This document shows positions 1 to 64,000 of a stretch of 64,000 nt of DNA, one piece after another. Made by a program: the position numbers and the translations under genes. The notes beneath the pieces are model-generated. The model saw only the letters and a program-made list of their open reading frames with translations. It did not search any database and was not told the origin of the DNA. This stretch comes from Chelatococcus sambhunathii. GTDB taxonomy: Bacteria > Pseudomonadota > Alphaproteobacteria > Rhizobiales > Methylopilaceae. The stretch is taken from positions 1 to 64,000 of the forward strand of contig JADBEO010000003.1 of the NCBI GenBank assembly GCA_031316315.1, in the 5' to 3' direction. How positions within the stretch are numbered: position 1 is the first letter of the stretch; the number at the start of each line of letters is the position of its first letter.

Positions 1-37
1 GCCCCGTACCGCTTCATTCGGCGCCGACCCCACCCGA

Positions 38-80
38 CCCCGCCTACCGGCGGGGCCACCCTCCCCTCTTCGAGGGAGGG
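38..80. terminator. Two GC-rich hairpins upstream of the first gene
   Basis: Positions 38-55 form a 7-bp GC stem (CCCCGCC / GGCGGGG) with a 4-base loop. A second, imperfect stem follows at 59-80 (CCCTC...GAGGG). Neither is followed by a T run, so they may be the transcript end of a gene left of the window or simply intergenic hairpins. Confidence 0.35.
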
Positions 81-150
81 ATCAGGCCCGCGCCTGAACG
101 ACCGAAACTCTTCGCGGCCCAGCCGCGTCAAAACACAACGAGCATCCCCC

Positions 151-1326
151 ATGAGCGCCTACACCGCCGCCTGGAACTACCCCACCCGCGTCCTGTTCGG
201 CCCGGGCAGGATCGCAGAGCTCGGCGCCGCCTGCGCGACCGCCGGGATCACCCGTCCGCTGCTCGTCACGGACGCGGGCCTCAAGGACGCCGACATCACG
301 GCGCGGGCGCTCGACGTTCTGTCGCGCGCCGGGCTCGAGACCGCCCTGTTCTCGGACGTGAAAGGCAACCCGACCAACGCGAACGTCGTCGCCGGCGTCG
401 AGGCCTATCGCGCGCACGGCGCGGACGGCGTGGTGGCGTTCGGCGGCGGCTCAGGCCTCGACGTCGGCAAGCTCGTCGCCTTCATGGTCGGCCAGACCCG
501 GCCGATCTGGGATTTTGAGGACATCGGCGATTGGTGGACCCGCGCGGACGCCGCCAAAATCGCCCCGATCGTCGCCGTCCCGACGACGGCCGGCACAGGC
601 TCAGAGGTCGGCCGCGCCGCGGTCGTGACCAACGAGGAGACCCACGACAAGAAGATCATCTTCCACCCGAAGATCCTTCCCGCCGTGGTGATCTCCGATC
701 CGGAGCTGACGGTCGGCCTGCCGCCCAAGCTCACTGCCTGGACCGGCTTCGACGCCCTCGCCCACTGCCTCGAGGCCTTCGCGGCGCCCGGCTTCCATCC
801 GATGGCGGACGGGATCGCCGTGAACGGCGCCCGGCTGATCAAGACCTGGCTGCCGCGCGCCGTGGCGGATGGGACGGACATCGAGGCGCGCGCCAACATG
901 CTGGCCGCCGCCTCGATGGGCGCCGCCGCCTTCCAGAAGGGGCTCGGCGCGATCCACTCGATGTCGCATCCGGTGGGCGCGCATTTCGACACCCACCACG
1001 GCCTCACCAACGGCGTGGTCATGCCCTACGTGCTGGTCGCCAATCGCCCCGCCATCGAGGAGCGCTTCGCGCGGCTCGCGAAGTCGTTCGACATCGACGG
1101 CGGCTTCGACGGCTTCATCGAGTGGGTCCTCCAGTTCCGCCGGGACCTGTTCGTCGCCCATTCGCTCGCCGAGCTCGGCGTCGACGACCGCAATATCGCT
1201 GAGCTCGCGGCCAAGGCCGCGGCGGATCCTTCGACGGGCGGAAACCCCATCCCGCTGAAGGCGGCGGACTTCGAGAAGCTGTTCCGGGCCGCGATCTCCG
1301 GCGACCTCGACGCAGCGCGGGCCTGA
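151..1326 (+). CDS. Iron-containing (group III) alcohol dehydrogenase
   Basis: A 391-residue NAD(P)-dependent oxidoreductase of the Fe-ADH family, which interconverts alcohols and aldehydes in the cytosol. The nucleotide-binding GGGSGLDVGK lies near residues 97-107. The metal-binding half holds DALAHCLEAF (about 200-209) and the His-rich HSMSHPVGAHFDTHHG (about 268-284), whose histidines fit the iron ligands of the family. The length is normal. The ATG start lacks a strong Shine-Dalgarno sequence. It is followed after 5 bases by a glutamine amidotransferase, so the two are probably co-transcribed. The physiological alcohol cannot be read from the sequence. Confidence 0.9.
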   Translation: MSAYTAAWNYPTRVLFGPGRIAELGAACATAGITRPLLVTDAGLKDADITARALDVLSRAGLETALFSDVKGNPTNANVVAGVEAYRAHGADGVVAFGGGSGLDVGKLVAFMVGQTRPIWDFEDIGDWWTRADAAKIAPIVAVPTTAGTGSEVGRAAVVTNEETHDKKIIFHPKILPAVVISDPELTVGLPPKLTAWTGFDALAHCLEAFAAPGFHPMADGIAVNGARLIKTWLPRAVADGTDIEARANMLAAASMGAAAFQKGLGAIHSMSHPVGAHFDTHHGLTNGVVMPYVLVANRPAIEERFARLAKSFDIDGGFDGFIEWVLQFRRDLFVAHSLAELGVDDRNIAELAAKAAADPSTGGNPIPLKAADFEKLFRAAISGDLDAARA

Positions 1327-1331
1327 GGGCG

Positions 1332-2210
1332 ATGCGACCGCTGCGCCTGCTCGTCGCCGAGGGCAACCCGCCCGAGATGCGCGAGCGCCACGCCGCCAGG
1401 TCCGGGCAGACGCCGAGCGTGTTCTACGCCGCGGTGCTGACCGAGCTTGCGGGCGCGCTGAACCTCGAAACGAAGATCGATCTCTGCTTCCCGGCCGATC
1501 TCGGCGCCAACCTGCCGTCGGGCGAGGATCTCGCCGGCTATGACGGCGTCGCGATCACCGGCTCCGGACTCAACCTCTGGAAGGCGGAGAAGGAATCGCT
1601 GAACCAGGTCGAGTTCGCGCGCGCGGTGTTCGAGGCGGGTCTGCCCTTCTTCGGCTCTTGCTGGGGCCTGCAGGTCGCGGCCGCGGCGGCGGGCGGGGAT
1701 GTCAAGCTCAACCCGCAGGGGCGCGAGATCGGCATCGCCCGCTCGATCCGCCTGACCGCGGAGGGCCTCGCCCATCCGATGCACGAGGGCAGGCGCGAGG
1801 TGTTCGACGCCCCGGCGATCCATTCCGACGAGGTCGCCGTGCTTCCAGCCGGCGCGACGCTGACGGCCACCAACGATCTGTGCGCCGTGCAGGCCGCCGA
1901 GATTAGATCCGGGGCCGGCGTGTTCTGGGGCGTCCAGTTCCACCCGGAATACACCTTCACCGAACTCGGCGGGATCCTGACGCGCTACACGCCGATCATG
2001 CTGAGCGAAGGCTTCTTCCGCGACGAGGGCGAAGCCGTCTCCTACATCAAGGATCTGGTCGAACTCGACGCCGATCCGGAGCGGAAGGATCTCGCTTGGC
2101 GGCTCGGCGTCGCAGCCTCGGTGCTCGATCCGCTCACGCGCCGTACCGAACTCGTCAACTGGCTGAAGCTTCAGGTCCTTCCGACGACCAGCGCGCGCGG
2201 CCGGGCATGA
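1332..2210 (+). CDS. Class I glutamine amidotransferase (GMP synthase-like)
   Basis: A 292-residue protein with the triad of class I (triad) glutamine amidotransferases: nucleophile Cys near residue 110 in FGSCWGLQ, and His/Glu near 204-206 in GVQFHPEYTF. Such domains hydrolyse glutamine to deliver ammonia to a synthase, or hydrolyse gamma-glutamyl compounds. No synthase domain is fused, and the neighbour is an alcohol dehydrogenase, so the substrate is unknown. The C-terminal ~80 residues extend beyond the core domain. It begins 5 bases after the dehydrogenase stop. Confidence 0.85.
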   Translation: MRPLRLLVAEGNPPEMRERHAARSGQTPSVFYAAVLTELAGALNLETKIDLCFPADLGANLPSGEDLAGYDGVAITGSGLNLWKAEKESLNQVEFARAVFEAGLPFFGSCWGLQVAAAAAGGDVKLNPQGREIGIARSIRLTAEGLAHPMHEGRREVFDAPAIHSDEVAVLPAGATLTATNDLCAVQAAEIRSGAGVFWGVQFHPEYTFTELGGILTRYTPIMLSEGFFRDEGEAVSYIKDLVELDADPERKDLAWRLGVAASVLDPLTRRTELVNWLKLQVLPTTSARGRA

Positions 2211-2214
2211 AAAC

Positions 2215-2406
2215 CTACAGCACGTCGACCACCAGATAGGCGAGCACGACTGCGCCGACGCCGAGCGCCGTCACCTCGGCGACCCTGACCGTCGAGGAGC
2301 GGCGGCGCCACCGCCGCCCCTGGAAGGGTGGACGCCTGCCGAACACGGGCGGACGGCCGTCGTCTTCAGTCAGCGGTTTCGGCTTTGGAAAGATGCGGAA
2401 TTCCAT
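2215..2406 (-). CDS. Small C-tail-anchored membrane protein, unknown function
   Basis: A 63-residue product starting MEFRIFPKPKPL, with an Arg-rich middle and one hydrophobic C-terminal helix (VTALGVGAVVLAYLVVDVL). This start is preferred over an upstream ATG at 2499 because the extra residues look non-coding. It converges with the amidotransferase gene. No family recognised. Confidence 0.5.
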   Translation of the reverse strand: MEFRIFPKPKPLTEDDGRPPVFGRRPPFQGRRWRRRSSTVRVAEVTALGVGAVVLAYLVVDVL

Positions 2407-2539
2407 GGCGTGTCGATCGTCGTGGGGTTCGAGGGCGAACGGCCGTGCGGCTCTCTCCAATCCCGAACGCGCCCGCCCGTCGTGGGTTCGCGCGACCAAC
2501 GCTTAGGGTTAACGAACGCTTACTGCGCGCAGAAAGGGC

Positions 2540-3739
2540 TTAGACGGCCTTCAGAGCCGTCTCGACATCCTCCAGCAGATCGTCGACGTGCTCGAGCCCG
2601 ACCGAGAGCCGCAGCGTCGCGTCGGTGATCCCGACCGCCGCGCGGTCCTCCGGTGAAAGGCGCTGATGCGTCGTCGTCGCGGGATGCGTGAGGATCGACT
2701 TGGCGTCGCCGAGATTGTTGGAGATCTTGATCACCCGCAGCGCGTTGCCGAAGCGGAACGCCTCCGCCTTGCCGCCGTCCACGACGAAAGTCGCGAGCGT
2801 TCCGCCGCCAGCCATCTGGCGCCTGACGAGACCGGCCTGCGGATGATCCGCCCGCCCGCAATAGGTGAGCTTCCTCACCTTCGGGTGGTCCGCGAGGAAG
2901 TCCGCGATCCGCCCCGCGTTCTCCTGCATCCGCTCGACCCTCAGCGAAAGCGTCTCGAGTCCCTTCGCCAGCACCCAGGCGTTGTAGGGCGACATCGACG
3001 GACCCGTCTGGCGCATGAAGGTGTGCAGATGGTCCATCACGAATTTTTCCGAGCCGAGCACGATCCCGCCAAGCATCCGGCCCTGGCCGTCGATGTGCTT
3101 TGTCGCGGAATAGACGACGATGTCGGCGCCGAGGTTCAGCGGCTTCTGCAGGATCGGCGTCGCGAATACGTTGTCGACGACGAGCAGCGCGCCGGCCTCG
3201 TGCGCGATCGTCGCGATCGCCTCGATGTCGTAGACCTCCAGCGTCGGATTGGTCGGGCTTTCGAGGAAGAACACCTTGGTCTGCGGCGTCGCCGCGGCGC
3301 GCCACTGGTCGAGATCGGCGCCGTCGACCAGCGTCGACGTCACGCCGAAGCGCGGCAGCAGGTCCTCGACGACGTAGCGGCACGAGCCGAACAGCGCCCT
3401 CGCCGAGACGACGTGGTCGCCCGTCTTCAGCTGGCAGAGCATCGCCGCCGTCACCGCCGCCATGCCGGACGCGGTCGCGCGGGCCGCCTCGGCGCCCTCG
3501 AGCGCGATCATGCGCTTCTCGAAGGTCGCGACGGTCGGGTTCGAGAAGCGCGAATAGATGTAGCCGGGATCGCGGCCGTCAAAGCGCGCCTCGGCCGCCT
3601 CCATGGTGTCGTAGGCGTAGCCGGAGGTCAGGTAGAGCGCCTCGGACATCTCGCCGAAGCCGGAGCGCGCCTCGCCCTCGTGGATGAGGCGGGTGGCGTC
3701 GCGGAGGGAACGGTCGGCGGGAAGGCTAGCGCGGCTCAT
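2540..3739 (-). CDS. metZ: O-succinylhomoserine sulfhydrylase
   Basis: A 399-residue PLP enzyme of the Cys/Met metabolism family that makes homocysteine from O-succinylhomoserine and sulfide, the direct sulfhydrylation step of methionine synthesis in many alphaproteobacteria. The PLP lysine sits in VYSATKHIDGQGR (about residue 210). Other family signatures visible are SRFSNPT, GMAAVTAAML and VVDNVFATP. MetZ rather than cystathionine gamma-synthase is inferred from overall resemblance and from the SAM-II riboswitch in its leader (3806-3866), a classic arrangement for metZ/metA. Confidence 0.92.
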   Translation of the reverse strand: MSRASLPADRSLRDATRLIHEGEARSGFGEMSEALYLTSGYAYDTMEAAEARFDGRDPGYIYSRFSNPTVATFEKRMIALEGAEAARATASGMAAVTAAMLCQLKTGDHVVSARALFGSCRYVVEDLLPRFGVTSTLVDGADLDQWRAAATPQTKVFFLESPTNPTLEVYDIEAIATIAHEAGALLVVDNVFATPILQKPLNLGADIVVYSATKHIDGQGRMLGGIVLGSEKFVMDHLHTFMRQTGPSMSPYNAWVLAKGLETLSLRVERMQENAGRIADFLADHPKVRKLTYCGRADHPQAGLVRRQMAGGGTLATFVVDGGKAEAFRFGNALRVIKISNNLGDAKSILTHPATTTHQRLSPEDRAAVGITDATLRLSVGLEHVDDLLEDVETALKAV

Positions 3740-3805
3740 GAGATGCGACCTCGGACGGGACCGGGCCGCACGCCTCGCCTCTGAAAAGGGGGCTTCGTCG
3801 CGCGT

Positions 3806-3866
3806 CCGGCCTTTTAGCAGGTTGTTTTAACGTGGCAGCAAGCCGGCCGGCCCAAGGAACCACGGG
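3806..3866 (-). promoter_or_regulatory. SAM-II riboswitch (metA/metZ leader)
   Basis: Read on the minus strand, the leader begins CCCGTGG and contains GGCTTGCTGCCACGTTAAAA, then CTGCTAAAAGGCC. The CGTGG/CCACG stem, the GCTTGC...CCACGTTAAA core and the downstream GCTAAAA...GGC pairing strand reproduce the compact H-type pseudoknot of the SAM-II class. It ends 66 bases before the metZ start. In this class, SAM binding hides the ribosome-binding region, so metZ should be repressed when SAM is plentiful. Confidence 0.9.
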
Positions 3867-3943
3867 AGAACGCGGTTGAGTACGCCCGGCGGCGCTTGGC
3901 GTCAACGTCGCTTGTGGCTAAAGCCGTAGCGGGGGGACGCCGG

Positions 3944-5062
3944 ATGGCCCTTGCGGCGAAAGCGCGAAACGTGAGCGAACCGATCGGCGGCATCCTGCCG
4001 GCGCAGGCGATCGAGCGACTGATCGCGGACGGCGCGATCACGCTCGACCGGCCCGCCGCGCCCGACCAGATCCAGCCCGCCAGCCTCGACCTAAGGCTCG
4101 GGACCGTCGTGCACCGCGTGCGGGCGAGCTTCCTGCCCGGCCCGGAGCGCGCGGTCGCCGAGCGGCTGCAGGAGCTGACCCTTCACACGATCGACATCTC
4201 GCAAGGCGCGGTGCTCGAGACAGGCTGCGTCTACATCGCGCCGCTGATGGAGCGCCTCGACCTGCCGGAGGACGTCGCAGCATCGGCGAACCCCAAGAGC
4301 TCGACCGGCCGGCTCGATGTCTTCACGCGGGTCATCGCCGACGGCGCCCGCGCCTTCGACGCCGTGCCGGCCGGCTATGACGGCCCGCTGTTCGCGGAAA
4401 TCTCCCCGCGCACCTTCCCGGTGCTCGTGCGGCCCGGTTCGCGGCTCTCGCAGCTGCGCCTGCGTCGCGGCCAGCCGCGCCTCGATGACGTGGAGCTCGC
4501 GGAGCTGCAGGCGCGCGTGCGCCTCGTGGACGACGACGCTGTGGACGTGCGCGGCGGCGTCGCGGTCACCGTGGATCTCATCGGCGACGGCGAAGGCCTC
4601 GTCGGCTGGCGCGCGAAGCGCCACACCGGCGTCGTCGACATGGACGCGCCCGGCGCTCACGCCGTCGACGATTTCTGGGAGCCGATCCGCGCCGGCAAGA
4701 CAGGTCTCGTGCTGGATCCCGGTCAGTTCTACATCCTCGCCTCGCGCGAGGCGGTGCAGGTGCCGCCGGACCACGCCGCCGAGATGACGCCCTTCGACCC
4801 GCTGGTCGGCGAGTTCCGCGTCCACTACGCCGGCTTCTTCGATCCCGGCTTCGGCCACGCCGACGCGAGCGGCGCCGGCGCGCGCGCGGTGCTCGAGGTC
4901 CGAAGCCACGAGGTGCCGTTCATCCTCGAGCACGGCCAGACGGTCGGACGCCTCGTCTACGAGCGCATGCTGGAGCGCCCGCGCACGCTTTATGGAGAGC
5001 TAAAGACGTCGAACTATCAGGGCCAGAAGCTGAAGCTCTCCAAGCATTTCCGGGCCGCGTGA
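3944..5062 (+). CDS. dcd: 2'-deoxycytidine 5'-triphosphate deaminase (long alphaproteobacterial form)
   Basis: A 372-residue protein of the long dCTP-deaminase family that produces dUTP for thymidylate synthesis. The signature SANPKSSTGRLDVFTRVI lies near residues 114-131. The C-terminal half (LDPGQFYILASRE... and HGQTVGRLVYERM) repeats features of the N-terminal half, which explains a length about twice that of enterobacterial Dcd. The ATG at 3944, preceded by a GGGGGG stretch, is chosen over a TTG at 3896. It is divergent from metZ and leads directly into gpmA. Confidence 0.88.
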   Translation: MALAAKARNVSEPIGGILPAQAIERLIADGAITLDRPAAPDQIQPASLDLRLGTVVHRVRASFLPGPERAVAERLQELTLHTIDISQGAVLETGCVYIAPLMERLDLPEDVAASANPKSSTGRLDVFTRVIADGARAFDAVPAGYDGPLFAEISPRTFPVLVRPGSRLSQLRLRRGQPRLDDVELAELQARVRLVDDDAVDVRGGVAVTVDLIGDGEGLVGWRAKRHTGVVDMDAPGAHAVDDFWEPIRAGKTGLVLDPGQFYILASREAVQVPPDHAAEMTPFDPLVGEFRVHYAGFFDPGFGHADASGAGARAVLEVRSHEVPFILEHGQTVGRLVYERMLERPRTLYGELKTSNYQGQKLKLSKHFRAA

Positions 5063-5079
5063 CGCCGGATCCCTCCGTC

Positions 5080-5733
5080 ATGAACGACTTCCGCCGCATG
5101 CTCGTGCTCGTCCGCCACGGTCAGAGCGAGGACAATCTGCAGGATCTGTTCTCAGGCCTGCGCGATCCGGCGCTGACGCCCCGGGGCGTCGAGGAGGCGC
5201 ATGCGGCGGGGCGCGAGCTGAAGCGGCTCGGCTTCCGCTTCACCCACGCCTTCACCAGCGTCCAAGGCCGCGCCTTGCGGACCATGGAGATCATCCTCGC
5301 CGAGCTCGGCCTGTCCGACCTTCCTGTGCTCTCCGATCCGGCGCTGAACGAACGCGACTACGGGCAGCTCGCCGGCCTCAACAAGACGCAGGCCCGCGCA
5401 CGTTTCAGCGCCGAGCAGGTCAGGGTCTGGCGCAAGTCCTTCCACGCCGTGCCGCCGGGCGGGGAGAGTCTCGCAATGACCGCCGACCGGGTCTGGCCGT
5501 TCTACGAGCGGGAGATCGCCCCGGCGATCCGCGAGGGCGGCTGCGCGCTGCTGGTCGGCCACGGCAACGCGCTGCGCTCGATGCTGATGCGCCTCGACGG
5601 AATCGACCCCAGGGACATCGAGGAGGTGAACATCGGCACGGCGGAGTTCCTCATCTATCGCATGGCGGAGGACGGAAGCCTCGTACGGACGAACCTCGAG
5701 AGCGGCAAGGCGGCGGCGGCCGGCGCCGCCTGA
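5080..5733 (+). CDS. gpmA: 2,3-bisphosphoglycerate-dependent phosphoglycerate mutase
   Basis: A 217-residue histidine phosphatase-superfamily enzyme that interconverts 2- and 3-phosphoglycerate in glycolysis/gluconeogenesis. The phospho-histidine lies in LVLVRHGQSEDN (His13) and the second catalytic His in LVGHGNALRSML (about 162). NERDYGQLAGLNK matches the GpmA signature. The length suits the short alphaproteobacterial form. The ATG at 5080 is preferred; a GTG at 5059 would overlap the dcd stop. It converges with the PepSY gene. Confidence 0.88.
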   Translation: MNDFRRMLVLVRHGQSEDNLQDLFSGLRDPALTPRGVEEAHAAGRELKRLGFRFTHAFTSVQGRALRTMEIILAELGLSDLPVLSDPALNERDYGQLAGLNKTQARARFSAEQVRVWRKSFHAVPPGGESLAMTADRVWPFYEREIAPAIREGGCALLVGHGNALRSMLMRLDGIDPRDIEEVNIGTAEFLIYRMAEDGSLVRTNLESGKAAAAGAA

Positions 5734-5734
5734 C

Positions 5735-7120
5735 TCAGGCCGGACGCAAGCGGCCGATCAGCCAGTCGATTCCGAGCGCCGCGACGAGCGACAGGCCCGC
5801 CAGCGGGAACAGCGCGGCGATCGCAAGCGTGATCAGCGCGACCGTCCTAAGTTTTTGCGGCTCCAGCGTTTTCGGCGCGGCCAGACGCCCCTTCGGGCGT
5901 CGCTTCCACCACATGATCGGACCGGTGACCGACAGCACGATCGTCCCGAGGCAGGCGAGCAGCATCACGAGCTGGTTCAGACGCCCGAAATAGTTGCCCA
6001 TGTGGAGCTGGACGCCGAGCTCGACCGCCTTCGCGACCGGGCCGTAATCCTGAAAACCCACGTCGTTCAATATCTTGCCCGAAAACTGGTCGATCTGGAT
6101 CGTGCGCTGGCCCTGCGGCTGGTCCGGATAGGCATAGGCGGAATAGACGCCGGTCGCTCCTGCCGGCAGCGACAGGCGGTAGGGATGCGCCATGCCGGCG
6201 GCCGCCAGGATCTCCCCCGCGCGATCGACGCCGATCGGTTGAACGTCGGTGGCCACGCGATGATCAGCGTGTTCAACCTGACCATGGCCACCGTGCCCGC
6301 CGGCGTGCCCGCCCGAGGCCGGCATCGGCGCCTCCTCCAGCGTCCATGGCGCCTCTCCGGTCGCCTGCTTCATCGTCTGGGTCGAGGCGGGAACGGCGCC
6401 GTGGTCGCGATGGCTCGTCGGATAGCCGATCCCGGCGACGTCGGCGCCGGCCCGGAGCAGCGTCCCCCACACATTGGCCCATGGGAGCCCGGTCATGATC
6501 AGGAACAGGATCAGCAGCGCCGTCCATGCCCCGGTCGCGGCGTGGAGGCTCTTCCAGAACGGCCGGCCCTGCGCCGACAGGCGCGGCGTCAGCGCCTGTC
6601 CAAGCGTCCGCGCTCCGCGCGGCCACCAGAGATAGAGGCCGGTCACCATGAGCACGACGCCCCAGCAGGCGGCGAGCTCGACGATCCCGTCTCCGACCTT
6701 GCCGAGCAGGAGCGAGCCGTGGAACCGGTCGGCGAAGCCGACGAGCGTGCGCTCGTAGACGTAGGCGCCGAGCACGCCGCCCGTTCCCGGGTCCACGAAC
6801 ACCCTCAGCTCGCCCCCCTCCGCCGTCCGGAGGAAGACCTGCGCGCTGCGGTCGGGCGCGGACCATGTATCGATCCGCGTCGCCTTGCCCCCCGGAACGC
6901 TCGCCTCCGCGGCGCCGACGAGGCGGCTCAGCGGCAGCGTCTCGGCGTGTGGGGCGACGATGCGTTTGTCGGCATGGAGGACGTCGTTGATCTCGTCGTT
7001 GAACAGGTAGATCGCGCCCGTCACCGCAAGGATCAGCATGAAGGGCGCGACGATCAGGCCGGCGTAGAAGTGCCAGCGCCACACCGCGCGGTAGATCGCC
7101 GGGTTCGGGACGAAGCTCAT
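5735..7120 (-). CDS. PepSY-associated TM protein, siderophore-linked
   Basis: A 461-residue inner-membrane protein of the PepSY-TM (PiuB/FpvG-like) type. The first membrane helix follows immediately (WRWHFYAGLIVAPFMLILAV), with further helices in the middle and near the C-terminus. PepSY-like sequence (DVQPIGVDRAGEILAAAG and DQFSGKIL) lies in the periplasmic part, along with a His/Gly-rich stretch around residue 273 (GHAGGHGGHGQVEHADH) that may bind metal. Relatives act in ferric-siderophore reduction or metal transport. It lies downstream of the TonB receptor in the same direction. The start at MSFVPNP is favoured over an upstream in-frame codon inside a repeat. Confidence 0.85.
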   Translation of the reverse strand: MSFVPNPAIYRAVWRWHFYAGLIVAPFMLILAVTGAIYLFNDEINDVLHADKRIVAPHAETLPLSRLVGAAEASVPGGKATRIDTWSAPDRSAQVFLRTAEGGELRVFVDPGTGGVLGAYVYERTLVGFADRFHGSLLLGKVGDGIVELAACWGVVLMVTGLYLWWPRGARTLGQALTPRLSAQGRPFWKSLHAATGAWTALLILFLIMTGLPWANVWGTLLRAGADVAGIGYPTSHRDHGAVPASTQTMKQATGEAPWTLEEAPMPASGGHAGGHGGHGQVEHADHRVATDVQPIGVDRAGEILAAAGMAHPYRLSLPAGATGVYSAYAYPDQPQGQRTIQIDQFSGKILNDVGFQDYGPVAKAVELGVQLHMGNYFGRLNQLVMLLACLGTIVLSVTGPIMWWKRRPKGRLAAPKTLEPQKLRTVALITLAIAALFPLAGLSLVAALGIDWLIGRLRPA

Positions 7121-7180
7121 GGCGTGTTTCCCAACGGCGCGGTGGGATTGACTTGAGGCACTGATCCGATGGCGCGACGC

Positions 7181-7277
7181 CGTCGTTCCGGGCTTGTCCC
7201 GGAACCCATTATCGCAATGGCTGCATTTACTTGGCGACGGACGCGGGAATGGATCCCGGGACAAGCTTGGAATGACG
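7181..7277. repeat. Intergenic inverted repeat (REP-like)
   Basis: The arms CGTCGTTCCGGGCTTGTCCC (from 7181) and ATGGATCCCGGGACAAGC (from 7249, ending AATGACG at 7277) are near-perfect inverted complements around a 40-base centre. Such mobile palindromes are common between genes in alphaproteobacteria. This one separates the TonB receptor gene from the PepSY gene. Confidence 0.7.
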
Positions 7278-7343
7278 CGCGGTGTTTCCGGGCTGCGCCG
7301 CTCATGACGGAGGCGAAGGGAGGGAATTTCATCGCGCCCTCCC

Positions 7344-9614
7344 TCAGAACTTCACGCTGTAGGTGAGGTCGAAGCTGCGCGGTGCGCCGACATAGATCTG
7401 CCTGTCGCTGTATCCCGACCACTCCCCATAGAACTTGTTCGTCAGGTTGCGCCCGCGCAGCGTGACCGTCCCCCCGACCGGCACGTCATAGGAGATCGAG
7501 GCGTCCAGCAGCGTACGGCCCGCGACGCGGATCGTGTTGGCGTTGTTGGTGTAGAAGCTCCCGACATGCCGCAGCCCCGCGCCGAAGGTGACGGGGACGG
7601 TCGGCAGCCGATAGGTCGTCCACAGATTGAAGATCTGCTCCGGCACGTTGACCGGGCGGTTTCCCTTGCGGTCCGCGACGCCCGGCTTGCCGTTCGGACG
7701 CGTGATCGCCTCGTCGAGCTCGGTGAACTCGGCCTTCAGTAAGGCGGCGTTGGCGTTGATCTTCCACTGTTCGGTCACTGCGACGGACAGGTCGAACTCG
7801 ACGCCGCGGGAGCGCTGGCTGCCGCCCTGCACCGACAGGAACGGCGCCGTCGGGGAGCGGGTCAGGATGTCGTCCTGGTCGATCTGGTAGACCGAGGCGG
7901 TCGCGGCCGCCCTGCCCTCCCAGAAGGTCGACTTCACGCCGGCCTCGATCGAGCGCCCCTTCGACAGGTCGAAGGCGGCGCGCTCCATGTTCGACAGCAG
8001 CAGCGTCGTGACGGGCGTTATCGCCGTCGTGTACTGGCCGAAGACGCTGAAGCCCGGCGCGAGGTCGTAGACGGTCCCGATACGCCAGGAGGTCGCCTTG
8101 TAGTCGTTGCCGAAGGATGTTCGGGTTCGGGTCGCGCTCGCGGCGTTCGGAAGGTCCGCGACCACGCGGTCGAGGTCGATGGCGTCGAACCGCAATCCGC
8201 CGACGACGATCCATTCGGGCGTGACGTTAAACGCATTCTCGGCGAAGACGGAAGCGTTGCCGACCTTGCTGTCGAAGTTTTGTCGGGTGTCGAAGTTGGC
8301 GGGGATGTCGGACGGAAACGATCCGCGGATCGGCGCGAAGGGATCGATCGACGTCGTCGTCCCGAACCGCCGCTTCGAGCCGAAATCCGTCTTCATGTAT
8401 TCGAAGCCGGCGGTGAAGCGGTTGCGATGGCCGCCGATCTCGCCGTCGTAATTCGCCGAGCCCCGGTACTGCCACGCCTGATGGTCGTGGGTGATCAGGG
8501 TCGTCGACCGGTCGAGCAGCCCGGTCGCCGCGTTGTAGGTGAAATCCTCGGAATTCGCCCAGTAGCGGTCCGCGCTGTAGTACCCGAACTCGCTCTTCAG
8601 CGACCAGGCGTCGGAGAGCGCGTACTCGGCCCCCGTCCGCGCCCAGATCGAATCGGACTTCATCAGCCCGTCCTCGACATTGTAGTTCTTCTTGCGGATC
8701 GACCGGTCGAGCACCAACCCCTCGCCGGAGACCGCGCCGCTCGGATGGCGCGCGACGCCCGCCGGCAGCAGCGGCGAACCCTGATACGGCGTCGAATAGC
8801 GGTCCTCGAAATAGTCGAAGGCGGCGGTGATCTTGAGCCGGTCGGTCGGCGTCAGAGCGAGGCCGGTCGTCACCTGCACGTTGCGGCTGTCCGTGTCGTT
8901 CACCCAGCCGTCCGAGCGTCCGTAGAAGACGCTGGCGTTGGCGGCGACGTTCTCGTTCGGCGAGACGTTGAAGGCGGCGCCGGAGCGCACGCTGTCGAAC
9001 GAGCCGTAGCTCAAGAGGCCGTCGGCCTTGTTGACCCCGAACTCGGGCTTGCGGGTCACGACGTTGATCGTTCCGGCGAGCGCGCCGGAGCCGTTCACCA
9101 CCGAGGCCGGACCTTTCAGGATCTCGATCCGGTCGAAGCTGTAACTGTCGTAGTTGCGCGAGGCGATCAGCGGATCGATCGCCCGGAAGCCGTCGACCGA
9201 ATAGCCGACCGCCCCGCGCGAAAAGCCGCGGATCGCGGTCGCGCCCGGCTCGCCCGGCAGATTGCCGGCGACCACGCCGGGCGCGGAGGAATAGGCCTCG
9301 ATCAGCGAGCGCCGCCCCTCCTCCTGCAGCTGCTGCTGCGTGATGACGTCGACGGTCGCGGGCGTCTCCTTCACGCTGAGGCCGAGCCGGCTCGCGGCCT
9401 CGGCCTTGCGGTCGAGCCTGCGCGAGGGCGCTTCCGAGTCGCCGGGCGCGCCTTGGACATTGATCTCGTCGAGTTGCTGGACTCCGCCCTCCTGGGCGAG
9501 AGCGGCGCCCGGAAGAGCGGCGAGCGCCGAAGCGGCGAGGATGGCGGCCCGGCCGGGGACGCGCAGGCGAAGTCGCGCGGCGCGGGACGCCGGCGAGAGG
9601 ACGAGGCGAGACAA
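7344..9614 (-). CDS. TonB-dependent siderophore receptor
   Basis: A 756-residue outer-membrane beta-barrel receptor. A signal peptide (LAASALAALPGAALAQ) is followed by LDEINVQG, a plug domain (ETPATVDVITQQQLQEEG, GYSVDGFRAIDPL, RIEILKGPASVVNG, AGTINVVTRKP) and a barrel ending DLTYSVKF with a terminal Phe, as usual for Bam substrates. It resembles ferrichrome/hydroxamate-type receptors; the ligand is not readable. The start is taken as TTG at 9614, preceded by GGAG about 11 bases upstream. The frame stays open further upstream, but that sequence overlaps the DUF2946 gene and looks non-coding. It is probably in an operon with 9710-10123 and the PepSY gene. Confidence 0.9.
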   Translation of the reverse strand: MSRLVLSPASRAARLRLRVPGRAAILAASALAALPGAALAQEGGVQQLDEINVQGAPGDSEAPSRRLDRKAEAASRLGLSVKETPATVDVITQQQLQEEGRRSLIEAYSSAPGVVAGNLPGEPGATAIRGFSRGAVGYSVDGFRAIDPLIASRNYDSYSFDRIEILKGPASVVNGSGALAGTINVVTRKPEFGVNKADGLLSYGSFDSVRSGAAFNVSPNENVAANASVFYGRSDGWVNDTDSRNVQVTTGLALTPTDRLKITAAFDYFEDRYSTPYQGSPLLPAGVARHPSGAVSGEGLVLDRSIRKKNYNVEDGLMKSDSIWARTGAEYALSDAWSLKSEFGYYSADRYWANSEDFTYNAATGLLDRSTTLITHDHQAWQYRGSANYDGEIGGHRNRFTAGFEYMKTDFGSKRRFGTTTSIDPFAPIRGSFPSDIPANFDTRQNFDSKVGNASVFAENAFNVTPEWIVVGGLRFDAIDLDRVVADLPNAASATRTRTSFGNDYKATSWRIGTVYDLAPGFSVFGQYTTAITPVTTLLLSNMERAAFDLSKGRSIEAGVKSTFWEGRAAATASVYQIDQDDILTRSPTAPFLSVQGGSQRSRGVEFDLSVAVTEQWKINANAALLKAEFTELDEAITRPNGKPGVADRKGNRPVNVPEQIFNLWTTYRLPTVPVTFGAGLRHVGSFYTNNANTIRVAGRTLLDASISYDVPVGGTVTLRGRNLTNKFYGEWSGYSDRQIYVGAPRSFDLTYSVKF

Positions 9615-9709
9615 GACTTCTGCTCCACGAGAGGCGGACGCCGGGGCGCTCGTTCGGCGCCAAGGGTCGCACTGGGTCGGACGGTCGGACGCGACGCGGA
9701 AAACCGCGT

Positions 9710-10123
9710 TCAGATCCGGACCGGGGGACCTCTCGGGTGATGTGAAGATCGATCGGCGGCGGCGCGGGCGACATCGGCCTGGACCGCCGCCGGCGCCAGG
9801 ACCTGGCTCGCATGCGCTCCAATGCTCGCCGCGGCGTCCGGCGGCGGGGCCATGCCGCCGCCGAACATGGCGCAGCCCGCGACGCAGCAGTCCGGCAGCG
9901 CCTTGTGCCCGCTCTTGGCGGGCGTCTCCTGCGGTGCGGCCGCATCGGTGCGGCAGAGAACGGAGAACGGATCGGCGGCGACGGGCGCCGCGCCGAGCGC
10001 GAGGCCGGTGAGCACGGCCTGCAGGACGAGCAGATAGGCGGCGAGAACGCCCCCCAGCCTTCGCCCTATGCCGCGCCCAGACGCCACGATGCCGCCCCCG
10101 TTCCACCGTCTTCCGGCCGCCAT
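9710..10123 (-). CDS. DUF2946-like exported protein
   Basis: A 137-residue protein with an N-terminal hydrophobic segment (LAAYLLVLQAVLTGLALG), then a periplasmic domain with a Cys pattern (CRTDAAAP, CCVAGCAMFGGG). The layout resembles DUF2946 proteins, which sit next to TonB receptors and metal-uptake genes. It is the first gene of the receptor operon. A metal- or redox-related role is inferred from the Cys motif and context only. Confidence 0.65.
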   Translation of the reverse strand: MAAGRRWNGGGIVASGRGIGRRLGGVLAAYLLVLQAVLTGLALGAAPVAADPFSVLCRTDAAAPQETPAKSGHKALPDCCVAGCAMFGGGMAPPPDAAASIGAHASQVLAPAAVQADVARAAADRSSHHPRGPPVRI

Positions 10124-10191
10124 AGCATGGCGGCCGCCATGATCAAAGCTGGCGGAAGACGCTTGCCTGCATCGCGGGAAGTCCTACGCTT

Positions 10192-10208
10192 CTTGGAATA
10201 TTTCTGAT
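10192..10208. promoter_or_regulatory. Possible Irr-type iron-control element
   Basis: CTTGGAATATTTCTGAT is an imperfect inverted repeat of the form TTnGAA-N3-TTCTnA, close to the ICE box bound by Irr in Rhizobiales. It lies between the divergent siderophore-receptor operon and the catalase-family gene, where an iron-responsive site would make sense. The match is partial. Confidence 0.35.
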
Positions 10209-10221
10209 CGAGGAGCCCTCA

Positions 10222-11325
10222 GTGGCGCATGTCGAGGCCGTCTCGCCCCTCCCCTTCGCTCCCGCCATGGAGCACCACGAGGAGCACGAAGAGGAGATCC
10301 GCGACGAGCTGATCGCGACGCTGCGCTCGATCAGCGAGACGACCCTCGCCGACACCGGCCACGGATTGCGCAGCGTCCACGCCAAGAGCCACGCGCTGGT
10401 CGTCGCCGAGGCGGAGGTGCTGGACGGCCTTCCGCCAGAGCTGGCGCAGGGGCTGTTCGCCACGCCCGGCCGCTACAAGGCGCTGATGCGCTTCTCGACC
10501 AATCCGGGAGACGTGCTGCACGACGCCGTCTCGGCGCCGCGCGGGCTCGGCCTCAAGCTGGTCGGGGTCCGCGGCGAACGCCTGCCGGGATCGGAAGGGC
10601 AGCAGACGCAGGATTTCCTCATGGCCGACGCGCCGGCCTTCGCCGCGCCGAACGCCGCGACCTTCCTGAAGAACCTCAAGCTGATCGCCAAGACGACAGA
10701 CCGGGCCGAGGGCGCCAAGAAGGCGCTTTCGGGCGTGCTGCGGCTCGTCGAGGCGGGCATCGAGGCCTTCGGCGGCAAGAGCGCGACCATCGTGGCGCTC
10801 GGCGGCCATCCGCTGACGCACGTCCTCTCCGAGACCTATTTCAGCCAGACCGCCTTTCTCTACGGCGCCAACGTCGCGAAGTTCTCGGTCGCGCCGGTCT
10901 CGGCGGAGCTGCTCGAGCTGAAGGGCCGCAAGATCGACGTGTCGGGCCACCCCGACGCCCACCGCGAGGCGGTCAACGCCTTCTTCGCCGAACGTGGCGG
11001 CGAATGGGAGCTGCGCGTCCAGCTGATGACCGACGCCGACGCCATGCCCATCGAGGACGCGTCTGTCGCCTGGGACGAGAAGATGAGTCCCTACCTGCCG
11101 GTCGCGCGCATCCGCGCCGAGCCGCAGCAGGGATGGTCCGCGGACAAGTCGAAGGCGATGGACGACGGCCTGTCCTTCTCGCCCTGGCGCGGGCTCGCCG
11201 CGCACCGGCCGCTCGGCTCGATCAACCGCGTGCGGCGGGAGAACTACGCCCGGTCCGTCGCCTTCCGGTCTCAGGCCAACGGCTGCCCGATCCGCGAACC
11301 GAAGGCGGACGCGCCCTCAGGCTGA
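10222..11325 (+). CDS. Catalase-family (haem peroxidase-like) protein
   Basis: A 367-residue member of the catalase superfamily, shorter than typical catalases (about 480+). The distal His region RSVHAKSHALVVAEAEV (about residues 50-66) parallels the RVVHAKG motif, and MRFSTNPGD...PRGLGLKL parallels the next catalase block. The proximal R-x-F-x-Y haem-ligand motif is not evident at the C-terminus, so it may be a peroxidase-like relative rather than a true catalase. The start is GTG at 10222 with GAGGAG upstream. It is divergent from the iron-uptake operon and overlaps the 3' end of the ion-channel gene. Confidence 0.8.
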   Translation: MAHVEAVSPLPFAPAMEHHEEHEEEIRDELIATLRSISETTLADTGHGLRSVHAKSHALVVAEAEVLDGLPPELAQGLFATPGRYKALMRFSTNPGDVLHDAVSAPRGLGLKLVGVRGERLPGSEGQQTQDFLMADAPAFAAPNAATFLKNLKLIAKTTDRAEGAKKALSGVLRLVEAGIEAFGGKSATIVALGGHPLTHVLSETYFSQTAFLYGANVAKFSVAPVSAELLELKGRKIDVSGHPDAHREAVNAFFAERGGEWELRVQLMTDADAMPIEDASVAWDEKMSPYLPVARIRAEPQQGWSADKSKAMDDGLSFSPWRGLAAHRPLGSINRVRRENYARSVAFRSQANGCPIREPKADAPSG

Positions 11326-12114
11326 CCTCTCGGCCGCGGCGCCCTTCAGCGCGGCGACCTCGCCCCTCAGCCGCTTCAGCTCCTGCATCAGGTCGTCGAG
11401 CGAGACCGGAGGACGGCCGGTCTTTTCGATCTGCTCGGCCTCGTGCTCGGCCTGCATCGCGTTCACGACGACGCCGATGAACAGGTTGAATACCGTGAAG
11501 GAGGTCACGAGGATGAAGGTGATGAAGAAGATCCAGGCGTAAGGGTGCATCTCCATCGCCGGCCGAACGATCTCGCCCGACCAGCCGTCGAGCGTCACCA
11601 GCTGGAACAGCGTATAGATCGAGATCCCGAGGGAGCCGAACTTGTCCGGCATGCTCGGCCCGTAGAGATGCGTCGCCATCACGGCGAAGACGTAGATCAC
11701 GAGGCTCAGCAGCAGCACGATCGAGCCCATCCCCGGCAGCGCGCCGATCAGCGCGCCGACGACGCGCTTCAGCGACGGCGCGAGCGTGATGAGCCGGAAG
11801 ACGCGCAGCACGCGCAGGGCGCGGAGCACCTGCAGCGGGCCGGTCGCCGGCAGCAGCGCGATCGCGACGATTAGGAAGTCGAAGACGGACCAGGGGTCGC
11901 GGAAGAACGCGAGCCGCCGGACGGCGAGCCGCGCCGCGATCTCGGCGACGAACACGGCGAGGATCGCCTGGTCGAGCACGCGCAGCGGCCCGCCATAGGC
12001 CGCCATGACGGACGGGCTGGTCTCGAGGCCGAGCGTCACGGCGTTGATGACGACCAGCGCGAGGATGGCGCGCTCGGTCACCGGGTGTTCGACGAGGCGT
12101 TTCAGGGCGTCCAT
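11317..12114 (-). CDS. Voltage-gated cation channel (NaChBac-like, 6TM)
   Basis: A 265-residue single-domain channel subunit, expected to form tetramers. The S4 voltage sensor is visible as LRALRVLRVFRLI (Arg every third residue, about 97-109). The pore has FQLVTLDGWSGEIVRP (about 167-182), and S6 is FNLFIGVVVNAMQ. A C-terminal coiled coil (DLMQELKRLRGEVAALKG) matches the family's assembly domain. The filter is TLDGWSG, not the TLESW of NaChBac sodium channels (see findings). The last codons overlap the catalase-family gene. Confidence 0.88.
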   Translation of the reverse strand: MDALKRLVEHPVTERAILALVVINAVTLGLETSPSVMAAYGGPLRVLDQAILAVFVAEIAARLAVRRLAFFRDPWSVFDFLIVAIALLPATGPLQVLRALRVLRVFRLITLAPSLKRVVGALIGALPGMGSIVLLLSLVIYVFAVMATHLYGPSMPDKFGSLGISIYTLFQLVTLDGWSGEIVRPAMEMHPYAWIFFITFILVTSFTVFNLFIGVVVNAMQAEHEAEQIEKTGRPPVSLDDLMQELKRLRGEVAALKGAAAERSA

Positions 12115-12339
12115 GGGCGTCCGGCGGCGGTTCGTGCGGGCAAGGGCGTTACGACCCTCTCCGGATTCGCGCCCCCGCCGTCAAGAAAGAACGCGCTCGC
12201 CCCGGCCGAAGGGCCGCCGACGGGGTGGGCGACGCCCCGCGGGGACGCGGGGCGCGGAAAGCGCCGGAGCGTTCCCGCGCGCGTCTTGTGCGCGCGCAGC
12301 GCCGCGTGTATTGAGCCCCGATCGACGCTCGCCTTACGC

Positions 12340-12429
<90 letters not shown>

Positions 12430-12657
12430 CGACTTAAGTTATTTCTGTAACTACGTTTTTCGTCATGGCGGCCGCAAATTTCGCCGTTAAGTCCGGATGT
12501 TATGGCCGCCCTGACTGAGCCTCCCGTTTCAGAGACCAACGTGCAGAGAAACCGGTGGATTCCTGCGCTAATGTCTCGCGCGGGACTTCGGTGGTACGGC
12601 GGTCTCCCGGACATCTCGCTCGGGCGGACGGTCGTCGAACTTGAGTCCGGAATGAGA

Positions 12658-12679
12658 GAAGCCGCCCGCGGGCGGCTTC
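12658..12679 (-). terminator. Perfect 22-bp palindrome downstream of the recombinase
   Basis: An 11-bp self-complementary arm beginning GAAGCCGCCCG makes a perfect palindrome 22 bases beyond the recombinase stop codon. A GC-rich hairpin in this position is best read as a transcription terminator for the minus-strand cassette. No clear T run follows. Confidence 0.6.
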
Positions 12680-12700
12680 GGTCGAGAAGATGTCGTCTGG

Positions 12701-14425
12701 TCAGGCGGCGCGCAGCGCCTCGCGCTGCCCTTGCCAGTCGAGCGGAAAGCGCGTGTCGGCCATCAGCTTGCTGGCGGTCAGGTCGGGATATCGACCGCCG
12801 AGCAGTCCTGCGACGATGTCCGGAGCGAGGAAGCTGATGCGGACCAGGCGCGTCACATAGGACGCGGTGAGTTGCTCCTCTCGTGCAACGTCGTCGATGC
12901 TCGCCCGGTCGTCAATCAGGCGGTTCCGGACGATCTGGGCGCGCGTCACGAGACGGATCAGACTGTCGTCTGCGGGCGCCTCGTCGGCTGCGCCGTCGAC
13001 CACGAAGCGGAGCTCGTTCCCACGCTGCTTCAAGCGCGCCGGGACGGAGATGATGGTCTGATCGTCATCCACTTGAGCTGACGCCGGTGACGATCCTTCG
13101 CGATCGATCAACCAATCTTGCAGACGAGCCGGATCGATGTGCAAGTCGACGCGGTCCGGATGCACATCGATGCGCGGAACGAAGGCGAGCAGCGCACCAC
13201 GGACGTCCGATGTCGGCAGCGCCGGCCACCGCGCGGCAGCCTCCTGGCCAAGTTGCGCAATGCGGTGCTGTTGTTCTGCATCACGCCCGCGGGATGAGCC
13301 GGTGCCCATCATCGCGGCAGGATCGCCAAGCATTTTTCCGACGCGGTCTCGCACGAGCTGCTCCAGCGCGGGAGCAGGGAGACGCAGACCTCGCATTTCC
13401 GTCTTCACGCCGCTGACGAGACGATGAGACACATAATACCGGTACCGGACGCCCTTCTTGACCGCATGGCTCGGCGGCAGCCGCTCGCCGGAGGCGTCGT
13501 AGACGAGGCCGGCGAGCAGGCTTGGATCTGCGGCCGTGGTCCCGGTCGTTCGCTCGACCCGATTGTCCGCAAGGATCTTCTGGGCCTCTACAAATAGCGC
13601 CTCGTCGACGATGGCCGAGTGTTCGCCGGGATAGACCTCAGCCTTGTGCACGATATCGCCGCGGTAAATCCGGTTGGAGAGCATCAGATAGAGCGCGCCG
13701 CGCGATAACGGCTTGCCACCATAGGGCGAGCCGTCGGCGGCCGTCCTGAGCTTGCTCATCACCCCGGATGCGTCGAGCTCCGCCTTCAGCTCCCGAACCG
13801 ACCGCAGTTCGACATATTTGCGGAAGATGCTTCGGACGGTCGCAGCTTCCGCCTCGTTGATCACCAGCTTGCGATCGCGGACGTCGTAGCCGAGCGGCGG
13901 CTGGCCGCCCATCCACATGCCCTTCTTCTTTGAAGCCGCGATCTTGTCGCGGATGCGCTCGCCCGTGACCTCGCGCTCGAACTGGGCGAAGGACAGCAGC
14001 ACGTTCAGCGTCAGGCGTCCCATGCTTGTCGTAGTGTTGAACGCCTGGGTCACGGACACGAACGAGACCCGATGCTTGTCGAACAGCTCGACGATGCGGG
14101 CGAAGTCGCTCAACGCGCGCGTCAGTCTGTCGACCTTGTAGACCACCACCACGTCGATCTCGCCTGCCGCGATGTCGACGAGCAAGCGTTGCAGCGCCGG
14201 ACGCTCCATCGAGCCGCCCGAATAGCCGCCGTCGTCGTAGAATGCCGACGATAGCATCCAGCCCTCATGGCGCTGGGAGGCGACATAGGCCTCGCAAGCC
14301 TCGCGCTGGGCGTCGAGCGAATTGAACTCCTGCTCGAGCCCCTCCTCGCTCGATTTTCGGGTGTAGACCGCGCAACGTAGTTTTGTGCGCGCCGTGGATC
14401 GGACAGCGGGGGTGCGGCTAGCCAC
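12701..14425 (-). CDS. Large serine recombinase
   Basis: A 574-residue site-specific recombinase. The N-terminal resolvase domain carries the catalytic serine in AVYTRKSSEEG (Ser25/26), then SLDAQREACEAYV, DDGGYSGGSMERPALQRLL and VYKVDRLTRALSDFARIVE. A recombinase DNA-binding domain follows (PPLGYDVRDRKLVINEAEA). The C-terminal ~200 residues are basic and variable. It would perform strand exchange between att sites. Its start overlaps the DUF2924 gene by 8 bases, so the two are translationally coupled. It appears intact. Confidence 0.9.
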   Translation of the reverse strand: MASRTPAVRSTARTKLRCAVYTRKSSEEGLEQEFNSLDAQREACEAYVASQRHEGWMLSSAFYDDGGYSGGSMERPALQRLLVDIAAGEIDVVVVYKVDRLTRALSDFARIVELFDKHRVSFVSVTQAFNTTTSMGRLTLNVLLSFAQFEREVTGERIRDKIAASKKKGMWMGGQPPLGYDVRDRKLVINEAEAATVRSIFRKYVELRSVRELKAELDASGVMSKLRTAADGSPYGGKPLSRGALYLMLSNRIYRGDIVHKAEVYPGEHSAIVDEALFVEAQKILADNRVERTTGTTAADPSLLAGLVYDASGERLPPSHAVKKGVRYRYYVSHRLVSGVKTEMRGLRLPAPALEQLVRDRVGKMLGDPAAMMGTGSSRGRDAEQQHRIAQLGQEAAARWPALPTSDVRGALLAFVPRIDVHPDRVDLHIDPARLQDWLIDREGSSPASAQVDDDQTIISVPARLKQRGNELRFVVDGAADEAPADDSLIRLVTRAQIVRNRLIDDRASIDDVAREEQLTASYVTRLVRISFLAPDIVAGLLGGRYPDLTASKLMADTRFPLDWQGQREALRAA

Positions 14426-14972
14426 GTTCGCGGCCCTCTCGCGAGAGAGTTGAGCTCTGCGGAACGGCTTTCGAAGCGGGCCGCCGCACCAGCCCGAAGA
14501 AGCGTGGGCCTGACCAGCGTGCCCCTGTGATGGTTCTCGCGATGGGCGTCAGCGACGCATAGGTCTTGCCGGCATACTCGAAGCCGTCCTCGACAACCGT
14601 CACCGTATGCGTGCGACCGCGCCATTCCCGAACAAATCTCGCGCCGGGCCGAAGGCGCGCTCGGGGTTCAGCCCGATCAGGATCGTTCGCACGGAATCCC
14701 CGGGTCTGGGCTGCGATCGTGCGGAGGGTTGCTTTGGACAATCCGCCCTGCTCTCGCTCCTGAAGGCGGTACGCTAGCGCCCGGAGGATGAGGTCGCGGC
14801 TTAGCGGCGGCGGATCGGAGCGGAACAGGCGCCGCCACTCCTGTCGAAGCCCGGCGGCGTTCAGATGCTCCAAGTCAATGAGACGCTGCTGAAGAGCTGA
14901 TCGAGATCTGATTTCTGCGGCGGGCTGCCCGTACGCTCGGGCATCCGCCTCGCCTCCGACAATTCCGTCCAT
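14418..14972 (-). CDS. DUF2924 family protein
   Basis: A 184-residue protein with the DUF2924 pattern: LQQRLIDLEHLNAAGLRQEW near the N-terminus, RDLILRALAYRLQE, and a C-terminal beta-rich part (GARFVREWRGRTHTVTVVEDGFEYAG). The domain is found almost exclusively next to recombinases of this kind; a DNA-binding accessory role is plausible but unproven. The ATG at 14972 has GAGG six bases upstream and is preferred over an ATG at 15056. Confidence 0.75.
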   Translation of the reverse strand: MDGIVGGEADARAYGQPAAEIRSRSALQQRLIDLEHLNAAGLRQEWRRLFRSDPPPLSRDLILRALAYRLQEREQGGLSKATLRTIAAQTRGFRANDPDRAEPRARLRPGARFVREWRGRTHTVTVVEDGFEYAGKTYASLTPIARTITGARWSGPRFFGLVRRPASKAVPQSSTLSREGRERG

Positions 14973-15118
14973 ATCAAGCCTCGCGGTGACGCCGTCCTGG
15001 CGCTTGCACCGGCTGAAGCCCGGGATCGATCCGGGCTTGGCTGAGGAGGACGTCACGTCGGCGACCGTGCCACCATGAACGCTCTGGCGGCGACTGAAGT
15101 CCAGTCCAAAGACATGGA

Positions 15119-15466
15119 TCAGCCCGTCGCGGCGGTCGGCAAGCGATAAACACGCGCCCGCCGGCCGGCAGCCATAACGCGTCCCTCGGCCTCCAACGTC
15201 TTGAGGATCGCGGCGACATAGGTCTGGTGCAATCCAATCTCGGCTGCGATCGCGCCCGTGGTGAGTTTCGCCGATCCGCCTTCAGCCTCAATACGCCGCG
15301 TGATCGCTGCAAGCACGATGCTTCGCGACCTTAACGACGATGGCGCCGGCTCGCCGGCCGACCCGCGGAGCCGATCGAGCTCGGCGGTCAGTCTGAACAC
15401 CGCCGCCTCCAGCGCCTCGACCCGACGGTTGAGATCGTAATCGTCACCGGCGCGCGCCACGGTCAC
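15119..15466 (-). CDS. Small coiled-coil / winged-helix protein
   Basis: A 115-residue protein. Residues ~10-36 form a short coiled coil (NRRVEALEAAVFRLTAELDRL). The C-terminal part (KLTTGAIAAEIGLHQTYVAAILKTLEAEGR) reads as a helix-turn-helix followed by a wing, typical of small transcription regulators. Its start overlaps the DUF3489 stop by 4 bases. Role in the cassette (control of excision or expression) is inferred. Confidence 0.6.
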   Translation of the reverse strand: MTVARAGDDYDLNRRVEALEAAVFRLTAELDRLRGSAGEPAPSSLRSRSIVLAAITRRIEAEGGSAKLTTGAIAAEIGLHQTYVAAILKTLEAEGRVMAAGRRARVYRLPTAATG

Positions 15467-16008
15467 GCCGCAGAAGCCTCGGCCGGCATCGTGATGGAGT
15501 AGCGCCGCTCTTCTCCGTCCGGCTTCTCGGACGAGAGTTCAAAGCCCTTCTTGCGCAAGCCGCTCAACACCGCCCGCGTCGTGTGCGGCAGCCAGCCGGT
15601 GGTGTCGATCAGGTCGCCCAAGGTCGCGCCGCTCGGGCGCGCCAGCAGGGCGATGACCGCAGACTGCTTTGTCCCGGAGCGGAGAGAAGCGATCTGTGCC
15701 GCGAGACGCGCCGCCTCCCCGCCCTTCGCCTCCTGGTCATCCGCGCCTATCGCCGCATGGCCGAGCTTGGTGAGCTTCAGTCCGACGGGGCGACCGTTCT
15801 CGTCCTGCCGCCAATGCGGCTGCCGACGCTGGACGATCAGCTCCGTCAAAAACTCCTTCCGCAGCAGCGCTGCGATCGTCCGCGCGACCGAGGGATGCGC
15901 GTCAGTCAGCACCACTAAGCTGTCGTCGCGCTGGGAAGCGGCGGACAGCAGCACGAGCTGCGCGTCGGTGAGCTTGGTCGCGGATGCAGATTTGGTTGTG
16001 TTCGTCAT
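15463..16008 (-). CDS. DUF3489 domain protein
   Basis: A 181-residue protein: KLTDAQLVLLSAASQRDD near the N-terminus, a winged-helix-like middle and the C-terminal DUF3489 block (KQSAVIALLARPSGATLGDL, TGWLPHTTRAVLSGLRKKG, RRYSI). The domain reads as a winged helix that probably binds DNA. It is a standard companion of the recombinase and DUF2924 genes. Confidence 0.78.
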   Translation of the reverse strand: MTNTTKSASATKLTDAQLVLLSAASQRDDSLVVLTDAHPSVARTIAALLRKEFLTELIVQRRQPHWRQDENGRPVGLKLTKLGHAAIGADDQEAKGGEAARLAAQIASLRSGTKQSAVIALLARPSGATLGDLIDTTGWLPHTTRAVLSGLRKKGFELSSEKPDGEERRYSITMPAEASAA

Positions 16009-16056
16009 GGATCCTCTCCTTCAGCGAAGGCGGCGATCGGCCGCCGCCACTGACGC

Positions 16057-16076
16057 GACCCCGCGAGCGCGGGGTC
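16057..16076 (-). terminator. GC-rich hairpin between cassette genes
   Basis: GACCCCGC-GAGC-GCGGGGTC forms an 8-bp stem with a 4-base loop between the 16114 gene and the DUF3489 gene, both on the minus strand. It may be an attenuator or internal terminator. There is no T run. Confidence 0.4.
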
Positions 16077-16113
16077 GGGAAGAAGATGCCGGAGAGGCGG
16101 CCGTCGCCGGTCG

Positions 16114-16512
16114 CTAGACTGGCTTTGGCTTCGCCTTCTTCTTTTCGGGCTCGCTCTCGACATGCCGGAGGAGGCTGGCGCTCTGCATGAGGTGGTTCGC
16201 CTCGTAGAGCAGCGGCTCGATCTCGTAGGCGACGTCCATCGCCTCATCGAAGCGTCCCAGTTTCAAAAGCTCCTGCGCCCCGCGCGCGCGTTCTCCGCTC
16301 TCCACCACGCGGTGCATCATCGCCTTCAGGCAGACCTTCCCAAGTTTCTTCGACGACACGTCCCAAACCTCCCGCTCGACGTCGACACTGACGCTCTGTT
16401 CGCCAAGGAAGTGAAGTCGTTTCTGACGCCACCGGCGAGAGACTTGAAAGCGGTTACCGCTCGGCGGCGGAACCCCGCCCCACGACGCGATGGACAGCCG
16501 GGTATGACCCAT
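16114..16512 (-). CDS. Small protein of the recombinase cassette, unknown
   Basis: Up to 132 residues. The C-terminal ~85 residues look genuinely coding: VWDVSSKKLGKVCLKAMMHR, then an amphipathic GAQELLKLGRFDEAMDVAYE / IEPLLYEANHLMQSASLL that resembles a helical repeat, ending in a Lys-rich tail. The start is uncertain (ATG at 16512 or 16617, or an internal one), and the first ~50 residues look non-coding. No family recognised. Confidence 0.4.
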   Translation of the reverse strand: MGHTRLSIASWGGVPPPSGNRFQVSRRWRQKRLHFLGEQSVSVDVEREVWDVSSKKLGKVCLKAMMHRVVESGERARGAQELLKLGRFDEAMDVAYEIEPLLYEANHLMQSASLLRHVESEPEKKKAKPKPV

Positions 16513-17023
16513 TGCGGACGCTAGGTACGTCCGCTTGCTGCAAGCCTCTACGGTTGCGATCTGAGCCCGAGGCGACCCCTTTTTCCGGCTTTGATCCCGA
16601 TATTGGCCGGGCGCCAAACCGGCTAGCTTGATGTGCGCCGGCCGGGCGGCAGCGCCGTCTTAAGGCCGCAGCCTCTTGCCCGGAACGCGGCTCTGCAGCG
16701 AACGGCGCAGCTCGCCGTCATCTGAAATCTGATCCAAGCCTCGCCGGCTCCCGAGGGGGACTTCTTCCCGCTTGGAATTCGGCTCGTCCTCCCGGCCGGC
16801 GCCGCTCGCTTACTTCATGAGGTCAACAGCGGACGCCGATAGAGAACCAGAGCCAAGCGTCAATCGCTGACTGACCGCACAGGTTTGAACGCCGATAGTA
16901 CAGTTATGTAAGTTCCGAAGCTAATCGACGCGATTATGTTTTCGCAAACGGCTGATGGCTTGGCCTCCAAGTCCACTCACAGATCACGTCCGAACGCCGT
17001 CAATTTCTTACCGGAAGGCGATC
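16513..17023. other. Gap between recombinase cassette and hydrolase gene
   Basis: About 510 bases. An open frame from 16617 continues into the small cassette gene but looks non-coding. The stretch around 16850-16950 is more AT-rich than the flanks and probably carries the promoter of the hydrolase at 17024. I see no RNA gene or clear att duplication here. Confidence 0.4.
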
Positions 17024-17872
17024 ATGATCGCAGCTCTGAAGGGTTTCACCCAGCGACTGACGCCGGCGAACGGCGTCAAGATCAACGCGGTCACGGGAGG
17101 CTCCGGCCCGCCAATCCTTCTGCTCCATGGCTGGCCGGAAACGTGGTGGGAATGGCACGACGTGATGCCGCTGCTGGCCGAGCACTTCAGCGTGGTGGCC
17201 ATCGACCTGCGCGGCGCGGGCTTTTCCGACTGTCCGCTCGACGGCTACGACAAGGCGACGATGGCGCGCGACGCGCATCAAGTCATGGTCGCTCTGGGGC
17301 ATGAACGCTACGCTGTCTGCGGACATGACATCGGCGGCATGGTGGCGTTGCCGCAGGCCGCCCTCTATCGGGAAGCCGTCACGCATCTGGCCGTCCTCGA
17401 CGTCCCGCTCCCCGGCTGGTCCAAATGGGAGGCGACGACCGCCGGCCTCTGGCACTTCAGCTTCCACATGAATCGGGATCTGCCTGAGCGGCTGATCCAG
17501 GGCCGAGAGTATGAGTATGTATCGACCTTCATGGCGGAGCGGTTCTACGATCACAGCGCCTTCGATCCAGCGAACATAGAGATCTACGCCAAAGCGATGG
17601 CTCTTCCGGGCCGCACCCGCGGCGGGATGGAATGGTATCGCACGCTCAAAGCCGATCATGCGGCCGCGCTCGAGTACAAGAAGAAACCGCTTGAGATGCC
17701 GGTGCTTGGCCTGGGCGGCGACCAACGGTTCGGCGCGCATATGGTGCCGATGCTCAAAGAGTTCGCCACCAATGTGACGGGCGGTTCGATCGCGCGGTGC
17801 AGCCACTATGTCGCGGACGAACGGCCGCATGAAGTCGCGGCCGCTCTCATCGATCTTCTCAAAGCAAACTGA
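17024..17872 (+). CDS. Alpha/beta hydrolase, epoxide hydrolase-like
   Basis: A 282-residue soluble hydrolase. It has the oxyanion-hole motif LLHGWPETWWEW (about 35-46), a nucleophile Asp (about 103) in CGHDIGGM instead of Ser, which is the epoxide hydrolase/dehalogenase pattern, and a C-terminal His in CSHYVADERPHEV. These suggest epoxide or haloalkane hydrolysis; the substrate is unknown. ATG 17024 follows GGAAGG, so it is chosen over ATG 16955. It is followed by a VOC protein gene in the same direction. Confidence 0.85.
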   Translation: MIAALKGFTQRLTPANGVKINAVTGGSGPPILLLHGWPETWWEWHDVMPLLAEHFSVVAIDLRGAGFSDCPLDGYDKATMARDAHQVMVALGHERYAVCGHDIGGMVALPQAALYREAVTHLAVLDVPLPGWSKWEATTAGLWHFSFHMNRDLPERLIQGREYEYVSTFMAERFYDHSAFDPANIEIYAKAMALPGRTRGGMEWYRTLKADHAAALEYKKKPLEMPVLGLGGDQRFGAHMVPMLKEFATNVTGGSIARCSHYVADERPHEVAAALIDLLKAN

Positions 17873-17978
17873 AGCTCTGCGCCTAGGTCGGGGTGGCTCC
17901 GGCCAGGATCGCGACGTCGCGGGCGAAATCGCGCCCTGACGGTCGCACTCAATCGGCTAAACGATAAAGGATACTGTC

Positions 17979-18509
17979 ATGACCGCACCCGTCATTCGCG
18001 GCGTCAACCACATCGGCATCACGGTGCCCGACATCGAAGCGGCGAAAGCGTTCCTGGTGGAAGCTTTCGGCGGCCAGGTGATCTACCAGTCCTTCGGACC
18101 GCAGGATCCGCCGCGGCAGGGACCTGAGTTCGAGCGCGCCGTCGGGGCCTCTCCCGGCACGGTCGTGCGCGCCCAGGCGATGGTGAAAATCGGAATCGGA
18201 GCCGACATCGAGCTCTTCGAAATGCACGGCCCTGAGCAAGTTCAGCCGGTCCGGGCGAGCGACTTCGGCATCACGCACTTCGCGCTCTACACCGACGACA
18301 TCGAGGCGTCGGTCGAGCGCTTCGAGAAGGCGGGAGGCACGCCCTTCACCGCGCCGCGCGCCATTCCCTACGCGACCGAGAAAGGGGCTGGAAACAGGGT
18401 CTGCTACGGCCGCATGCCCTGGGGCACGACGATGGAGTTCATCACCACGCCTGACCGCATGGCCTATCATGACCAGACGGATCTGCGCAGGTGGCAGGAC
18501 GAGGACTGA
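17979..18509 (+). CDS. VOC-family (glyoxalase/dioxygenase fold) protein
   Basis: A 176-residue vicinal-oxygen-chelate protein. VNHIGITVPDIEAAKAFLVE and FGITHFALYTDDIEASVERF are the two beta-alpha-beta-beta-beta halves. Likely metal ligands are His near residue 10 (NHIGIT), His in THFALYT and Glu in TTMEFITTP. Family members include glyoxalase I-type lyases, extradiol dioxygenases and resistance proteins. It lies 107 bases after the epoxide hydrolase-like gene and may act with it in detoxification. Confidence 0.8.
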   Translation: MTAPVIRGVNHIGITVPDIEAAKAFLVEAFGGQVIYQSFGPQDPPRQGPEFERAVGASPGTVVRAQAMVKIGIGADIELFEMHGPEQVQPVRASDFGITHFALYTDDIEASVERFEKAGGTPFTAPRAIPYATEKGAGNRVCYGRMPWGTTMEFITTPDRMAYHDQTDLRRWQDED

Positions 18510-18589
18510 GCCGGGCGCGAGAAGCATTCCGATCAAGCGTGTCGCGGCGATGCTCGTCTTCGCCGCGGCCGCGCTCTAAACCGGCCTGA

Positions 18590-18889
18590 TCAGAGCGGAA
18601 CGCCGATGCTGCGAGACACAACGGCGTCGGTGAAAAAGGGGACGTCCGCCATCACCGTTGCGGTCTCGATGGACGCGAGCGCCGCGTGCAGCGCGGCCTC
18701 ATCGCGGAATTGATAGATCCCCACGGAGACATCCGCGGCGTCGGCGTCGCGCGGAAAGAAGGCGGCGGCGCTTTCCAGTCCATGCCGCCGCCAGCAGGCC
18801 AGAGCCAGTGGCAGGTGAACGTCGACATAGTAGTCGCGGTCGAAATATGTGCCGCCGCTGCAGGTGACTATCAGTGTCGTGTTCGCCAT
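18590..18889 (-). CDS. EthD-family protein
   Basis: A 99-residue protein with the dimeric alpha/beta ferredoxin-like fold of EthD proteins: YFDRDYYVDVHLPLALACWR followed by VGIYQFRDEAALHAALAS and VPFFTDA. The conserved YY...HLPLA pattern supports the call. EthD proteins accompany oxidations such as ether degradation, but many are orphan. Start ATG 18889. Confidence 0.7.
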   Translation of the reverse strand: MANTTLIVTCSGGTYFDRDYYVDVHLPLALACWRRHGLESAAAFFPRDADAADVSVGIYQFRDEAALHAALASIETATVMADVPFFTDAVVSRSIGVPL

Positions 18890-19048
18890 GAACGAGCGTT
18901 TGGACCTATCGGAAGTCGTCCTCAACTTACAAAATTGAGCATGCCTCGTTCAGCAATGTGGGTCGAGCTACCGATGCATCTGTGCCGATAGACGCGGCGA
19001 AGAGCCGGCGGCGCCGCGCCGCCCAGCTCAAGTCGCAGGCTGCGGCGC

Positions 19049-19915
19049 TCATGTTTGCACTGAAGTCTTCGCGATATGTTCGGTCACCATGTCGATGAAC
19101 GCCCGCAGCCGCTGAAGGCGCCGGATGTCCCGGTGATAGCCCATCCAGATGTCTCGTGAGGGCGGCTCAACCGGCAGGTCGAGCTTGCGAAGACCAACGA
19201 TCTGGCTTCCGACCACTTGCGGCAGGACGGCGATGCCGATGCCCTGACGGCTCATCCGCCCTTGCACGTTGCGATTGTTCGACCGAAGGATCGGCTTCGC
19301 GTTCGGAAAGCTCTCGACGAGCCAAGCGATATCCGGGAATTGGCCGGTCGACGTGTCGTGGGTGATGAGCCGGAAGCCGGTCCCATCCCCATACGTCGGC
19401 TCAGGCGAAGACGCCGCGACGTAGACGCCATAGGGCAGTCGGACCAATCGTCGCTGCACGACATCGGGGTTGTCGAACGGGACGATCCGAAAAGCGATGT
19501 CGGCCTCCCGCTGCGCGAGGCTGAACAGTCGCGTGCCTGTGAGAATTTCCAGATCGACGTGCGGATAGGCTCTCGCATAATTGTCGATGATCGGCGGCAG
19601 GACGTAGGCTCCGAACCAGTCGGCCGACGATATGCGCAAGGTGCCTCGAAGCTCTTGCTCTTGTCCGCTGAGCCGGCGTTCGATGGCCAGAGCGCCTTCC
19701 TCCATCTGCTCGGCCAGGGCGATGACGGCGTTTCCTTCTTCCGTCGGAACGAATCCGTCCGCCGTCCTCTGGAACAACGTCTGGCCGGTCGCTTCTTCGA
19801 GCGCCCGCAGGCGGCGTCCCACGGTGGGGTGGCTCAGATGAAGCGCGCGCGCGGCCGCGCCCAGCGTGCCGTTGCGGGCTATGGCGAGAAAAATCCTGAC
19901 GTCGCTCCACTCCAT
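19049..19915 (-). CDS. LysR-family transcriptional regulator
   Basis: A 288-residue regulator with the N-terminal winged HTH (MEWSDVRIFLAIARNGTLGA, AARALHLSHPTVGRRLRALE) and a LysR substrate-binding domain. It is transcribed away from an SDR gene at 20074, the usual target arrangement for LysR proteins. The start MEWSDV is the standard one; an in-frame ATG at 20023 would add a non-conserved extension. Confidence 0.88.
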   Translation of the reverse strand: MEWSDVRIFLAIARNGTLGAAARALHLSHPTVGRRLRALEEATGQTLFQRTADGFVPTEEGNAVIALAEQMEEGALAIERRLSGQEQELRGTLRISSADWFGAYVLPPIIDNYARAYPHVDLEILTGTRLFSLAQREADIAFRIVPFDNPDVVQRRLVRLPYGVYVAASSPEPTYGDGTGFRLITHDTSTGQFPDIAWLVESFPNAKPILRSNNRNVQGRMSRQGIGIAVLPQVVGSQIVGLRKLDLPVEPPSRDIWMGYHRDIRRLQRLRAFIDMVTEHIAKTSVQT

Positions 19916-20073
19916 TGGCGTACCCACAAGAATGAACGGATAAGGTACATTACTGTCACTTATCGAACAAAACCGAAAGATTATTCTGTCTCCTCGTCCC
20001 GCTGAGATGATCGCTTGGGTCACCTTCGCGTCAGTTCGCGCGGGGCCTTGCCTGAATACCGAAGGAGAACAGG

Positions 20074-20910
20074 ATGAAGACTTGGCTGATCACAGGATGC
20101 TCGTCGGGCCTGGGCCGGCAGCTTGCTGAAGCGGTGGCTGCGCGCGGCGACCGGCTCGTCGCCACCGCTCGCTCCACCGACAGCTTGCTGCCTTTGCGCG
20201 AGCGCTATCCTGAGACGGTGCGCAGCATTTCGCTCGACGTCACCCGCGCCGGAGACGCCTCAAAGGCGGTGGCTCTCGCCGAGCGCGCGTTCGGCGGCGT
20301 GGACGTCCTCGTCAACAATGCCGGCTTTGGTTTCATCGGCGCGATCGAGGAGGGAGAGCCGAGCGAATACCGGCCGCTGTTCGAGGTCAACGTCTTCGGC
20401 CTGATCGAGACGACCCGAGTCGCCCTGCCGGCGCTGCGCAAACGCCCGGGCGCCCGCATCGTCAATCTCTCTTCCGGGGCCGGGATCGCCGGCTCCGCAG
20501 GCTTCGGCTTCTACAACGCGACCAAATTCGCCGTGGAAGGCCTGTCTGAAGCGCTTGCACAGGAGCTTGGTCCTCTCGGACTGAAAGTGATCATCGTCGA
20601 ACCTGGCCCCTTCCGCACCGAGTTTTTGGGTCGCTCGATGGCGGCCGCCGCGCGTGAGATCGACGCCTACGCCGAGACCGTGCAGGCGAGGCGACGCTAT
20701 CGCGAGACCAACGATGGCCGGCAGGCCGGCGACCCGGCCAAAGCCGTCGCCGTCATTCTGGAGGCCGTCGACGCAACGAATCCGCCGCTGCACCTGCCGA
20801 TCGGACCGCGCGCTCACGCGACGGCGGAGCGAAAGCTGGACGCCTTCCGAGCCGACATCGCCGCTTGGCGCGAAAAGTCCATCGCGACCGACTTCGACGC
20901 GCTTAACTAG
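20074..20910 (+). CDS. Short-chain dehydrogenase/reductase
   Basis: A 278-residue NAD(P)-dependent oxidoreductase with ITGCSSGLGRQLAEAV (cofactor loop, about 5-20), VLVNNAGFG, catalytic Ser in VNLSSGAG and FYNATKFAVEG (YxxxK). The C-terminal region (GDPAKAVAVILEAV...LHLPIGPRA) is typical of the classical SDR group related to the gene at 28843. It is divergent from the LysR gene and starts after GAAGGAGAACAGG. Substrate unknown. Confidence 0.88.
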   Translation: MKTWLITGCSSGLGRQLAEAVAARGDRLVATARSTDSLLPLRERYPETVRSISLDVTRAGDASKAVALAERAFGGVDVLVNNAGFGFIGAIEEGEPSEYRPLFEVNVFGLIETTRVALPALRKRPGARIVNLSSGAGIAGSAGFGFYNATKFAVEGLSEALAQELGPLGLKVIIVEPGPFRTEFLGRSMAAAAREIDAYAETVQARRRYRETNDGRQAGDPAKAVAVILEAVDATNPPLHLPIGPRAHATAERKLDAFRADIAAWREKSIATDFDALN

Positions 20911-21196
20911 ACGCCTCGACGTGATCACGACCGTCGCCGCTTACGCCTGCAGCGCCGACACGCCGGTCGCCCCTGGTCGAGCCCGGTTGAAGCACGCTTG
21001 GCCGGTCGCGGGGCTTCGCCAAGCCGCGCGACCGGCTTTCCTCTCCGACGTTGAGGCCGCCGAGAGCCTCGAAGCGTTGATCTCACGCCCTGCCGTAAGC
21101 GGCGTCCGGTGACCCTTCATGTCCATCACCCGCCCATCATGGCGCGCGCTGGTTCCGGACGTGCGTCAAGTTCGCGTCGGCATGTGGCGGCGGCGC

Positions 21197-21970
21197 TCAG
21201 CGCCCCGCGGCCTTCAGGATAAGCCCTGCGATCGCGTCGGGCTGGGAGATGAGCGCCAGGTGGCTCGCCTTGACCTCGATCGTCGTGGCGCCCATGCGCT
21301 TCGCCATGAACCGCTGGAGGTCCGGATTGATCGTGCGGTCGTCGGCCGAGACGGCGTAGAAGCTCGGCTTGGACCTCCAGGCCGCGTTGCTGGTCCTGCC
21401 CGCAAGCAGCGCCTTCTGGAACGGCTGCTGCACGGCGTGAAGGACGAGCGCCTTATCCCGCGGCAGGTCGCCCGCGAAGTCCCGGAGGAACGCCTCGCGC
21501 GTCAGCCGGCCCTCTTCGCCATCGAAGACGATGCCGGCGCTTGCGGGCGGCGTCGGATAGGTCTTGGCGAGCGCCGCGTAGTCTTCTCCGGCGTCAGGGG
21601 CGCGAGCGGCCACATAGACGAGCGAGGAGACCTTCGGATGGACGCCGTTCTCGGTGACCAGCACGCCAGAGAAGGAATGCCCCACCAGCACGGTCGGGCC
21701 GTCTTGACGATCCAGCACGCGCTCGACCGCCGCGGCGGCCTCGGGCAGCGTGGTGAGGGGGTTCTGCACCGCCGTGGCGTTCAATCCCGCTGCCTGAAGC
21801 CGCGCGATGACCTCAGTCCAGCACGATCCGTCGGCGAAAAGGCCGTGAGCGAGAACGATGTTGTCGGCCCGGACCAGGCCGGCCGTGGGCGCCGCGAGGG
21901 CGGGCTTGGTCGAGGCGGCGGCCGCGACCGCGGCGACGAGAACGGTGTTGAACGTGCGGCGGTCCATCAC
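21197..21970 (-). CDS. Exported alpha/beta hydrolase
   Basis: A 257-residue hydrolase of the pyrethroid-esterase/salicylate-esterase-like group. It has an N-terminal signal with DRRTF followed by a hydrophobic stretch ending ALAAP, suggesting export (possibly Tat). IVLAHGLFADGSCWTEV is the oxyanion-hole region, LVGHSFSGVLV holds the nucleophile Ser, and KASHLALISQPDAIAG the catalytic His. The substrate is unknown. Confidence 0.85.
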   Translation of the reverse strand: MMDRRTFNTVLVAAVAAAASTKPALAAPTAGLVRADNIVLAHGLFADGSCWTEVIARLQAAGLNATAVQNPLTTLPEAAAAVERVLDRQDGPTVLVGHSFSGVLVTENGVHPKVSSLVYVAARAPDAGEDYAALAKTYPTPPASAGIVFDGEEGRLTREAFLRDFAGDLPRDKALVLHAVQQPFQKALLAGRTSNAAWRSKPSFYAVSADDRTINPDLQRFMAKRMGATTIEVKASHLALISQPDAIAGLILKAAGR

Positions 21971-22344
21971 GATCGGCTCCTTTCATTACATCCTTGGCGT
22001 TCGCCCGACGGAGGCCGCGGCGAAGCTGCGTCGGAAGACACAGCCCTTCTGAAGTGCTGTCGAACGGAGCCGGGATCGATCAGATCATCAGATCCGGCGC
22101 CTATACGTGCGTATGCCGGCCTCCAAATCCCCGTATGGTTTTGCGCGCTTCCGCGAAATGGCACTGCTCTCTTGATCAAAGGCAAGGCGAAGCGAGGCGT
22201 GAGGCGTCCGGCTGAGAAGCGGCTCCCGGGCCCCGCGCGGCGTGGTACGTCGGGGAAGGAATTCCGGCGCCGGAGCCGTGGGGGCTCTGGGAGCCGTTAC
22301 GAGGCTGCTCCCGGATGCGATCGGGGTGTCTGTAGGGGAAGACG
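21971..22344. other. Divergent intergenic region upstream of the sensor kinase
   Basis: About 370 bases between the exported hydrolase and the histidine kinase. It probably holds both promoters. CCCCGTATGGTTTT (22129-22142) resembles CTGTGTATGATTTT at 24929 and CTTCGTATGATCTG at 26012 (see findings). No gene seen. Confidence 0.4.
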
Positions 22345-24258
22345 TTGACGATAGCAGCGACCGAGCCGGCGGCCCCGGTCTGGCCCCGTGGCATAGCCCT
22401 GCGCGCGCTGGCGGGGGCTCTCGCGCTTGGCGTTTTCTTCATCGACGCGTTCACGCCGCTTCAGAGCGCGGTGGCGGTGCTCTACGTCCTCGTCATCCTA
22501 ATCGCCGCCAAAGTGTCCGAGACCGATTTGGTCGTGGCTTCAGCGGCGAGCGTGGCGCTGGCGGCGCTGGCCTATGTCTACATGCACGGCGTCGATCAAT
22601 TCGGATCGTCGACCATACGTCTGGCCGTGAGCTTCTCTGCGATCGGCATCGGCACGGTGCTCTCGCTGCAGAACCTGAGAGCCACCAACAGGCTCCGCGA
22701 GCAGGCCCAACTGCTCGACCTTTCGCACGACATGATTTTCGTCCGCGACGCGGCCGGCATCATCCGATTCTGGAACCGCGGAGCCGAAAATCGGTATGGG
22801 TGGCCGGCCGAAGTGGCGATCGGCAAGGTCGCGGACGAACTGCTCGTGACGGAGTACCCGACAAGGCGGTCCGACATCGAGCAGCAGCTGCTCCGGACCT
22901 CACGCTGGGAAGGCGTGTTGCGTCAGCGCACGAACGCGGGCGCGACCATCGTCGTGGAAAGCCGGTGGGCGATGCAGCGCGGTGGTCCAGGCCAACCGTT
23001 CAGGGTCCTGGAGACCCACCGGGACGTCACCGAGCGCGAGGCGTCGCACAGGGCTCTCGCCCAGAGCGAGCGCCGCTACCGGCGCATGTTCGATGCGAAC
23101 CGCGTGGGCCTGCTCCAGGAGGACTGGTCCGCTCTCCGTACGGAGCTGCGGCGGCTGACCTCCGCGAAGGAAGCCGATCTTCTCCGCTACATCGATGCGA
23201 ACCCGAACTTCGTGGAGCGGGCGAAGGCGCTCGTCCGGATCACCGACGTCAACGCCGCCTTCCTCGAGATCGCCGGGGCCGACAGCGCGGTGAGCTTGCC
23301 CCGATCGCTCGACGGCCTCCTCGGAGAGGCCGACCAGACCTTCGCGGGGTCGCTCGCGGCCTTTTGCCGGGGCGACAGGTTCTTCGAGGGCGAGACGGAG
23401 ATAAGGGCCTCCGACGGACGGCGCGTGCCTGTCATCTTCGGACTGACGTTCCCAGCGGTCGAGGAGGGCAACGACGGAGAGGTACTGGCCTTCGTCGTCG
23501 ACGCCACCGAGCGCAACGAAGCCCAGAACGCGCTTCTGGCGGCTCAGGCGGAGCTCGCCCACGCGGCCCGCGTCGCCACCCTGGGCGAGCTGACGGCGTC
23601 CATCACCCACGAGGTTAACCAGCCGCTCGCCGCGATCGTCACCAATGGCGAGGCCGCGCTCCGCTGGCTCCGCCGGGCGGAGCCGGATCTCGAGGAGGTC
23701 TCCACCGCGCTCGTCCGGGCGATCGAGGAGGGCAAGAGAGCGAGCGCCGTCGTCCGCCGGATCCGGGCCTTCCTCACCAAGGGGCCGATCAGGCGCGACG
23801 CCCTCGACGTGGCGGAGCTGGTGCAGGACGCGGTCCTGCTGGTCGAGCGGGAGCTGACGAAATCCGGGGCGACCGTCCACCTGCGGCTCGACCCCAGTTT
23901 GCCGAGGGTCTTGGGCGATCGGGTGCAATTGCAGCAGGTGCTGGTCAACCTCGCGGTGAACGCGACGCACGCCATGGCCGGCGCGCCGGATGGCAGGCTG
24001 TGGGTCGGAGCCGCGGCCGACGGCGCCGGCTATGTCGCCGTGACGGTCGCCGACAGCGGGCCCGGGATCCCCGAGGCGAACCTCGGCAAGCTTTTCGATC
24101 CGTTCTTCACGACCAAGGAGGACGGCATGGGGATGGGCCTTGCGATCTGCCGCTCCACCATCGAAGCTCATGGCGGCCAGCTCTCGGTCGAGAGCCGGGC
24201 GGGCGAAGGCGCCCGCTTCATCTTCACGATCCCCGTCGCCTCACAGGGTCCAGAATGA
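22345..24258 (+). CDS. PAS-containing membrane sensor histidine kinase
   Basis: A 637-residue kinase. Residues ~15-110 form about four membrane helices ([55 protein letters not shown]). A PAS domain follows ([20 protein letters not shown]), then a second divergent PAS-like region, the HisKA H-box ([18 protein letters not shown], His about 422) and an HATPase ([41 protein letters not shown]). The H-box is of the FixL class. Start is TTG with AGGGGAAG just upstream. Its stop overlaps the response-regulator start (ATGA), so they are coupled. Confidence 0.9.
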
Positions 24259-24920
24259 TCCGGCAGGGCAGCAAGAGTTCGGGCGGCGAAGAGCCGTCCG
24301 GCAAGCGCGTCGTGGTGGTGGTGGACGACGACGCAGGAATCCGCGAGTCCCTCGGCAGCCTATTCCGGTCGGTGGACCTTCACGTCGAACTGTTCGGCTC
24401 GCCGGCGGACCTGCTCGCGCGGCCGGCGCCGGACGTCCCGAGCTGCATCGTCCTGGACGTCAGGCTTCCGGGGATCAGCGGGCTCGACTTCCAGCAACAG
24501 CTCGCATGCGCCGGCGTCCATCTGCCGGTGATCTTCATGACCGGGCATGGCGACATCCCGATGTCCGTGCGCGCCATGAAGGCGGGCGCCGTCGACTTCC
24601 TGGCCAAGCCGTTCAGAGACCAGGACATGCTGGACGCGGTTATGAGCGCGATCGAGCGCGACGCGCTGCGGCGGCGCGAACTGGCGGCTGAGACGGATCT
24701 CAAAGCCCGTTATGCCTCGCTCACGGCCCGCGAACGCGAGGTCATGGGTTACGTCACCGCCGGCCTCATGAACAAGCAGGTCGCGGGCGAGATCGGTCTG
24801 AGCGAAATCACAGTGAAAATTCACCGCGGCTCCGCCATGCGCAAGATGAACGCGAAGTCGCTCGCCGAGTTGGTGCGGATGGCGCAAGCGCTCGGCGTCA
24901 CAGACCCGCGGTCGTCATGA
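24255..24920 (+). CDS. FixJ/NarL-family response regulator
   Basis: A 221-residue regulator. The receiver has VVVDDDAGIRES, phospho-acceptor Asp (about 69) in IVLDVRLPGISG, MTGHGDIPM and LAKPFRD. The LuxR-type HTH is LTAREREVMGYVTAGLMNKQ followed by VAGEIGLSEITVKIHRG. It is the cognate partner of the overlapping sensor kinase. Target genes are unknown. Confidence 0.9.
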   Translation: MIRQGSKSSGGEEPSGKRVVVVVDDDAGIRESLGSLFRSVDLHVELFGSPADLLARPAPDVPSCIVLDVRLPGISGLDFQQQLACAGVHLPVIFMTGHGDIPMSVRAMKAGAVDFLAKPFRDQDMLDAVMSAIERDALRRRELAAETDLKARYASLTAREREVMGYVTAGLMNKQVAGEIGLSEITVKIHRGSAMRKMNAKSLAELVRMAQALGVTDPRSS

Positions 24921-25021
24921 CGCAAACCTGTGTATGATTTTCGGCTTGTGCGGGCAGCCTTAGATTGAACCGGAGCTGAGCACCGCTCGTTGCGTCCATG
25001 AGGGACGCACAGAGGATTCCC

Positions 25022-25393
25022 ATGGCCGAGGCGCCGACCATTGCGATCGTCGACGACGACGAGGGCGTCCGCATGTCGCTGGCGAGCCTCGTGCGCTCGC
25101 TCGGCTACTATGCGCGCACCTACGGATCGGGGCTCGAATTCCTGCGCGCGGACATCGCGGATGAACCCGACTGCATGATCGCTGACGTGCAGATGCCGGC
25201 CATGACGGGCGACAAGCTGCAGGAAGCCCTGGTCTCCGCGGGGCGCCGCTTCCCGATCATCTTCATGACGGCGTTCCCGACCGAAGACGTGCGCTGCAGG
25301 GTGATGGCGAACGGAGCGCACTGCTTCCTCGTCAAGCCAACCGACGGCGAGACGATCATCCGCTGCATCGAGGACGCGCTGGCCGTCCCGTGA
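25022..25393 (+). CDS. Single-domain response regulator (receiver only)
   Basis: A 123-residue receiver with no output domain: IAIVDDDEGVRMSLAS, phospho-Asp (about 55) in MIADVQMPAMTG, FMTAFPTED and LVKPTDGE. It resembles the FixJ-type receivers used as phosphate sinks or modulators. It lies about 100 bases after the FixJ-type regulator and is likely served by the same kinase. ATG 25022 is chosen over an upstream start. Confidence 0.82.
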   Translation: MAEAPTIAIVDDDEGVRMSLASLVRSLGYYARTYGSGLEFLRADIADEPDCMIADVQMPAMTGDKLQEALVSAGRRFPIIFMTAFPTEDVRCRVMANGAHCFLVKPTDGETIIRCIEDALAVP

Positions 25394-25644
25394 CGGCGCC
25401 CCGCGTCGCTTCGTCACCTGCATGCACACGCTGACAGGCCGGTCCTGTGGCGATCCCTCGTCGCGGACTAGGCGGGCGCGTGGTCGGCCCGCATCCCCCC
25501 GCGGCCCTATACTAAGGTTTCGTGTCATCTTATCCAATGGTTAGAGGCGCATCCCGCGATATAATGTTCGAACGTTGCTTGGGCCTCCATCTTTGCTCGC
25601 AGATCAGAACCGCACTGGGCGGTCTGATGAAAAGGATGGATGTC

Positions 25645-25905
25645 ATGAACACGAAGTCTTTCGCCGTCGCGGCTCTTGCGGCCGTGGTTTCGCTCTCCTC
25701 CGCGTCCACGTTCGCCTTCGCTCAGGGCGGCGGCGACGGAGGCCGCGAGCAGCAGGAGTTCTACAAGGTCCTCCGGCACGACTATGCGGCGAAGGGTGCG
25801 CGCACTGAGACGCGGACCGTCTCGATGAAGCGCGAGGTCGCCGCTCCGCTCGCGCCCAAGGCCGAGCCTGCCCTTGTCTGGGACGGCAACGAGAACAACG
25901 GCTGA
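25645..25905 (+). CDS. Small exported protein with C-terminal WDGNENNG
   Basis: An 86-residue protein. A signal peptide (MNTKSFAVAALAAVVSLSSA...FAFAQ) is followed by a Gly-rich stretch, FYKVLRHDYAAKGARTETRT, a Pro/Ala/Lys segment and the C-terminus ALVWDGNENNG. The start is set by AAAGGA upstream of the ATG. No family recognised. The last nine residues match those of an otherwise dissimilar exported protein at 34595-34891 (VWDGNKNNG). Confidence 0.7.
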   Translation: MNTKSFAVAALAAVVSLSSASTFAFAQGGGDGGREQQEFYKVLRHDYAAKGARTETRTVSMKREVAAPLAPKAEPALVWDGNENNG

Positions 25906-26271
25906 TCCCGGCCACGATCGGCCCGGCCCTTTGGCGGCCGGGCCGTCCGTGGTCCGCTCCGGCGGCCGCGCCCACCCGTCTCGGGCAGGCTCCCGCTCCC
26001 GGGACCAAAACCTTCGTATGATCTGCCGATATCCAAGTAGAATGCCGTCCATTCCTGGACCGGCCTAAGTCTCATCCGCGAGACGTCGTTACGCGGAAGA
26101 GATCGTTGAACGCCGACGTCCACGCCATCAGCGGCGCGGCTTCGACCTCAATTCCGAGAACCCAGACCGCGGCGGCGTCGCGATGTCGAATGACAAGGCG
26201 CGGCGCAATCAGTCGCTCGGCGTCTGCGACCCCGCAACGATCAGCCAAACCTGCCCCGTCGAGGAGACGAC
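25906..26271. other. Gap upstream of exported beta-rich protein
   Basis: About 366 bases. It begins with GC-rich inverted-repeat-like sequence after the small exported gene (GGCCCGGCC...GGCCGGGCC, 25918-25943), a likely terminator. CTTCGTATGATCTG at 26012 may be a promoter/operator element. No gene seen. Confidence 0.4.
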
Positions 26272-26904
26272 ATGCTTCGCAAATTTGCTCCGGCGCTTTT
26301 CGCCGCCATGGTCAGCCTGCCGCTCTCCGCGGCCTTCGGCCCATCCGCTTTCGCCCAGAACGCCATGGGCGACCCAATCCGCGTCCGCGGCGCGATCGTG
26401 GATTTCAGTGGCCAGGTCCTGAAGGTGAAGACCCGGGAGGGCGAGACGGTCGACATCGCTCTGGCCCCCGGCTGGACCGTCTCGAGCGTGGCCCGCGCCA
26501 GCGTGAGCGACATCAAGCCCGGCGACTATGTCGGCGTCGCCTCGCTCCCCGAGAAGAACGGCGGCGACGGGGCGCTCGAGGTCCTGATCTTTCCCGCCGC
26601 GCTGAAGGGCCTCGGCGAGGGCAGCTACGGCTGGGATCTGAAGCCCAACAGCACCATGACCAACGCCACGGTCGCCGACGCGGTCAAGGACGTGAACGGC
26701 CGGTCCGTGACCGTCTCCTACCACGGCAAGGAGAAGAAGATCGCGATTCCGGACGGCACGCCCGTGGTCACGCTGGCGCCGGCGACCCAAGCCGACCTGA
26801 AGCCGGACGCGGTGGTCTTCGTTCAGGGCCAGAAGGCTCAGGACGGGGCGATCGCGGCCCAGAGAATCGTCGTAGGCAGCAACGGCGTCATCCCGCCGAT
26901 GTAA
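26272..26904 (+). CDS. Exported DUF5666-like protein
   Basis: A 210-residue exported protein. The signal peptide MLRKFAPALFAAMVSLPLSA runs to about AFAQ. Repeated OB-like beta segments follow: IRVRGAIVDFSGQVLKVKTR, IKPGDYVGVASLP, then VNGRSVTVSYHGKEKKIAIP and ADAVVFVQGQKAQDG-type blocks. It resembles DUF5666 domain proteins. It lies just upstream of the cytochrome b and molybdopterin oxidoreductase genes and may be a periplasmic partner. Confidence 0.6.
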   Translation: MLRKFAPALFAAMVSLPLSAAFGPSAFAQNAMGDPIRVRGAIVDFSGQVLKVKTREGETVDIALAPGWTVSSVARASVSDIKPGDYVGVASLPEKNGGDGALEVLIFPAALKGLGEGSYGWDLKPNSTMTNATVADAVKDVNGRSVTVSYHGKEKKIAIPDGTPVVTLAPATQADLKPDAVVFVQGQKAQDGAIAAQRIVVGSNGVIPPM

Positions 26905-27017
26905 GCCCGCGACGCCGGCCTGGCGCGCTGTCCCCCCGCGCCGGGCCGGTCGAGCATGCAAGCCCTCCGCCCCAGCTGCGCCCGCCCGATCGGCGCTCGG
27001 CTCTTCAGGATGGATCG

Positions 27018-27875
27018 ATGATCGAGCAAACCCAGGGCGCCCAGCCCGCGACGCGGGCGAGAACCGTCCTCATCCGGCGGCATTCCGTCATCACGCGGCT
27101 GACGCATTGGCTCAACGTGCTGTGCCTCGCCGTGCTCCTCGCCAGCGGACTTCAAATCTTCAACGCGTATCCGCGGCTGCATTGGGGCCAGTACGGCGCC
27201 GACGCCGATCCGGCGATACTCGAGATCTCCGCGCGCGGCGATCCGGGAGCTCCGCGCGGCGTCGTGACGGTCGCCGGCGCCTCGGTCGACACGACGGGCG
27301 TGCTCGGCCTGTCGAAGGCGGACGGCGAATGGACGCCCCGCGCCTTCCCGGCCTGGCTCACGCTGCCGTCCTATCAGGACCTCGCCGCGGGGCGGCGCTG
27401 GCACTTCTTCTTCGCCTGGGCGTTCGTCATCAACGGCCTGATCTACCTAGGCTACGGGCTCCTGAGCGGGCATCTCCGCCGTGACCTGGCTCCCGCCGCC
27501 GAAGAACTCGCGCCGCGCCACCTCTGGCGGGAGATCGTCGATCACGCGCGCCTGCGCTTTCCTTCGGGCGACGACGCCCGGCGTTACAATGCGCTGCAGA
27601 AGCTCGCCTATGTCGCCGTGCTCGCCGGACTGCTCCCCCTGATGGCGTTGACGGGCCTGACCATGTCGCCAGGCGTGGACGCGGCCTTTCCGATTCTTCT
27701 CGACATCTTCGGCGGGCGGCAGTCCGCCCGGACGATCCATTTCGTCACGGCCTCGCTGCTCGTCGCCTTTGTCCTCGTCCACGTCGCCATGGTGGTTCTC
27801 TCCGGCCCCTGGAACAACATGCGTTCCATGATCACGGGCCGCTACGCCATCCGGCGGAAAGGGCCTGACGCATGA
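27018..27875 (+). CDS. Di-haem cytochrome b561-family membrane subunit
   Basis: A 285-residue cytochrome b of the Ni-hydrogenase/formate-dehydrogenase-gamma type. RRHSVITRLTHWLNVLCLAV starts the first helix. Further haem-ligand candidates are the His of RRWHFFFAWAFVINGLIYL and those of TIHFVTASLLVAFVLVHVAM. It should pass electrons between the quinone pool and its partner, the molybdopterin oxidoreductase that overlaps it by 4 bases. The start ATG 27018 is chosen because residues upstream in the same frame are shadow sequence. Confidence 0.85.
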   Translation: MIEQTQGAQPATRARTVLIRRHSVITRLTHWLNVLCLAVLLASGLQIFNAYPRLHWGQYGADADPAILEISARGDPGAPRGVVTVAGASVDTTGVLGLSKADGEWTPRAFPAWLTLPSYQDLAAGRRWHFFFAWAFVINGLIYLGYGLLSGHLRRDLAPAAEELAPRHLWREIVDHARLRFPSGDDARRYNALQKLAYVAVLAGLLPLMALTGLTMSPGVDAAFPILLDIFGGRQSARTIHFVTASLLVAFVLVHVAMVVLSGPWNNMRSMITGRYAIRRKGPDA

Positions 27876-28645
27876 TCCGCCTCACACGCCGCCGGCTCCT
27901 GATCGGGAGCGGCCTCGGAGCGGGCGCGCTCGCTCTTGGAGGCTGCGACCTGCTGGAGCCGAACGATCGGACCCAGGCGGTCCTTCGCTCCGCCGAGACG
28001 CTGACGATGAAGGTCCAGAGACTGCTTCAGGGTCGAGGGGCGCTTGCTCGGGAGTACTCGGAGGCGGACATTTCACCGACGTTCCGCGTGAACGGGACGA
28101 GCGCGCCCGACAGCGACGCGTATGCGCGGCTCCTCGAAGGCAAGTTCGTGGACTGGCGGCTGAGGATCGACGGCCTCGTCGAGCGGCCGCAGGCGTTCTC
28201 GCTGGCGGAGCTGAAGGCGCTTCCGGCGCGCACCCAGATCACCCGTCACGATTGCGTCGAGGGGTGGAGCGCCATCGGCAAATGGACGGGAGTTCCGCTC
28301 GCAAGCCTGCTGACTGCGGCCGGGATCAAGCCTCCGGCGCGCTACGTCGTGTTCCATTGCGCCGACGAGCTGGAGAAGACCCTCGACGGCAGCGGCCGCT
28401 ACTATGAAAGCGTCGATCTGATCGACGCCTTCCACCCGCAGACGATCCTCGCCTACGCGATGAACGGCCAGGACCTGTCCGTGGGCCATGGCGCGCCGCT
28501 GCGCCTGCGGGTCGAGCGCCAGCTCGGCTACAAACAGGCGAAGTATCTGATGCGCATCGAGGCCGTCGACAGCTTCGCCTCCTTCTGGGGCGGCGGCGGC
28601 GGTTACTGGGAGGACCGCGGCTACGAGTGGTACGCTGGGATCTGA
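27872..28645 (+). CDS. Tat-exported molybdopterin oxidoreductase (sulfite oxidase fold)
   Basis: A 257-residue protein with a Tat signal (TRRRLLIGSGLGAGALALGG) ending in a lipobox-like LGGC, so it may be a membrane-anchored lipoprotein. The oxidoreductase molybdopterin domain follows, with the Mo-ligand Cys (about 128) in ITRHDCVEGWSAIGKWTG. It also shows RYVVFHCADE and HGAPLRLRVERQLGYKQAKY. It is related to MsrP (YedY) and other sulfite oxidase-fold enzymes. It is coupled to the cytochrome b subunit. The substrate is not evident. Confidence 0.85.
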   Translation: MIRLTRRRLLIGSGLGAGALALGGCDLLEPNDRTQAVLRSAETLTMKVQRLLQGRGALAREYSEADISPTFRVNGTSAPDSDAYARLLEGKFVDWRLRIDGLVERPQAFSLAELKALPARTQITRHDCVEGWSAIGKWTGVPLASLLTAAGIKPPARYVVFHCADELEKTLDGSGRYYESVDLIDAFHPQTILAYAMNGQDLSVGHGAPLRLRVERQLGYKQAKYLMRIEAVDSFASFWGGGGGYWEDRGYEWYAGI

Positions 28646-28842
28646 GCGGCGGCGCACGCCGTGGCGGAGGCGGGCGCGCTCAAGCGCTTAGCCACAACAC
28701 TCTTGATCGAGAGAAGCGCCGCCGTGACCGCGGCGGGATTCCTCTCTCGGCGGACGGTCCGGCGCCCGGTCAAACGGGCGGCCCGAGAGCAAACGGCCGC
28801 TAAACACGACGCGGCCTCATTTTCCTACACTCGAGGATCTCA

Positions 28843-29682
28843 ATGGCCTCTAAAAGCAAGACGTTTCTGATCACCGGCGTGAGCTCCGGCCTCGGCCGCT
28901 CATTTGCCAAGGCTGCGCTGGACGTTGGCCATCAGGTCGCCGGCACGGTCCGCAGTCCCGAGGCCGCGCGCTTGTTCGAGACGCTCGCGCCGGGCCGCGC
29001 GATCGCCGTCCAGCTCGACATCACGGATTTTGACGCCATGCCAGCCACGGTCGCCCAGGTGGAGCGGCGCCTCGGCCCCGTCGACGTGCTGGTCAACAAC
29101 GCCGGCTATGGCCACGAAGGCGCTCTGGAGGAGTCCACGATGGAGGATCTCCGCCGCCAGTTCGACGTCAACGTCTTCGGGGCGGTCGCGCTGATCAAGG
29201 CCGTACTTCCCGGCATGCGCAGCCGGCGCGGCGGCCGGATCGTCAACGTCACCTCCATGGGCGGCTTTATCACCATGCCCGGGATCAGCGTCTACTGCGG
29301 CAGCAAGTTCGCTCTGGAGGGCATCTCGGAAGCCCTCGGCAAAGAGGTCGCGCCGTTCAACGTGCATGTGACCGCCCTCGCGCCCGGGCAGTTCCGCACC
29401 GACTGGGCCGGGCGATCGATGCAGCGCAGCCCGCGTAGCATCGCCGATTACGACGCTGTCATGGATCCGCTGCGCGCCGCGAGACAGGCGAAGAGTGGGA
29501 GCCAGCCGGGAGATCCCGCCAAGGCGGCCCAGGCGCTTCTCAAGCTGGTGGAAGCGGCCGCGCCGCCGGTCCGGCTCTATCTCGGCGAAGATGCGCTGGA
29601 GCTGGTCGAACGGAAGATCGACCAGATGAAAAAGGAGATGACCGATTGGGCGCACGTTTCGCGCTCGACAGGCTTCAGGTGA
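28843..29682 (+). CDS. Short-chain dehydrogenase/reductase
   Basis: A 279-residue classical SDR: FLITGVSSGLGRSFAKAAL, VLVNNAGYGHEGALEE, VNVTSMGG and YCGSKFALEGISEALGKEV (YxxxK). It is a paralogue-like relative of the gene at 20074, with the same C-terminal PGDPAKAAQALLKLVE block. It is preceded by an AT-richer leader with GAGGATCTCA. Substrate unknown. Confidence 0.87.
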   Translation: MASKSKTFLITGVSSGLGRSFAKAALDVGHQVAGTVRSPEAARLFETLAPGRAIAVQLDITDFDAMPATVAQVERRLGPVDVLVNNAGYGHEGALEESTMEDLRRQFDVNVFGAVALIKAVLPGMRSRRGGRIVNVTSMGGFITMPGISVYCGSKFALEGISEALGKEVAPFNVHVTALAPGQFRTDWAGRSMQRSPRSIADYDAVMDPLRAARQAKSGSQPGDPAKAAQALLKLVEAAAPPVRLYLGEDALELVERKIDQMKKEMTDWAHVSRSTGFR

Positions 29683-29776
29683 GGCGACGGCTTTAGAATG
29701 TCATGCGCGGGCCTCTCAAGGACGCCGCCCTCATCCTGACGGAGCGTTGGCTCTACCCCCGGGAGTGATAAAGACG

Positions 29777-30211
29777 ATGAAGATGCAAAGCGCGATTAGG
29801 ATCCTTGTGGCCGGCGGCCTCGCCTTCGCGGGCCGCGAGTGCGCGTTGGCGGACCCGCGCGCAAACACCGAAGCTCCCGCCTTCTGGGGAGCGCCGACGG
29901 TGGACGGTGGAAAATGCTGCGGAACTCTCGGAGAGGTTCGAGAGAACATTGATCGGATCGACGCCGCTCTCATCGCACTGATGGCGGAACGCGGTCGCTA
30001 CGTGCACGAAGCCGCCCGGTTTAAGCCGAACCCGGCCGCCGTCGAGGACAAGGCTCGGGTCGAGGCGATCATCCGCAAGGTCCGAAGGCTCGCCGAGGTG
30101 CGGAAGCTGAACCCCGACGTCGCGGAGACGACGTATCGGGCGATGACCGCAGGCTTCGCCGAGGACGAGCGCCGTGTCGCCGCCGAGATGATGCGCCATC
30201 CGGCGCGCTGA
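29777..30211 (+). CDS. Exported chorismate mutase (AroQ class)
   Basis: A 144-residue protein. An N-terminal signal (MKMQSAIRILVAGGLAFAG...CALADP) is followed by an all-helical chorismate mutase II domain: GEVRENIDRIDAALIALMAE, RGRYVHEAARFK and VRRLAEVRKLNPDVAETTYR. The conserved Arg, Glu and Lys layout suits conversion of chorismate to prephenate or an isochorismate lyase activity. Export is unusual because the shikimate pathway is cytosolic. ATG 29777 is chosen to give a compact signal peptide. Confidence 0.75.
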   Translation: MKMQSAIRILVAGGLAFAGRECALADPRANTEAPAFWGAPTVDGGKCCGTLGEVRENIDRIDAALIALMAERGRYVHEAARFKPNPAAVEDKARVEAIIRKVRRLAEVRKLNPDVAETTYRAMTAGFAEDERRVAAEMMRHPAR

Positions 30212-30392
30212 AGCCCTGACGTCTGGCGCCGGAGAGGGTCGCGATCGATACTCATGATCAGGGTCGCAGCTTCACGCGCATAGACCCGCGCGAGGCTAGT
30301 CCGCGCCCCAGCGCTGTTGTCCTCCTCCCATGGCCCGAACGTCCGCTTGTCACGCTAGTCGTTACTTCCGCTGCCGGCGCGCCTCGGCAGTT

Positions 30393-31004
30393 TCACGATT
30401 TGCTGTCTGTTTGCGTGTACTGCTCTGGATGCAGCATGTAGCGCCTCACGAGGAACTTGATAGAGTGCTGCCATGACTCGTCATTGTTGCCGCGCAGGTC
30501 GACGCTCTTCACGAACACCTGCTTCCCAGTCTTCACGTCAGCCATGTAGACGTTGAGATTCAGGATCAGCTCCGAGACCTTCTGAACCTCGATCCAGGCA
30601 ACCTGGTCGACGCCGACCTCCTTGCCGTAGCCGAGTTCGCAGCCTCCGCACTCGCCCATCTTTTGGTCCTTGGTAATTCGCTCCTGGATTGCGGGGTCGA
30701 CGGGCTTAAAGCTGTACCTCCCGGACTTCTCGAGCATTAACTTGAAGGTATCGACCATGGCCGTCATCCGGCGGCGTTCGGCGTCGCTCGTCGGAACCCA
30801 TTCGGCGTGGTCGTTTTGGAAGTAGGTGTTTAAGACCGCGGCCGAGACCGCCTGATCGGCCCGAGCGGTCGTGGGGGCGATGGCTAGGGCCAACGCCGCC
30901 AGTAGCGGCGCGAAGCGCGCGGCGCGGAGTCTTTGAGTCAGGACCCGCCGCCTGCCGCCTTGCGGGGCGTGCTCCTTGCCTCGTATTTGTTCGATGCTGG
31001 TCAT
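30393..31004 (-). CDS. Exported DUF2380/DUF3280-like protein
   Basis: A 203-residue protein. A basic N-terminus and signal (FAPLLAALALAIAPTTARAD) are followed by SAAVLNTYFQNDHAEWVPTS, a domain with CGGCELGYGKEVGVDQVAWI and LNLNVYMADVKTGKQVFVKS, and SWQHSIKFLVRRYML. This is the DUF2380/DUF3280 pattern, a periplasmic family often found near alcohol- or methanol-oxidation genes. Function unknown. It looks monocistronic. Confidence 0.7.
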   Translation of the reverse strand: MTSIEQIRGKEHAPQGGRRRVLTQRLRAARFAPLLAALALAIAPTTARADQAVSAAVLNTYFQNDHAEWVPTSDAERRRMTAMVDTFKLMLEKSGRYSFKPVDPAIQERITKDQKMGECGGCELGYGKEVGVDQVAWIEVQKVSELILNLNVYMADVKTGKQVFVKSVDLRGNNDESWQHSIKFLVRRYMLHPEQYTQTDSKS

Positions 31005-31719
31005 GCTCGTCTCCTGAAAAATTCGGTGGCACGATCCCGCCGCGCTCTAAATGGCAACGTCGTGCGGATGCGGAGGTTCGTTGCACTCCGGGCCGGACTA
31101 CCGCGCCGGCTGATGCCGAATGGACTCGTTCTCTAATATTCTAATGAAACCCATGCCGCCCTGGCCGAAGGCAAGCTACAGACAGGCTGATGGAAGACGA
31201 GGGTGAAGCCGTGGAGCGCGCCGTAACGTCCGCTGTCAGCCGAAGCGTCAGCAACCCCTTCTGGCGCGGCGGTCAGAAAGCATCAGTTTCCGATCCGAAC
31301 GGCGCGCAGAGACGGCCGCTTCTCTCAGGAAGCTCAGCTTCCTGAAGACCACGCTGGCCTTCAAAATGATCTCTGTGGTGAGGCTTGTCGCCAAGCGGTC
31401 TATCGGGCAAGCCGTCAGTGGACAAAGCTCGACGAGAAAGCGCTGCTGGAACCGGCTACGGTTTTTTGCGCTTCAGCTTCCAGAGGCCAGCGCATCGTTC
31501 GAGAACGTCATGCCGGGAGCTGATTCACTGGTGATGGCTGACAGTTCTCAGGCCTGCTGACGGAGATGATCGATGTCCTGTCAAGCAGGCGCTCGCCCAC
31601 TCATCCCGCTGGATGTTCGATTTTCGGAGGAAGCCTGCGGACCGCTCCTGGGCCGCTGCGGCCGCGTTTGCCGGATCTGACCCGTCTGGACGTGCAACAC
31701 ATCTGCGTCCGGCAAGCGG
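31005..31719. other. 715-base gap without a convincing gene
   Basis: This holds only short open frames on both strands, none with a recognisable family. A near-perfect inverted repeat CAGGAAGCT-C-AGCTTCCTG lies at 31326-31344. The stretch is less GC-rich than its flanks and reads like degraded DNA, with out-of-frame fragments such as KLDEKALLEPATVF around 31427-31470, but I cannot identify the source. The promoter of the DUF2380 gene should lie at its left end. Confidence 0.4.
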
Positions 31720-32280
31720 CTAAGTTCTGGTTCTGGCACCCGCCGGCCCAGCCTCCTCGCCAGCCACTCGCACGCGGCGGCGCGCAATCCACGAGATCAG
31801 ACGGTTGTCGACTGCGTACGGGCCACTGCCGCCGATGACAAGCGATAGGATTCCAGCGACATAGAGCAGATCGGCTTCGTAGCCCGGCTGCCCAAACTGT
31901 GCGCCGGCCGGCGTCACGGCGAGCAGTTTCACCGAACTGAAACCGTAGGGCAGGTGAACCGTCAAAGCGGCGAACAGCAGGATCACGATCATCGGAAGCG
32001 CGAAAAGCGGGACCAGCGCCCCCAGTAGAAGAGAAAGCCCTCCGAATATCTCAAAGAAGATTACCACCAACGACATGAAGTGCGGCTCGGGAACGCCCAT
32101 TGCCGAGAGGATGCCGGCGAAATGGTCGGGGCCTCTCGCGAGCTTTGCAAATCCGTGAGCCGCGAAGCCGTATCCCATGATCAATCTGATGGGGATCGGC
32201 CACCACATTGAGAGGGCGGCGGAGAGTCCTCCGCTTCGAGTCGCTTGCGAGGTCGATTGGCGTTCGGCGCCGAACAGCAT
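31720..32280 (-). CDS. DoxX-family membrane protein
   Basis: A 186-residue integral membrane protein with the four-helix DoxX layout: PIRLIMGYGFAAHGFAKLAR, FMSLVVIFFEIFGGLSLLLG, FALPMIVILLFAALTVHL and DLLYVAGILSLVIGG. DoxX proteins are linked to thiosulfate:quinone oxidation in archaea and to redox stress in bacteria; the exact role here is unknown. The start at 32280 has AAGGGG nine bases upstream. It is divergent from the QseB-like regulator. Confidence 0.8.
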   Translation of the reverse strand: MLFGAERQSTSQATRSGGLSAALSMWWPIPIRLIMGYGFAAHGFAKLARGPDHFAGILSAMGVPEPHFMSLVVIFFEIFGGLSLLLGALVPLFALPMIVILLFAALTVHLPYGFSSVKLLAVTPAGAQFGQPGYEADLLYVAGILSLVIGGSGPYAVDNRLISWIARRRVRVAGEEAGPAGARTRT

Positions 32281-32463
32281 GACGTTCATCCCCTTCTGAA
32301 TTCTCAAAGGCCGGCTCCGAGCGGCGACCGTCCGGCTCCGCCGTGTGCCGAGATCGCCGGCCGATCCGCGTCGGTCGGCCGGCGTGTAGCGTTTCGCGCC
32401 GCGCGAACGAAGGAACGAGGAACCGTCGAAGGCGCTGCTGCGACGCCCTCCTTCGGGCGCCGC

Positions 32464-32480
32464 CTTAAGCCAGCCTTAAG
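32464..32480. promoter_or_regulatory. Tandem PmrA/QseB-type operator
   Basis: CTTAAG-N5-CTTAAG, a direct repeat with 11-bp spacing, is the layout recognised by PmrA/QseB-like OmpR-family regulators. It lies 35 bases before the regulator's start codon and may serve both the two-component operon (autoregulation) and the divergent doxX gene. Confidence 0.65.
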
Positions 32481-32514
32481 CCGGCGGACGGAAGCGGCGG
32501 CCAAGGAGCTGCGC

Positions 32515-33177
32515 ATGAGAATCCTCGTGGTCGAAGACGACGCCATCCTGTTGGACGGTCTCAGGGTTGGACTTGAGCTCGCTGGCCTGACGATCGACGC
32601 CGTATCGACATGCGCCGACGCCGCCGTCGCGCTGTCCACCAGCGCTTTCGACGCTGTGGTGCTCGATCGAATGCTTCCCGACGGATCGGGACTCGATGTT
32701 CTGCGTCGTGTGCGAAGGTCGGGAGACCGCACCCCGATCATTCTGCTCACGGCGCTGAACGAGACCGCGAACCGGATCGAAGGGCTGGACGCCGGCGGCG
32801 ACGATTATCTCGGCAAGCCCTTCGACCTCGAAGAGCTCGCCGCACGCCTGCGGTCTATCGCGCGGCGCGGTGCCGGACGCGCCTCGGCCACGATGGAATG
32901 GCGGGACCTCGTCGTCGACCCCGCAGCCCGTCTCGTGCTGCTTCGGGGAGACCGGGTCGACGTCTCAAGGAGAGAGTTCGCGATCCTGACGGCCCTGATG
33001 GAGCGGCCCGGAACGATCAGGTCTCGCGCTGATCTGGAGGAGCGCCTTTATGGCTGGGACGGCGAGGTCGAGAGCAATGCCGTCGAGGTCCACATCCACC
33101 ATCTGCGCGCCAAGCTCGGCCGCCGCACGATCGAGACCGTGCGTGGCCTCGGCTACAGGATCGGCGGCGAAAGATGA
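32515..33177 (+). CDS. OmpR/PhoB-family response regulator (QseB/PmrA-like)
   Basis: A 220-residue regulator. The receiver has MRILVVEDDAILLDGL, phospho-Asp (about 51) in VLDRMLPDGSG, LLTALNE and GKPFDLEEL. The C-terminal winged helix has RREFAILTALMERPG, LEERLYGWDGEVESNAVEVH and HHLRAKLG...TVRGLGYRIG. It is closest in style to QseB/PmrA/TctD. AAGGAG lies upstream of the ATG. It overlaps the kinase gene by 4 bases. Confidence 0.9.
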   Translation: MRILVVEDDAILLDGLRVGLELAGLTIDAVSTCADAAVALSTSAFDAVVLDRMLPDGSGLDVLRRVRRSGDRTPIILLTALNETANRIEGLDAGGDDYLGKPFDLEELAARLRSIARRGAGRASATMEWRDLVVDPAARLVLLRGDRVDVSRREFAILTALMERPGTIRSRADLEERLYGWDGEVESNAVEVHIHHLRAKLGRRTIETVRGLGYRIGGER

Positions 33178-34529
33178 GGAGCTCCCTTCGCTCGCGGCTC
33201 TTCTCGGCGCTTCTCCTCGCCACCGGCGCCGTGTGGCTCACCGCGGCGCTCTGGATTGACCTCGGCGCGCGCGCGGAGGTCGAACAGGTCCTCGATAACC
33301 GGCTGCAGGACGCGGCTCACATGGTGGGTTCGCTGATTTCGAGCGGAAGGCTGCCGACCGACGGGCTGAACCGAAATCCGGCTGCGCTTCTCCCAGATGC
33401 AGGACCTTACATGCATCAACTCTCCTGCCAGATCTGGTCGTTCGACGACCGGCTCCTCGCTCGCTCTGGCGGCGCTCCGGAAACCAGGTTCGCGAACGGC
33501 GGGACGGGTTTCTCCGAGCAGGAGATCAACGGTGAGATGTGGCGGGTCTATGCGCTGGAAGATCCCGCCAACGGTTTTCGCGTGCTCGTCGGCGACCGGC
33601 TGAGCCTGAGGGAGGGTCTGGTCACAGATCTGATCAAGGGTCTTCTCTGGCCGGCGGTCGTCATACTGCCTGCGCTTGGAGCGATCCTCTGGGTCAGCGT
33701 CGGCCGCGGCCTGGCGCCATTGCGGCGGATCGCCGGCGATCTGTCCAGGCGTGACGGCGAGGACATGAGCCAAATCGAAGCGGCGTCAGTTCCACGCGAA
33801 ATCCGGCCGCTGACGACCGCGCTCAACGGCTTGTTCGCCAAGGTGGAAGCGGCGCGGCGGCACGAACGGGAGATTACGGCCTTCGCCGCCCACGAGCTGC
33901 GCACCCCGCTTGCGGGGCTCAAGACCCAGGCGCAAATCGCGCTGATGAGCGAGGATCGCGACGTTCGCGGCAACGCGCTTCGGCAGATCCTTCGGTCCGT
34001 AGACAGGACAGGCCGCTTGGTCAGCCAGCTTCTTGCGCTCGCAAGGCTCGACTCGGCGCCTCCCGCGAGGAAGGAGGACGTGGAGATCGGCGCGGCGCTC
34101 GACGAAGCCGTCGAGTTCAGCCGGATGGCGGGGCCCGACGTGGCCGTGGAGATCGGTTCGGACCTGCGCGGCGTCATCGCTCGCGTGCCTAGGGAGGCTC
34201 TTGATCTCGTCTTGCGCAACCTGACGGAAAACGCCTTCGCGCACACGCCCCCGGGCGGAACGATCCGCTGGCGGCGCGGTGCCGCTGAGACGACGATCGA
34301 GCTGTGGGACGAGGGGCCGGGCGTGCCGGAAACCGACCTGCCGTTCCTGACGCGACGGTTTTTTCGGGGAGCGGCGCTTTCGACGCCGGGCAGCGGTCTC
34401 GGGCTCACGATCGCGGAAGCCGCGGCCGCGCAGTGCGGCGCGAGCTTGACCCTGGCGAACGGCCCGCGAGGCGGACTGATCGCGAGCGTGGTTTTCGAGG
34501 ATGAATCTTCTCTGGAGGTCGCGACTTAA
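33174..34529 (+). CDS. Sensor histidine kinase (QseC/PmrB-like)
   Basis: A 451-residue kinase. TM1 (FSALLLATGAVWLTAALW) and TM2 (LLWPAVVILPALGAILWVSV, about 160-180) flank a periplasmic sensor of about 125 residues. HAMP, then the H-box ITAFAAHELRTPLAGLKTQ (His about 240), the N-box LRNLTENAFAHTPPGG and G-boxes DEGPGVP and GSGLGLTIAEAAA. It is the cognate kinase of the preceding regulator. Its stop codon lies inside the second tandem CTTAAG-type site, so its 3' end doubles as the promoter region of the next gene. Confidence 0.9.
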   Translation: MRSSLRSRLFSALLLATGAVWLTAALWIDLGARAEVEQVLDNRLQDAAHMVGSLISSGRLPTDGLNRNPAALLPDAGPYMHQLSCQIWSFDDRLLARSGGAPETRFANGGTGFSEQEINGEMWRVYALEDPANGFRVLVGDRLSLREGLVTDLIKGLLWPAVVILPALGAILWVSVGRGLAPLRRIAGDLSRRDGEDMSQIEAASVPREIRPLTTALNGLFAKVEAARRHEREITAFAAHELRTPLAGLKTQAQIALMSEDRDVRGNALRQILRSVDRTGRLVSQLLALARLDSAPPARKEDVEIGAALDEAVEFSRMAGPDVAVEIGSDLRGVIARVPREALDLVLRNLTENAFAHTPPGGTIRWRRGAAETTIELWDEGPGVPETDLPFLTRRFFRGAALSTPGSGLGLTIAEAAAAQCGASLTLANGPRGGLIASVVFEDESSLEVAT

Positions 34530-34541
34530 GGTCAGCATAAG
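34525..34541 (+). promoter_or_regulatory. Second tandem PmrA/QseB-type site
   Basis: CTTAAG-GTCAG-CATAAG repeats the 11-bp-spaced layout seen at 32464, with one mismatch in the second half. It overlaps the kinase stop codon and lies 54 bases before the start of the small exported gene at 34595, a fitting place for an activator site. Confidence 0.55.
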
Positions 34542-34594
34542 CTTCAAGATCCACGTGTCTCCACACGATCAATACAGGATCGATGGAGAACAGT

Positions 34595-34891
34595 ATGAAA
34601 TACCTGACCGCGAATGCTTTGTTTATGGGACTCGCGCTTGTCGTTCCGATTGTGACGGTTGCGAGCTCGCAAACGGCTTCGGCAGCGGGAGTGAAGCTGG
34701 AACGTGTTGGACAGCAGGTTCCTTTCTCGGAAGAGCACAAGCGTCGCCCCGCAAATCACCCTTTGAGCCAGGACGATCTCATCGGCACGTCGCTGCGCCG
34801 GCCCCCCGACTCAAATCCCACTTCCCGTCCGTCCTTCGTGCCGCGCGATGACAGCTGGATGGTCTGGGACGGAAACAAGAACAACGGCTAA
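34595..34891 (+). CDS. Small exported protein with C-terminal WDGNKNNG
   Basis: A 98-residue protein. The signal peptide MKYLTANALFMGLALVVPIV runs to about ASAAG. A hydrophilic, Pro-rich, probably unstructured middle ends WMVWDGNKNNG. ATG 34595 has GGAGA a few bases upstream; an in-frame ATG at 34583 is less well placed. Its C-terminus matches that of the protein at 25645, while the rest does not. It sits directly after the QseBC-like operon under a matching operator. No family recognised. Confidence 0.72.
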   Translation: MKYLTANALFMGLALVVPIVTVASSQTASAAGVKLERVGQQVPFSEEHKRRPANHPLSQDDLIGTSLRRPPDSNPTSRPSFVPRDDSWMVWDGNKNNG

Positions 34892-35009
34892 GCGAGGACC
34901 GGCAGGCCGGACTCTTCGGAGGCTGGCCCGCCTGCTCATCGGCTGACGTGACGCCCCTGAAACTCCTCCACTCATAGCTAGAGTCCGCCCCAGAACGAGG
35001 GACGGACGG

Positions 35010-35330
35010 ATGAAGAAGTCACGTTTCACGGAAGAGCATATCATAGCGATCCTGCGTGAGCAGGAGGCGGGCGTCGCGACCGCGGAGGTCTGCCGCAAGC
35101 ACGGCGTCAGCTCGGCGACGTTCTACAAATGGAAGGCCAAGTTCGGCGGACTCGACGTCTCGGAGGCGCGACGTCTCAAGGGGTTGGAGGACGAGAACGG
35201 CCGGCTGAAGCGGATGCTGGCGGACGCTATGCTCGGCAACGCCGCGCTGAAGGACCTTCTGGGAAAAAAGTGGTGGCGCCCGCCGCCAGACGGGAGGCTG
35301 TGGCGTATCTCGCCGGGGCCTTCGAGATGA
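35010..35330 (+). CDS. IS3 transposase OrfA (HTH)
   Basis: A 106-residue helix-turn-helix protein: [20 protein letters not shown], then [20 protein letters not shown] and a leucine-zipper-like [20 protein letters not shown]. It contains the slippery A6G run at 35264-35270, where a -1 shift joins it to OrfB. Confidence 0.9.
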
Positions 35331-36199
35331 GCGAGCGGCGGGCGTGCCGGGTGGTCGGCGTCGACCGGACGAGCGTGCGTTACGAAGGGACGCGCTATGA
35401 CGACGCCATGCTGCGCGGACGATTGAAGGAGCTAGCGGCCGAGCGTCGCCGCTTCGGTTATCGGCGGCTGCACGTCCTGCTGAAGCGGGAGGGTCATGCG
35501 GTGAACCGAAAGCGCGTTCAGCGGCTCTATCGCGAGGAAAAGCTGACGGTGCGCCGCCGTGGCGGCCGCAAGCGGGCGATGGGAACGCGGCGGCCGATCG
35601 AGACGTCGGTAGCAGCCAACCAGCGATGGAGCCTGGACTTCCTGTCCGACCAGCTCACGGACGGGCACCGCTTCCGCATCCTCGCCGTGGTCGACGACTG
35701 CACGCGGGAATGCTTGACGCTCTGCGCCGACACCTCGCTGTCCGGCCTGCGGGTCGCCCGCAAGCTCGACGACATCGTACGTCGACGCGGCCGACCGACG
35801 ACGATCGTCAGCGACAACGGCATCGAGTTCACCTCGAACGCGATCCTCGCCTGGGCGGACAATACGAGCGTCGGGTGGCATTACATTGCACCGGGCAAGC
35901 CGCAGCAGAACGGCTTCATCGAGAGCTTCAACGGCCGGCTGCGGGACGAACTTCTCAATGAAACGATGTTCCGCTCTCTGCCTCACGCCCGCGCCGTGCT
36001 CGAAGCCTGGCGGCGCGACTACAACGAACAACGACCGCACTCGAAGCTCGGCTGGGTGACGCCTCGGGCCTACGCCAGCGCCATCCTCGAGACCGCCGGC
36101 CGAAGCGCTGTGCAACCTGACAGCTCCGCGCTTCGGCCTCTTGAAACCGCCATCGACGATGGCTCAGATCACGACAGGACTCTCGCTTCCGCTGGATGA
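35270..36199 (+). CDS. IS3 transposase OrfB (DDE integrase domain)
   Basis: About 310 residues, translated as the frameshifted extension of OrfA after the A6G slip; an internal ATG at 35327 also exists. The HTH_21-like [20 protein letters not shown] is followed by the rve domain with the catalytic triad: Asp in [13 protein letters not shown], Asp in [13 protein letters not shown] and Glu in [18 protein letters not shown]. It appears complete. Confidence 0.9.
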
Positions 36200-36264
36200 A
36201 AAACGGGGGTCACGTCACCGCCAACAGCACACAAATTTAAGCGCCTGCCGTCACGCTCGGCCGC

Positions 36265-36540
36265 ATGGCCAAGCCTCCGCGTCGTCCTCGGGAGATCAAG
36301 GGGCGACGGAGGCGGAAAGCGCCGTCGCCGCCGGTCTTCCTCTCGTCCGCCGCATCGACCCTCGGCAGGCTGGGCTCTTTCGGACCAGCTTGATCGAGCC
36401 GTGCAAGCCGACGCTACGGCCGAAGGCGCCGTCCGATCCTCACTGGCAATTCGAGATCAAGCACGACGGCTACCGGGCCCAGGCAATGTCAGCGCCGGCG
36501 GCGTTCGGATGTACACGAAGAGCGGCTTCGACTGAGCGGA
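36265..36540 (+). pseudogene. Broken ATP-dependent DNA ligase (LigD/LigC-like) fragment
   Basis: A frame around 36380-36485 reads LIEPCKPTLRPKAPSDPHW then FEIKHDGYRAQA, the N-terminal end of an ATP-dependent ligase with the nucleotidyl-lysine motif KHDGYR. After an apparent one-base deletion near 36486, the next frame continues VSAGGVRMYTKSGFD and meets TGA at 36533, where a Trp codon is expected. Nothing ligase-like follows. An ATG at 36265 (MAKPPRRPREIK) may be the old start. The fragment lies just right of the IS element. Confidence 0.72.
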
Positions 36541-36704
36541 AGTGCATGCCGTTTCTCCCCTGGGACGCGCCGCCGCGCGGCGCTTGCGGGCTGGCGCTCT
36601 AAGCTGCGCCTTCACCCCGTGAGGACGACGTTAGACGGGCCGCGCGACCTTGCTTATTGCCATTAAGTACACCCCAAGATCCGGTCTAAGTATCTGTATC
36701 TAAT

Positions 36705-37571
36705 CTAATATCCGGCCGGCGCCGTGAACGTGGCGCCATGGGCCGCGAAGATCGCCTTCATCTCGCCGCCCGCCGTCATCGCGGTGATCGCCTCGCCGAT
36801 CCGGTAGGCAAGGTCGCGGCTGTCCGTTCTCACCGCGCCGCAGAGTTCCCAGCGCGGTTTCACGAGGCCGGATCCCGCGAGATCCTTCAACTCAATCTCG
36901 CCCGTCTTGTCGTCCTTCAGCGCCGCCTCGATCGCCGCGCGCGAGCCCGCGAGAAAGTCGGTCTCGCGCCTCCGGAACGCTCCCGCCGCTTCCGCAAAAC
37001 CGCGGTAGTGGCGGATCGCGTCACGGAGCGCGCCGCCGTTCGCGAAGCCGATCAGCGCGTCGACCGGGCTCGTTCCCTCGACCGCGACCGTCTTGCCGCC
37101 GATGTCCTGAAGGTCCTGAAAGCCGCCCTCGACCGCGCCCTTGCGGTACGCGATCGCAAGGCGTTGCTCGACGTAGGGCGGCGTGAAGAACACCATGTCG
37201 TTGCGCAGCTGCAGCATCTTGTCGGACGGGACGTTGAGCATCACGTCCGCAAGCCCCGAGCCCGCAAGGTCGCCGCGCCAAAGGCTCAAGCGAAAGTCGC
37301 CGTCGACGTTCTCGGACGCCTCGACGATCCGGATCTCGGGTTTCACGCCGATCGCCTCGGCGATGTTCTTCGCGATGTCGACGTCGATGCCGACGGGCTC
37401 GCCGTCGATCTCGTCGGAGAACGGCGCGTTGTCGCGGTAGAGCGCGACGCGCAGCACACCGGAGGACGTCACCTCGTCGAGCGGACGCGCAAGCGCCGGC
37501 GAGGCGGCGGCCGCCGCAAGGCTCGCGAGCGCCGCGAGGACGAGGCGGCGGTTCGCTTGGCCCCTCATCAT
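36705..37571 (-). CDS. Exported family-3 solute-binding protein (MoxJ/XoxJ-like)
   Basis: A 288-residue periplasmic protein. The signal LVLAALASLAAAAASPALA is followed by a bacterial SBP_bac_3 fold: TSSGVLRVALYRDNAPFSDE, IDVDIAKNIAEAIG and GKTVAVEGTSPVDALIG. MoxJ/XoxJ proteins of this fold assist PQQ-dependent methanol/alcohol dehydrogenases. Its start overlaps the pedF stop (ATGA). No PQQ dehydrogenase gene lies next to it in this window. Confidence 0.78.
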   Translation of the reverse strand: MMRGQANRRLVLAALASLAAAAASPALARPLDEVTSSGVLRVALYRDNAPFSDEIDGEPVGIDVDIAKNIAEAIGVKPEIRIVEASENVDGDFRLSLWRGDLAGSGLADVMLNVPSDKMLQLRNDMVFFTPPYVEQRLAIAYRKGAVEGGFQDLQDIGGKTVAVEGTSPVDALIGFANGGALRDAIRHYRGFAEAAGAFRRRETDFLAGSRAAIEAALKDDKTGEIELKDLAGSGLVKPRWELCGAVRTDSRDLAYRIGEAITAMTAGGEMKAIFAAHGATFTAPAGY

Positions 37572-38008
37572 TCGTCGACGTGCTGGGACTCGATGTAGCT
37601 TCGGATCGCCCAAAGGCGCTCCTGCGAGATCACTCCGGCGAAGGACGGCATCTTGGTGACGCCGTTGATGATCGCGCCGCCCTGGACGCGCTGCGAGAAC
37701 CACTCGTCGCCGTCCTTGCCCTTTTCGAGGTGGCGCAGGTCCGGCGCCAGGCCGCCCGAGATCACCTCGAGACCGTGGCAGCGCGCGCAGTTCTGGTTGT
37801 AGCCCGAGGCCCCGATCTCGATCGCCTTCCGGTTCCCGCGATAGGGGTTTTCCTCGCGCCATTCCTCGCCCAGCGGCTCGAGCCCGGCGGTGTCCACCGG
37901 CTGAGGCTGGACGTCGCCATGCGCGTGGGCGGACGGGGCCGACACATAGGCCGCAACCCCGAGCGCGAGGGCGCCGAACGCGAGCGCGGCGAGGCGAGAG
38001 GCTTTCAT
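37568..38008 (-). CDS. pedF: Cytochrome c-550 PedF-type
   Basis: A 146-residue exported c-type cytochrome. The signal peptide ends SAHAH, followed by GDVQPQPVDTAGLEPLGEEW, GASGYNQNCARCHGLEVISG (CxxCH haem site) and a Met ligand candidate in GVTKMPSFAG. This strongly resembles PedF, the electron acceptor of PQQ-dependent ethanol dehydrogenases. ATG 38008 is chosen because GGAAGGAAG lies just upstream and would otherwise be inside the coding region. It is divergent from 38196. Confidence 0.88.
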   Translation of the reverse strand: MKASRLAALAFGALALGVAAYVSAPSAHAHGDVQPQPVDTAGLEPLGEEWREENPYRGNRKAIEIGASGYNQNCARCHGLEVISGGLAPDLRHLEKGKDGDEWFSQRVQGGAIINGVTKMPSFAGVISQERLWAIRSYIESQHVDE

Positions 38009-38069
38009 GTCGGGCTTCCTTCCCATTGCGGCGCGGACGCTAGCAACGGGGGCGGAGGCCCCACATTGT

Positions 38070-38143
38070 CCTTAGGTACACCTCAGCTCCAAGACCGATC
38101 GGCAGGGTCTGCGGGACGCGATCCGGGGCGCCCATAAGTACAA
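38070..38143. promoter_or_regulatory. Repeated NNTAnGTACA motifs in the PQQ-cluster promoter
   Basis: CCTTAGGTACACC (38070-38082) and CCATAAGTACAA (38132-38143) lie in the 187-base divergent promoter region between pedF and the substrate-binding gene. A third copy, CATTAAGTACACC, is at 36661. They probably bind the activator of the alcohol-oxidation regulon. Confidence 0.45.
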
Positions 38144-38195
38144 TCCCGCGCAAGAGCCGCCTCCCTATCCTTCGCCGGTCACTCGGGAGCTTGCG

Positions 38196-39494
38196 ATGCG
38201 CGGCGACAGGATGGGCCTTGGCGGAGCCGCCGCGCTTGCGGCGGCGGCGCTCGCCGCAGTCCTGGCGGCGCTTCTCGTCGCGGGCGGGACGCGCGCTTTT
38301 CCGGCGCAGCCCCAGGGCGCCGCGCAGCCCGACGCCGCGCCGTCCGCGCCCCCGCCTGTCCGCAAGCCGCGCGACCTGAAGACGGTCGCCATCCATTACG
38401 TCGAGCGGCGGATCGAGCGTCCGGCGCCGCGCAACAATGAGGACCCGCTCCCGGACGATCAGGGATTGCGGGGCGCGGAGCTCGGCGTCGCGGACTCGAA
38501 CGCCTCGGGCCGCTTCGTCGGACTGAGGTTCGACCTGAAGCCGACCGTCGTCGAGCCGGGCGCGGACATCGCCGCGGCCTTCGCCGAGATCGCCGCGCGC
38601 GAGGCGCCGCGCTTCGTGGTCGTCAACGCGCCGGCCGCCGATCTGCTCGCGCTCGCCGACTCGCCCGCCGCCAAGGACGTCGTGATCTTCAACGTTTCGG
38701 CGACCGACACGCGTCTGCGCGACGCCGACTGCCGCGCGCGCGTCCTCCACGTGATCCCCTCGCGCGACATGCTGGCCGACGCGCTGATGCAATTTCTGAC
38801 GTTCAAGCGATGGATGCGGATCCTGCTCGTCGCGGGACCGTCGGAAGGCGACCGGCTCTACGCCGAAGCGGTCCGGCGGAGCGCAAGGAAGTTCGGGCTC
38901 AGGATCGTCGAGGAAAAGACCTTCGACGCCCGCGGAGCCGACATCCGCGACAGCGCGACCGACGAACTGACGCTCGCGACCCGCGGACCCGAGCACGACG
39001 TCGTGGCGGTCGCGGACGAGGCCGACGAGTTCGGCGACGCGCTTCCCTACAACACCGCGAGCCCACGGCCGGTCGTCGGCACCCATGGCATGACCCCGGC
39101 CGCCTGGGGCGGGCCGGTCGAGGCCTGGGCCGCGGTCCAGTTGCAGGACCGCTTCAAGAAGCTCGCGGGTCGGCGGATGGATTCGGTCGATTACTCCGGT
39201 TGGATGGCCGTACACGCGGTCGGCGAAGCCGCGGTTCAGCTCAAGAGCGCCGATACGGCGGCGATCTCCCGTCTGCTGTTCGACGATACGTTCGAGGTCG
39301 GCGGCTTCAAGGGCCGCGCGCTCAGTTTCCGCGGCTGGAACGGGCAGCTCCGACAGCCGGTCTACCTGCTCTGGCCCGGCGCGGTGGTCGCGACCGCGCC
39401 GATCGAGGGCTTTCTGCACCAGCGCACCGAGATGGACACGCTCGGCCTCGACCAGCCGGAAAGCGCCTGCAAGGCGATGAAGGGACGAGCATGA
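38196..39494 (+). CDS. ABC-type substrate-binding protein of the PQQ-alcohol system
   Basis: A 432-residue exported protein with a long N-terminal hydrophobic signal, a Pro/Ala linker, then a periplasmic-binding fold (DLKTVAIHYVERRIER, FVGLRFDLKPTVVEPGADIA, FVVVNAPAADLL, WMRILLVAGPSEGDRLYAEA). It belongs to a family found only beside PQQ-dependent alcohol dehydrogenases and PedF. The ligand is unknown. Its stop overlaps the next start. Confidence 0.85.
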   Translation: MRGDRMGLGGAAALAAAALAAVLAALLVAGGTRAFPAQPQGAAQPDAAPSAPPPVRKPRDLKTVAIHYVERRIERPAPRNNEDPLPDDQGLRGAELGVADSNASGRFVGLRFDLKPTVVEPGADIAAAFAEIAAREAPRFVVVNAPAADLLALADSPAAKDVVIFNVSATDTRLRDADCRARVLHVIPSRDMLADALMQFLTFKRWMRILLVAGPSEGDRLYAEAVRRSARKFGLRIVEEKTFDARGADIRDSATDELTLATRGPEHDVVAVADEADEFGDALPYNTASPRPVVGTHGMTPAAWGGPVEAWAAVQLQDRFKKLAGRRMDSVDYSGWMAVHAVGEAAVQLKSADTAAISRLLFDDTFEVGGFKGRALSFRGWNGQLRQPVYLLWPGAVVATAPIEGFLHQRTEMDTLGLDQPESACKAMKGRA

Positions 39495-40645
39495 CCGAGC
39501 GCGACCCGACGACGGATCAGACCGCTCGCGTCGACGCCGCCCGAAAGGTGGGACGAACGGAGTCGCCGTCGCTTCCGGAAGGAGCGTGGCGGCTTCTCAG
39601 GGGGACGGCGGGATCGCAGGCCAAGCGTCAGACGCTGCGCCGGATGCGGCGCGCGCTGGCGGCCGCCAGCCTGGGCTTCGCGGCCTCGGTCACGGCCGCG
39701 ACGCCCGGCGAATCCTATGAGGTTTTCGTCACCAACGAGCGCGACGACACGGTCTCGGTGATCGATGTCGACCAGATGGCCGTCGCCCGCACGTTCAAGG
39801 TCGGGCGGCGCCCGCGCGGGCTGACCTTCTCGCCGGACGGCAAGACGCTCTATGTCTGCGCGTCGGACTCTAACTCGGTCCAGGCGATCGATCCGGCCAG
39901 CGGCAAGCTGCTGCACGACCTGCCCTCCGGCGAGGACCCGGAGCAGTTCTCGCTGTCGCCGGATGGCCGACGGCTCTTCATCGCGAACGAAGACGACGCC
40001 CTCACCACGGTGGTGGACGTCGAGACGCGCAAGGTGATGGCCCAGATCGAGGTCGGCATCGAGCCGGAGGGCATGGCGGTGAGCCCCGACGGCGCGCTCG
40101 CGGTCACCACGTCCGAGACCACCAACATGGTCCACTGGATCGACGTGCCGTCGCTGACCTCGAGCGACGCGACGCCCGTCGGCCAGCGCCCGCGCCACGC
40201 TGAGTTCGACCTGAAGGGCGAGAAGCTTTGGGTGTCGTCGGAGGTCGGCGGGACGGTTGCGATCATAGACGTCGCGACGAAGCAGGTCGTCCATACGATC
40301 GAATTCAAGATCCCCGGGATCGCGGGCGACCGCATCCAGCCGGTCGGCGTGCAGCTGACGCGCGACGGCAAGCTCGCCTTCGTGGCGCTCGGCCCGTCGG
40401 ATCGCGTCGCGGTGGTCGACGCCCAGACCTATCAGGTCAAGTCCTACATATTGGTCGGTCGCCGGGTCTGGCACCTCGCGCTGACGCCTGAGCAGGACAT
40501 GCTCTTCACGACGAACGGCGTCTCGGGCGACGTCACGATCATCGACGTGGCGAGCCTCAAGCCTGTGAAGACCATCAAGGTCGGCCGCTTCCCGTGGGGC
40601 GCCGCCGTGCGCCCGAAGGCGCGGCCGGTGGCGGACCGGCGGTAG
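39491..40645 (+). CDS. PQQ-catabolism-associated beta-propeller protein
   Basis: A YVTN/NHL-type beta-propeller: SYEVFVTNERDDTVSVIDVD, GRRPRGLTFSPDGKTLYVCA, EDPEQFSLSPDGRRLFIANE and TTNGVSGDVTIIDVAS are successive blades. ATG 39491 overlaps the previous stop and has GAAGGGA upstream, giving 384 residues. An internal ATG at 39644 starts a clean signal peptide (MRRALAAASLGFAASVTAA), gives 333 residues (the usual family size), and may be the true start. It ends in TAG, followed in the same frame by the NosR-like sequence. Confidence 0.85.
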   Translation: MTERDPTTDQTARVDAARKVGRTESPSLPEGAWRLLRGTAGSQAKRQTLRRMRRALAAASLGFAASVTAATPGESYEVFVTNERDDTVSVIDVDQMAVARTFKVGRRPRGLTFSPDGKTLYVCASDSNSVQAIDPASGKLLHDLPSGEDPEQFSLSPDGRRLFIANEDDALTTVVDVETRKVMAQIEVGIEPEGMAVSPDGALAVTTSETTNMVHWIDVPSLTSSDATPVGQRPRHAEFDLKGEKLWVSSEVGGTVAIIDVATKQVVHTIEFKIPGIAGDRIQPVGVQLTRDGKLAFVALGPSDRVAVVDAQTYQVKSYILVGRRVWHLALTPEQDMLFTTNGVSGDVTIIDVASLKPVKTIKVGRFPWGAAVRPKARPVADRR

Positions 40646-40846
40646 ACGTGTCCGCGCGCGCAGACGCGCGAGCGCGGCCAGATCCTCGCCGAGCGCGTCT
40701 CCAAGTCCTTCGAAACAACGTACGAACTGCCCGCCGACCTCTTCGCCAAGACGAAGCCCGACGCCGGACCGAGCTGGACCGACAGCTGGGCGGCGCGCTG
40801 GCCGGAGCTCGGGCTGATCGGCGCCGCGCTGCTGCTTCTGGCGCTC

Positions 40847-41671
40847 GTGCTCGCGCGCGATCGTGGGCTGGTGGCGGACGCGCGGAAGTTCGGCTGGTTC
40901 CGCCTGGCCTTCCTGACCTTCACGCTCGGCTTCATAGGTTGGTACGCGCAGGCGCAGCTCTCGATCGTGACAGTGGTGGGCGCGGTCCGGGCGGCGCTCC
41001 ACACGCGCGACTTCGGCTTCCTGCTCTACGATCCGCCCTCGCTCGTCATCTGGGCCTTCGCGATCGCGGCGCTTCTGGTGTGGGGGCGCGGAACCTTCTG
41101 CGGCTGGCTCTGCCCGTTCGGCGCGCTTCAGGAACTGGCGGCCTGGCTCACGCGGCCGCTCAAGATCCGCCGGCGCCAGGTTCCGCCGACGCTCGACCGC
41201 TGGCTGAGAAAGGCGAAATATCTCGTGCTCGCCGGCATCGTGGCCGCGAGCGCCTCGCCGCTCGCCGACGCGTTTTCCGAGGTCGAGCCGTTCAAGACCT
41301 CGATCACGCTCTACTTCGTGCGGTCGTGGCCGTTCGTGGCCTACGCGGTTGGTCTGCTGGTTCTCAACCTCTTCGTCTACAAGGCGTTCTGCCGCTATCT
41401 CTGCCCGCTCGGCGCGTTCCTCGCGATCGGCGGGCGGCTGCGCATGCTGGACTGGATTCCGCGCCGCGCCGAATGCGGGAGCCCTTGCCAGCTCTGCAAG
41501 GTGCGCTGCCGCTACGGCGCGATCGATCGGGCGGGCAAGGTCGACTACGTCGAATGCTTCCAGTGCATGGACTGCGTGACGATCGTCCGCGATCCGCAGC
41601 AATGCGCACCGCAGATTCTCGCGTCGAAACGCCCCAAGGTTCGGCTCGCGACCGCCGGTGAAGCCGAATGA
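40847..41671 (+). CDS. N-terminally truncated NosR-like polyferredoxin
   Basis: A 274-residue membrane iron-sulfur protein matching the C-terminal part of NosR/NirI-like proteins. It has GWYAQAQLSIV, two CX3CP motifs (GTFCGWLCPFGALQE and AFCRYLCPLGAF), and two 4Fe-4S cluster motifs (CGSPCQLCKVRCRYGAI, CFQCMDC). The periplasmic FMN-binding domain is absent. Homologous sequence including the first TM helix (PELGLIGAALLLLALVLA) extends back to about 40700, but there is no ATG/GTG/TTG in frame before the GTG at 40847. It is coupled to the ApbE gene. Confidence 0.75.
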   Translation: MLARDRGLVADARKFGWFRLAFLTFTLGFIGWYAQAQLSIVTVVGAVRAALHTRDFGFLLYDPPSLVIWAFAIAALLVWGRGTFCGWLCPFGALQELAAWLTRPLKIRRRQVPPTLDRWLRKAKYLVLAGIVAASASPLADAFSEVEPFKTSITLYFVRSWPFVAYAVGLLVLNLFVYKAFCRYLCPLGAFLAIGGRLRMLDWIPRRAECGSPCQLCKVRCRYGAIDRAGKVDYVECFQCMDCVTIVRDPQQCAPQILASKRPKVRLATAGEAE

Positions 41672-42639
41672 CGCCCAGCCTCTCTCGCCGACGAGCGTTG
41701 TTCGGCGCCGCCGGGGCGCTCGCCCTCGGCGTTGGCGGGACGGCGGCCTTCCGCAGCCGCGCGCGCGACGCCGGCATGCAGACAAGGACGCGCGCCGGCG
41801 TGGCGTTCGGGACCACCGTCGCCCTGACCTTCGCCGGACCGGACGCCGAGCCGCTCGACCGGGCGATCGACGCAGGCTTTGCGGCGATCAGAGCTTGCGA
41901 ACGCGCGGCGAGCCTTCTCAGACCAGACAGCGCGCTATCGCGCCTCAATCGAGAGGGGACGCTTGCCGAGCCGGACCCTCACCTGGTGGCGCTGGCGAGA
42001 TTTGCTCTCGATCTTGCGGAAGCGACCGAAGGCGCCTTCGATCCGACTGTCCAGCCTCTGTGGCCGCTCTGGCGCAAAGCCGCCGACGCCGGAGCGCGCC
42101 CCAGCGATCGGGAACTGGAGGAAACCGTTCGCTTGATCGACTGGCGCGCCGTGGAAGTCTCTGATGCGCTGATCGCCTTTCATCGGCGCAGAATGGCGAT
42201 GACTCTCAACGGCGTTCTGCAGGGCTACGCCGCCGATCTGGTGATTGCGGAAGCCAGGCGCCTCGGAACGCCGAACGCGCTCGTCGACACCGGCGAATTC
42301 GGGGCTTACGGCGTTTCCCCGAGCGGCGCGCCCTGGCGGTTGGCCGTCGCCGAAACCGTCGAAGATCCGCGTCCCTATCTGGTGAGCGACGATTTTGTCG
42401 GCTTCGCCGCGAGTTCGGCTGGAGCCGGCACGCCGTTTTCCGCCGACGGGCTGGACAACCACATGTTCGATCCGCGCACCGGACGGTCGCCGCGCCTGAT
42501 GCGCCGCACCGCCGTCTTCGCGCGGAGCGGCATGCTGGCCGATGGTCTGTCCACGGCCGCCTACATTATGGATGAGGGCCGCAGCCGGGCGCTGTCGAGA
42601 GCGCTCGGCTGTTCGATCTGGCTCGGGCGCGCGGAATAG
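41668..42639 (+). CDS. ApbE-family FAD:protein FMN transferase (NosX-like)
   Basis: A 323-residue protein with a Tat-like signal ([20 protein letters not shown]). Family blocks are LLRPDSALSRLNREG, TEGAFDPTVQPLWPLWR, MTLNGVLQGYAADLV, NALVDTGEFGAYG and DNHMFDPRTGRSP. It attaches FMN to Thr/Ser of FMN-binding domains in the periplasm. Its start overlaps the NosR-like stop (ATGA), as for nosX with nosR. The paired protein here lacks the FMN domain that would be its target. Confidence 0.87.
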   Translation: MTPSLSRRRALFGAAGALALGVGGTAAFRSRARDAGMQTRTRAGVAFGTTVALTFAGPDAEPLDRAIDAGFAAIRACERAASLLRPDSALSRLNREGTLAEPDPHLVALARFALDLAEATEGAFDPTVQPLWPLWRKAADAGARPSDRELEETVRLIDWRAVEVSDALIAFHRRRMAMTLNGVLQGYAADLVIAEARRLGTPNALVDTGEFGAYGVSPSGAPWRLAVAETVEDPRPYLVSDDFVGFAASSAGAGTPFSADGLDNHMFDPRTGRSPRLMRRTAVFARSGMLADGLSTAAYIMDEGRSRALSRALGCSIWLGRAE

Positions 42640-42731
42640 GAAGGGAGCGCCAGTCGATCAGGGCAGCCGATGGCGGCGGCGCCGGATCGCTGATCTCGGC
42701 GACGCGCTTGCGCAGCCAAGGCGTTCTCGCG

Positions 42732-43199
42732 TCAGGGATATGGCTCGCGCTCGAGCGGCTTGAGATGCATGACGTCCTCCCCGCGATGCATCCGGACGTT
42801 GATCCGGAACGAGTTTCCGACCCGCTCAGCGCGGTCGGCCCAGAACGCCGCGACATCCGGCTGACACAGTTCCTCAAGAGTGCGCCGAAACAACGCGAGC
42901 CACCGTCGGAAATGCTCGTCCTTGAGCTCCGGCAGCAGCAGGTGCTTGCGCAGCGGGCGGCCGTCATACCGGCGGGTCCCGAGCACCATCGAGCTCCAGA
43001 AGTCGACGATCGTGTCGAGGTGCTCCTGCCAGCGCTCGTCCGGGACGGCCGACTTGAAGACCGGCCCGATGATCTCGTCCTCGCGGGCCTGCGCGTAGAA
43101 GCGGTCGACGACCCTCCGGATCAGACGCTCGTCGATGCCTTCGGTGACGGCCCGAGGGACGGTCGGCGGTATGGGCGCTGGCCGGGTCGGCACGGTCAT
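42732..43199 (-). CDS. Group III truncated haemoglobin
   Basis: A 155-residue 2-on-2 haemoglobin: IDERLIRRVVDRFYAQARED, EIIGPVFKSAV, WQEHLDTIVDFWSSMVLG and KHLLLPELKDEHFRRWLALF with proximal His in the E/F region, ending RINVRMHRGEDVMHLKPL. ATG 43199 has GGAGG just upstream. Group III globins are thought to handle NO or O2. It may fit the NosR/NosX-like neighbours. Confidence 0.85.
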   Translation of the reverse strand: MTVPTRPAPIPPTVPRAVTEGIDERLIRRVVDRFYAQAREDEIIGPVFKSAVPDERWQEHLDTIVDFWSSMVLGTRRYDGRPLRKHLLLPELKDEHFRRWLALFRRTLEELCQPDVAAFWADRAERVGNSFRINVRMHRGEDVMHLKPLEREPYP

Positions 43200-43446
43200 A
43201 CGAACCTCCAGAGACGTCGTGGCCGGCGGCGCTTCCGCCGGCCCTTCCGCGGTCGTTGTAGCAGGCGGTCGGCTGGCCTGAGTCTCTCGCGGAAACCGGG
43301 GCCCCGCCACGGTCGGCCTCAGGGATTTACCTGATCGAAGCCGAACCCGCAGGTCTCCGGCCATCAAAAAGCGCTCGGGCCGAGCGGGAGAGGTAACTTG
43401 AGAGGGCTTTTCGCTCCTCTCCGGCGGCGACTAAATTCTCGCCGCC

Positions 43447-43695
43447 ATGATGATCGACGACTGCCTTGCGGCGTTCACCGTCGCCGCCACGGCCAATCTG
43501 CCGGACGCCGTCGAGACGGCCCGACTCGAGGTCGGAAGGCTTCTGGTCGCCGCCCCGAACGAGCCGACGCACCAACTCGCGATCCTTTGCGAACTCAAGG
43601 CGGCGTTCGACGCTCTTCAGATCGACAGCAGCGCCGGACGCGAGATCGCAAGAGACATGGACGAGCGTATCGCCGGGCTGCGCGCCAGCCTGTGA
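43447..43695 (+). CDS. Small helical protein, unknown
   Basis: An 82-residue cytosolic protein with regular codon use and helical, acidic character: DDCLAAFTVAATANLPDAVE, LVAAPNEPTHQLAILCELKA and REIARDMDERIAGLRASL. The SD sequence is weak. No family recognised. It lies between the globin and the sulfolactate operon. Confidence 0.5.
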   Translation: MMIDDCLAAFTVAATANLPDAVETARLEVGRLLVAAPNEPTHQLAILCELKAAFDALQIDSSAGREIARDMDERIAGLRASL

Positions 43696-43751
43696 TCCTG
43701 CCGCCGGAGGAAGAGCGCTCCTCCGCGCGGCTCCGGGCCTAGAAGTCTCTC

Positions 43752-44741
43752 TTATAGCTGAGAAATCTCGTCGGCCAGCGGGTCTGAGATCACGAGCCCC
43801 CTGCGTTCGGCCTCCTGGCGCAAGGCCAGACGGCGCGCACCGGGAAGCCGCGCGCCGTCCTGGCTCTCGATCGCCTCCGCGAGGACCGCGAAGCGCTCCA
43901 CCGCGCTGGAGGACAGGGCGCCCGGCGATAGCGCGATGATGAGCTGGCCCGTGCCGGGCGGATCGCCTTTGTCGTCGAGGAAGGACGACGCCTCCCCGGC
44001 GTAACGCGAGCCGGTCAGGCCGGCCGCCAGAAGCTCGACCATCAGCGCGAGAGCGACCCCCTTGGCGTCTCCGAGCGGCGCCATCGTGCCCTCGAGCGCC
44101 GCGACCGGGTCGGTCGTCGGCTTGCCCTCGGCGTCGAGCGCCCATCCTTCCGGAATCGGTTCGCCGCGCTGCCTGGCGGCCAGGATGTTGCCGCGCGCGA
44201 CCTTGGAGAGCGACAAGTCGATCACGATCGGGGCCCGGCCCGGCAGCGGGCAGGCGAAGGCGATCGGGTTGGTGCCCAGCACCGCCGTGCGCCCGCCCCA
44301 CGGGGCCATGGCCGCCGGCGTGTTGGCGAAGAGCAACGCGACCTGGCCGGCGTTGGCGAGCGCCTCGACCGGCTGACCGGCCGCGCCGCAATGGTGCGAC
44401 CGGCGGATCGCGGCGGCTGCGATCCCCTGCTCGACCGCGACCTGCGGGAGCACGTCGACCGCGGCGTCGAGCGCCGGGTAGGCGAAGCCGTGCGCCGCGT
44501 CGATCGCGACGACGCCCGGCTTCGGGCGCGTGACGGCGGGCTTCGCTCTGCCGTCCACCTTGCCGGCGCGAAGCTGGCCGACATAGGTCGGAACGCGCGA
44601 CAGGCCGTGGCCCTTCAGGCCGTCCGCCTCCGCGCCGACCAGCGCGCGCGCGACGCTGGACGCCGCATCGGCCGAAGCGCCGTTGCGCGTCAGCGCGCCG
44701 GCGACGAGCTCCTCGGCGGCCGAGACAGAAAGCGTCGGCAT
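43752..44741 (-). CDS. comC: (R)-sulfolactate dehydrogenase-like (Ldh/ComC family)
   Basis: A 329-residue NAD(P)-dependent 2-hydroxyacid dehydrogenase of the malate/L-sulfolactate family: DGLKGHGLSRVPTYVGQLRA, AIRRSHHCGAAGQPVEALAN, GTNPIAFACPLPG and VIDLSLSKVARGNI. In sulfolactate-degrading bacteria the ComC member reduces sulfopyruvate to (R)-sulfolactate, the SuyAB substrate. The assignment rests on its neighbours slcC and suyAB; family alone would allow malate/lactate or other 2-hydroxyacid roles. It is the last gene of the suyAB-slcC-comC operon, 4 bases after slcC. Confidence 0.78.
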   Translation of the reverse strand: MPTLSVSAAEELVAGALTRNGASADAASSVARALVGAEADGLKGHGLSRVPTYVGQLRAGKVDGRAKPAVTRPKPGVVAIDAAHGFAYPALDAAVDVLPQVAVEQGIAAAAIRRSHHCGAAGQPVEALANAGQVALLFANTPAAMAPWGGRTAVLGTNPIAFACPLPGRAPIVIDLSLSKVARGNILAARQRGEPIPEGWALDAEGKPTTDPVAALEGTMAPLGDAKGVALALMVELLAAGLTGSRYAGEASSFLDDKGDPPGTGQLIIALSPGALSSSAVERFAVLAEAIESQDGARLPGARRLALRQEAERRGLVISDPLADEISQL

Positions 44742-44745
44742 GAGC

Positions 44746-45678
44746 TCAGGCCCTCCGAAGATGGGCCGCGACCGACCGCGCGGTCACGCCCGAGACGCGC
44801 ACGTTGGATTCGGCCGTCACGCCCGCGACATGCGGCGTCAGGATCAGGTTAGGGACGTCTTTGAACACGGCCGCGGCGTCCGCCGTGAGCGGCTCGGCGT
44901 CGAACACGTCGAGCGCGGCGCCGCCGAGCTTGCCTTCCTTCAGCGCCGCGGCGACCGCCGCCTCGTCGACGATCCCGCCGCGCGCGGCGTTGACGAGGAT
45001 CGCGTCGGGCTTCATGCGCAACAGCGCGTCGGCGCTGATCATGCCGCGGGTCTCGTCGGTCAGCGGCACGTGGAGGGACACGACGTCGGCGCGCGCCAGC
45101 ACGCTCTCGACCTCGAGGCGCTCGACGCCGGACCACGCCGGATCGGACGGATCGACGAAGGGGTCGTGCGCGACCACCGCCATCCCAAGCGCCGCCGCGC
45201 GTCTCGCGGTCTCGCGGGCGATCGAGCCGAAGCCGATGAGGCCGAGCGTCTTGCCGAAGATCTCGCGGCCGCCGGACAGCGCGTTGCGAGGCCAGGCGCC
45301 GCCTGTCATCGCGGGCGTCGCCGAATAGGCGGCGCGCAGCAGCACCATCGCGGTCCCGATGACATATTCGGCGACCGCGACGTCGTTCGCGCCGGTCGCG
45401 GGGAAGACTGCGATGTCGCGCGCCTTGCAGGCGGCGACGTCGATGTTGTCGAGGCCGACGCCGAGCCGTCCGATGCATTTGAGGTTCTTCGCCGCCTCCA
45501 GCAGCGCGCCGCGCGCCTGTGTCCGGTTGCGGACGATAAGCGCCTCCGCCCCCGCGACTTCGGCCGCGAGCCGCTCGGGCTGGTCGACGAGGTCGGGATC
45601 GTAGAGGACGTCGAAGCCGGCGAGGCCGTCGCGGATCGCGTCTTCGTCCATGAATTCGGAAATGACGATCTTGGCCAA
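44746..45678 (-). CDS. slcC: (S)-sulfolactate dehydrogenase-like (2-hydroxyacid dehydrogenase)
   Basis: A 310-residue D-2-hydroxyacid dehydrogenase-fold protein: IGRLGVGLDNIDVAACKARD, LGLIGFGSIARETARRAAAL (Rossmann loop), catalytic Arg in NAARGGIVDE, Glu in DVFDAEP and His in LTPHVAGVT. SlcC oxidises (S)-sulfolactate to sulfopyruvate, which ComC then reduces to the R form. The same fold includes phosphoglycerate dehydrogenase, but the operon context favours sulfolactate. Confidence 0.78.
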   Translation of the reverse strand: MAKIVISEFMDEDAIRDGLAGFDVLYDPDLVDQPERLAAEVAGAEALIVRNRTQARGALLEAAKNLKCIGRLGVGLDNIDVAACKARDIAVFPATGANDVAVAEYVIGTAMVLLRAAYSATPAMTGGAWPRNALSGGREIFGKTLGLIGFGSIARETARRAAALGMAVVAHDPFVDPSDPAWSGVERLEVESVLARADVVSLHVPLTDETRGMISADALLRMKPDAILVNAARGGIVDEAAVAAALKEGKLGGAALDVFDAEPLTADAAAVFKDVPNLILTPHVAGVTAESNVRVSGVTARSVAAHLRRA

Positions 45679-45700
45679 GAGGCTCTCACCCGTGAGAGTG

Positions 45701-45825
45701 CGTGCTTCGAGGCGCCTCAGGCCGGCGGCTTGAGGCGCCTCAGCATAAGGGACGTGGGGCGAATTGAGATCGAGCCCTCAACATTCCTCATGCTGAGGAG
45801 GCCCGAAGGGCCGTCTCGACGCACG
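45701..45825. repeat. Intergenic palindromic repeat
   Basis: The left end CGTGCTTCGAGGCG pairs with the right end CGTCTCGACGCACG. Inside are CCTCATGCTGAGGAGG and GCCCGAAGGGC, the typical sequence of a widespread alphaproteobacterial intergenic palindrome. It interrupts the suyB-slcC interval and may form a transcript-stabilising or attenuating structure. A small separate hairpin (CTCTCAC-CCG-TGAGAG) precedes it at 45683-45698. Confidence 0.7.
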
Positions 45826-45857
45826 CGAAGCGGCGTGTCCGGGCCGGCCCTGTGGGT

Positions 45858-47126
45858 TCAGGCGCTTCGATAGAGCTTGGTCATCACGAACTCGCGGTGG
45901 CCGAGCGCTTCCGCGGCGGTGAGACGGCCGTTCGCCGTGCGGATGATCATGTCGATCAGCGCGTCGCCGGCTTCCGGAATGGTCATCTCGCGGCGCAGGA
46001 CGCCCGTCACGTCGACGTCGACATGCTCGCCCATGGTGCGCACGGTGCGCGGGTTGCCCGTGATCTTGATGACCGGGACGATCGGGTTTCCGATGACGTT
46101 GCCCTGGCCGGTCGGGAAGGTGTGGACCACGTAGCCCGCAGCCGCCATCAGGGTCACGCACTCGGCCGCGGCCGAGGAGGTGTCCATGAAATAGAGCCCA
46201 GGGCCCTTGGCGGGCGCCTCGGCCGGCTGGAGCGCATCGATGTATCTGCACTCGTGGCCGATCTTCTCGAGATTGCCGAGCGCCTTTTCTTCGATGGTGG
46301 TCAGGCCGCCCTCGATGTTGCCCTTGGTCGGCTGGCTATCCGAAAGGTCGTCGGTCTTGTGGGCCTCGATGACGTCGTCCTGATAGGCCTTCCAGATCTT
46401 GTACCACTTCTCGGCGACCTCGGGAGACGCCGCGCGCTCCTTGCAGAGGTGCTCGGCGCCGGTGATTTCCGAGGTCTCTCCGAACACGCCGTAGATTCCG
46501 TGCGGGATGAGCTTGTCGTACATGTTGCCGACGGTCGGGCAGGAAGACAGGCCCGTCGTGGTGTCCGACTCGCCGCACTTGGTGGAGATCCAGAGGTCGG
46601 TGATCGGGCATTCCTCGCGCGGCAGCTCGGTCGCCCATTGCACATACTTCTTCGCGACGTAGCTCGCCTTCGCGATCGTCGCGATGTCGCCGTGCTGCTC
46701 GATGCCGAAGCCGACGACCGGCTTGCCGGTCTTGGCGATCCCGTCGACCACGCGCTTGGTCCACTGCTCCTCGATGCCGATGACGACGACGGCAGCCACG
46801 TTCGGGTTGGAGCCGATGCCGATCAGCGTGCGGAAATGGATCTCGAGATCCTCGCCGAACTGCAGGCGGCCATAGGCGTGCGGCAGGGCCATGACGCCCT
46901 TGATGTTGTTCGCGACCGCCTCGCAGGCGGCGTTCGACAGGTCGTCGAGCGGAAGCAGGACGACGTGGTTGCGCACGCCGACACGGCCGTTCTCACGGCG
47001 CCAGCCCATGAACGTCGCCTTGGCGAAGTCCGCGGAGGCGCGCTTCGAGAAGATCTGCGGGGTGTAGTGCTGGTCCGGAGCGCCGCCGACGAACGGGCTC
47101 TGACCCTGGGGCAGGACGTCAGCCAT
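45858..47126 (-). CDS. suyB: (R)-sulfolactate sulfo-lyase, large subunit
   Basis: A 422-residue UxaA/altronate dehydratase-family protein: [60 protein letters not shown] and [20 protein letters not shown]. With SuyA it cleaves (R)-sulfolactate to pyruvate and sulfite, probably with an iron site. The small subunit lies 12 bases upstream. Length and N-terminus match SuyB better than sugar-acid dehydratases, and the slcC/comC neighbours agree. Confidence 0.88.
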
Positions 47127-47138
47127 TGTCGTGTCTCC

Positions 47139-47450
47139 TCACCAGCGCTTCGTCTTCATGTTGTGGGTGTGGACGTGCTCGCCCTTGGCGATGTCCGCGA
47201 CGATCCTGCCGACGTCCTGGCCGTATTTGATGACCGTGTCGCCGGCCTTGAAATCGGTGAGAGCGACCTTGTGGCCGATCGGAATGTCGTTCTTCGCGAA
47301 CACGCCGAAGCTCTCGTTGTTCTCCGTGACCACGCCGAAGGCGTCGGTGTCTGCCTTCAGTCCCTCGATGACGGCGACGGCGACGTTGTCTTTCGGACTG
47401 TGGGCGAGAACGTGCGGAATGCGACCGTCCCCGTTCTTGGTGCTGCTCAT
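47139..47450 (-). CDS. suyA: (R)-sulfolactate sulfo-lyase, small subunit
   Basis: A 103-residue SAF-domain protein: IPHVLAHSPKDNVAVAVIEG, NNESFGVFAKNDIPIGHKVA and AGDTVIKYGQDVGRIVADIA, then GEHVHTHNMKTKRW, the standard end of UxaA/SuyA small subunits. ATG 47450 has GGAGG upstream and gives the usual size. An earlier ATG at 47504 would put the start against the operator at 47504-47519. First gene of the sulfolactate operon. Confidence 0.88.
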   Translation of the reverse strand: MSSTKNGDGRIPHVLAHSPKDNVAVAVIEGLKADTDAFGVVTENNESFGVFAKNDIPIGHKVALTDFKAGDTVIKYGQDVGRIVADIAKGEHVHTHNMKTKRW

Positions 47451-47503
47451 TCTGCGGCGCTCCTCCCTCGCGGCGACGGTCGGGCCAGGCTCGACGTCGC
47501 TCA

Positions 47504-47519
47504 TGTCTTGTATAAGACA
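47504..47519. promoter_or_regulatory. Operator-like palindrome upstream of suyA
   Basis: TGTCTTGTATAAGACA has 6-bp inverted half-sites and is followed directly by another TAAGACA copy (47520-47526). It belongs to the TCTTATATAAGA set also found at 47594, 54540 and 55587. Confidence 0.65.
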
Positions 47520-47593
47520 TAAGACACCGACAGGGTCAATCGCTCCGTCCGAGCCATGCGGAATTTGTCGAAGCCGATGCCGTCGCCCACTGG

Positions 47594-47605
47594 TCTTATA
47601 TAAGA
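47594..47605. promoter_or_regulatory. Operator-like palindrome in the suyA/tctC divergent region
   Basis: TCTTATATAAGA is a perfect 12-bp palindrome about 120 bases upstream of the TctC-type gene, in an AT-rich patch (to about 47620) that likely contains the plus-strand promoter. Confidence 0.65.
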
Positions 47606-47726
47606 GATATGATACCTTTTATCCGCGGACATAAGGCGACGACGTAGATCGCCGCGCGTCGCGCAGCGTCACGCCAGGCGCTCAAGACCCGGCGGACGCC
47701 AAGAGGAAACCCCTAGTGGAGGCTTC

Positions 47727-48707
47727 ATGTCGTCGTTCATCAAACGCGCCGCGGCCGTCGCCGCCGGCCTCGTATTGTCCATCGCGCCGGTTGTCGCCGA
47801 GGACTATCCGGCCAGGCCGATCACGCTCGTGGTTCCCTATTCCGCCGGCGGTCCGAGCGACCTCATCGGCCGCCTCGTCGGCGATTCGATGTCGAAGACC
47901 CTCGGTCAGCAGATCGTCGTCGAGAACGTGACGGGCGCCGGCGGCACGCTCGGCGCGTCCCGCGTCGCGCGCAGCGACCCGGACGGCTACACGCTGCTCA
48001 TCCACCACATCGCGCTGCCGGCGAGCGCCGCGCTCTACGACAACCTGAACTACGACACCGCCACCGGCTTCGAGCCCCTCGGCCTGATCAACACCGGTCC
48101 GATGGTCGTCGTCTCGCGGCCCAACTACGAGGCCGCCGACGCGGCGGCGCTGATCGCCAAGATCAAGGCGGACGGCGGCAAGACGACCGTCGGCAACGCC
48201 GGCATCGGCTCGAACGCGCATCTCTGCGCGAGCCTGCTCCAGCGCGCGACCGGCGCGAAGTTCACCCAGGTGCCCTATCGCGGCACCGGCCCCGCGATGA
48301 CGGACCTCATCGCCGGCCAGATCGACATGATGTGCGACCAGTCGACCAATGCGGTGGCGCCGGTCCAGACACACAAGATCAAGGGCTTCGCGGTCTCGTC
48401 CAAGGAGCGGCTGCCGGCGCTGAAGGACCTTCCGACGCTCGACGAGGCGGGCCTCACGGGTTTCGAGTTCGTCGTCTGGCACGGCCTCTACGCCCCGAAG
48501 GGAACGCCGAAGGAGATCCTCGCCAAGCTTCACGACGCGCTGCTCGTCGCGCTGAAGGACGAGAAGATCGTGGCGAAGTTCGCCGAGGTCGGCACCACCG
48601 TGTTCCCCGAGGCCGAGCGCACGCCCGAGGCGCACAAGGCGCGGCTCGAGAAGGAGCTCGCGGTCTGGAAGAAGGTGTTTCCGGAGCCCGCCTCGAAGTC
48701 GAACTGA
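47727..48707 (+). CDS. TctC/Bug-family solute-binding protein
   Basis: A 326-residue periplasmic binding protein. The signal FIKRAAAVAAGLVLSIAPVV is followed by YPARPITLVVPYSAGGPSDL, VENVTGAGGTLGASRVARSD, VPYRGTGPAMTDLIAGQIDM and PKGTPKEILAKLHDALLVAL, the tripartite tricarboxylate transporter receptor pattern. It probably captures the sulfonate (SlcH-like role). No TctA/TctB membrane genes are in the window. It is divergent from suyA with two shared operators, and ends in a strong hairpin terminator. Confidence 0.85.
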   Translation: MSSFIKRAAAVAAGLVLSIAPVVAEDYPARPITLVVPYSAGGPSDLIGRLVGDSMSKTLGQQIVVENVTGAGGTLGASRVARSDPDGYTLLIHHIALPASAALYDNLNYDTATGFEPLGLINTGPMVVVSRPNYEAADAAALIAKIKADGGKTTVGNAGIGSNAHLCASLLQRATGAKFTQVPYRGTGPAMTDLIAGQIDMMCDQSTNAVAPVQTHKIKGFAVSSKERLPALKDLPTLDEAGLTGFEFVVWHGLYAPKGTPKEILAKLHDALLVALKDEKIVAKFAEVGTTVFPEAERTPEAHKARLEKELAVWKKVFPEPASKSN

Positions 48708-48711
48708 CATG

Positions 48712-48749
48712 TCGAGGGCCGTACCGGCTTCGGCTGGGACGGCCCTCGA
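48712..48749 (+). terminator. Strong hairpin after the TctC-type gene
   Basis: TCGAGGGCCGT and ACGGCCCTCGA form a perfect 11-bp stem around a 16-base loop, starting 5 bases past the stop codon. It probably acts on both converging transcripts. Confidence 0.7.
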
Positions 48750-48839
48750 AGCGTCGCTTCAGCTGCCGCTCTCGCCGCGAACCTTCGGGGCGCCGCGGAG
48801 CATCCCGGTCATGGCTTGTCGTCCGCGCTTGCGCGCGGG

Positions 48840-50573
48840 TCAGGCGGCTCGGTCGACCAGCGAGGAACCCGGCGCGACGCGGGTGAAGGAGACGGGATCG
48901 GTCATGACCTCGACGACGCCGTCCTCGCGGCCGCGCACGACCGTGTAGCGAGAGGTCACGAGGTCGGACGTCTCCGGAAAATCCTCGCGGAAATGCGCGC
49001 CGCGGCTGTCGGTGCGGGCGATCGCCGCCGCGCAGATCGCGCGGCTGACCGAGACGAGGCTTTCGAGATTGAGCCGGTCGGTCCAGGTGAGGTCGTACCG
49101 CCGGTCGCCGTCCGGAGCGCCGGAGCGCTCGACGGCTTCGGCGAGTTCGGCGAGCCTCTCCTGCGCCCGATCGAGGCCTGTCTTGTCGCGCAGGACGCCG
49201 ACGTCGGACCACATCGTTTCGTAGAGCGCTTCTCGGATCGCGGGCAGGTCCCTGTGCGGCCGTCCGAGCGGGCCGAACGCCCGCGCCAGGCCCCGTTCAA
49301 GCGCTGCGCGATCCGGATCGGCGTGCGCTCCCTCGCGCGCGGCCATGGTCGCCATCGCCCTGCCGGCGACGCCGCCGAACACGGTCGAGTTCGCGACGCC
49401 GTTGCCGCCGAGCCGGTTCGCGCCGTGCACGCCGCCGGTGTCCTCGCCCGCGGCGTAGAGCCGGGGCAGTTCGGTCGAACAGTCGCCGTTGAAGGCGACG
49501 CCTCCCATCATGTAGTGGGCGGTCGGGATCACCTCGACGCGTCCTGCCGCCAGGTCGAAGCCGCAGTCGGCGCAGCGTTCGACCATGCCCTTGAAGCTCT
49601 TGCGGACCTTGTCCGGGCCCAGATGGCTCATCGAGATGTAGACCCCGCCGTTCGCGGTTCCGTAGCCGTCGCGGATGCGCCGGATGATGGACCGGCTGAC
49701 GATGTCGCGCGTCGCGCGCTCGTTGCGCGGATCGTAGAGATGCATGAAGCGCTCGCCGTCGCGGTCGAGCAGATAGCCGCCCGCGCCGCGAAGCCCCTCT
49801 TCCAGAACCGTGCCGGTCATGCGGGTGTCGGGCCCGGCAAGCAGCCCGGTCGGGTGGAACTGCACCATCTCCATGTCGCGCAGCGGCAGCCCGGCGCGCA
49901 GCGCCATGGCGAGCCCATCGCACGACTTGTCGCCGGAGGGCGTGTGGAACTTGTACATGGTCGGCCCGCCGCCGGTCGCGAGCAGCGTCGCCTTCGCCTG
50001 CACGAAGACCGGCTCGCCCGAACGCATGTCGAGCATCAGAACGCCCGCGAGCCCCGAGCCGTCGGCGGCCGGGATCAGCTCCAGCGCGCGATGGTCCTCC
50101 ATTCGGCGCACGTCGCGCCGCCAGACCTGCTCCATCAGCCGGTTGATGATCTCGATGCCGGTCAGATCCCCCTTGTGCACCGTGCGGTCGAAGGTCTGGC
50201 CGGCGAAGGCCTTCTGGTGGACCGTGCCGTCGGGATTGCGGTCGAAGAAGCAGCCGAGTTCGCTCTCGAGCTCGCGGATGCGCACCTGCGCTTCCGTCAC
50301 CAGCGTCCAGGCGAGGTCCTGGTCGTTGAGCCACTTGCCGCCTTCGATGGTGTCCATGAAGTGGCGCTCGACGCTGTCGCCCGGCGCGAGCGCGACGTTG
50401 TAGCCGCCCTGCACCATGCGGGTGCAGCCGCACTTGCCGAGCAATCCCTTCACCGCGACGGTGACGTCGAGGTCCGGCGCGGTCTTCTTCGCGTGGAGCG
50501 CAGCGAACAGCCCTGCCCCGCCGGAGCCGAGGATCAGGACGTCGGTCTCGACCTGCCGGACGGAAGGGGTCAT
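48840..50573 (-). CDS. SdhA/FrdA-like flavoprotein subunit
   Basis: A 577-residue flavoprotein. The FAD site is VLILGSGGAGL (about 13-22). Substrate-site blocks of the succinate dehydrogenase/fumarate reductase family are visible: MEMVQFHPTGLL, VLEEGLRGAGG, NERATRDIVSR, PTAHYMMGG and HGANRLGGNG. The residue that normally carries covalent FAD (His in SHTxxxxGG) is Cys50 in CGCTRMVQGG. The Thr of the usual TEG motif is Glu. It is the last gene of the operon, overlapping the hydratase beta stop (ATGA). Substrate may be a sulfonate analogue of succinate (inference). Confidence 0.82.
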   Translation of the reverse strand: MTPSVRQVETDVLILGSGGAGLFAALHAKKTAPDLDVTVAVKGLLGKCGCTRMVQGGYNVALAPGDSVERHFMDTIEGGKWLNDQDLAWTLVTEAQVRIRELESELGCFFDRNPDGTVHQKAFAGQTFDRTVHKGDLTGIEIINRLMEQVWRRDVRRMEDHRALELIPAADGSGLAGVLMLDMRSGEPVFVQAKATLLATGGGPTMYKFHTPSGDKSCDGLAMALRAGLPLRDMEMVQFHPTGLLAGPDTRMTGTVLEEGLRGAGGYLLDRDGERFMHLYDPRNERATRDIVSRSIIRRIRDGYGTANGGVYISMSHLGPDKVRKSFKGMVERCADCGFDLAAGRVEVIPTAHYMMGGVAFNGDCSTELPRLYAAGEDTGGVHGANRLGGNGVANSTVFGGVAGRAMATMAAREGAHADPDRAALERGLARAFGPLGRPHRDLPAIREALYETMWSDVGVLRDKTGLDRAQERLAELAEAVERSGAPDGDRRYDLTWTDRLNLESLVSVSRAICAAAIARTDSRGAHFREDFPETSDLVTSRYTVVRGREDGVVEVMTDPVSFTRVAPGSSLVDRAA

Positions 50574-51181
50574 TCGCCGGCCCCGATGCTGGCGAGCACC
50601 GCGTCGCGGCGGCTCGCGACGTCGTCGCGCACCGTCTCGAACAGCGAGCCGCCGTGGCTGTCCATGCCGACGAGCAGCGGGCCGAGGTCGCGAATCCTGA
50701 ACTTCCAGAGGCTCTCGGGGTGCAGGTCGTCCATGTCGACGTCCTCGATCCGCTCGATCCAGGTGGTTTCCAGCGCCGCCGCACCTCCGACGATGGCGAG
50801 ATAGGCGCCGCCGAGATCCTTGAAGGCGGCGGAGGTGTCCGCCCCCATGCCGCCCTTGCCGATGATGAGCCGCACGCCCTCGCGCTCCATCAGCTGGCGG
50901 GTGAAGCGCTCCATGCGCTGCGAGGTCGTGGTGCCGATGCAGAACGGCGCGTAGCCGACCGGCGCCTCTTCGGACCTGTCGACGCGACGGACGTTGGGCG
51001 CGGTGTGGATCACCGCATGGCCGTCGAGGTCGAGCCGGGTTTCCCGGCCGCGGTCGAACATGTGGATCAGCGTCGCGTCGCGGATGCCGAACAGCGTCTT
51101 CCGCAGCGTGACGGTGTCGCCGATCTGCAGCTCGCGGACCTTCGCGGCGTCGATCGGCATGTCGAGGACATGGTGGGCCAT
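50570..51181 (-). CDS. Class I fumarase/tartrate dehydratase-like beta subunit
   Basis: A 203-residue protein matching the C-terminal domain of class I fumarases: MPIDAAKVRELQIGDTVTLR, FCIGTTTSQRMERFTRQLME, RLIIGKGGMGADTSAAFKDL, GAYLAIVGGAAALETTWIER and LLVGMDSHGGSLFE. The KGG motif is preserved. With the alpha subunit it should add water across a double bond of a dicarboxylate-like acid. The size is also close to TtdB, so tartrate dehydratase is an alternative. Confidence 0.85.
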   Translation of the reverse strand: MAHHVLDMPIDAAKVRELQIGDTVTLRKTLFGIRDATLIHMFDRGRETRLDLDGHAVIHTAPNVRRVDRSEEAPVGYAPFCIGTTTSQRMERFTRQLMEREGVRLIIGKGGMGADTSAAFKDLGGAYLAIVGGAAALETTWIERIEDVDMDDLHPESLWKFRIRDLGPLLVGMDSHGGSLFETVRDDVASRRDAVLASIGAGE

Positions 51182-51194
51182 GAGCGGTCCTCCT

Positions 51195-52067
51195 TCAGCT
51201 GAAGGCGATGCCGCCCGGCGTGATCGTCGCGAGCGCGCGGCGGGCGGAATGGCACTGGATGTTCACGGCGACCGGGTTCTGAGTGATGTGGGTCGCGGCG
51301 ATCTCGACATGGACGGCGAAGCTGGTGGACCGCCCGCCGAGGCCCTGCGGCCCGACGCCGAGCTCGTTCACCGCCTTCGACAGCTCCGCCTCGATCTTCG
51401 CCCCTTCAGGATCCGAGCAGACCGTTCCGAGCGGCCTCGTCGCGGCGATCTTTGCAAGGTGCATGCACATGTCGGAGGTGCCGCCGAGGCCGACGCCGAC
51501 GATCGTCGGCGGGCAGACGCGGCCGCCGAGTTCGATCACGCGGTCGATCACGAAGCGCTTGGCTGCGCTGACGCCGTCGGAGGGCAGCAGCATCTTCAGG
51601 AACGAGCCGTTTTCGGAGCCCGATCCCTTCGGGATCATCTCGATGCCGACCGTCTCTTCCCGTTCGTCGAAATCGACATGAACGATCGGCACGCGCACGC
51701 CGCACGAGGTCTGGTCGTTCTGTCGTGTGATCGGGTGCACGACCGAAGAGCGGAGCGAGTTCTCCTTGGTGGAACGCTCGCAGCCGCGGCGGATCGCGGC
51801 CTTCAGCTCCGCGCCGTCGAAGCTGACGTTCCGGCCGATCGTGATGTTGTAGATCGGGATGCCGGTGTCCTGGCACAGGATGTTGTTGGTCCGCTCGGCG
51901 ACGGCGACGTTCTCGACCATCACGCCGAGCACCGCCTTCGCGGTCTCGCCGGTCTCGGCGCCGACGAGGCGCTTGAAGCCGTCCTTGATGTCCGGCGGCA
52001 GGATCTTCAGGGCGCGGATATAGAGGTCCGAGCAGACCCTCTCGACCTCGGCCATGTCCAGCTGCAT
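51195..52067 (-). CDS. Class I fumarase/tartrate dehydratase-like alpha subunit
   Basis: A 290-residue protein of the class I fumarase alpha/N-terminal family. The three cluster-ligand candidates are Cys in NNILCQDTGIPIYN, Cys in NDQTSCGVRVPIVH or ELGGRVCPPTIVG, and Cys in GGTSDMCMHLAK. NPVAVNIQCHSARRA is near the C-terminus. It needs a 4Fe-4S cluster to hydrate a trans double bond. ATG 52067 follows AGGAGGATCA. It lies 13 bases before the beta gene and 11 after the exporter gene. Confidence 0.85.
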   Translation of the reverse strand: MQLDMAEVERVCSDLYIRALKILPPDIKDGFKRLVGAETGETAKAVLGVMVENVAVAERTNNILCQDTGIPIYNITIGRNVSFDGAELKAAIRRGCERSTKENSLRSSVVHPITRQNDQTSCGVRVPIVHVDFDEREETVGIEMIPKGSGSENGSFLKMLLPSDGVSAAKRFVIDRVIELGGRVCPPTIVGVGLGGTSDMCMHLAKIAATRPLGTVCSDPEGAKIEAELSKAVNELGVGPQGLGGRSTSFAVHVEIAATHITQNPVAVNIQCHSARRALATITPGGIAFS

Positions 52068-52078
52068 CGTTGATCCTC

Positions 52079-52819
52079 CTAGATCAGGAGCATGAGCCCG
52101 GACGCGAGCAGCATGCCGGCCAGGAACTTGCGGAACAGCCGCTCGTCGAGACGGCTGAAGATCGCCATTCCCGCCCAGCCGCCGAGAGCGAGCGCCGGCA
52201 GCGAAAGCAGGAACAGCCAGGCCCCCCGGCTGTCGAACGCCACCGCGCCGATCAGCGCGATGGAGAGGAAGTTCGCGAATAGGATGTAGGGCTGATAGAC
52301 GGCGCGCGCGGTCGACTTCGGCCAGCCGCGCAGTTGCGACCAGATCGTCGGCAGCACGCCGGAATAGCCCCCTATGCCGCCGAGCACCCCGCCCGCGAAG
52401 CCCACCGCCGCGTCGGCCTTGCGCCCGCCGCCGTTCACGCGCGGCAGCGTCGGGGCCAGGATCGCATAGGTCCCGTAGATCACGAGGCCGAGGCCGATGG
52501 CGATCTTCAGCTTCGGCACGTCGACGCTCGACAGCACCGCGACCCCGAGCGGCACGCCGATCGCGGCGCCCAGGATGAAGGGGGCGAGGCGGCCGCGGTC
52601 GAACTCCTTGCGGAACGGCCAGATGGTCACGAACTGCAGAAGCGTGCCGCAGGTCACGGTCAGGGCCGTGGTCAGCAGCGGATCGAAGGCGTGCAGCCAG
52701 ATCGACGAGGCCGCGAGCGCGAAGGCGAAGCCGGCTCCGCCCGAGGCCACGCCGCCCACGAAGGCCCCCGCCCACAGGAACGCCAGCGTCGAGAGCGGGA
52801 AGCCGGCGATCACGCTCAT
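52079..52819 (-). CDS. TauE/SafE-family sulfite exporter-like protein
   Basis: A 246-residue membrane protein with about eight helices in two repeats: LSTLAFLWAGAFVGGVASGG, PFILGAAIGVPLGVAVLSSV, VGFAGGVLGGIGGYSGVLPT and PALALGGWAGMAIFSRLDER. TauE/SafE members export sulfite or related anions during sulfonate degradation. Its ATG overlaps the stop of the upstream SDH membrane subunit, so it is translated as part of that operon. Specificity is inferred from context. Confidence 0.85.
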   Translation of the reverse strand: MSVIAGFPLSTLAFLWAGAFVGGVASGGAGFAFALAASSIWLHAFDPLLTTALTVTCGTLLQFVTIWPFRKEFDRGRLAPFILGAAIGVPLGVAVLSSVDVPKLKIAIGLGLVIYGTYAILAPTLPRVNGGGRKADAAVGFAGGVLGGIGGYSGVLPTIWSQLRGWPKSTARAVYQPYILFANFLSIALIGAVAFDSRGAWLFLLSLPALALGGWAGMAIFSRLDERLFRKFLAGMLLASGLMLLI

Positions 52820-53175
52820 GCGGCGCTCATCAGGAAGACGAGCCCGACCGCGACCCCGAACGCGCAGGCGAACGAGACCGTGACGGCTGTGCGGTCGCGC
52901 ATGCCGAGGAACTCGATCGCCAGCACCCGCATCCCGAGCGCCATATGCAGAGCGAGCGCCGACACGAGGCCCCATTCGGCGACCTTGACGACTGGGTTTT
53001 CGGTGAGCGCAAGGAAGCTCTGCAGCCGATCCGCGCCGGAAAGCGCCGTACCGAGCGCGATGAAATGCAGCGGCAGAAAGATCGCGAGGGCGACGCCGGA
53101 AATGCGGTGAAGCGCGGCGGCCAGAAATCCCGGCTTGCGGCGCGACGCGCGGAAGGTTTGCGACGCGATCGTCAT
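52816..53175 (-). CDS. SDH-like membrane anchor subunit (cytochrome b-type)
   Basis: A 119-residue three-helix protein: RRKPGFLAAALHRISGVALA carries the HRxSG signature of SdhC, and VSALALHMALGMRVLAIEFL the haem-ligand-like His. The last helix is ACAFGVAVGLVFLM. ATG 53175 is chosen to give the usual small size. It overlaps both neighbours by 4 bases. It should bind quinone/haem for the flavoprotein complex. Confidence 0.78.
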   Translation of the reverse strand: MTIASQTFRASRRKPGFLAAALHRISGVALAIFLPLHFIALGTALSGADRLQSFLALTENPVVKVAEWGLVSALALHMALGMRVLAIEFLGMRDRTAVTVSFACAFGVAVGLVFLMSAA

Positions 53176-53501
53176 GCCGAGAACACCGCGTAGGCCGCGC
53201 GCAGGCCGAGCGTCAGGATGACGGCCGAGAAGGCGAGCATGGCGAGGTCGAGCGAGCGGCCGCGCCAGAGCGTCCATTCGCGCAGCACGCTGCGCAGGCC
53301 GATGGGCGCGTGGACCGCGGCCGCGACCACGAAGATCGCGTAGAACAGCAGGAAACCGACATTGCCGGCCGTGCGTCCCAGGATCTCGCCGGCTGTCAGC
53401 CCTCCTTTCACGGCGATCATGACGGTGGCGAGATGGACCAGCACCGCGAGGCCGAGCACCGCCGCGGTGACCCGCTGGGCAAGGTAGAGACCGGCGCTCA
53501 C
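53172..53501 (-). CDS. SDH-like second membrane anchor subunit
   Basis: A 109-residue three-helix protein starting at GTG 53501, which overlaps the stop of the iron-sulfur gene. LYLAQRVTAAVLGLAVLVHL and AAAVHAPIGLRSVLREW (HxxxGLRxVLxEW) match membrane anchors of succinate dehydrogenases/fumarate reductases. It pairs with 52816-53175. Confidence 0.75.
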   Translation of the reverse strand: MSAGLYLAQRVTAAVLGLAVLVHLATVMIAVKGGLTAGEILGRTAGNVGFLLFYAIFVVAAAVHAPIGLRSVLREWTLWRGRSLDLAMLAFSAVILTLGLRAAYAVFSA

Positions 53502-54244
53502 GACCGCCGCCTCCAGGCCCGCTTGGCGGTCTCGCGCTTCAGCCCGGCGATCGCGAATGTCGGCCCGAGGCTCTTCGGGCAGAACTCCGTGCAGCTCATG
53601 TGGCTGTGGCAGGAGTGGCAGCCCACGTCGCCGGAGATGGCGCCCATGCGCGCCTTCTGGCCCTTGTCGCGGACGTCGTTGACGAGCGTCCAGGCGCGGT
53701 TGAGCGCCGCCGGACCGAGATAGTCCGGGTTCCAGGAGACGACGTCGCAGGCGGAGTAGCAGACGCCGCAGTTGATGCACTCGACGCCGGCGTCGGCGGC
53801 GCGGCGTTCAGGACTGTCCGGCTTCACGACGGCGAAGTCGTCGGCGGGCGCCGGTCCCGGCTCGAAGAAACCTTTCGCGTCGCGCCACTTCGTGAAGAAC
53901 GCCTCCATGTCGACCGCAAGGTCCTTCACGATCGGCAGATTGCGCAGCGGCTCGAGCGTCAGGACGCCGTCCTGCCCGGTCTTGGCGACGCGGGTGCGGC
54001 AGGTCCAGCGTGGGCGCCCGTTCACGATCATGGCGCATGAGCCGCACATGCCGACGCGGCAGGCGAAGCGGTAGGCGAGCGAAGGGTCGTGCTCGCGCTG
54101 GATCTCGGTCACGACGTCGAGGACCGTCTGGTTCGGCCTGCGGGCGACCTCGAACGTCTGGAACGCGCCGTTCGCCGCGCCCCGCCAGACCCGCACAACA
54201 AGGCGTCCGGCTCCGATATCGGCCGTCGCAGCTTCAACGCTCAT
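53498..54244 (-). CDS. SdhB/FrdB-like iron-sulfur subunit
   Basis: A 248-residue electron-transfer subunit. The 2Fe-2S ligands are in CRVGMCGSCAMIVNGRPRWT(C). The second half has CINCGVCYSACD and CHSCHSHMSCTEFCPKSLGP, fitting the 4Fe-4S and 3Fe-4S clusters, and FLGP-like YLGPAALNRAWTLVND. It links the flavoprotein to the membrane anchors. It is the second gene of the operon, after the small 49-residue gene. Confidence 0.87.
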   Translation of the reverse strand: MSVEAATADIGAGRLVVRVWRGAANGAFQTFEVARRPNQTVLDVVTEIQREHDPSLAYRFACRVGMCGSCAMIVNGRPRWTCRTRVAKTGQDGVLTLEPLRNLPIVKDLAVDMEAFFTKWRDAKGFFEPGPAPADDFAVVKPDSPERRAADAGVECINCGVCYSACDVVSWNPDYLGPAALNRAWTLVNDVRDKGQKARMGAISGDVGCHSCHSHMSCTEFCPKSLGPTFAIAGLKRETAKRAWRRRS

Positions 54245-54310
54245 GATCATTCCCCGGGATGCGCGGGCTTCGCGGCGGTCGGGTCGGGACTTCGCGTGCG
54301 CCGATGCCTC

Positions 54311-54460
54311 TCAGCTGCGGGACCGATTCTGGATCGCAGGGAAGAACCGGTTCTCCCAGTCGGCGGCGTTCGCCTTCACCAGACCGGCGCGGTTCATATC
54401 GTCGCGATGGACCAGCATCTTCTTCGGCGTACGCAAACTCCTCGAGCGAACCCAGCCCAT
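54311..54460 (-). CDS. 49-residue basic protein leading the SDH/fumarase operon
   Basis: MGWVRSRSLRTPKKMLVHRD, then DMNRAGLVKANAADWENRFF and PAIQNRSRS. AGGGAG lies six bases before the ATG at 54460, an almost ideal ribosome-binding site. It is too short for family assignment. Its place between the operator at 54540 and the iron-sulfur gene makes it the likely first cistron. It could be a small subunit, a leader, or chance; coding is supported only by the SD and composition. Confidence 0.45.
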   Translation of the reverse strand: MGWVRSRSLRTPKKMLVHRDDMNRAGLVKANAADWENRFFPAIQNRSRS

Positions 54461-54539
54461 CAACATCTCCCTGAGGCTCGGGCTCTGTGCAGTCGGCCCG
54501 TTGGCCGGCCGAGGCTACTGCGGAGGCACCCAATGTCAA

Positions 54540-54564
54540 ATGTCTTAGATCATATATAAGACAT
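54540..54564. promoter_or_regulatory. Operator-like palindrome upstream of the SDH/fumarase operon
   Basis: ATGTCTTA and TAAGACAT are perfect 8-bp inverted half-sites around a 9-bp AT-rich spacer, about 80 bases upstream of the 49-residue gene. It shares TCTTA...TAAGA with the sites at 47504, 47594 and 55587. Confidence 0.65.
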
Positions 54565-54671
54565 TCGATTGCGGCGACATGTGGGGCGCCGAGGCGCCGG
54601 CGACCCAGCCGTCGACGGCGCGACCGCTCCATCGGCAGGCGCGCGACCTCGGTTTTCAGCGATCTGGACGA

Positions 54672-55439
54672 TCAGCGGAGCTCTGAAAGATAATGCAGCT
54701 GGTCCGTGAGACAGACGCTGACGCGCCATTCGACTGGCTGGCGCTCGAGCGAAAGCGCGAGCCGGTCGATCTTGAGCGCGGGCGTTCCCGCGGGCGCGCC
54801 CAGGGCGACGGCATCGACCTCCGAGATGGCGACCGCCTTCAGCTGTTCGCGCGTGCTCGCGATCGTAATTCCGAAATGCATGGCGTAGAGGCCATAAAGA
54901 TTGTTCGGGATCTCCATCCCGGCGAAGCCGGGGAACATCGCCTCGGGCAGGGTGATGTCCTCGACGATGGCCGGCCTGCCGGCGATCGAACGAAGTCGGC
55001 GGATGCGGATGACGCGCGCGTCCTTCGAGAGACCCAGCGCCTGTCGCTCACGGGCGTTCGACCTGCCCTGCGAAAGCGAAAGCACGGTGCTGACGGGAAA
55101 GCTGCGCGCGCCGTCGTCGCCGACGAGCTTGAAGAACTGGAACATGATCCGTTCTTCGTCGTGGCGGGCGACGAAGGTGCCCCGGCCCTGGCGGCGGACC
55201 ACGAGATTCTCGGCCGCCATGGCATCGAGCGCCTTGCGCACCGTGCCCTGGCTGACGCCGAGCTCGGCCGCGAGCTGAATCTCGCTCGGCAGCGGCTCGC
55301 CCGGGCTCCACACGCCGTCGACGAGGCGCCTGATCAACCGATCGCGCACCTGCCGATAGAGCGGGCGAAAGCCGAGCGCTTCCGCCTCCGCCGGGCCAGC
55401 GGCGGGCTCAAGAACCTTCTGCTCGGTCGACGACGCCAT
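54672..55439 (-). CDS. GntR-family (HutC/UTRA) repressor
   Basis: A 255-residue regulator. The N-terminal GntR winged helix is PLYRQVRDRLIRRLVDGVWS with GEPLPSEIQLAAELGVSQGT and VRKALDAMAAENLVVRRQGR. The C-terminal UTRA effector domain has FQFFKLVGDDGARSFP, RIRRLRSIAGRPAIVEDITL and LKIDRLALSLERQPVEWRVS. It probably controls the sulfonate genes through the TCTTATATAAGA palindromes, one in front of its own gene. Confidence 0.88.
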   Translation of the reverse strand: MASSTEQKVLEPAAGPAEAEALGFRPLYRQVRDRLIRRLVDGVWSPGEPLPSEIQLAAELGVSQGTVRKALDAMAAENLVVRRQGRGTFVARHDEERIMFQFFKLVGDDGARSFPVSTVLSLSQGRSNARERQALGLSKDARVIRIRRLRSIAGRPAIVEDITLPEAMFPGFAGMEIPNNLYGLYAMHFGITIASTREQLKAVAISEVDAVALGAPAGTPALKIDRLALSLERQPVEWRVSVCLTDQLHYLSELR

Positions 55440-55586
55440 ATGCGGTTCATTTCATCTGAGAGCGGACGAGGACGTGGCCTCGTCCCGGTCAATGCTCATA
55501 ACGTCATCTCCCGGACGCCAAAACGACCGTCGCGCATCTATCCAAAGCCTGCGAGCGCGGCGTCCGACTCGCATAGGCTGACAGCC

Positions 55587-55616
55587 TTCCAACTTATATC
55601 TTATATAGAATTGGAA
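55587..55616. promoter_or_regulatory. Operator-like palindrome upstream of gntR
   Basis: TTCCAA and TTGGAA flank an AT-rich core with TCTTATATAGA, an imperfect copy of the TCTTATATAAGA palindrome. It lies about 150 bases upstream of the gntR start and suggests autoregulation. Confidence 0.5.
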
Positions 55617-55659
55617 GAGGAACGTCATTCGCCTCGCGTCGATGCGCGAAGCGTCAGCG

Positions 55660-56556
55660 TCAGCGTCTCGAGCCGACATCCGCCCCGATCATGGCGAGAA
55701 ACGCGGTCGCGGCCTTCGTCGTATGCCGGCTCTTGTGACGAAGCGCCGTGAAACGTCGCTTGGGCAGCGGCATCGCGACCTGCACCAGGGCGCCGCTCGC
55801 CAGCGACGGCGCAGCGACGATACGGGACATCACCGCGGCGCCCGCGCCAGCCTCGACCGCGCTGCGCACGGCCTCGTTTGACTCAAGCTCGATCGTGACG
55901 TCGAGATCGTCGACGCCGAGACCGGCCTGCGCCGCGACCGCTTCCAGAACCGCGCGCGTGCCGGAGCCGCGTTCGCGCAGCACCCAGCGCGTCGATCCGA
56001 TGTCGCCCGGCTCCACCGCGCGGCCGTCGGCCCAGGGGTGGCGCGGGCCCACGACGAGCGTCATCTCGTCCTCGGCGACGGCGACGGCGGACAGCGTGGG
56101 ATCGTCGACCTCGCCCTCGACCACGCCGATGTCGGCCGCTCCGTCGTGCACGATCGCGGCGACCTCGGCGGTGTTCGCGATCCGCATCGTCATGGCGACG
56201 CCGGGATATTCGGTCGAGAAGCGATGGACGAGCGGCGGCAGCCAGTAGCTTCCGACCGTCTGGCTCGCGGCGAGCGCAAGGCGGCCGCGCTTCAGCCCGG
56301 CGATGTCGACCAGCACGCTTTCGGCCGCCGCCGCGCGAGCCAACACCGCGCGAGCCTCGTCGAGGAAAATTTGGCCTGCCTCGCTCAGCGCGATGCGACG
56401 TCCGACGCGGTCGAACAGCTTGGTGTCGTAGCGCGCCTCGAGCGCCGCGATCGCGGCGCTCACCGCCGACTGCGTCAGCCTGAGATCGGCCGCCGCATTC
56501 GTGACGTGCTCGCGCTCGGCGACGACGACGAAGATCCGCAGTTGCTCAAGCGTCAT
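55660..56556 (-). CDS. LysR-family regulator, CbbR/CysB-like
   Basis: A 298-residue regulator. The HTH is MTLEQLRIFVVVAEREHVTN with AAADLRLTQSAVSAAIAALE and the substrate domain includes LALAASQTVGSYWLPPLVHR, ADIGVVEGEVDDP and WVLRERGSGTRAVLEAV. Such LysR proteins are often encoded next to yeiH-type sulfate exporters, and a yeiH-like remnant overlaps its 5' end. It may sense a sulfur compound. Start ATG 56556. Confidence 0.87.
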   Translation of the reverse strand: MTLEQLRIFVVVAEREHVTNAAADLRLTQSAVSAAIAALEARYDTKLFDRVGRRIALSEAGQIFLDEARAVLARAAAAESVLVDIAGLKRGRLALAASQTVGSYWLPPLVHRFSTEYPGVAMTMRIANTAEVAAIVHDGAADIGVVEGEVDDPTLSAVAVAEDEMTLVVGPRHPWADGRAVEPGDIGSTRWVLRERGSGTRAVLEAVAAQAGLGVDDLDVTIELESNEAVRSAVEAGAGAAVMSRIVAAPSLASGALVQVAMPLPKRRFTALRHKSRHTTKAATAFLAMIGADVGSRR

Positions 56557-56757
56557 CCGCGCGCCTTTGGGCGAACAGCTTGACCCGACCCAAGCTGAAG
56601 CTGGCGACGAACAAAAACGAGCGGAGGCGAAGAAGCAAGGGCGACCGCCCTTGGCGCGCAGCTCCGCCACGTGCATGGCGAGCCCCATGGCGGCGAGCGC
56701 GACTGTCGGCAGGAAGGTCGTGAGCGGCGCCGTTTTCCGGAGTTCGCGCCCGGATAT
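56546..56757 (-). pseudogene. C-terminal remnant of a YeiH-family (putative sulfate exporter) gene
   Basis: On the minus strand one frame reads APLTTFLPTVALAAMGLAMH, VAELRAKGGRP. After an apparent one-base loss the next frame continues LLLRLRSFLFVASFSLGRVK and LFAQRRADDA to a stop at 56546. Together this matches the C-terminal end of YeiH/PSE-family exporters. The 5' part is missing up to the isochorismatase-family stop at 56767. It is thus a decayed gene fused against the LysR start. Confidence 0.55.
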
Positions 56758-56766
56758 CGAACGCAG

Positions 56767-57366
56767 TCAGCGGCCGGGCCAGGCCCCGAGCAAGGTTTCG
56801 GCGTCCGTCAGGAAGATCTGCTGCCCGAAGCGGCCGGCGTAGAGCTCCATCAGCGCGTCATGCGTCTCGTCGGCGGAGCTGCAGAGCGCGTCCTTGGGAA
56901 GGATGACGAAATAGCCATGGTCGACCGCCGCGAGCACGGCGGCCAGCACGCAGACGTCCGTCTCGGCGCCCGTGACCACGAGGACGTCGGCGCCCCGCGC
57001 GCGCAGCCGGCGGTCGAGATCCGTTCGCCAGAATGGCGAGAAGCACGGCTTGTCCAGCACCTCGGCCGGCGGCGTAAGCGCGCGCAACGGCTCGATCAGC
57101 TCCAGAAGGACCGGATCGATCTCGTCGCCCGTGAACTGCGGCCAGCGCTCGAAATAGGCGCGCCATCCGCCCTCGGCCTCCTCGGCGCGCGCCGGAGGGA
57201 TGAACCGCGTGAAGATCGTCTCCTCGCAATGGCGCCGGGCGATCTCGGCGACGACGGGCGTTACGCGGTCCATCCAGGGCGTGCGCCAGTCCGTGTCCTC
57301 GGAGAACATCCGCTGCATGTCGACGCACAGATGGACGGTGGTTCGGCGGGACAGGTCGAGCTTCAT
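56767..57366 (-). CDS. Isochorismatase-family cysteine hydrolase
   Basis: A 199-residue hydrolase. Catalytic Asp in TVHLCVDMQRMF, Lys in VLDKPCFSPFW and the nucleophile Cys in TGAETDVCVLAAVLAAVDHG (about 138) form the family triad. Members hydrolyse isochorismate, nicotinamide, carbamoyl or other amides; the substrate here is unknown. Normal length. It is upstream of the yeiH remnant on the same strand. Confidence 0.84.
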   Translation of the reverse strand: MKLDLSRRTTVHLCVDMQRMFSEDTDWRTPWMDRVTPVVAEIARRHCEETIFTRFIPPARAEEAEGGWRAYFERWPQFTGDEIDPVLLELIEPLRALTPPAEVLDKPCFSPFWRTDLDRRLRARGADVLVVTGAETDVCVLAAVLAAVDHGYFVILPKDALCSSADETHDALMELYAGRFGQQIFLTDAETLLGAWPGR

Positions 57367-57633
57367 GCAGGGCTCCGCTTCTGATCCGGCGACGGGCGAA
57401 GGAAAAGCGCACGGGCGCGGCGCATGTTCCCGGCGCGGCCGGGAAGACGGGGCGCGCAGCGAAGCTCCAGGGGTGGACTAAGCCGGACGCCCGCGGGCCG
57501 GACGAGGCGCCGCAGGGCCAAGGCGCCGACGATCCCCGCGCGCCAATGCGGAAGGCTTCTATGGGCAGGCGGAGGGAACAAGCGGGCCGGAGCCGGGTTG
57601 GCCCCTGCAGAAGGATGCGCAGAGGAGCTTCCG

Positions 57634-58506
57634 TTGCTGGACGACCCCCGGACCAAATATCCGACCCCGCCGCAACCCGATCAGCGGCAATCGATCCCCG
57701 GCGAAGAAAAGGCCCTGAACCCGAAAGCCGATCACGGCGAAGACAGCTACAAGGGTTCCGGCAGGCTTGAAGGCCTGGCGGCGATCGTCACGGGAGCCGA
57801 CTCGGGCATCGGGCGCGCGGTCGCGCTCGCCTTCGCGCGCGAAGGCGCGGATGTGCTGATCTCCTATCTCAGCGAGCACGAGGACGCCGAGGAAACCGCG
57901 CGCCTGGTCTCCTCGGCCGGACGCCGAGCCGTGCTCGCCCCTGGCGACGTCAAGGACGAGGCGCATTGCAAATCGCTGGTCGCTAGGGCGCTCGAAACGT
58001 TCGGGCAGTTGAACATCCTCGTGAACAACGCCGCCCACCAGAAGAGCTTCGACCGGATCGAAGAAATCTCCGCCGAGGAATGGGACGTCACCTTCCGGAC
58101 CAACGTCTACAGCCAGTTCTACCTGTCGAAAGCGGCCGCCGCCGTGATGCCGCCGGGATCGTCGATCATCAATACGACCTCGATCAACGCCAAGAATCCG
58201 AGTCCCCACCTCCTCGCCTATGCAACGACGAAGGGCGCCATCGCGAACTTCACGGCGGGGCTCGCAGGTCTGCTCGCCGATCGCGGGATCCGCGTCAACG
58301 CGGTCGCGCCCGGACCGATCTGGACGCCCCTCATCCCGTCGACGATGCCCGATGAGGCGGTGAAAAGCTTCGGGGAGAACACGCCGCTCGGCCGCGCGGG
58401 ACAACCGGCCGAACTCGCGGCGGCCTATGTGATGCTCGCCTCGAACGACGCAAGCTACATCACGGGCGCGATCATCCCGGTGACGGGCGGGCGCCCGATG
58501 CTCTAG
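57634..58506 (+). CDS. SDR-family oxidoreductase (stress-type, YhdF/GsiB-like group)
   Basis: A 290-residue SDR with an N-terminal extension typical of the YhdF/YghA group (LLDDPRTKYPTPPQPDQRQ, SIPGEEKALNPKADHGED), then VTGADSGIGRAVALAFAREG, ILVNNAAHQ, INTTSINAKNPSP and LAYATTKGAI (YxxxK). The start is TTG 57634 with GAGGAG eight bases upstream; no ATG fits. It converges with the beta-helix gene. Substrate unknown. Confidence 0.85.
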   Translation: MLDDPRTKYPTPPQPDQRQSIPGEEKALNPKADHGEDSYKGSGRLEGLAAIVTGADSGIGRAVALAFAREGADVLISYLSEHEDAEETARLVSSAGRRAVLAPGDVKDEAHCKSLVARALETFGQLNILVNNAAHQKSFDRIEEISAEEWDVTFRTNVYSQFYLSKAAAAVMPPGSSIINTTSINAKNPSPHLLAYATTKGAIANFTAGLAGLLADRGIRVNAVAPGPIWTPLIPSTMPDEAVKSFGENTPLGRAGQPAELAAAYVMLASNDASYITGAIIPVTGGRPML

Positions 58507-58524
58507 CAGGCTGCGGCCGCGGGT

Positions 58525-61500
58525 CTATGGCGCCTCGATCGGTCCGAGGTCGGGCCGATCCGGACGCTGAACGCCGTTCAGGTCAGTCGGAGCGTCGGGC
58601 GAAAGGGCGCCGGCCGCCAGAAAAGGCGCGCGACCGCTCGGCGCAAAGTCGTTCGGGTCGTGGTTGAGCGCCTTCGGGAACTTCCTGAACCAGCTCGCGG
58701 AGAACTCGCGCTTCACGGTCTCCGCCGGTGACGGCGAGCGCCCTTCGATCCGGCCGGACGCGTAGAAGTTCGAGCGGAAGACGTTGTCGACGGAGGTCTC
58801 GTCCACCTCCATGAGCAGCGCCGAGGGGTTCGGCGCGCCGTCCTGCGTCACGCCGACGACGACGTTGTTGGCGAACTCGTTGCGGCTCGCGTGATTGATG
58901 AACTGAACGGCGTGCCGCCCCGTCGAGATGAACAGGTTGTGCAGGATCTTGTTGTCGCTGGCGCCGAGCTTCGGATTGTCGGTCTCCTGCCAGAACGACG
59001 CGTTGTGGCGTGGGTGAAAGCCCATCACGTTGTTGCGGACGACGCTGCGGCGCAGGCTCGTGAAGTTCGGGCCCGACGCCTTGCCGTGGTGGAAGTAGTT
59101 CGACTCGATCAGGAAATAGTCGCTCGCGCCCTGCCCGCCTTCGCCGGTCCCCGCATAGGCGTCGCATCTCGGATCGTCGAACGGCACGCCGACGTCCTTG
59201 CAGGTCGAGGCGGGGTCTGGATTGATCTGGAAATCGCTGCTGAGGTTGCCCCATGTCTCGTTGAAACGGACGATGGTCCAGTCGCCGCCGTTGCTGAGAT
59301 ACATGCCGTGCCCGTCGCCCTTTTTGGCGCCGTAGGCGACGTTTCCTTCCCAGACCGCCCAGTCGGCTGCGCCTGAGAAGAAGGGATCGCGCTCCTGGTC
59401 GTGACCGCGGCAGTTGAGCACCGCGACCCCGGCGATGTGCTCGCTCGCCGCATAGCCGCCTTCGGCCGCGCGGACGCCGTAATCGCCGCCGATCAGTTCG
59501 AACCCGTCGACCGCGACATGGTCGGCCTTTTCGAGGTTGATGCAGCTGCGGCGGCCGCTTCCGCAGCACCGGATCGAGACGCCGAGAGATTGGTCCTCGT
59601 TCCGTTCGCCGAACAGCACGATCGGCGCGTCGTAGGTTCCGCTGTTCTCCCTCTCGAAGCTCAGGCAGGTCTCATAGGTCCCGCGAACGAAATGGAGCTT
59701 GGTTCCGGGCTTAGCCGCCGCGACCGCGTCCTTCGGCGACATCGGCGTCTCGCGCGACGAACCATCCCCTCCGCCGACCGGACCGACATAGATCGTCCGG
59801 GCCGGGCGCCAGTCGCGGTCGGTGTAGTAGCGGTTGAACTTCTCCGGGAAGCCGAAGAACTGGCCGCCGCGCGCGACCGGACCTGTGGGCGGCGAAGGCC
59901 GCCCTTCAGGCGCCGCCATCTCGGCTGTAGGCGGGGCGACGACGCCCGGCGCCGGAGGCTCGCTCGCCGGCCCAGCCGCCTCCTTCGGCCCTGAGGTGGG
60001 TTGGGGAGCGGGATCGCCCACGCGTGCGGGTTCGGAGACGGCGCCTGCGCCCAGCCGCGCGAGATAGGCGCGCGCCAGATCGGCGTAGAAGCCTCGCGGG
60101 TAGTGCGCGAGGAACGCGTTCCAGGCCTCGACCGTGCCGAGCCCCCGGGCGTCGTCGAAAGCCTGCTTGGCGGTGACGTCGGCCTCCTGCGCCGCGGCGA
60201 CCGGCGTCGCCTGCGGAGGGCTCGCAGGCGGCGGCGCCTCGGCGGTCGCCTTCTCGGGCGCCGCGGCGGCCTGCTCCGGCGTACCGCTTTCCTCGGTCGC
60301 GGCGGCGGTCTCTTCGGGCGCCGCCTCCTCGGGTTGCGCCGGGGCCGGTGGGGCGCTTTCAGCGACCGAGGATGCGGCGTCCGGGGCCGCCTCCGCCGCA
60401 TCGGCGATCCCAAACGCGCCGAGCGGGACGCCCGCGACGATCGCGGGGCTGCCGGGGCGGAGGCGGAAGTCGCCGGCGTCGGGGGCGACGAAGAGCGGAT
60501 CTTGGGGCGCGACCATTCCCTTCCCGAACGTGGTCGGCAGTCCGTAGTCGCGAACCGATGTCTGCGCCATCGAGCTCGACACGTTGATCTTGGCCGGGCC
60601 GCACTTGCCGCTGCACGCCGCGGTAAAGTCCAGGTTCTCGCCGTTGCCCCAGAACAGCGAGTTGGTCACCTCGGAGCGGTCGGCCGATTTCGGGGTTTCG
60701 ACGTCGATCCGCAATCCGACGCCCGGCTCCGCGCAATCGACGCCCAGCGCCCGCACGTTGGTGACGCGGTCGAAGCTCGCGACCGTCGGCCCGGAGGTGT
60801 CGGAGCCGCTGTCGACGTAAGCGTTGCCGCCGCAGTTTCCGTCGTAGAGCTCGTATTCAGAGACGCATTTCGCGCCGCCGTCGCAGAAGAAGCCTCCGCC
60901 AGCGTTACCGGCGCGGTTTCTGCGGTAGACGTTCCGGCTCATCGTGGCGGTCGTCGGCTGTCCGCCCTCGGGATAGGCGCCGACATAGAGCCCGCCCCCC
61001 CATTGCGTGACGGTGTTGGCGACGAAGAGATTGCCGGTGACGATCAGCCTGTTCGTCTGCAGGTAAAGCGCGCCGCCATGGGAGGAGTCCGGCTCGGTGC
61101 CGGCGTTCTCCTCGATCAGATTGTTCTCGATCCTGACCGTGTTCTTGTTGGAATCGTCGTTGAGCGCCCCTGCCCCGCCGCGGCCGCACGAGTTTTTGCG
61201 GAAGACGTTGCCGCGGATCGAGCCCGCGACGTTGTTGAACATGAAGCCTGCGCCGACCAGCGACTGGTCCGCGCAGACGTTGTCGTGGATGTGGTTGTTG
61301 GTCAGATCGAAGCGCTGCGGCTCGTAATAGTCCCGGAAGACGGCCTGCGAGTAGCCGGTGATCTCGAAACCGTCGATCGCGGTCAGCTGATCGCCCTTGG
61401 GGCCGGGATCGGCGATGCGGATGAACGACCCGCCCTTTCCCTGCGCCCGGCTGACGTGAAGCGCGGAATCGCGGACCTTGAAGCCGCGCTGAAATCCGCC

Positions 61501-61818
61501 CGCGAGCGTGAAGGGCTTTTCGCCGGGCTTGATCTGCTCAGCGTAGACGCCCTCCGCGACGCAAATGATCGCGCCGGGCTTCGCGGCGGCGGCGGCCTCC
61601 GCGATCGTCCTGAACGGCTTCTGCATGGAGCCGGCGCCTTTGCCGGTCGCCGCCGCATCCACGAAGACGGCGCAGGGCGGTATCGCCGTCGCGCGGGCGA
61701 CGGCGACAGCGCGGGACGACGCTCCGTCCGCGCCGGCGCGCGACGGCGCGCCGGTCGAGATCGCCAGAGCGAAGCCGAGTAGAACGGCCGACGACACGGC
61801 CATGAGACCTTGCGTCAT
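58525..61818 (-). CDS. Large exported right-handed beta-helix protein
   Basis: A 1097-residue exported protein. A signal peptide (MTQGLMAVSSAVLLGFALAI) is followed by a first pectate-lyase-like helix (FVDAAATGKGAGSMQKPFRT, KPGAIICVAEGVYAEQIKPG, about 50-470), an Ala/Pro/Glu-rich linker (about 475-660) containing a small AWNAFLAHYPRGFYADLARA motif, and a second helix (YVGPVGGGDGSSRETPMSPK, GTKLHFVRGTYETC, about 680-1090). Both begin alike, suggesting an internal duplication. No catalytic residues are assigned; it may bind polysaccharide. GAGGACG precedes the ATG. Confidence 0.82.
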   Translation of the reverse strand: MTQGLMAVSSAVLLGFALAISTGAPSRAGADGASSRAVAVARATAIPPCAVFVDAAATGKGAGSMQKPFRTIAEAAAAAKPGAIICVAEGVYAEQIKPGEKPFTLAGGFQRGFKVRDSALHVSRAQGKGGSFIRIADPGPKGDQLTAIDGFEITGYSQAVFRDYYEPQRFDLTNNHIHDNVCADQSLVGAGFMFNNVAGSIRGNVFRKNSCGRGGAGALNDDSNKNTVRIENNLIEENAGTEPDSSHGGALYLQTNRLIVTGNLFVANTVTQWGGGLYVGAYPEGGQPTTATMSRNVYRRNRAGNAGGGFFCDGGAKCVSEYELYDGNCGGNAYVDSGSDTSGPTVASFDRVTNVRALGVDCAEPGVGLRIDVETPKSADRSEVTNSLFWGNGENLDFTAACSGKCGPAKINVSSSMAQTSVRDYGLPTTFGKGMVAPQDPLFVAPDAGDFRLRPGSPAIVAGVPLGAFGIADAAEAAPDAASSVAESAPPAPAQPEEAAPEETAAATEESGTPEQAAAAPEKATAEAPPPASPPQATPVAAAQEADVTAKQAFDDARGLGTVEAWNAFLAHYPRGFYADLARAYLARLGAGAVSEPARVGDPAPQPTSGPKEAAGPASEPPAPGVVAPPTAEMAAPEGRPSPPTGPVARGGQFFGFPEKFNRYYTDRDWRPARTIYVGPVGGGDGSSRETPMSPKDAVAAAKPGTKLHFVRGTYETCLSFERENSGTYDAPIVLFGERNEDQSLGVSIRCCGSGRRSCINLEKADHVAVDGFELIGGDYGVRAAEGGYAASEHIAGVAVLNCRGHDQERDPFFSGAADWAVWEGNVAYGAKKGDGHGMYLSNGGDWTIVRFNETWGNLSSDFQINPDPASTCKDVGVPFDDPRCDAYAGTGEGGQGASDYFLIESNYFHHGKASGPNFTSLRRSVVRNNVMGFHPRHNASFWQETDNPKLGASDNKILHNLFISTGRHAVQFINHASRNEFANNVVVGVTQDGAPNPSALLMEVDETSVDNVFRSNFYASGRIEGRSPSPAETVKREFSASWFRKFPKALNHDPNDFAPSGRAPFLAAGALSPDAPTDLNGVQRPDRPDLGPIEAP

Positions 61819-61854
61819 AGAAGGCGTCCTCGTGCAGGAACCTGCCGCCGCTAC

Positions 61855-62688
61855 TTATCGGCCGCCGTACCCGCCGCCGGAATTCCAGTCGCCTCCGCTC
61901 GAGCCGCCGGAGCCTCCGCCATAGCCGCCGCTCGGCCGGCCGCCATAACCGCCGTCGCCCCGGCCGCCTTCCCAGCCGCCGCTCGGACGGCCCCCGCTCG
62001 GGCGACCGCCGTAGCCTCCCTCGCCACGGCCGCCTTCCCAGCCGCCGCTGGGACGGCCTCCGCTCGGCCGGCCGCCATAGCCCCCCTCGCCACGGCCGCC
62101 TTCCCAGCCGCCGCTCGGCCGACCGCCGCTCGGCCGGCCGCCATAGCCCCCCTCGCCACGGCCGCCTTCCCAGCCGCCGCTCGGCCGACCGCCGCTTGGC
62201 CGGCCGCCATAACCTCCGTCGCCACGGCCGCCTTCCCAGCCGCCGCTCGGACGACCGCCGCTCGGCCGGCCGCCATAGCCTCCGTCGCCGCGGCCGCCAT
62301 AGCCGTCGCCCCGGCCGCCGCCTTCCCAGCCGTCATAACGTCCGCCGCCGTGGCCGTAGGGACCGCTTCCGCGCCCGTACCGGCTGCCGTAGCGCCGCTC
62401 GAGGTAGCGCTCGCGCCAGGACGGGTCGTAGCGCCCGCCACCCTTCGAGGCGCCGCTTCCGCCTCCGCTTGAAGGGCCGGCTCCGCCGCCGGTCGAGGCT
62501 CCGCTTCCCCCGCCGGTCCCCTTCCCCGGCTTGGGAGCCCCGCCGGACTTGCAATTCGTCGCGCCCGGAACGCAGTCCGAAACGTCGTTTGGATCGAATG
62601 CGGTCGCCGGCGCCGTCAACGCAAGCGATGCTGCGCCGCACAGCAACATTACCGCAGTCATTCGGCCGCTGAAGAAGATGCGCGCCAT
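61855..62688 (-). CDS. Exported Gly-rich tandem-repeat protein
   Basis: A 277-residue protein. The signal (MTAVMLLCGAASLALTAPATAF) is followed by DPNDVSDCVPGATNCKSGG, a Gly/Ser linker, RYDPSWRERYLERRYGSRYG and then a 22-residue repeat (GGYGGRPSGGRPSGGWEGG + RGD/E), about five times. This predicts an unstructured, positively charged surface or matrix protein. ATG 62688 has GGGGGAG upstream. It lies 36 bases before the beta-helix gene on the same strand. Confidence 0.75.
   Translation of the reverse strand: MARIFFSGRMTAVMLLCGAASLALTAPATAFDPNDVSDCVPGATNCKSGGAPKPGKGTGGGSGASTGGGAGPSSGGGSGASKGGGRYDPSWRERYLERRYGSRYGRGSGPYGHGGGRYDGWEGGGRGDGYGGRGDGGYGGRPSGGRPSGGWEGGRGDGGYGGRPSGGRPSGGWEGGRGEGGYGGRPSGGRPSGGWEGGRGEGGYGGRPSGGRPSGGWEGGRGEGGYGGRPSGGRPSGGWEGGRGDGGYGGRPSGGYGGGSGGSSGGDWNSGGGYGGR
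61967..62296 (-). repeat. 66-bp coding tandem repeat, five units
   Basis: The marker CCTTCCCA begins at 61967, 62033, 62099, 62165 and 62231, exactly 66 bases apart, then at 62321 after a diverged 90-base interval. Unit changes are mostly silent or GAC/GAG (Asp/Glu). The repeat encodes the 22-residue Gly-rich unit. Confidence 0.9.
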
Positions 62689-62881
62689 TTTACTCCCCCC
62701 AACTGTTCTTTCGACTATCTTCTTTCGAAGAATAGCTCTATTGAGGCCGGAGTCAAAAGCGGCGTCGGGACAGGCCAAAAAAAGACCAAACGCCGGCCTG
62801 GTCGCGCCGTTGGAGCATCCCTCAGGGCGATCCGGCGCGCCGCGATCCAAGTGGTCGTCAAGCCGGCGGGAGATATGGCCG

Positions 62882-63337
62882 ATGCGAGACCTGAACCGAT
62901 GCGCGGCTCTGCTTTTAGGCGCGCTCTCAGCGCTGGCCGCGGCCTCGCCGGCGCGCGCCGACGAGTCGCCGCCCATTCCGGACTGCGACGCGCCAGACGG
63001 AGCGAGCACCGTCGAACGGCAGTATCAGACGATGACCATGCAGCCGTTCGAGCGTGGCGTGCTCAAGGTCGGCCCGGTGAAAGACCTTGGCGTTTTCCCC
63101 GCCGCGAAGGAAGACAACCCTTACGCGACCAAGGAGATGTTCATAAAGGCGACCCGCTTCTGCGAGGCCGTCGTGACGCTCCCGGACGGGACGGCGGATC
63201 CGACCTACTGGAGAATTCAGCTGACCTTCAACGTCCGGAACTGGCTAACGCCGTCGACATACTGCTCCCTGAAGCACGACGTCTGGGGGAACCAGTGCGC
63301 GGCATACCGGCCCCCGGGAGCCGCGCCGGCGCGATAA
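62882..63337 (+). CDS. Exported protein, unknown function
   Basis: A 151-residue protein. The signal CAALLLGALSALAAASPARA is followed by DESPPIPDCDAPDGASTVER, QYQTMTMQPFERGVLKVGPV and a domain ending YWRIQLTFNVRNWLTPSTYC. Four or so Cys residues suggest disulfides. No family recognised. Transcribed away from the Gly-rich gene, toward the glucosidase. Confidence 0.65.
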   Translation: MRDLNRCAALLLGALSALAAASPARADESPPIPDCDAPDGASTVERQYQTMTMQPFERGVLKVGPVKDLGVFPAAKEDNPYATKEMFIKATRFCEAVVTLPDGTADPTYWRIQLTFNVRNWLTPSTYCSLKHDVWGNQCAAYRPPGAAPAR

Positions 63338-63534
63338 GATCCTCAGGGTCTGCGCCCTGGTCCAGAACGTCCGGCTCCGACGCGCCTCGAGAAGATCCCG
63401 GCCAAGGTGATCCGCGTGCAACGACGTCGCCAGCGTTCGCCGGAACGTCGGTCAGCCGAGCGACACGAATCGGTCATCCTTCGGTCAGCCGACCGGGTTA
63501 CGGCCGGCGCCGAGATCGAGCGGCGGAGGACGCA

Positions 63535-64000
63535 TGGCTGAACTGGCGTGGTGGCGGTCCGGGATTTTCTACCAGGTGTACCCCCGGTCGTTTCAGGACA
63601 GCGACGGCGACGGGGTGGGCGACCTCGAAGGGATCCGGCGCCGGCTCGGCTATCTCAAGGAGCTTGGCGTCGACGCCGTCTGGATCTCGCCGATCTTCCC
63701 CTCCCCCATGGCCGATTTCGGCTATGACGTCAGCGACTACTGCGACATCCATCCGCTGTTCGGCGACCTCGCCGGCTTCGACCGGCTCGTCGCGGAGGCT
63801 CATGCGCTCGGCCTGAAGATCGTGCTCGACTTCGTGCCGAACCACTCATCCGACGCCCATCCCTGGTTCGCGGAGAGCCGGGCGTCGCGGGCAAGCCCGA
63901 AGCGCGACTGGTACGTCTGGCGCGACCCGGCGCCGGGCGGCGGCCCGCCCAACAACTGGATGTCGAACTTCGGCGGCTCCGCCTGGACGTTCGACGAGGA
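63535..64000 (+). CDS. GH13 alpha-glucosidase/trehalose-synthase-like (partial)
   Basis: The first ~155 residues of a glycoside hydrolase 13 enzyme, cut by the window end: WWRSGIFYQVYPRSFQDSDG, DGVGDLEGIRRRLGYLKELG, VDAVWISPIFPSPMADFGYD and KIVLDFVPNHSSDAHPWF (conserved region I, DFVPNH). The pattern fits oligo-1,6-glucosidase/alpha-glucosidase rather than alpha-amylase. GGAGG lies six bases before the ATG. Confidence 0.9.

What the first reader, a model, noticed from the sequence alone, without database searches (positions are those of the whole stretch)
43752..54564. A TCA-cycle-like front end for a sulfolactate pathway (3-sulfopropionate route?)
Seen: comC, slcC and suyAB (sulfolactate to pyruvate plus sulfite) stand beside one compact minus-strand operon with SdhB-, SdhC-, SdhD-, TauE/SafE-, fumarase alpha-, fumarase beta- and SdhA-like genes, mostly with 4-base ATGA-type overlaps. 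The sulfite exporter sits inside the SDH/fumarase block, between the membrane anchors and the hydratase, and both units share palindromic operators. Known: SDH and fumarase convert succinate to fumarate to malate; SuyAB cleaves sulfolactate. Inference: replace one carboxylate by sulfonate and the same chemistry gives 3-sulfopropionate -> 3-sulfoacrylate -> 3-sulfolactate, feeding SlcC/ComC and SuyAB. I know of no described pathway with this dedicated SDH-plus-fumarase set. Alternatives: sulfosuccinate, methylsuccinate/mesaconate, tartrate.
Basis: partly seen in the sequence, partly recalled or inferred. Interest (0 to 1): 0.92.

Follow-up and report, generated by a model that had tools for sequence, protein, structure and literature searches.

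The report
Bacterial 3-sulfopropionate breakdown gene cluster
A bacterium carries a second, specialised copy of two citric-acid-cycle steps, wired to sulfonate-breaking genes, which probably turns the sulfur compound 3-sulfopropionate into food and sulfite by a route whose genes I could not find named in print.

Summary
A minus-strand operon (sdhB-sdhC-sdhD-tauE-fumA-fumB-sdhA, 48840-54250) stands beside suyAB-slcC-comC (43752-47504). It is not the TCA set: another SDH and a FumC lie elsewhere in the genome. The flavoprotein (here SdhA*) is a separate clade in which the covalent-FAD His is Cys and TEG is EEG; the fumarase-like beta subunit is changed too.

SdhA* and SuyB occur together in 20 of 385 alphaproteobacterial genomes (expected 2.8, Fisher p 1.6e-16). 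One palindrome, TCTTATATAAGA, stands before the SDH block, suyA, tctC and gntR in the window, and recurs at 41 distinct sites in 25 of 111 related loci (about 0.3 expected), before suyA, tauE, transporter or sdhB genes. A Desulfobacterota locus holds TauE, SdhA*/B/C, FumAB and SuyAB together; haloarchaea have an ArgH-type lyase in place of the fumarase.

Best reading: 3-sulfopropionate to sulfoacrylate to (R)-3-sulfolactate to pyruvate plus sulfite. The metabolite route was reported for Roseovarius in a thesis cited by PMC11489063; nine searches of open papers showed no genes for it. The Cys replacement and loci without SuyAB leave direction, hydratase chemistry and some substrates open.

The parts
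53498..54250 (-). sdhB-like iron-sulfur subunit
   Evidence: TIGR00384 197.8 bits (cut-off 88), Fer2_3
53172..53501 (-). small SDH membrane anchor
   Evidence: Sdh_cyt 24.5 bits, cut-off 25.8; TIGR02968 29.2 bits, cut-off 41.8
52816..53175 (-). SDH cytochrome b556-type anchor
   Evidence: TIGR02970 57.8 bits, cut-off 52.3
52079..52819 (-). TauE/SafE-type exporter, inside the SDH/fumarase operon
   Evidence: PF01925 79.2 bits; a TauE gene is near in 49 of 73 relatives
51195..52067 (-). class I fumarase-type alpha subunit (type 1), inferred sulfoacrylate hydratase
   Evidence: PF05681 283.8 bits; only class I alpha gene in the genome
50570..51181 (-). class I fumarase-type beta subunit, inferred sulfoacrylate hydratase
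   Evidence: PF05683 105.4 bits
48840..50573 (-). SdhA* flavoprotein, inferred 3-sulfopropionate dehydrogenase
   Evidence: FAD_binding_2 255.9 bits; own clade with Cys at the FAD-His column
47727..48707 (+). TctC-type binding protein, possible sulfonate uptake
   Evidence: PF03401 191.9 bits
47139..47504 (-). SuyA-like small subunit
   Evidence: weak SAF match; next to suyB in relatives
45858..47126 (-). SuyB-like sulfolactate sulfo-lyase large subunit
   Evidence: GD_AH_C 271.7 bits; 68% identical to the protein at the suyB place of C. pinatubonensis
44746..45678 (-). SlcC-like 2-hydroxyacid dehydrogenase
   Evidence: 2-Hacid_dh_C; name by context
43752..44741 (-). ComC-like Ldh_2 dehydrogenase
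   Evidence: Ldh_2 326.2 bits; NF040650 186 bits, cut-off 500
54672..55439 (-). GntR-UTRA regulator, inferred regulator of both units
   Evidence: PF00392 and PF07702; operator-like site upstream at 55599
47506..47517 (.). operator-like palindrome before suyA
   Evidence: 1 mismatch
47594..47605 (.). operator palindrome TCTTATATAAGA between suyA and tctC
   Evidence: exact
54543..54561 (.). operator-like palindrome before the sdhB operon
   Evidence: 1-2 mismatches
55599..55610 (.). operator-like palindrome before gntR
   Evidence: 2 mismatches
54311..54466 (-). leftover C-terminus (51 codons) of an SsuA-like sulfonate-binding protein
   Evidence: matches the C-terminus of the binding protein whose gene overlaps sdhB in M. 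radiotolerans

Best explanation
The operon is the front end of a 3-sulfopropionate catabolic pathway. A membrane-bound, quinone-linked SDH-type complex (SdhA*BCD) oxidises 3-sulfopropionate to 3-sulfoacrylate. A [4Fe-4S] class I fumarase-type hydratase (FumA*B*) adds water to give 3-sulfolactate. SuyAB cleaves (R)-sulfolactate to pyruvate and sulfite, and TauE exports sulfite or a sulfonate. SlcC/ComC interconvert sulfolactate enantiomers, either for external (S)-sulfolactate or for an (S) hydratase product. GntR acts on the TCTTATATAAGA palindromes and switches both units together. Shown by computation: the genes, their conserved linkage, the shared operator, and the separateness of SdhA* from the TCA flavoprotein. 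Inferred: substrate, each reaction, direction, stereochemistry, the regulator's identity and the exporter's cargo.
For: Co-occurrence of SdhA* and SuyB in 20 of 385 genomes, expected 2.8, in 12 family labels. All 32 SdhA* genomes have a two-subunit-type fumarase alpha gene, within 10 kb in 28 of 32. Operator: 41 distinct sites in 25 of 111 distinct loci against 0.27 expected for the 116 loci; next of 30 permuted palindromes gave 5. Six plasmid records hold both SdhA* (18 records) and SuyB (13) out of 72,556. L153 has TauE, SdhA*, SdhC, SdhB-Rieske, cytochrome b, FumAB and SuyAB in a row. Relatives carry sulfite oxidase/dehydrogenase and sulfate exporters, SsuA-type binding proteins, and in Pseudorhizobium NT-26 a sulfolactaldehyde-reductase-like and an SSADH-type dehydrogenase, as expected for making 3-sulfopropionate. 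Sulfoacrylate is a known bacterial metabolite, made by the ArgH homologue XcbC1 (PMC8727900, passage). L-malate geometry equals (R)-sulfolactate, the form SuyAB cleaves (inference; PMC10507020 passages). The genome has another SDH and a FumC.
Against: No enzyme, growth or expression data. No gene near the window makes 3-sulfopropionate. The Cys at the FAD-His column is odd for an oxidising enzyme: E. coli FRD His mutants lose succinate oxidation (recalled, not looked up). 12 of 32 SdhA* genomes lack SuyB by this search and 6 of those lack Xsc too. Of 40 relatives with at least 20 kb, 8 have neither TauE nor SuyB nearby. A same-genus genome, G714, has no SdhA* match. If the hydratase gives (R)-sulfolactate, SlcC/ComC are not needed for this route.
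Confidence: 0.7

Rival explanations
1. Another substrate: sulfosuccinate, methylsuccinate/mesaconate, tartrate or a further sulfonate is oxidised and hydrated, and SuyAB is a co-regulated unit with its own substrate.
For: The fumarase-like subunits also score with tartrate dehydratase models; TctC is a family with many substrates; some loci lack SuyAB nearby; AcnX/DUF126 or a TPP enzyme stand near some relatives.
Against: SuyB co-occurrence, shared operator and sulfite-handling genes; only 3-sulfopropionate leads by these two steps straight to the SuyAB substrate (chemical reasoning).
Confidence: 0.13
2. Ordinary spare SDH and fumarase for succinate/fumarate.
For: The SDH His and Arg active-site motifs are kept; families are SDH and class I fumarase.
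Against: Separate clade with changed motifs; sulfonate context and operator; SDH and FumC elsewhere.
Confidence: 0.06
3. Reverse direction: sulfolactate is dehydrated and sulfoacrylate reduced to 3-sulfopropionate as an electron sink.
For: Loss of the FAD-linking His resembles reductase-only mutants (recalled); present in Desulfobacterota.
Against: SuyAB, TauE and, in aerobic relatives, sulfite dehydrogenases point to oxidation and desulfonation; uptake systems for sulfonates accompany it.
Confidence: 0.06
4. Direct desulfonation by the hydratase: water is added at C3, the alpha-hydroxysulfonate falls apart to sulfite and malonate semialdehyde, and MmsA makes acetyl-CoA. Proposed for type 2 loci rather than the window.
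For: In Pseudomonas MPC6 a CoA-acylating methylmalonate-semialdehyde dehydrogenase gene (695.3 bits, cut-off 448.5) follows fumB with a 1-base overlap, with sulfite oxidase and sulfate exporter nearby and no UxaA-type gene listed in the 25.6 kb stretch; a 61% relative is about 3 kb from the block on Cupriavidus P-10 pMTS1, on the other strand. Type 2 motifs differ from class I fumarase.
Against: Only 2 loci; the window hydratase is type 1, and type 1 genomes have SuyB in 9 of 10.
Confidence: 0.05

Closest known systems
Homotaurine degradation via 3-sulfopropionate, sulfoacrylate and sulfolactate in Roseovarius nubinhibens ISM (J. Mayer thesis; seen only as cited in PMC11489063)
   Same: The same chain of metabolites
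   Different: The passage names no genes; I did not see the thesis and could not check that genome for SdhA*
SlcC/ComC-SuyAB sulfolactate pathway (Chromohalobacter, Paracoccus, Taurinivorans; PMC12421959 and PMC10507020 passages)
   Same: The tail of the pathway and the TTT-type transport protein family
   Different: There sulfolactate comes from DHPS, sulfosugars or outside; here an SDH/fumarase front end is attached
Succinate dehydrogenase / fumarate reductase (PDB 1nek, 1kf6)
   Same: Fold family, kept His/Arg motifs, iron-sulfur subunit, membrane anchors
   Different: Cys for the FAD-linking His, EEG for TEG, own clade
Two-subunit class I fumarase of Methanocaldococcus jannaschii (PDB 7xky as I recall its source)
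   Same: Alpha plus beta subunits, Cys and CQDTG motifs
   Different: Beta subunit RDAT(L/Q) for RDEAH and GTTT for GPTT
XcbC1 of bacterial coenzyme M synthesis (PMC8727900 passage)
   Same: Makes sulfoacrylic acid; the haloarchaeal ArgH-type lyase scores 260 bits with the XcbC model
   Different: Biosynthetic; the haloarchaeal protein scores higher with ArgH (323 bits, over cut-off) and stays below XcbC's cut-off of 575
HpfXYZ of Enterococcus gilvus (PMC11489063 passages)
   Same: Succinate-type enzymes turned to 3-sulfopropionate
   Different: Makes 3-sulfopropionate; the present module would consume it

Membership tests
Succinate dehydrogenase (complex II) | His that binds FAD covalently | tested here: not met
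   Cys at that column in 103 of 104 distinct SdhA* sequences at 60% identity or more (1 unreadable) and 12 of 12 at 45-60%; His in 3 and Ser in 1 of 7 more distant ones, 3 unreadable
Succinate dehydrogenase (complex II) | Active-site motifs QFHPTG, TRD, PTAHY, NRLG | tested here: met
   Kept in nearly all rows; residue roles are recalled
Succinate dehydrogenase (complex II) | TEG motif at the substrate | tested here: not met
   EEG in 104 of 104 and 12 of 12 distinct sequences; TEG in 5 of 7 distant ones
Succinate dehydrogenase (complex II) | Three-cluster iron-sulfur subunit and two membrane anchors | tested here: met
   dhsB model and cysteine motifs by eye; anchors match Sdh_cyt, one just under cut-off
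Succinate dehydrogenase (complex II) | Acts on succinate | not testable with these tools
   Needs assay
Class I fumarase | Alpha and beta domains with three cluster cysteines | tested here: met
   PF05681 and PF05683; CQDTG, CPP and QCH motifs kept; ligand roles recalled
Class I fumarase | RDxxH and GPTT motifs of the beta domain | tested here: not met
   RDAT/RDLS in 77 of 78 (1 unreadable) and GTTT in 78 of 78 distinct sequences at 60% or more
SlcC/ComC-SuyAB sulfolactate pathway | SuyAB pair with SlcC- and ComC-type dehydrogenases | tested here: met
   Families and order fit; SuyB 68% identical to the C. pinatubonensis protein; no curated SuyAB model was hit
3-sulfopropionate to sulfolactate route | Turnover of 3-sulfopropionate and sulfoacrylate | not testable with these tools
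   Needs assay
3-sulfopropionate to sulfolactate route | Genome tie to sulfolactate lyase | tested here: met
   20 of 385 genomes, expected 2.8

The most novel reading that the evidence does not exclude
SdhA* is a 3-sulfopropionate oxidoreductase family found in Alpha-, Beta- and Gammaproteobacteria, Actinomycetota, Desulfobacterota and haloarchaea, with an unusual, perhaps cysteine-linked, flavin and three exchangeable sulfoacrylate hydratases (two class I fumarase types and an ArgH-type lyase). One type may desulfonate directly by C3 hydration to malonate semialdehyde. The Desulfobacterota form would be the missing route for anaerobic respiration with 3-sulfopropionate, as observed in Bilophila.
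Probability: 0.3. Interest if true: 0.9.

Novelty: new variant of a known kind. Interest (0 to 1): 0.78.

Why it matters
3-Sulfopropionate comes from homotaurine and from fermentation of sulfoquinovose-derived DHPS, and supports H2S formation by Bilophila; reviews call its degradation unclear or in need of investigation (passages of PMC11489063, PMC12890257, PMC9594981). The module gives concrete candidate genes for that step in aerobes and in at least one Desulfobacterota lineage, and shows citric-acid-cycle enzymes re-tailored for a sulfonate. It makes an open link of the organic sulfur cycle testable by growth, knockout and enzyme assay, and suggests that many genes labelled FAD-binding protein, succinate dehydrogenase or fumarate hydratase in such loci are mislabelled.

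Tried and rejected
Ordinary second TCA set: set aside on co-occurrence, operator, clade and the SDH and FumC elsewhere. The 51-aa frame upstream of sdhB looked like a conserved small protein; it matches only the C-terminus of sulfonate-binding proteins. I thought G623 might be Taurinivorans muris because of its 2.2 Mb and an Xsc hit; dropped because that species has 43.6% GC and an hpsN-dctPQM2-suyAB cluster (PMC10507020) while locus L153 has 59.5% GC. Structure prediction was not used. Literature searches (nine of ten allowed) cover openly licensed PMC papers only. The AcnX/DUF126 pair (7 loci), the TPP enzyme and the ChrA-type transporter near some relatives are not explained.


Full report
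OBSERVATION. The operon runs sdhB, sdhC, sdhD, tauE, fumA, fumB, sdhA on the minus strand, with 4-base overlaps at four of six junctions. Downstream lie tctC (plus strand) and suyA, suyB, slcC, comC (minus strand); a GntR-UTRA gene lies upstream. TCTTATNTAAGA gives 11 matches against 1.10 expected; nine make up four places: two between suyA and tctC, one before sdhB, one before gntR.

NOT THE TCA SET. The genome has another SdhA homologue (35% identical to the window protein) beside another SdhB on contig C9, and a third homologue on C23 that I take for NadB-like from its motif. A FumC over its curated cut-off is on C45. The window fumA is the only class I alpha match.

SYNTENY. 73 are at 50% identity or more, 7 lower. 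Near fumA in the 73: SdhA* 69, SdhB* 67, FumB* 71, TauE 49, SuyB (60% or more) 23, SlcC 22, ComC 20, GntR 21, a sulfonate-type ABC part 31, a TPP enzyme 28, TauE or SuyB 54; in the 7: none of these. Of the 40 with at least 20 kb, 31 have TauE, 15 SuyB, 32 either and 8 neither. Two of the 8 (L021, L031) hold a SoxC-like gene.

CO-OCCURRENCE. Of 385 alphaproteobacterial genomes, 32 have SdhA*, 34 SuyB, 20 both; expected 2.8, Fisher p 1.6e-16, or 1.1e-15 without the window genome; the 20 bear 12 family labels. All 32 hold a FumA-like gene, type 1 (68% or more) in 10 and type 2 (33-38%) in 22; it lies within 10 kb of sdhA* in 28 of 32. Two further genomes (G002, G060) hold a type 2-like FumA without SdhA*. 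SuyB is in 9 of 10 type 1 and 11 of 22 type 2 genomes. Xsc is in 14 of the 32, and in 6 of the 12 without SuyB. In 398 Pseudomonadota genomes 11 have SdhA*; one same-genus genome, G714, has none. In 247 genomes of the phylum of G385, 11 match at E 1e-90, 10 of them at 50-53% identity.

OPERATOR. TCTTATATAAGA with at most one mismatch occurs 42 times in 26 of 116 loci (2.0 Mb); five loci overlap others, and without repeats there are 41 sites in 25 of 111 loci. About 0.27 are expected for the 116, and the next best of 30 permuted palindromes gave 5. Each lies within 450 bases upstream of one of my marker genes: suyA, tauE, the ABC ATPase, sdhB itself in L050 and L080, slcC/gntR in L014, tctC/tctB on Paracoccus pTAV3. 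In L023 the ABC-side site is also 229 bases from a sulfite-dehydrogenase-like gene.

OTHER GENOMES. SdhA* is on 18 plasmid records, SuyB on 13, 6 shared, of 72,556. M. radiotolerans pMRAD01: SsuA-like gene overlapping sdhB, the block, TPP enzyme, second binding protein, TauE, SuyAB, DctA, SlcC, ComC, GntR. P. versutus pTAV3: type 2 block, YeiH, TauE, ComC, SlcC, TctCBA, genes in HpsPON-like order (one annotated histidinol dehydrogenase), SuyAB and a sulfate exporter within about 27 kb. Pseudomonas MPC6: sulfite oxidase, sulfate exporter, MmsA. M. nodulans: two sulfite-dehydrogenase-type genes and a sulfate exporter. Pseudorhizobium NT-26: TauE, sulfate exporter, TRAP, a sulfolactaldehyde-reductase-like protein (324 bits, cut-off 348) and an SSADH (690.7 bits, cut-off 646). 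Haloarchaea: SdhA*, SdhB*, TauE, a UxaA pair only 32-34% like SuyB, and an ArgH-type lyase. Rhodococcus RHA1 pRHL1: TauE, aldehyde dehydrogenase, SdhB*, SdhA*, FumA, FumB, with SuyB about 19 kb away. Desulfobacterota L153: TauE, two permease frames (one tested: CitMHS), SdhA*, SdhC, SdhB fused to Rieske, cytochrome b with a cytochrome c domain, FumA, FumB, SuyA, SuyB. L154 of the same phylum has SdhA*, SdhB and TauE but its genome has no SuyB match.

SIGNATURES. At the FAD-His column SdhA* has Cys in 103 of 104 distinct sequences (1 unreadable) and 12 of 12 at 45-60% identity; TEG is EEG in 104 of 104 and 12 of 12; the His and Arg motifs stay. A tree of 47 rows sets the 41 SdhA* rows apart with 100/100; some outgroup rows are very long and their places unsure. 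FumB* has GTTT in 78 of 78 and RDAT or RDLS in 77 of 78 distinct sequences (1 unreadable), where 7xky has GPTT and RDEAH. Residue roles are recalled, not read here.

MECHANISM. With one carboxylate of succinate replaced by sulfonate, the two TCA steps give 3-sulfopropionate, sulfoacrylate, sulfolactate. L-malate geometry is then (R), because C3 bearing sulfur outranks C1 (inference). SuyAB cleaves the (R) form and SlcC/ComC interconvert the two (PMC10507020, passages). The window's type 1 hydratase nearly always comes with SuyB, which fits. Type 2 may give (S)-sulfolactate, or add water at C3 so that sulfite leaves on its own; MmsA beside it in Pseudomonas MPC6 would suit malonate semialdehyde, on two loci only.

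LITERATURE. PMC11489063 (passages): HpfXYZ makes 3-sulfopropionate, Bilophila wadsworthia grows with it, and a thesis reports its degradation via sulfoacrylate and sulfolactate in Roseovarius nubinhibens. PMC12890257 (passages): the Bilophila mechanism is unclear. PMC9594981 (passages): degradation needs investigation. PMC8727900 (passage): XcbC1 makes sulphoacrylic acid. Nine searches listed no paper whose title or abstract assigns SDH/fumarase-type genes to 3-sulfopropionate; I read passages of only some listed papers, and subscription papers are not covered.

LIMITS. No function was tested. SlcC and ComC names rest on context. The Cys replacement is unexplained and could favour reduction. 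The front end is new as a gene assignment; the tail is known.

Noticed in passing
window 54311-54466: A 51-codon leftover of an SsuA-like sulfonate-binding protein gene stands where relatives have the whole gene; transport may have passed to the tctC product.
   Followed up: partly
L153:10929-12227 and 12228-13670: An SdhB-Rieske fusion and a cytochrome b with a cytochrome c domain sit inside the SdhA*-FumAB-SuyAB cluster of a Desulfobacterota genome.
   Followed up: partly
L056, L072, L101, L107, L108, L111, L119: An aconitase X gene stands near the SdhA* block in 7 loci (L072 and L108 are the same stretch), with a DUF126 gene beside it where I looked.
   Followed up: no
L093:13739-15364: A TPP enzyme of the acetolactate-synthase superfamily follows sdhA in Methylobacterium and lies near 28 of 73 relatives; it stays below every curated cut-off shown.
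   Followed up: partly
L046, L047, L049, L053, L058, L059, L060, L062, L063, L064, L065, L071, L079, L080, L085: A chromate-transporter-like protein (named by eye) is near fumA in 15 loci without a SuyB of 60% identity nearby.
   Followed up: no
L098:10299-11801, L100:10296-11798: Haloarchaeal plasmids carry an ArgH-type lyase next to SdhA*; it scores with ArgH, EDDS-lyase-type chains (name recalled) and XcbC.
   Followed up: partly
window 58525-61818: A 1097-aa frame with repeat-rich halves downstream; not examined.
   Followed up: no
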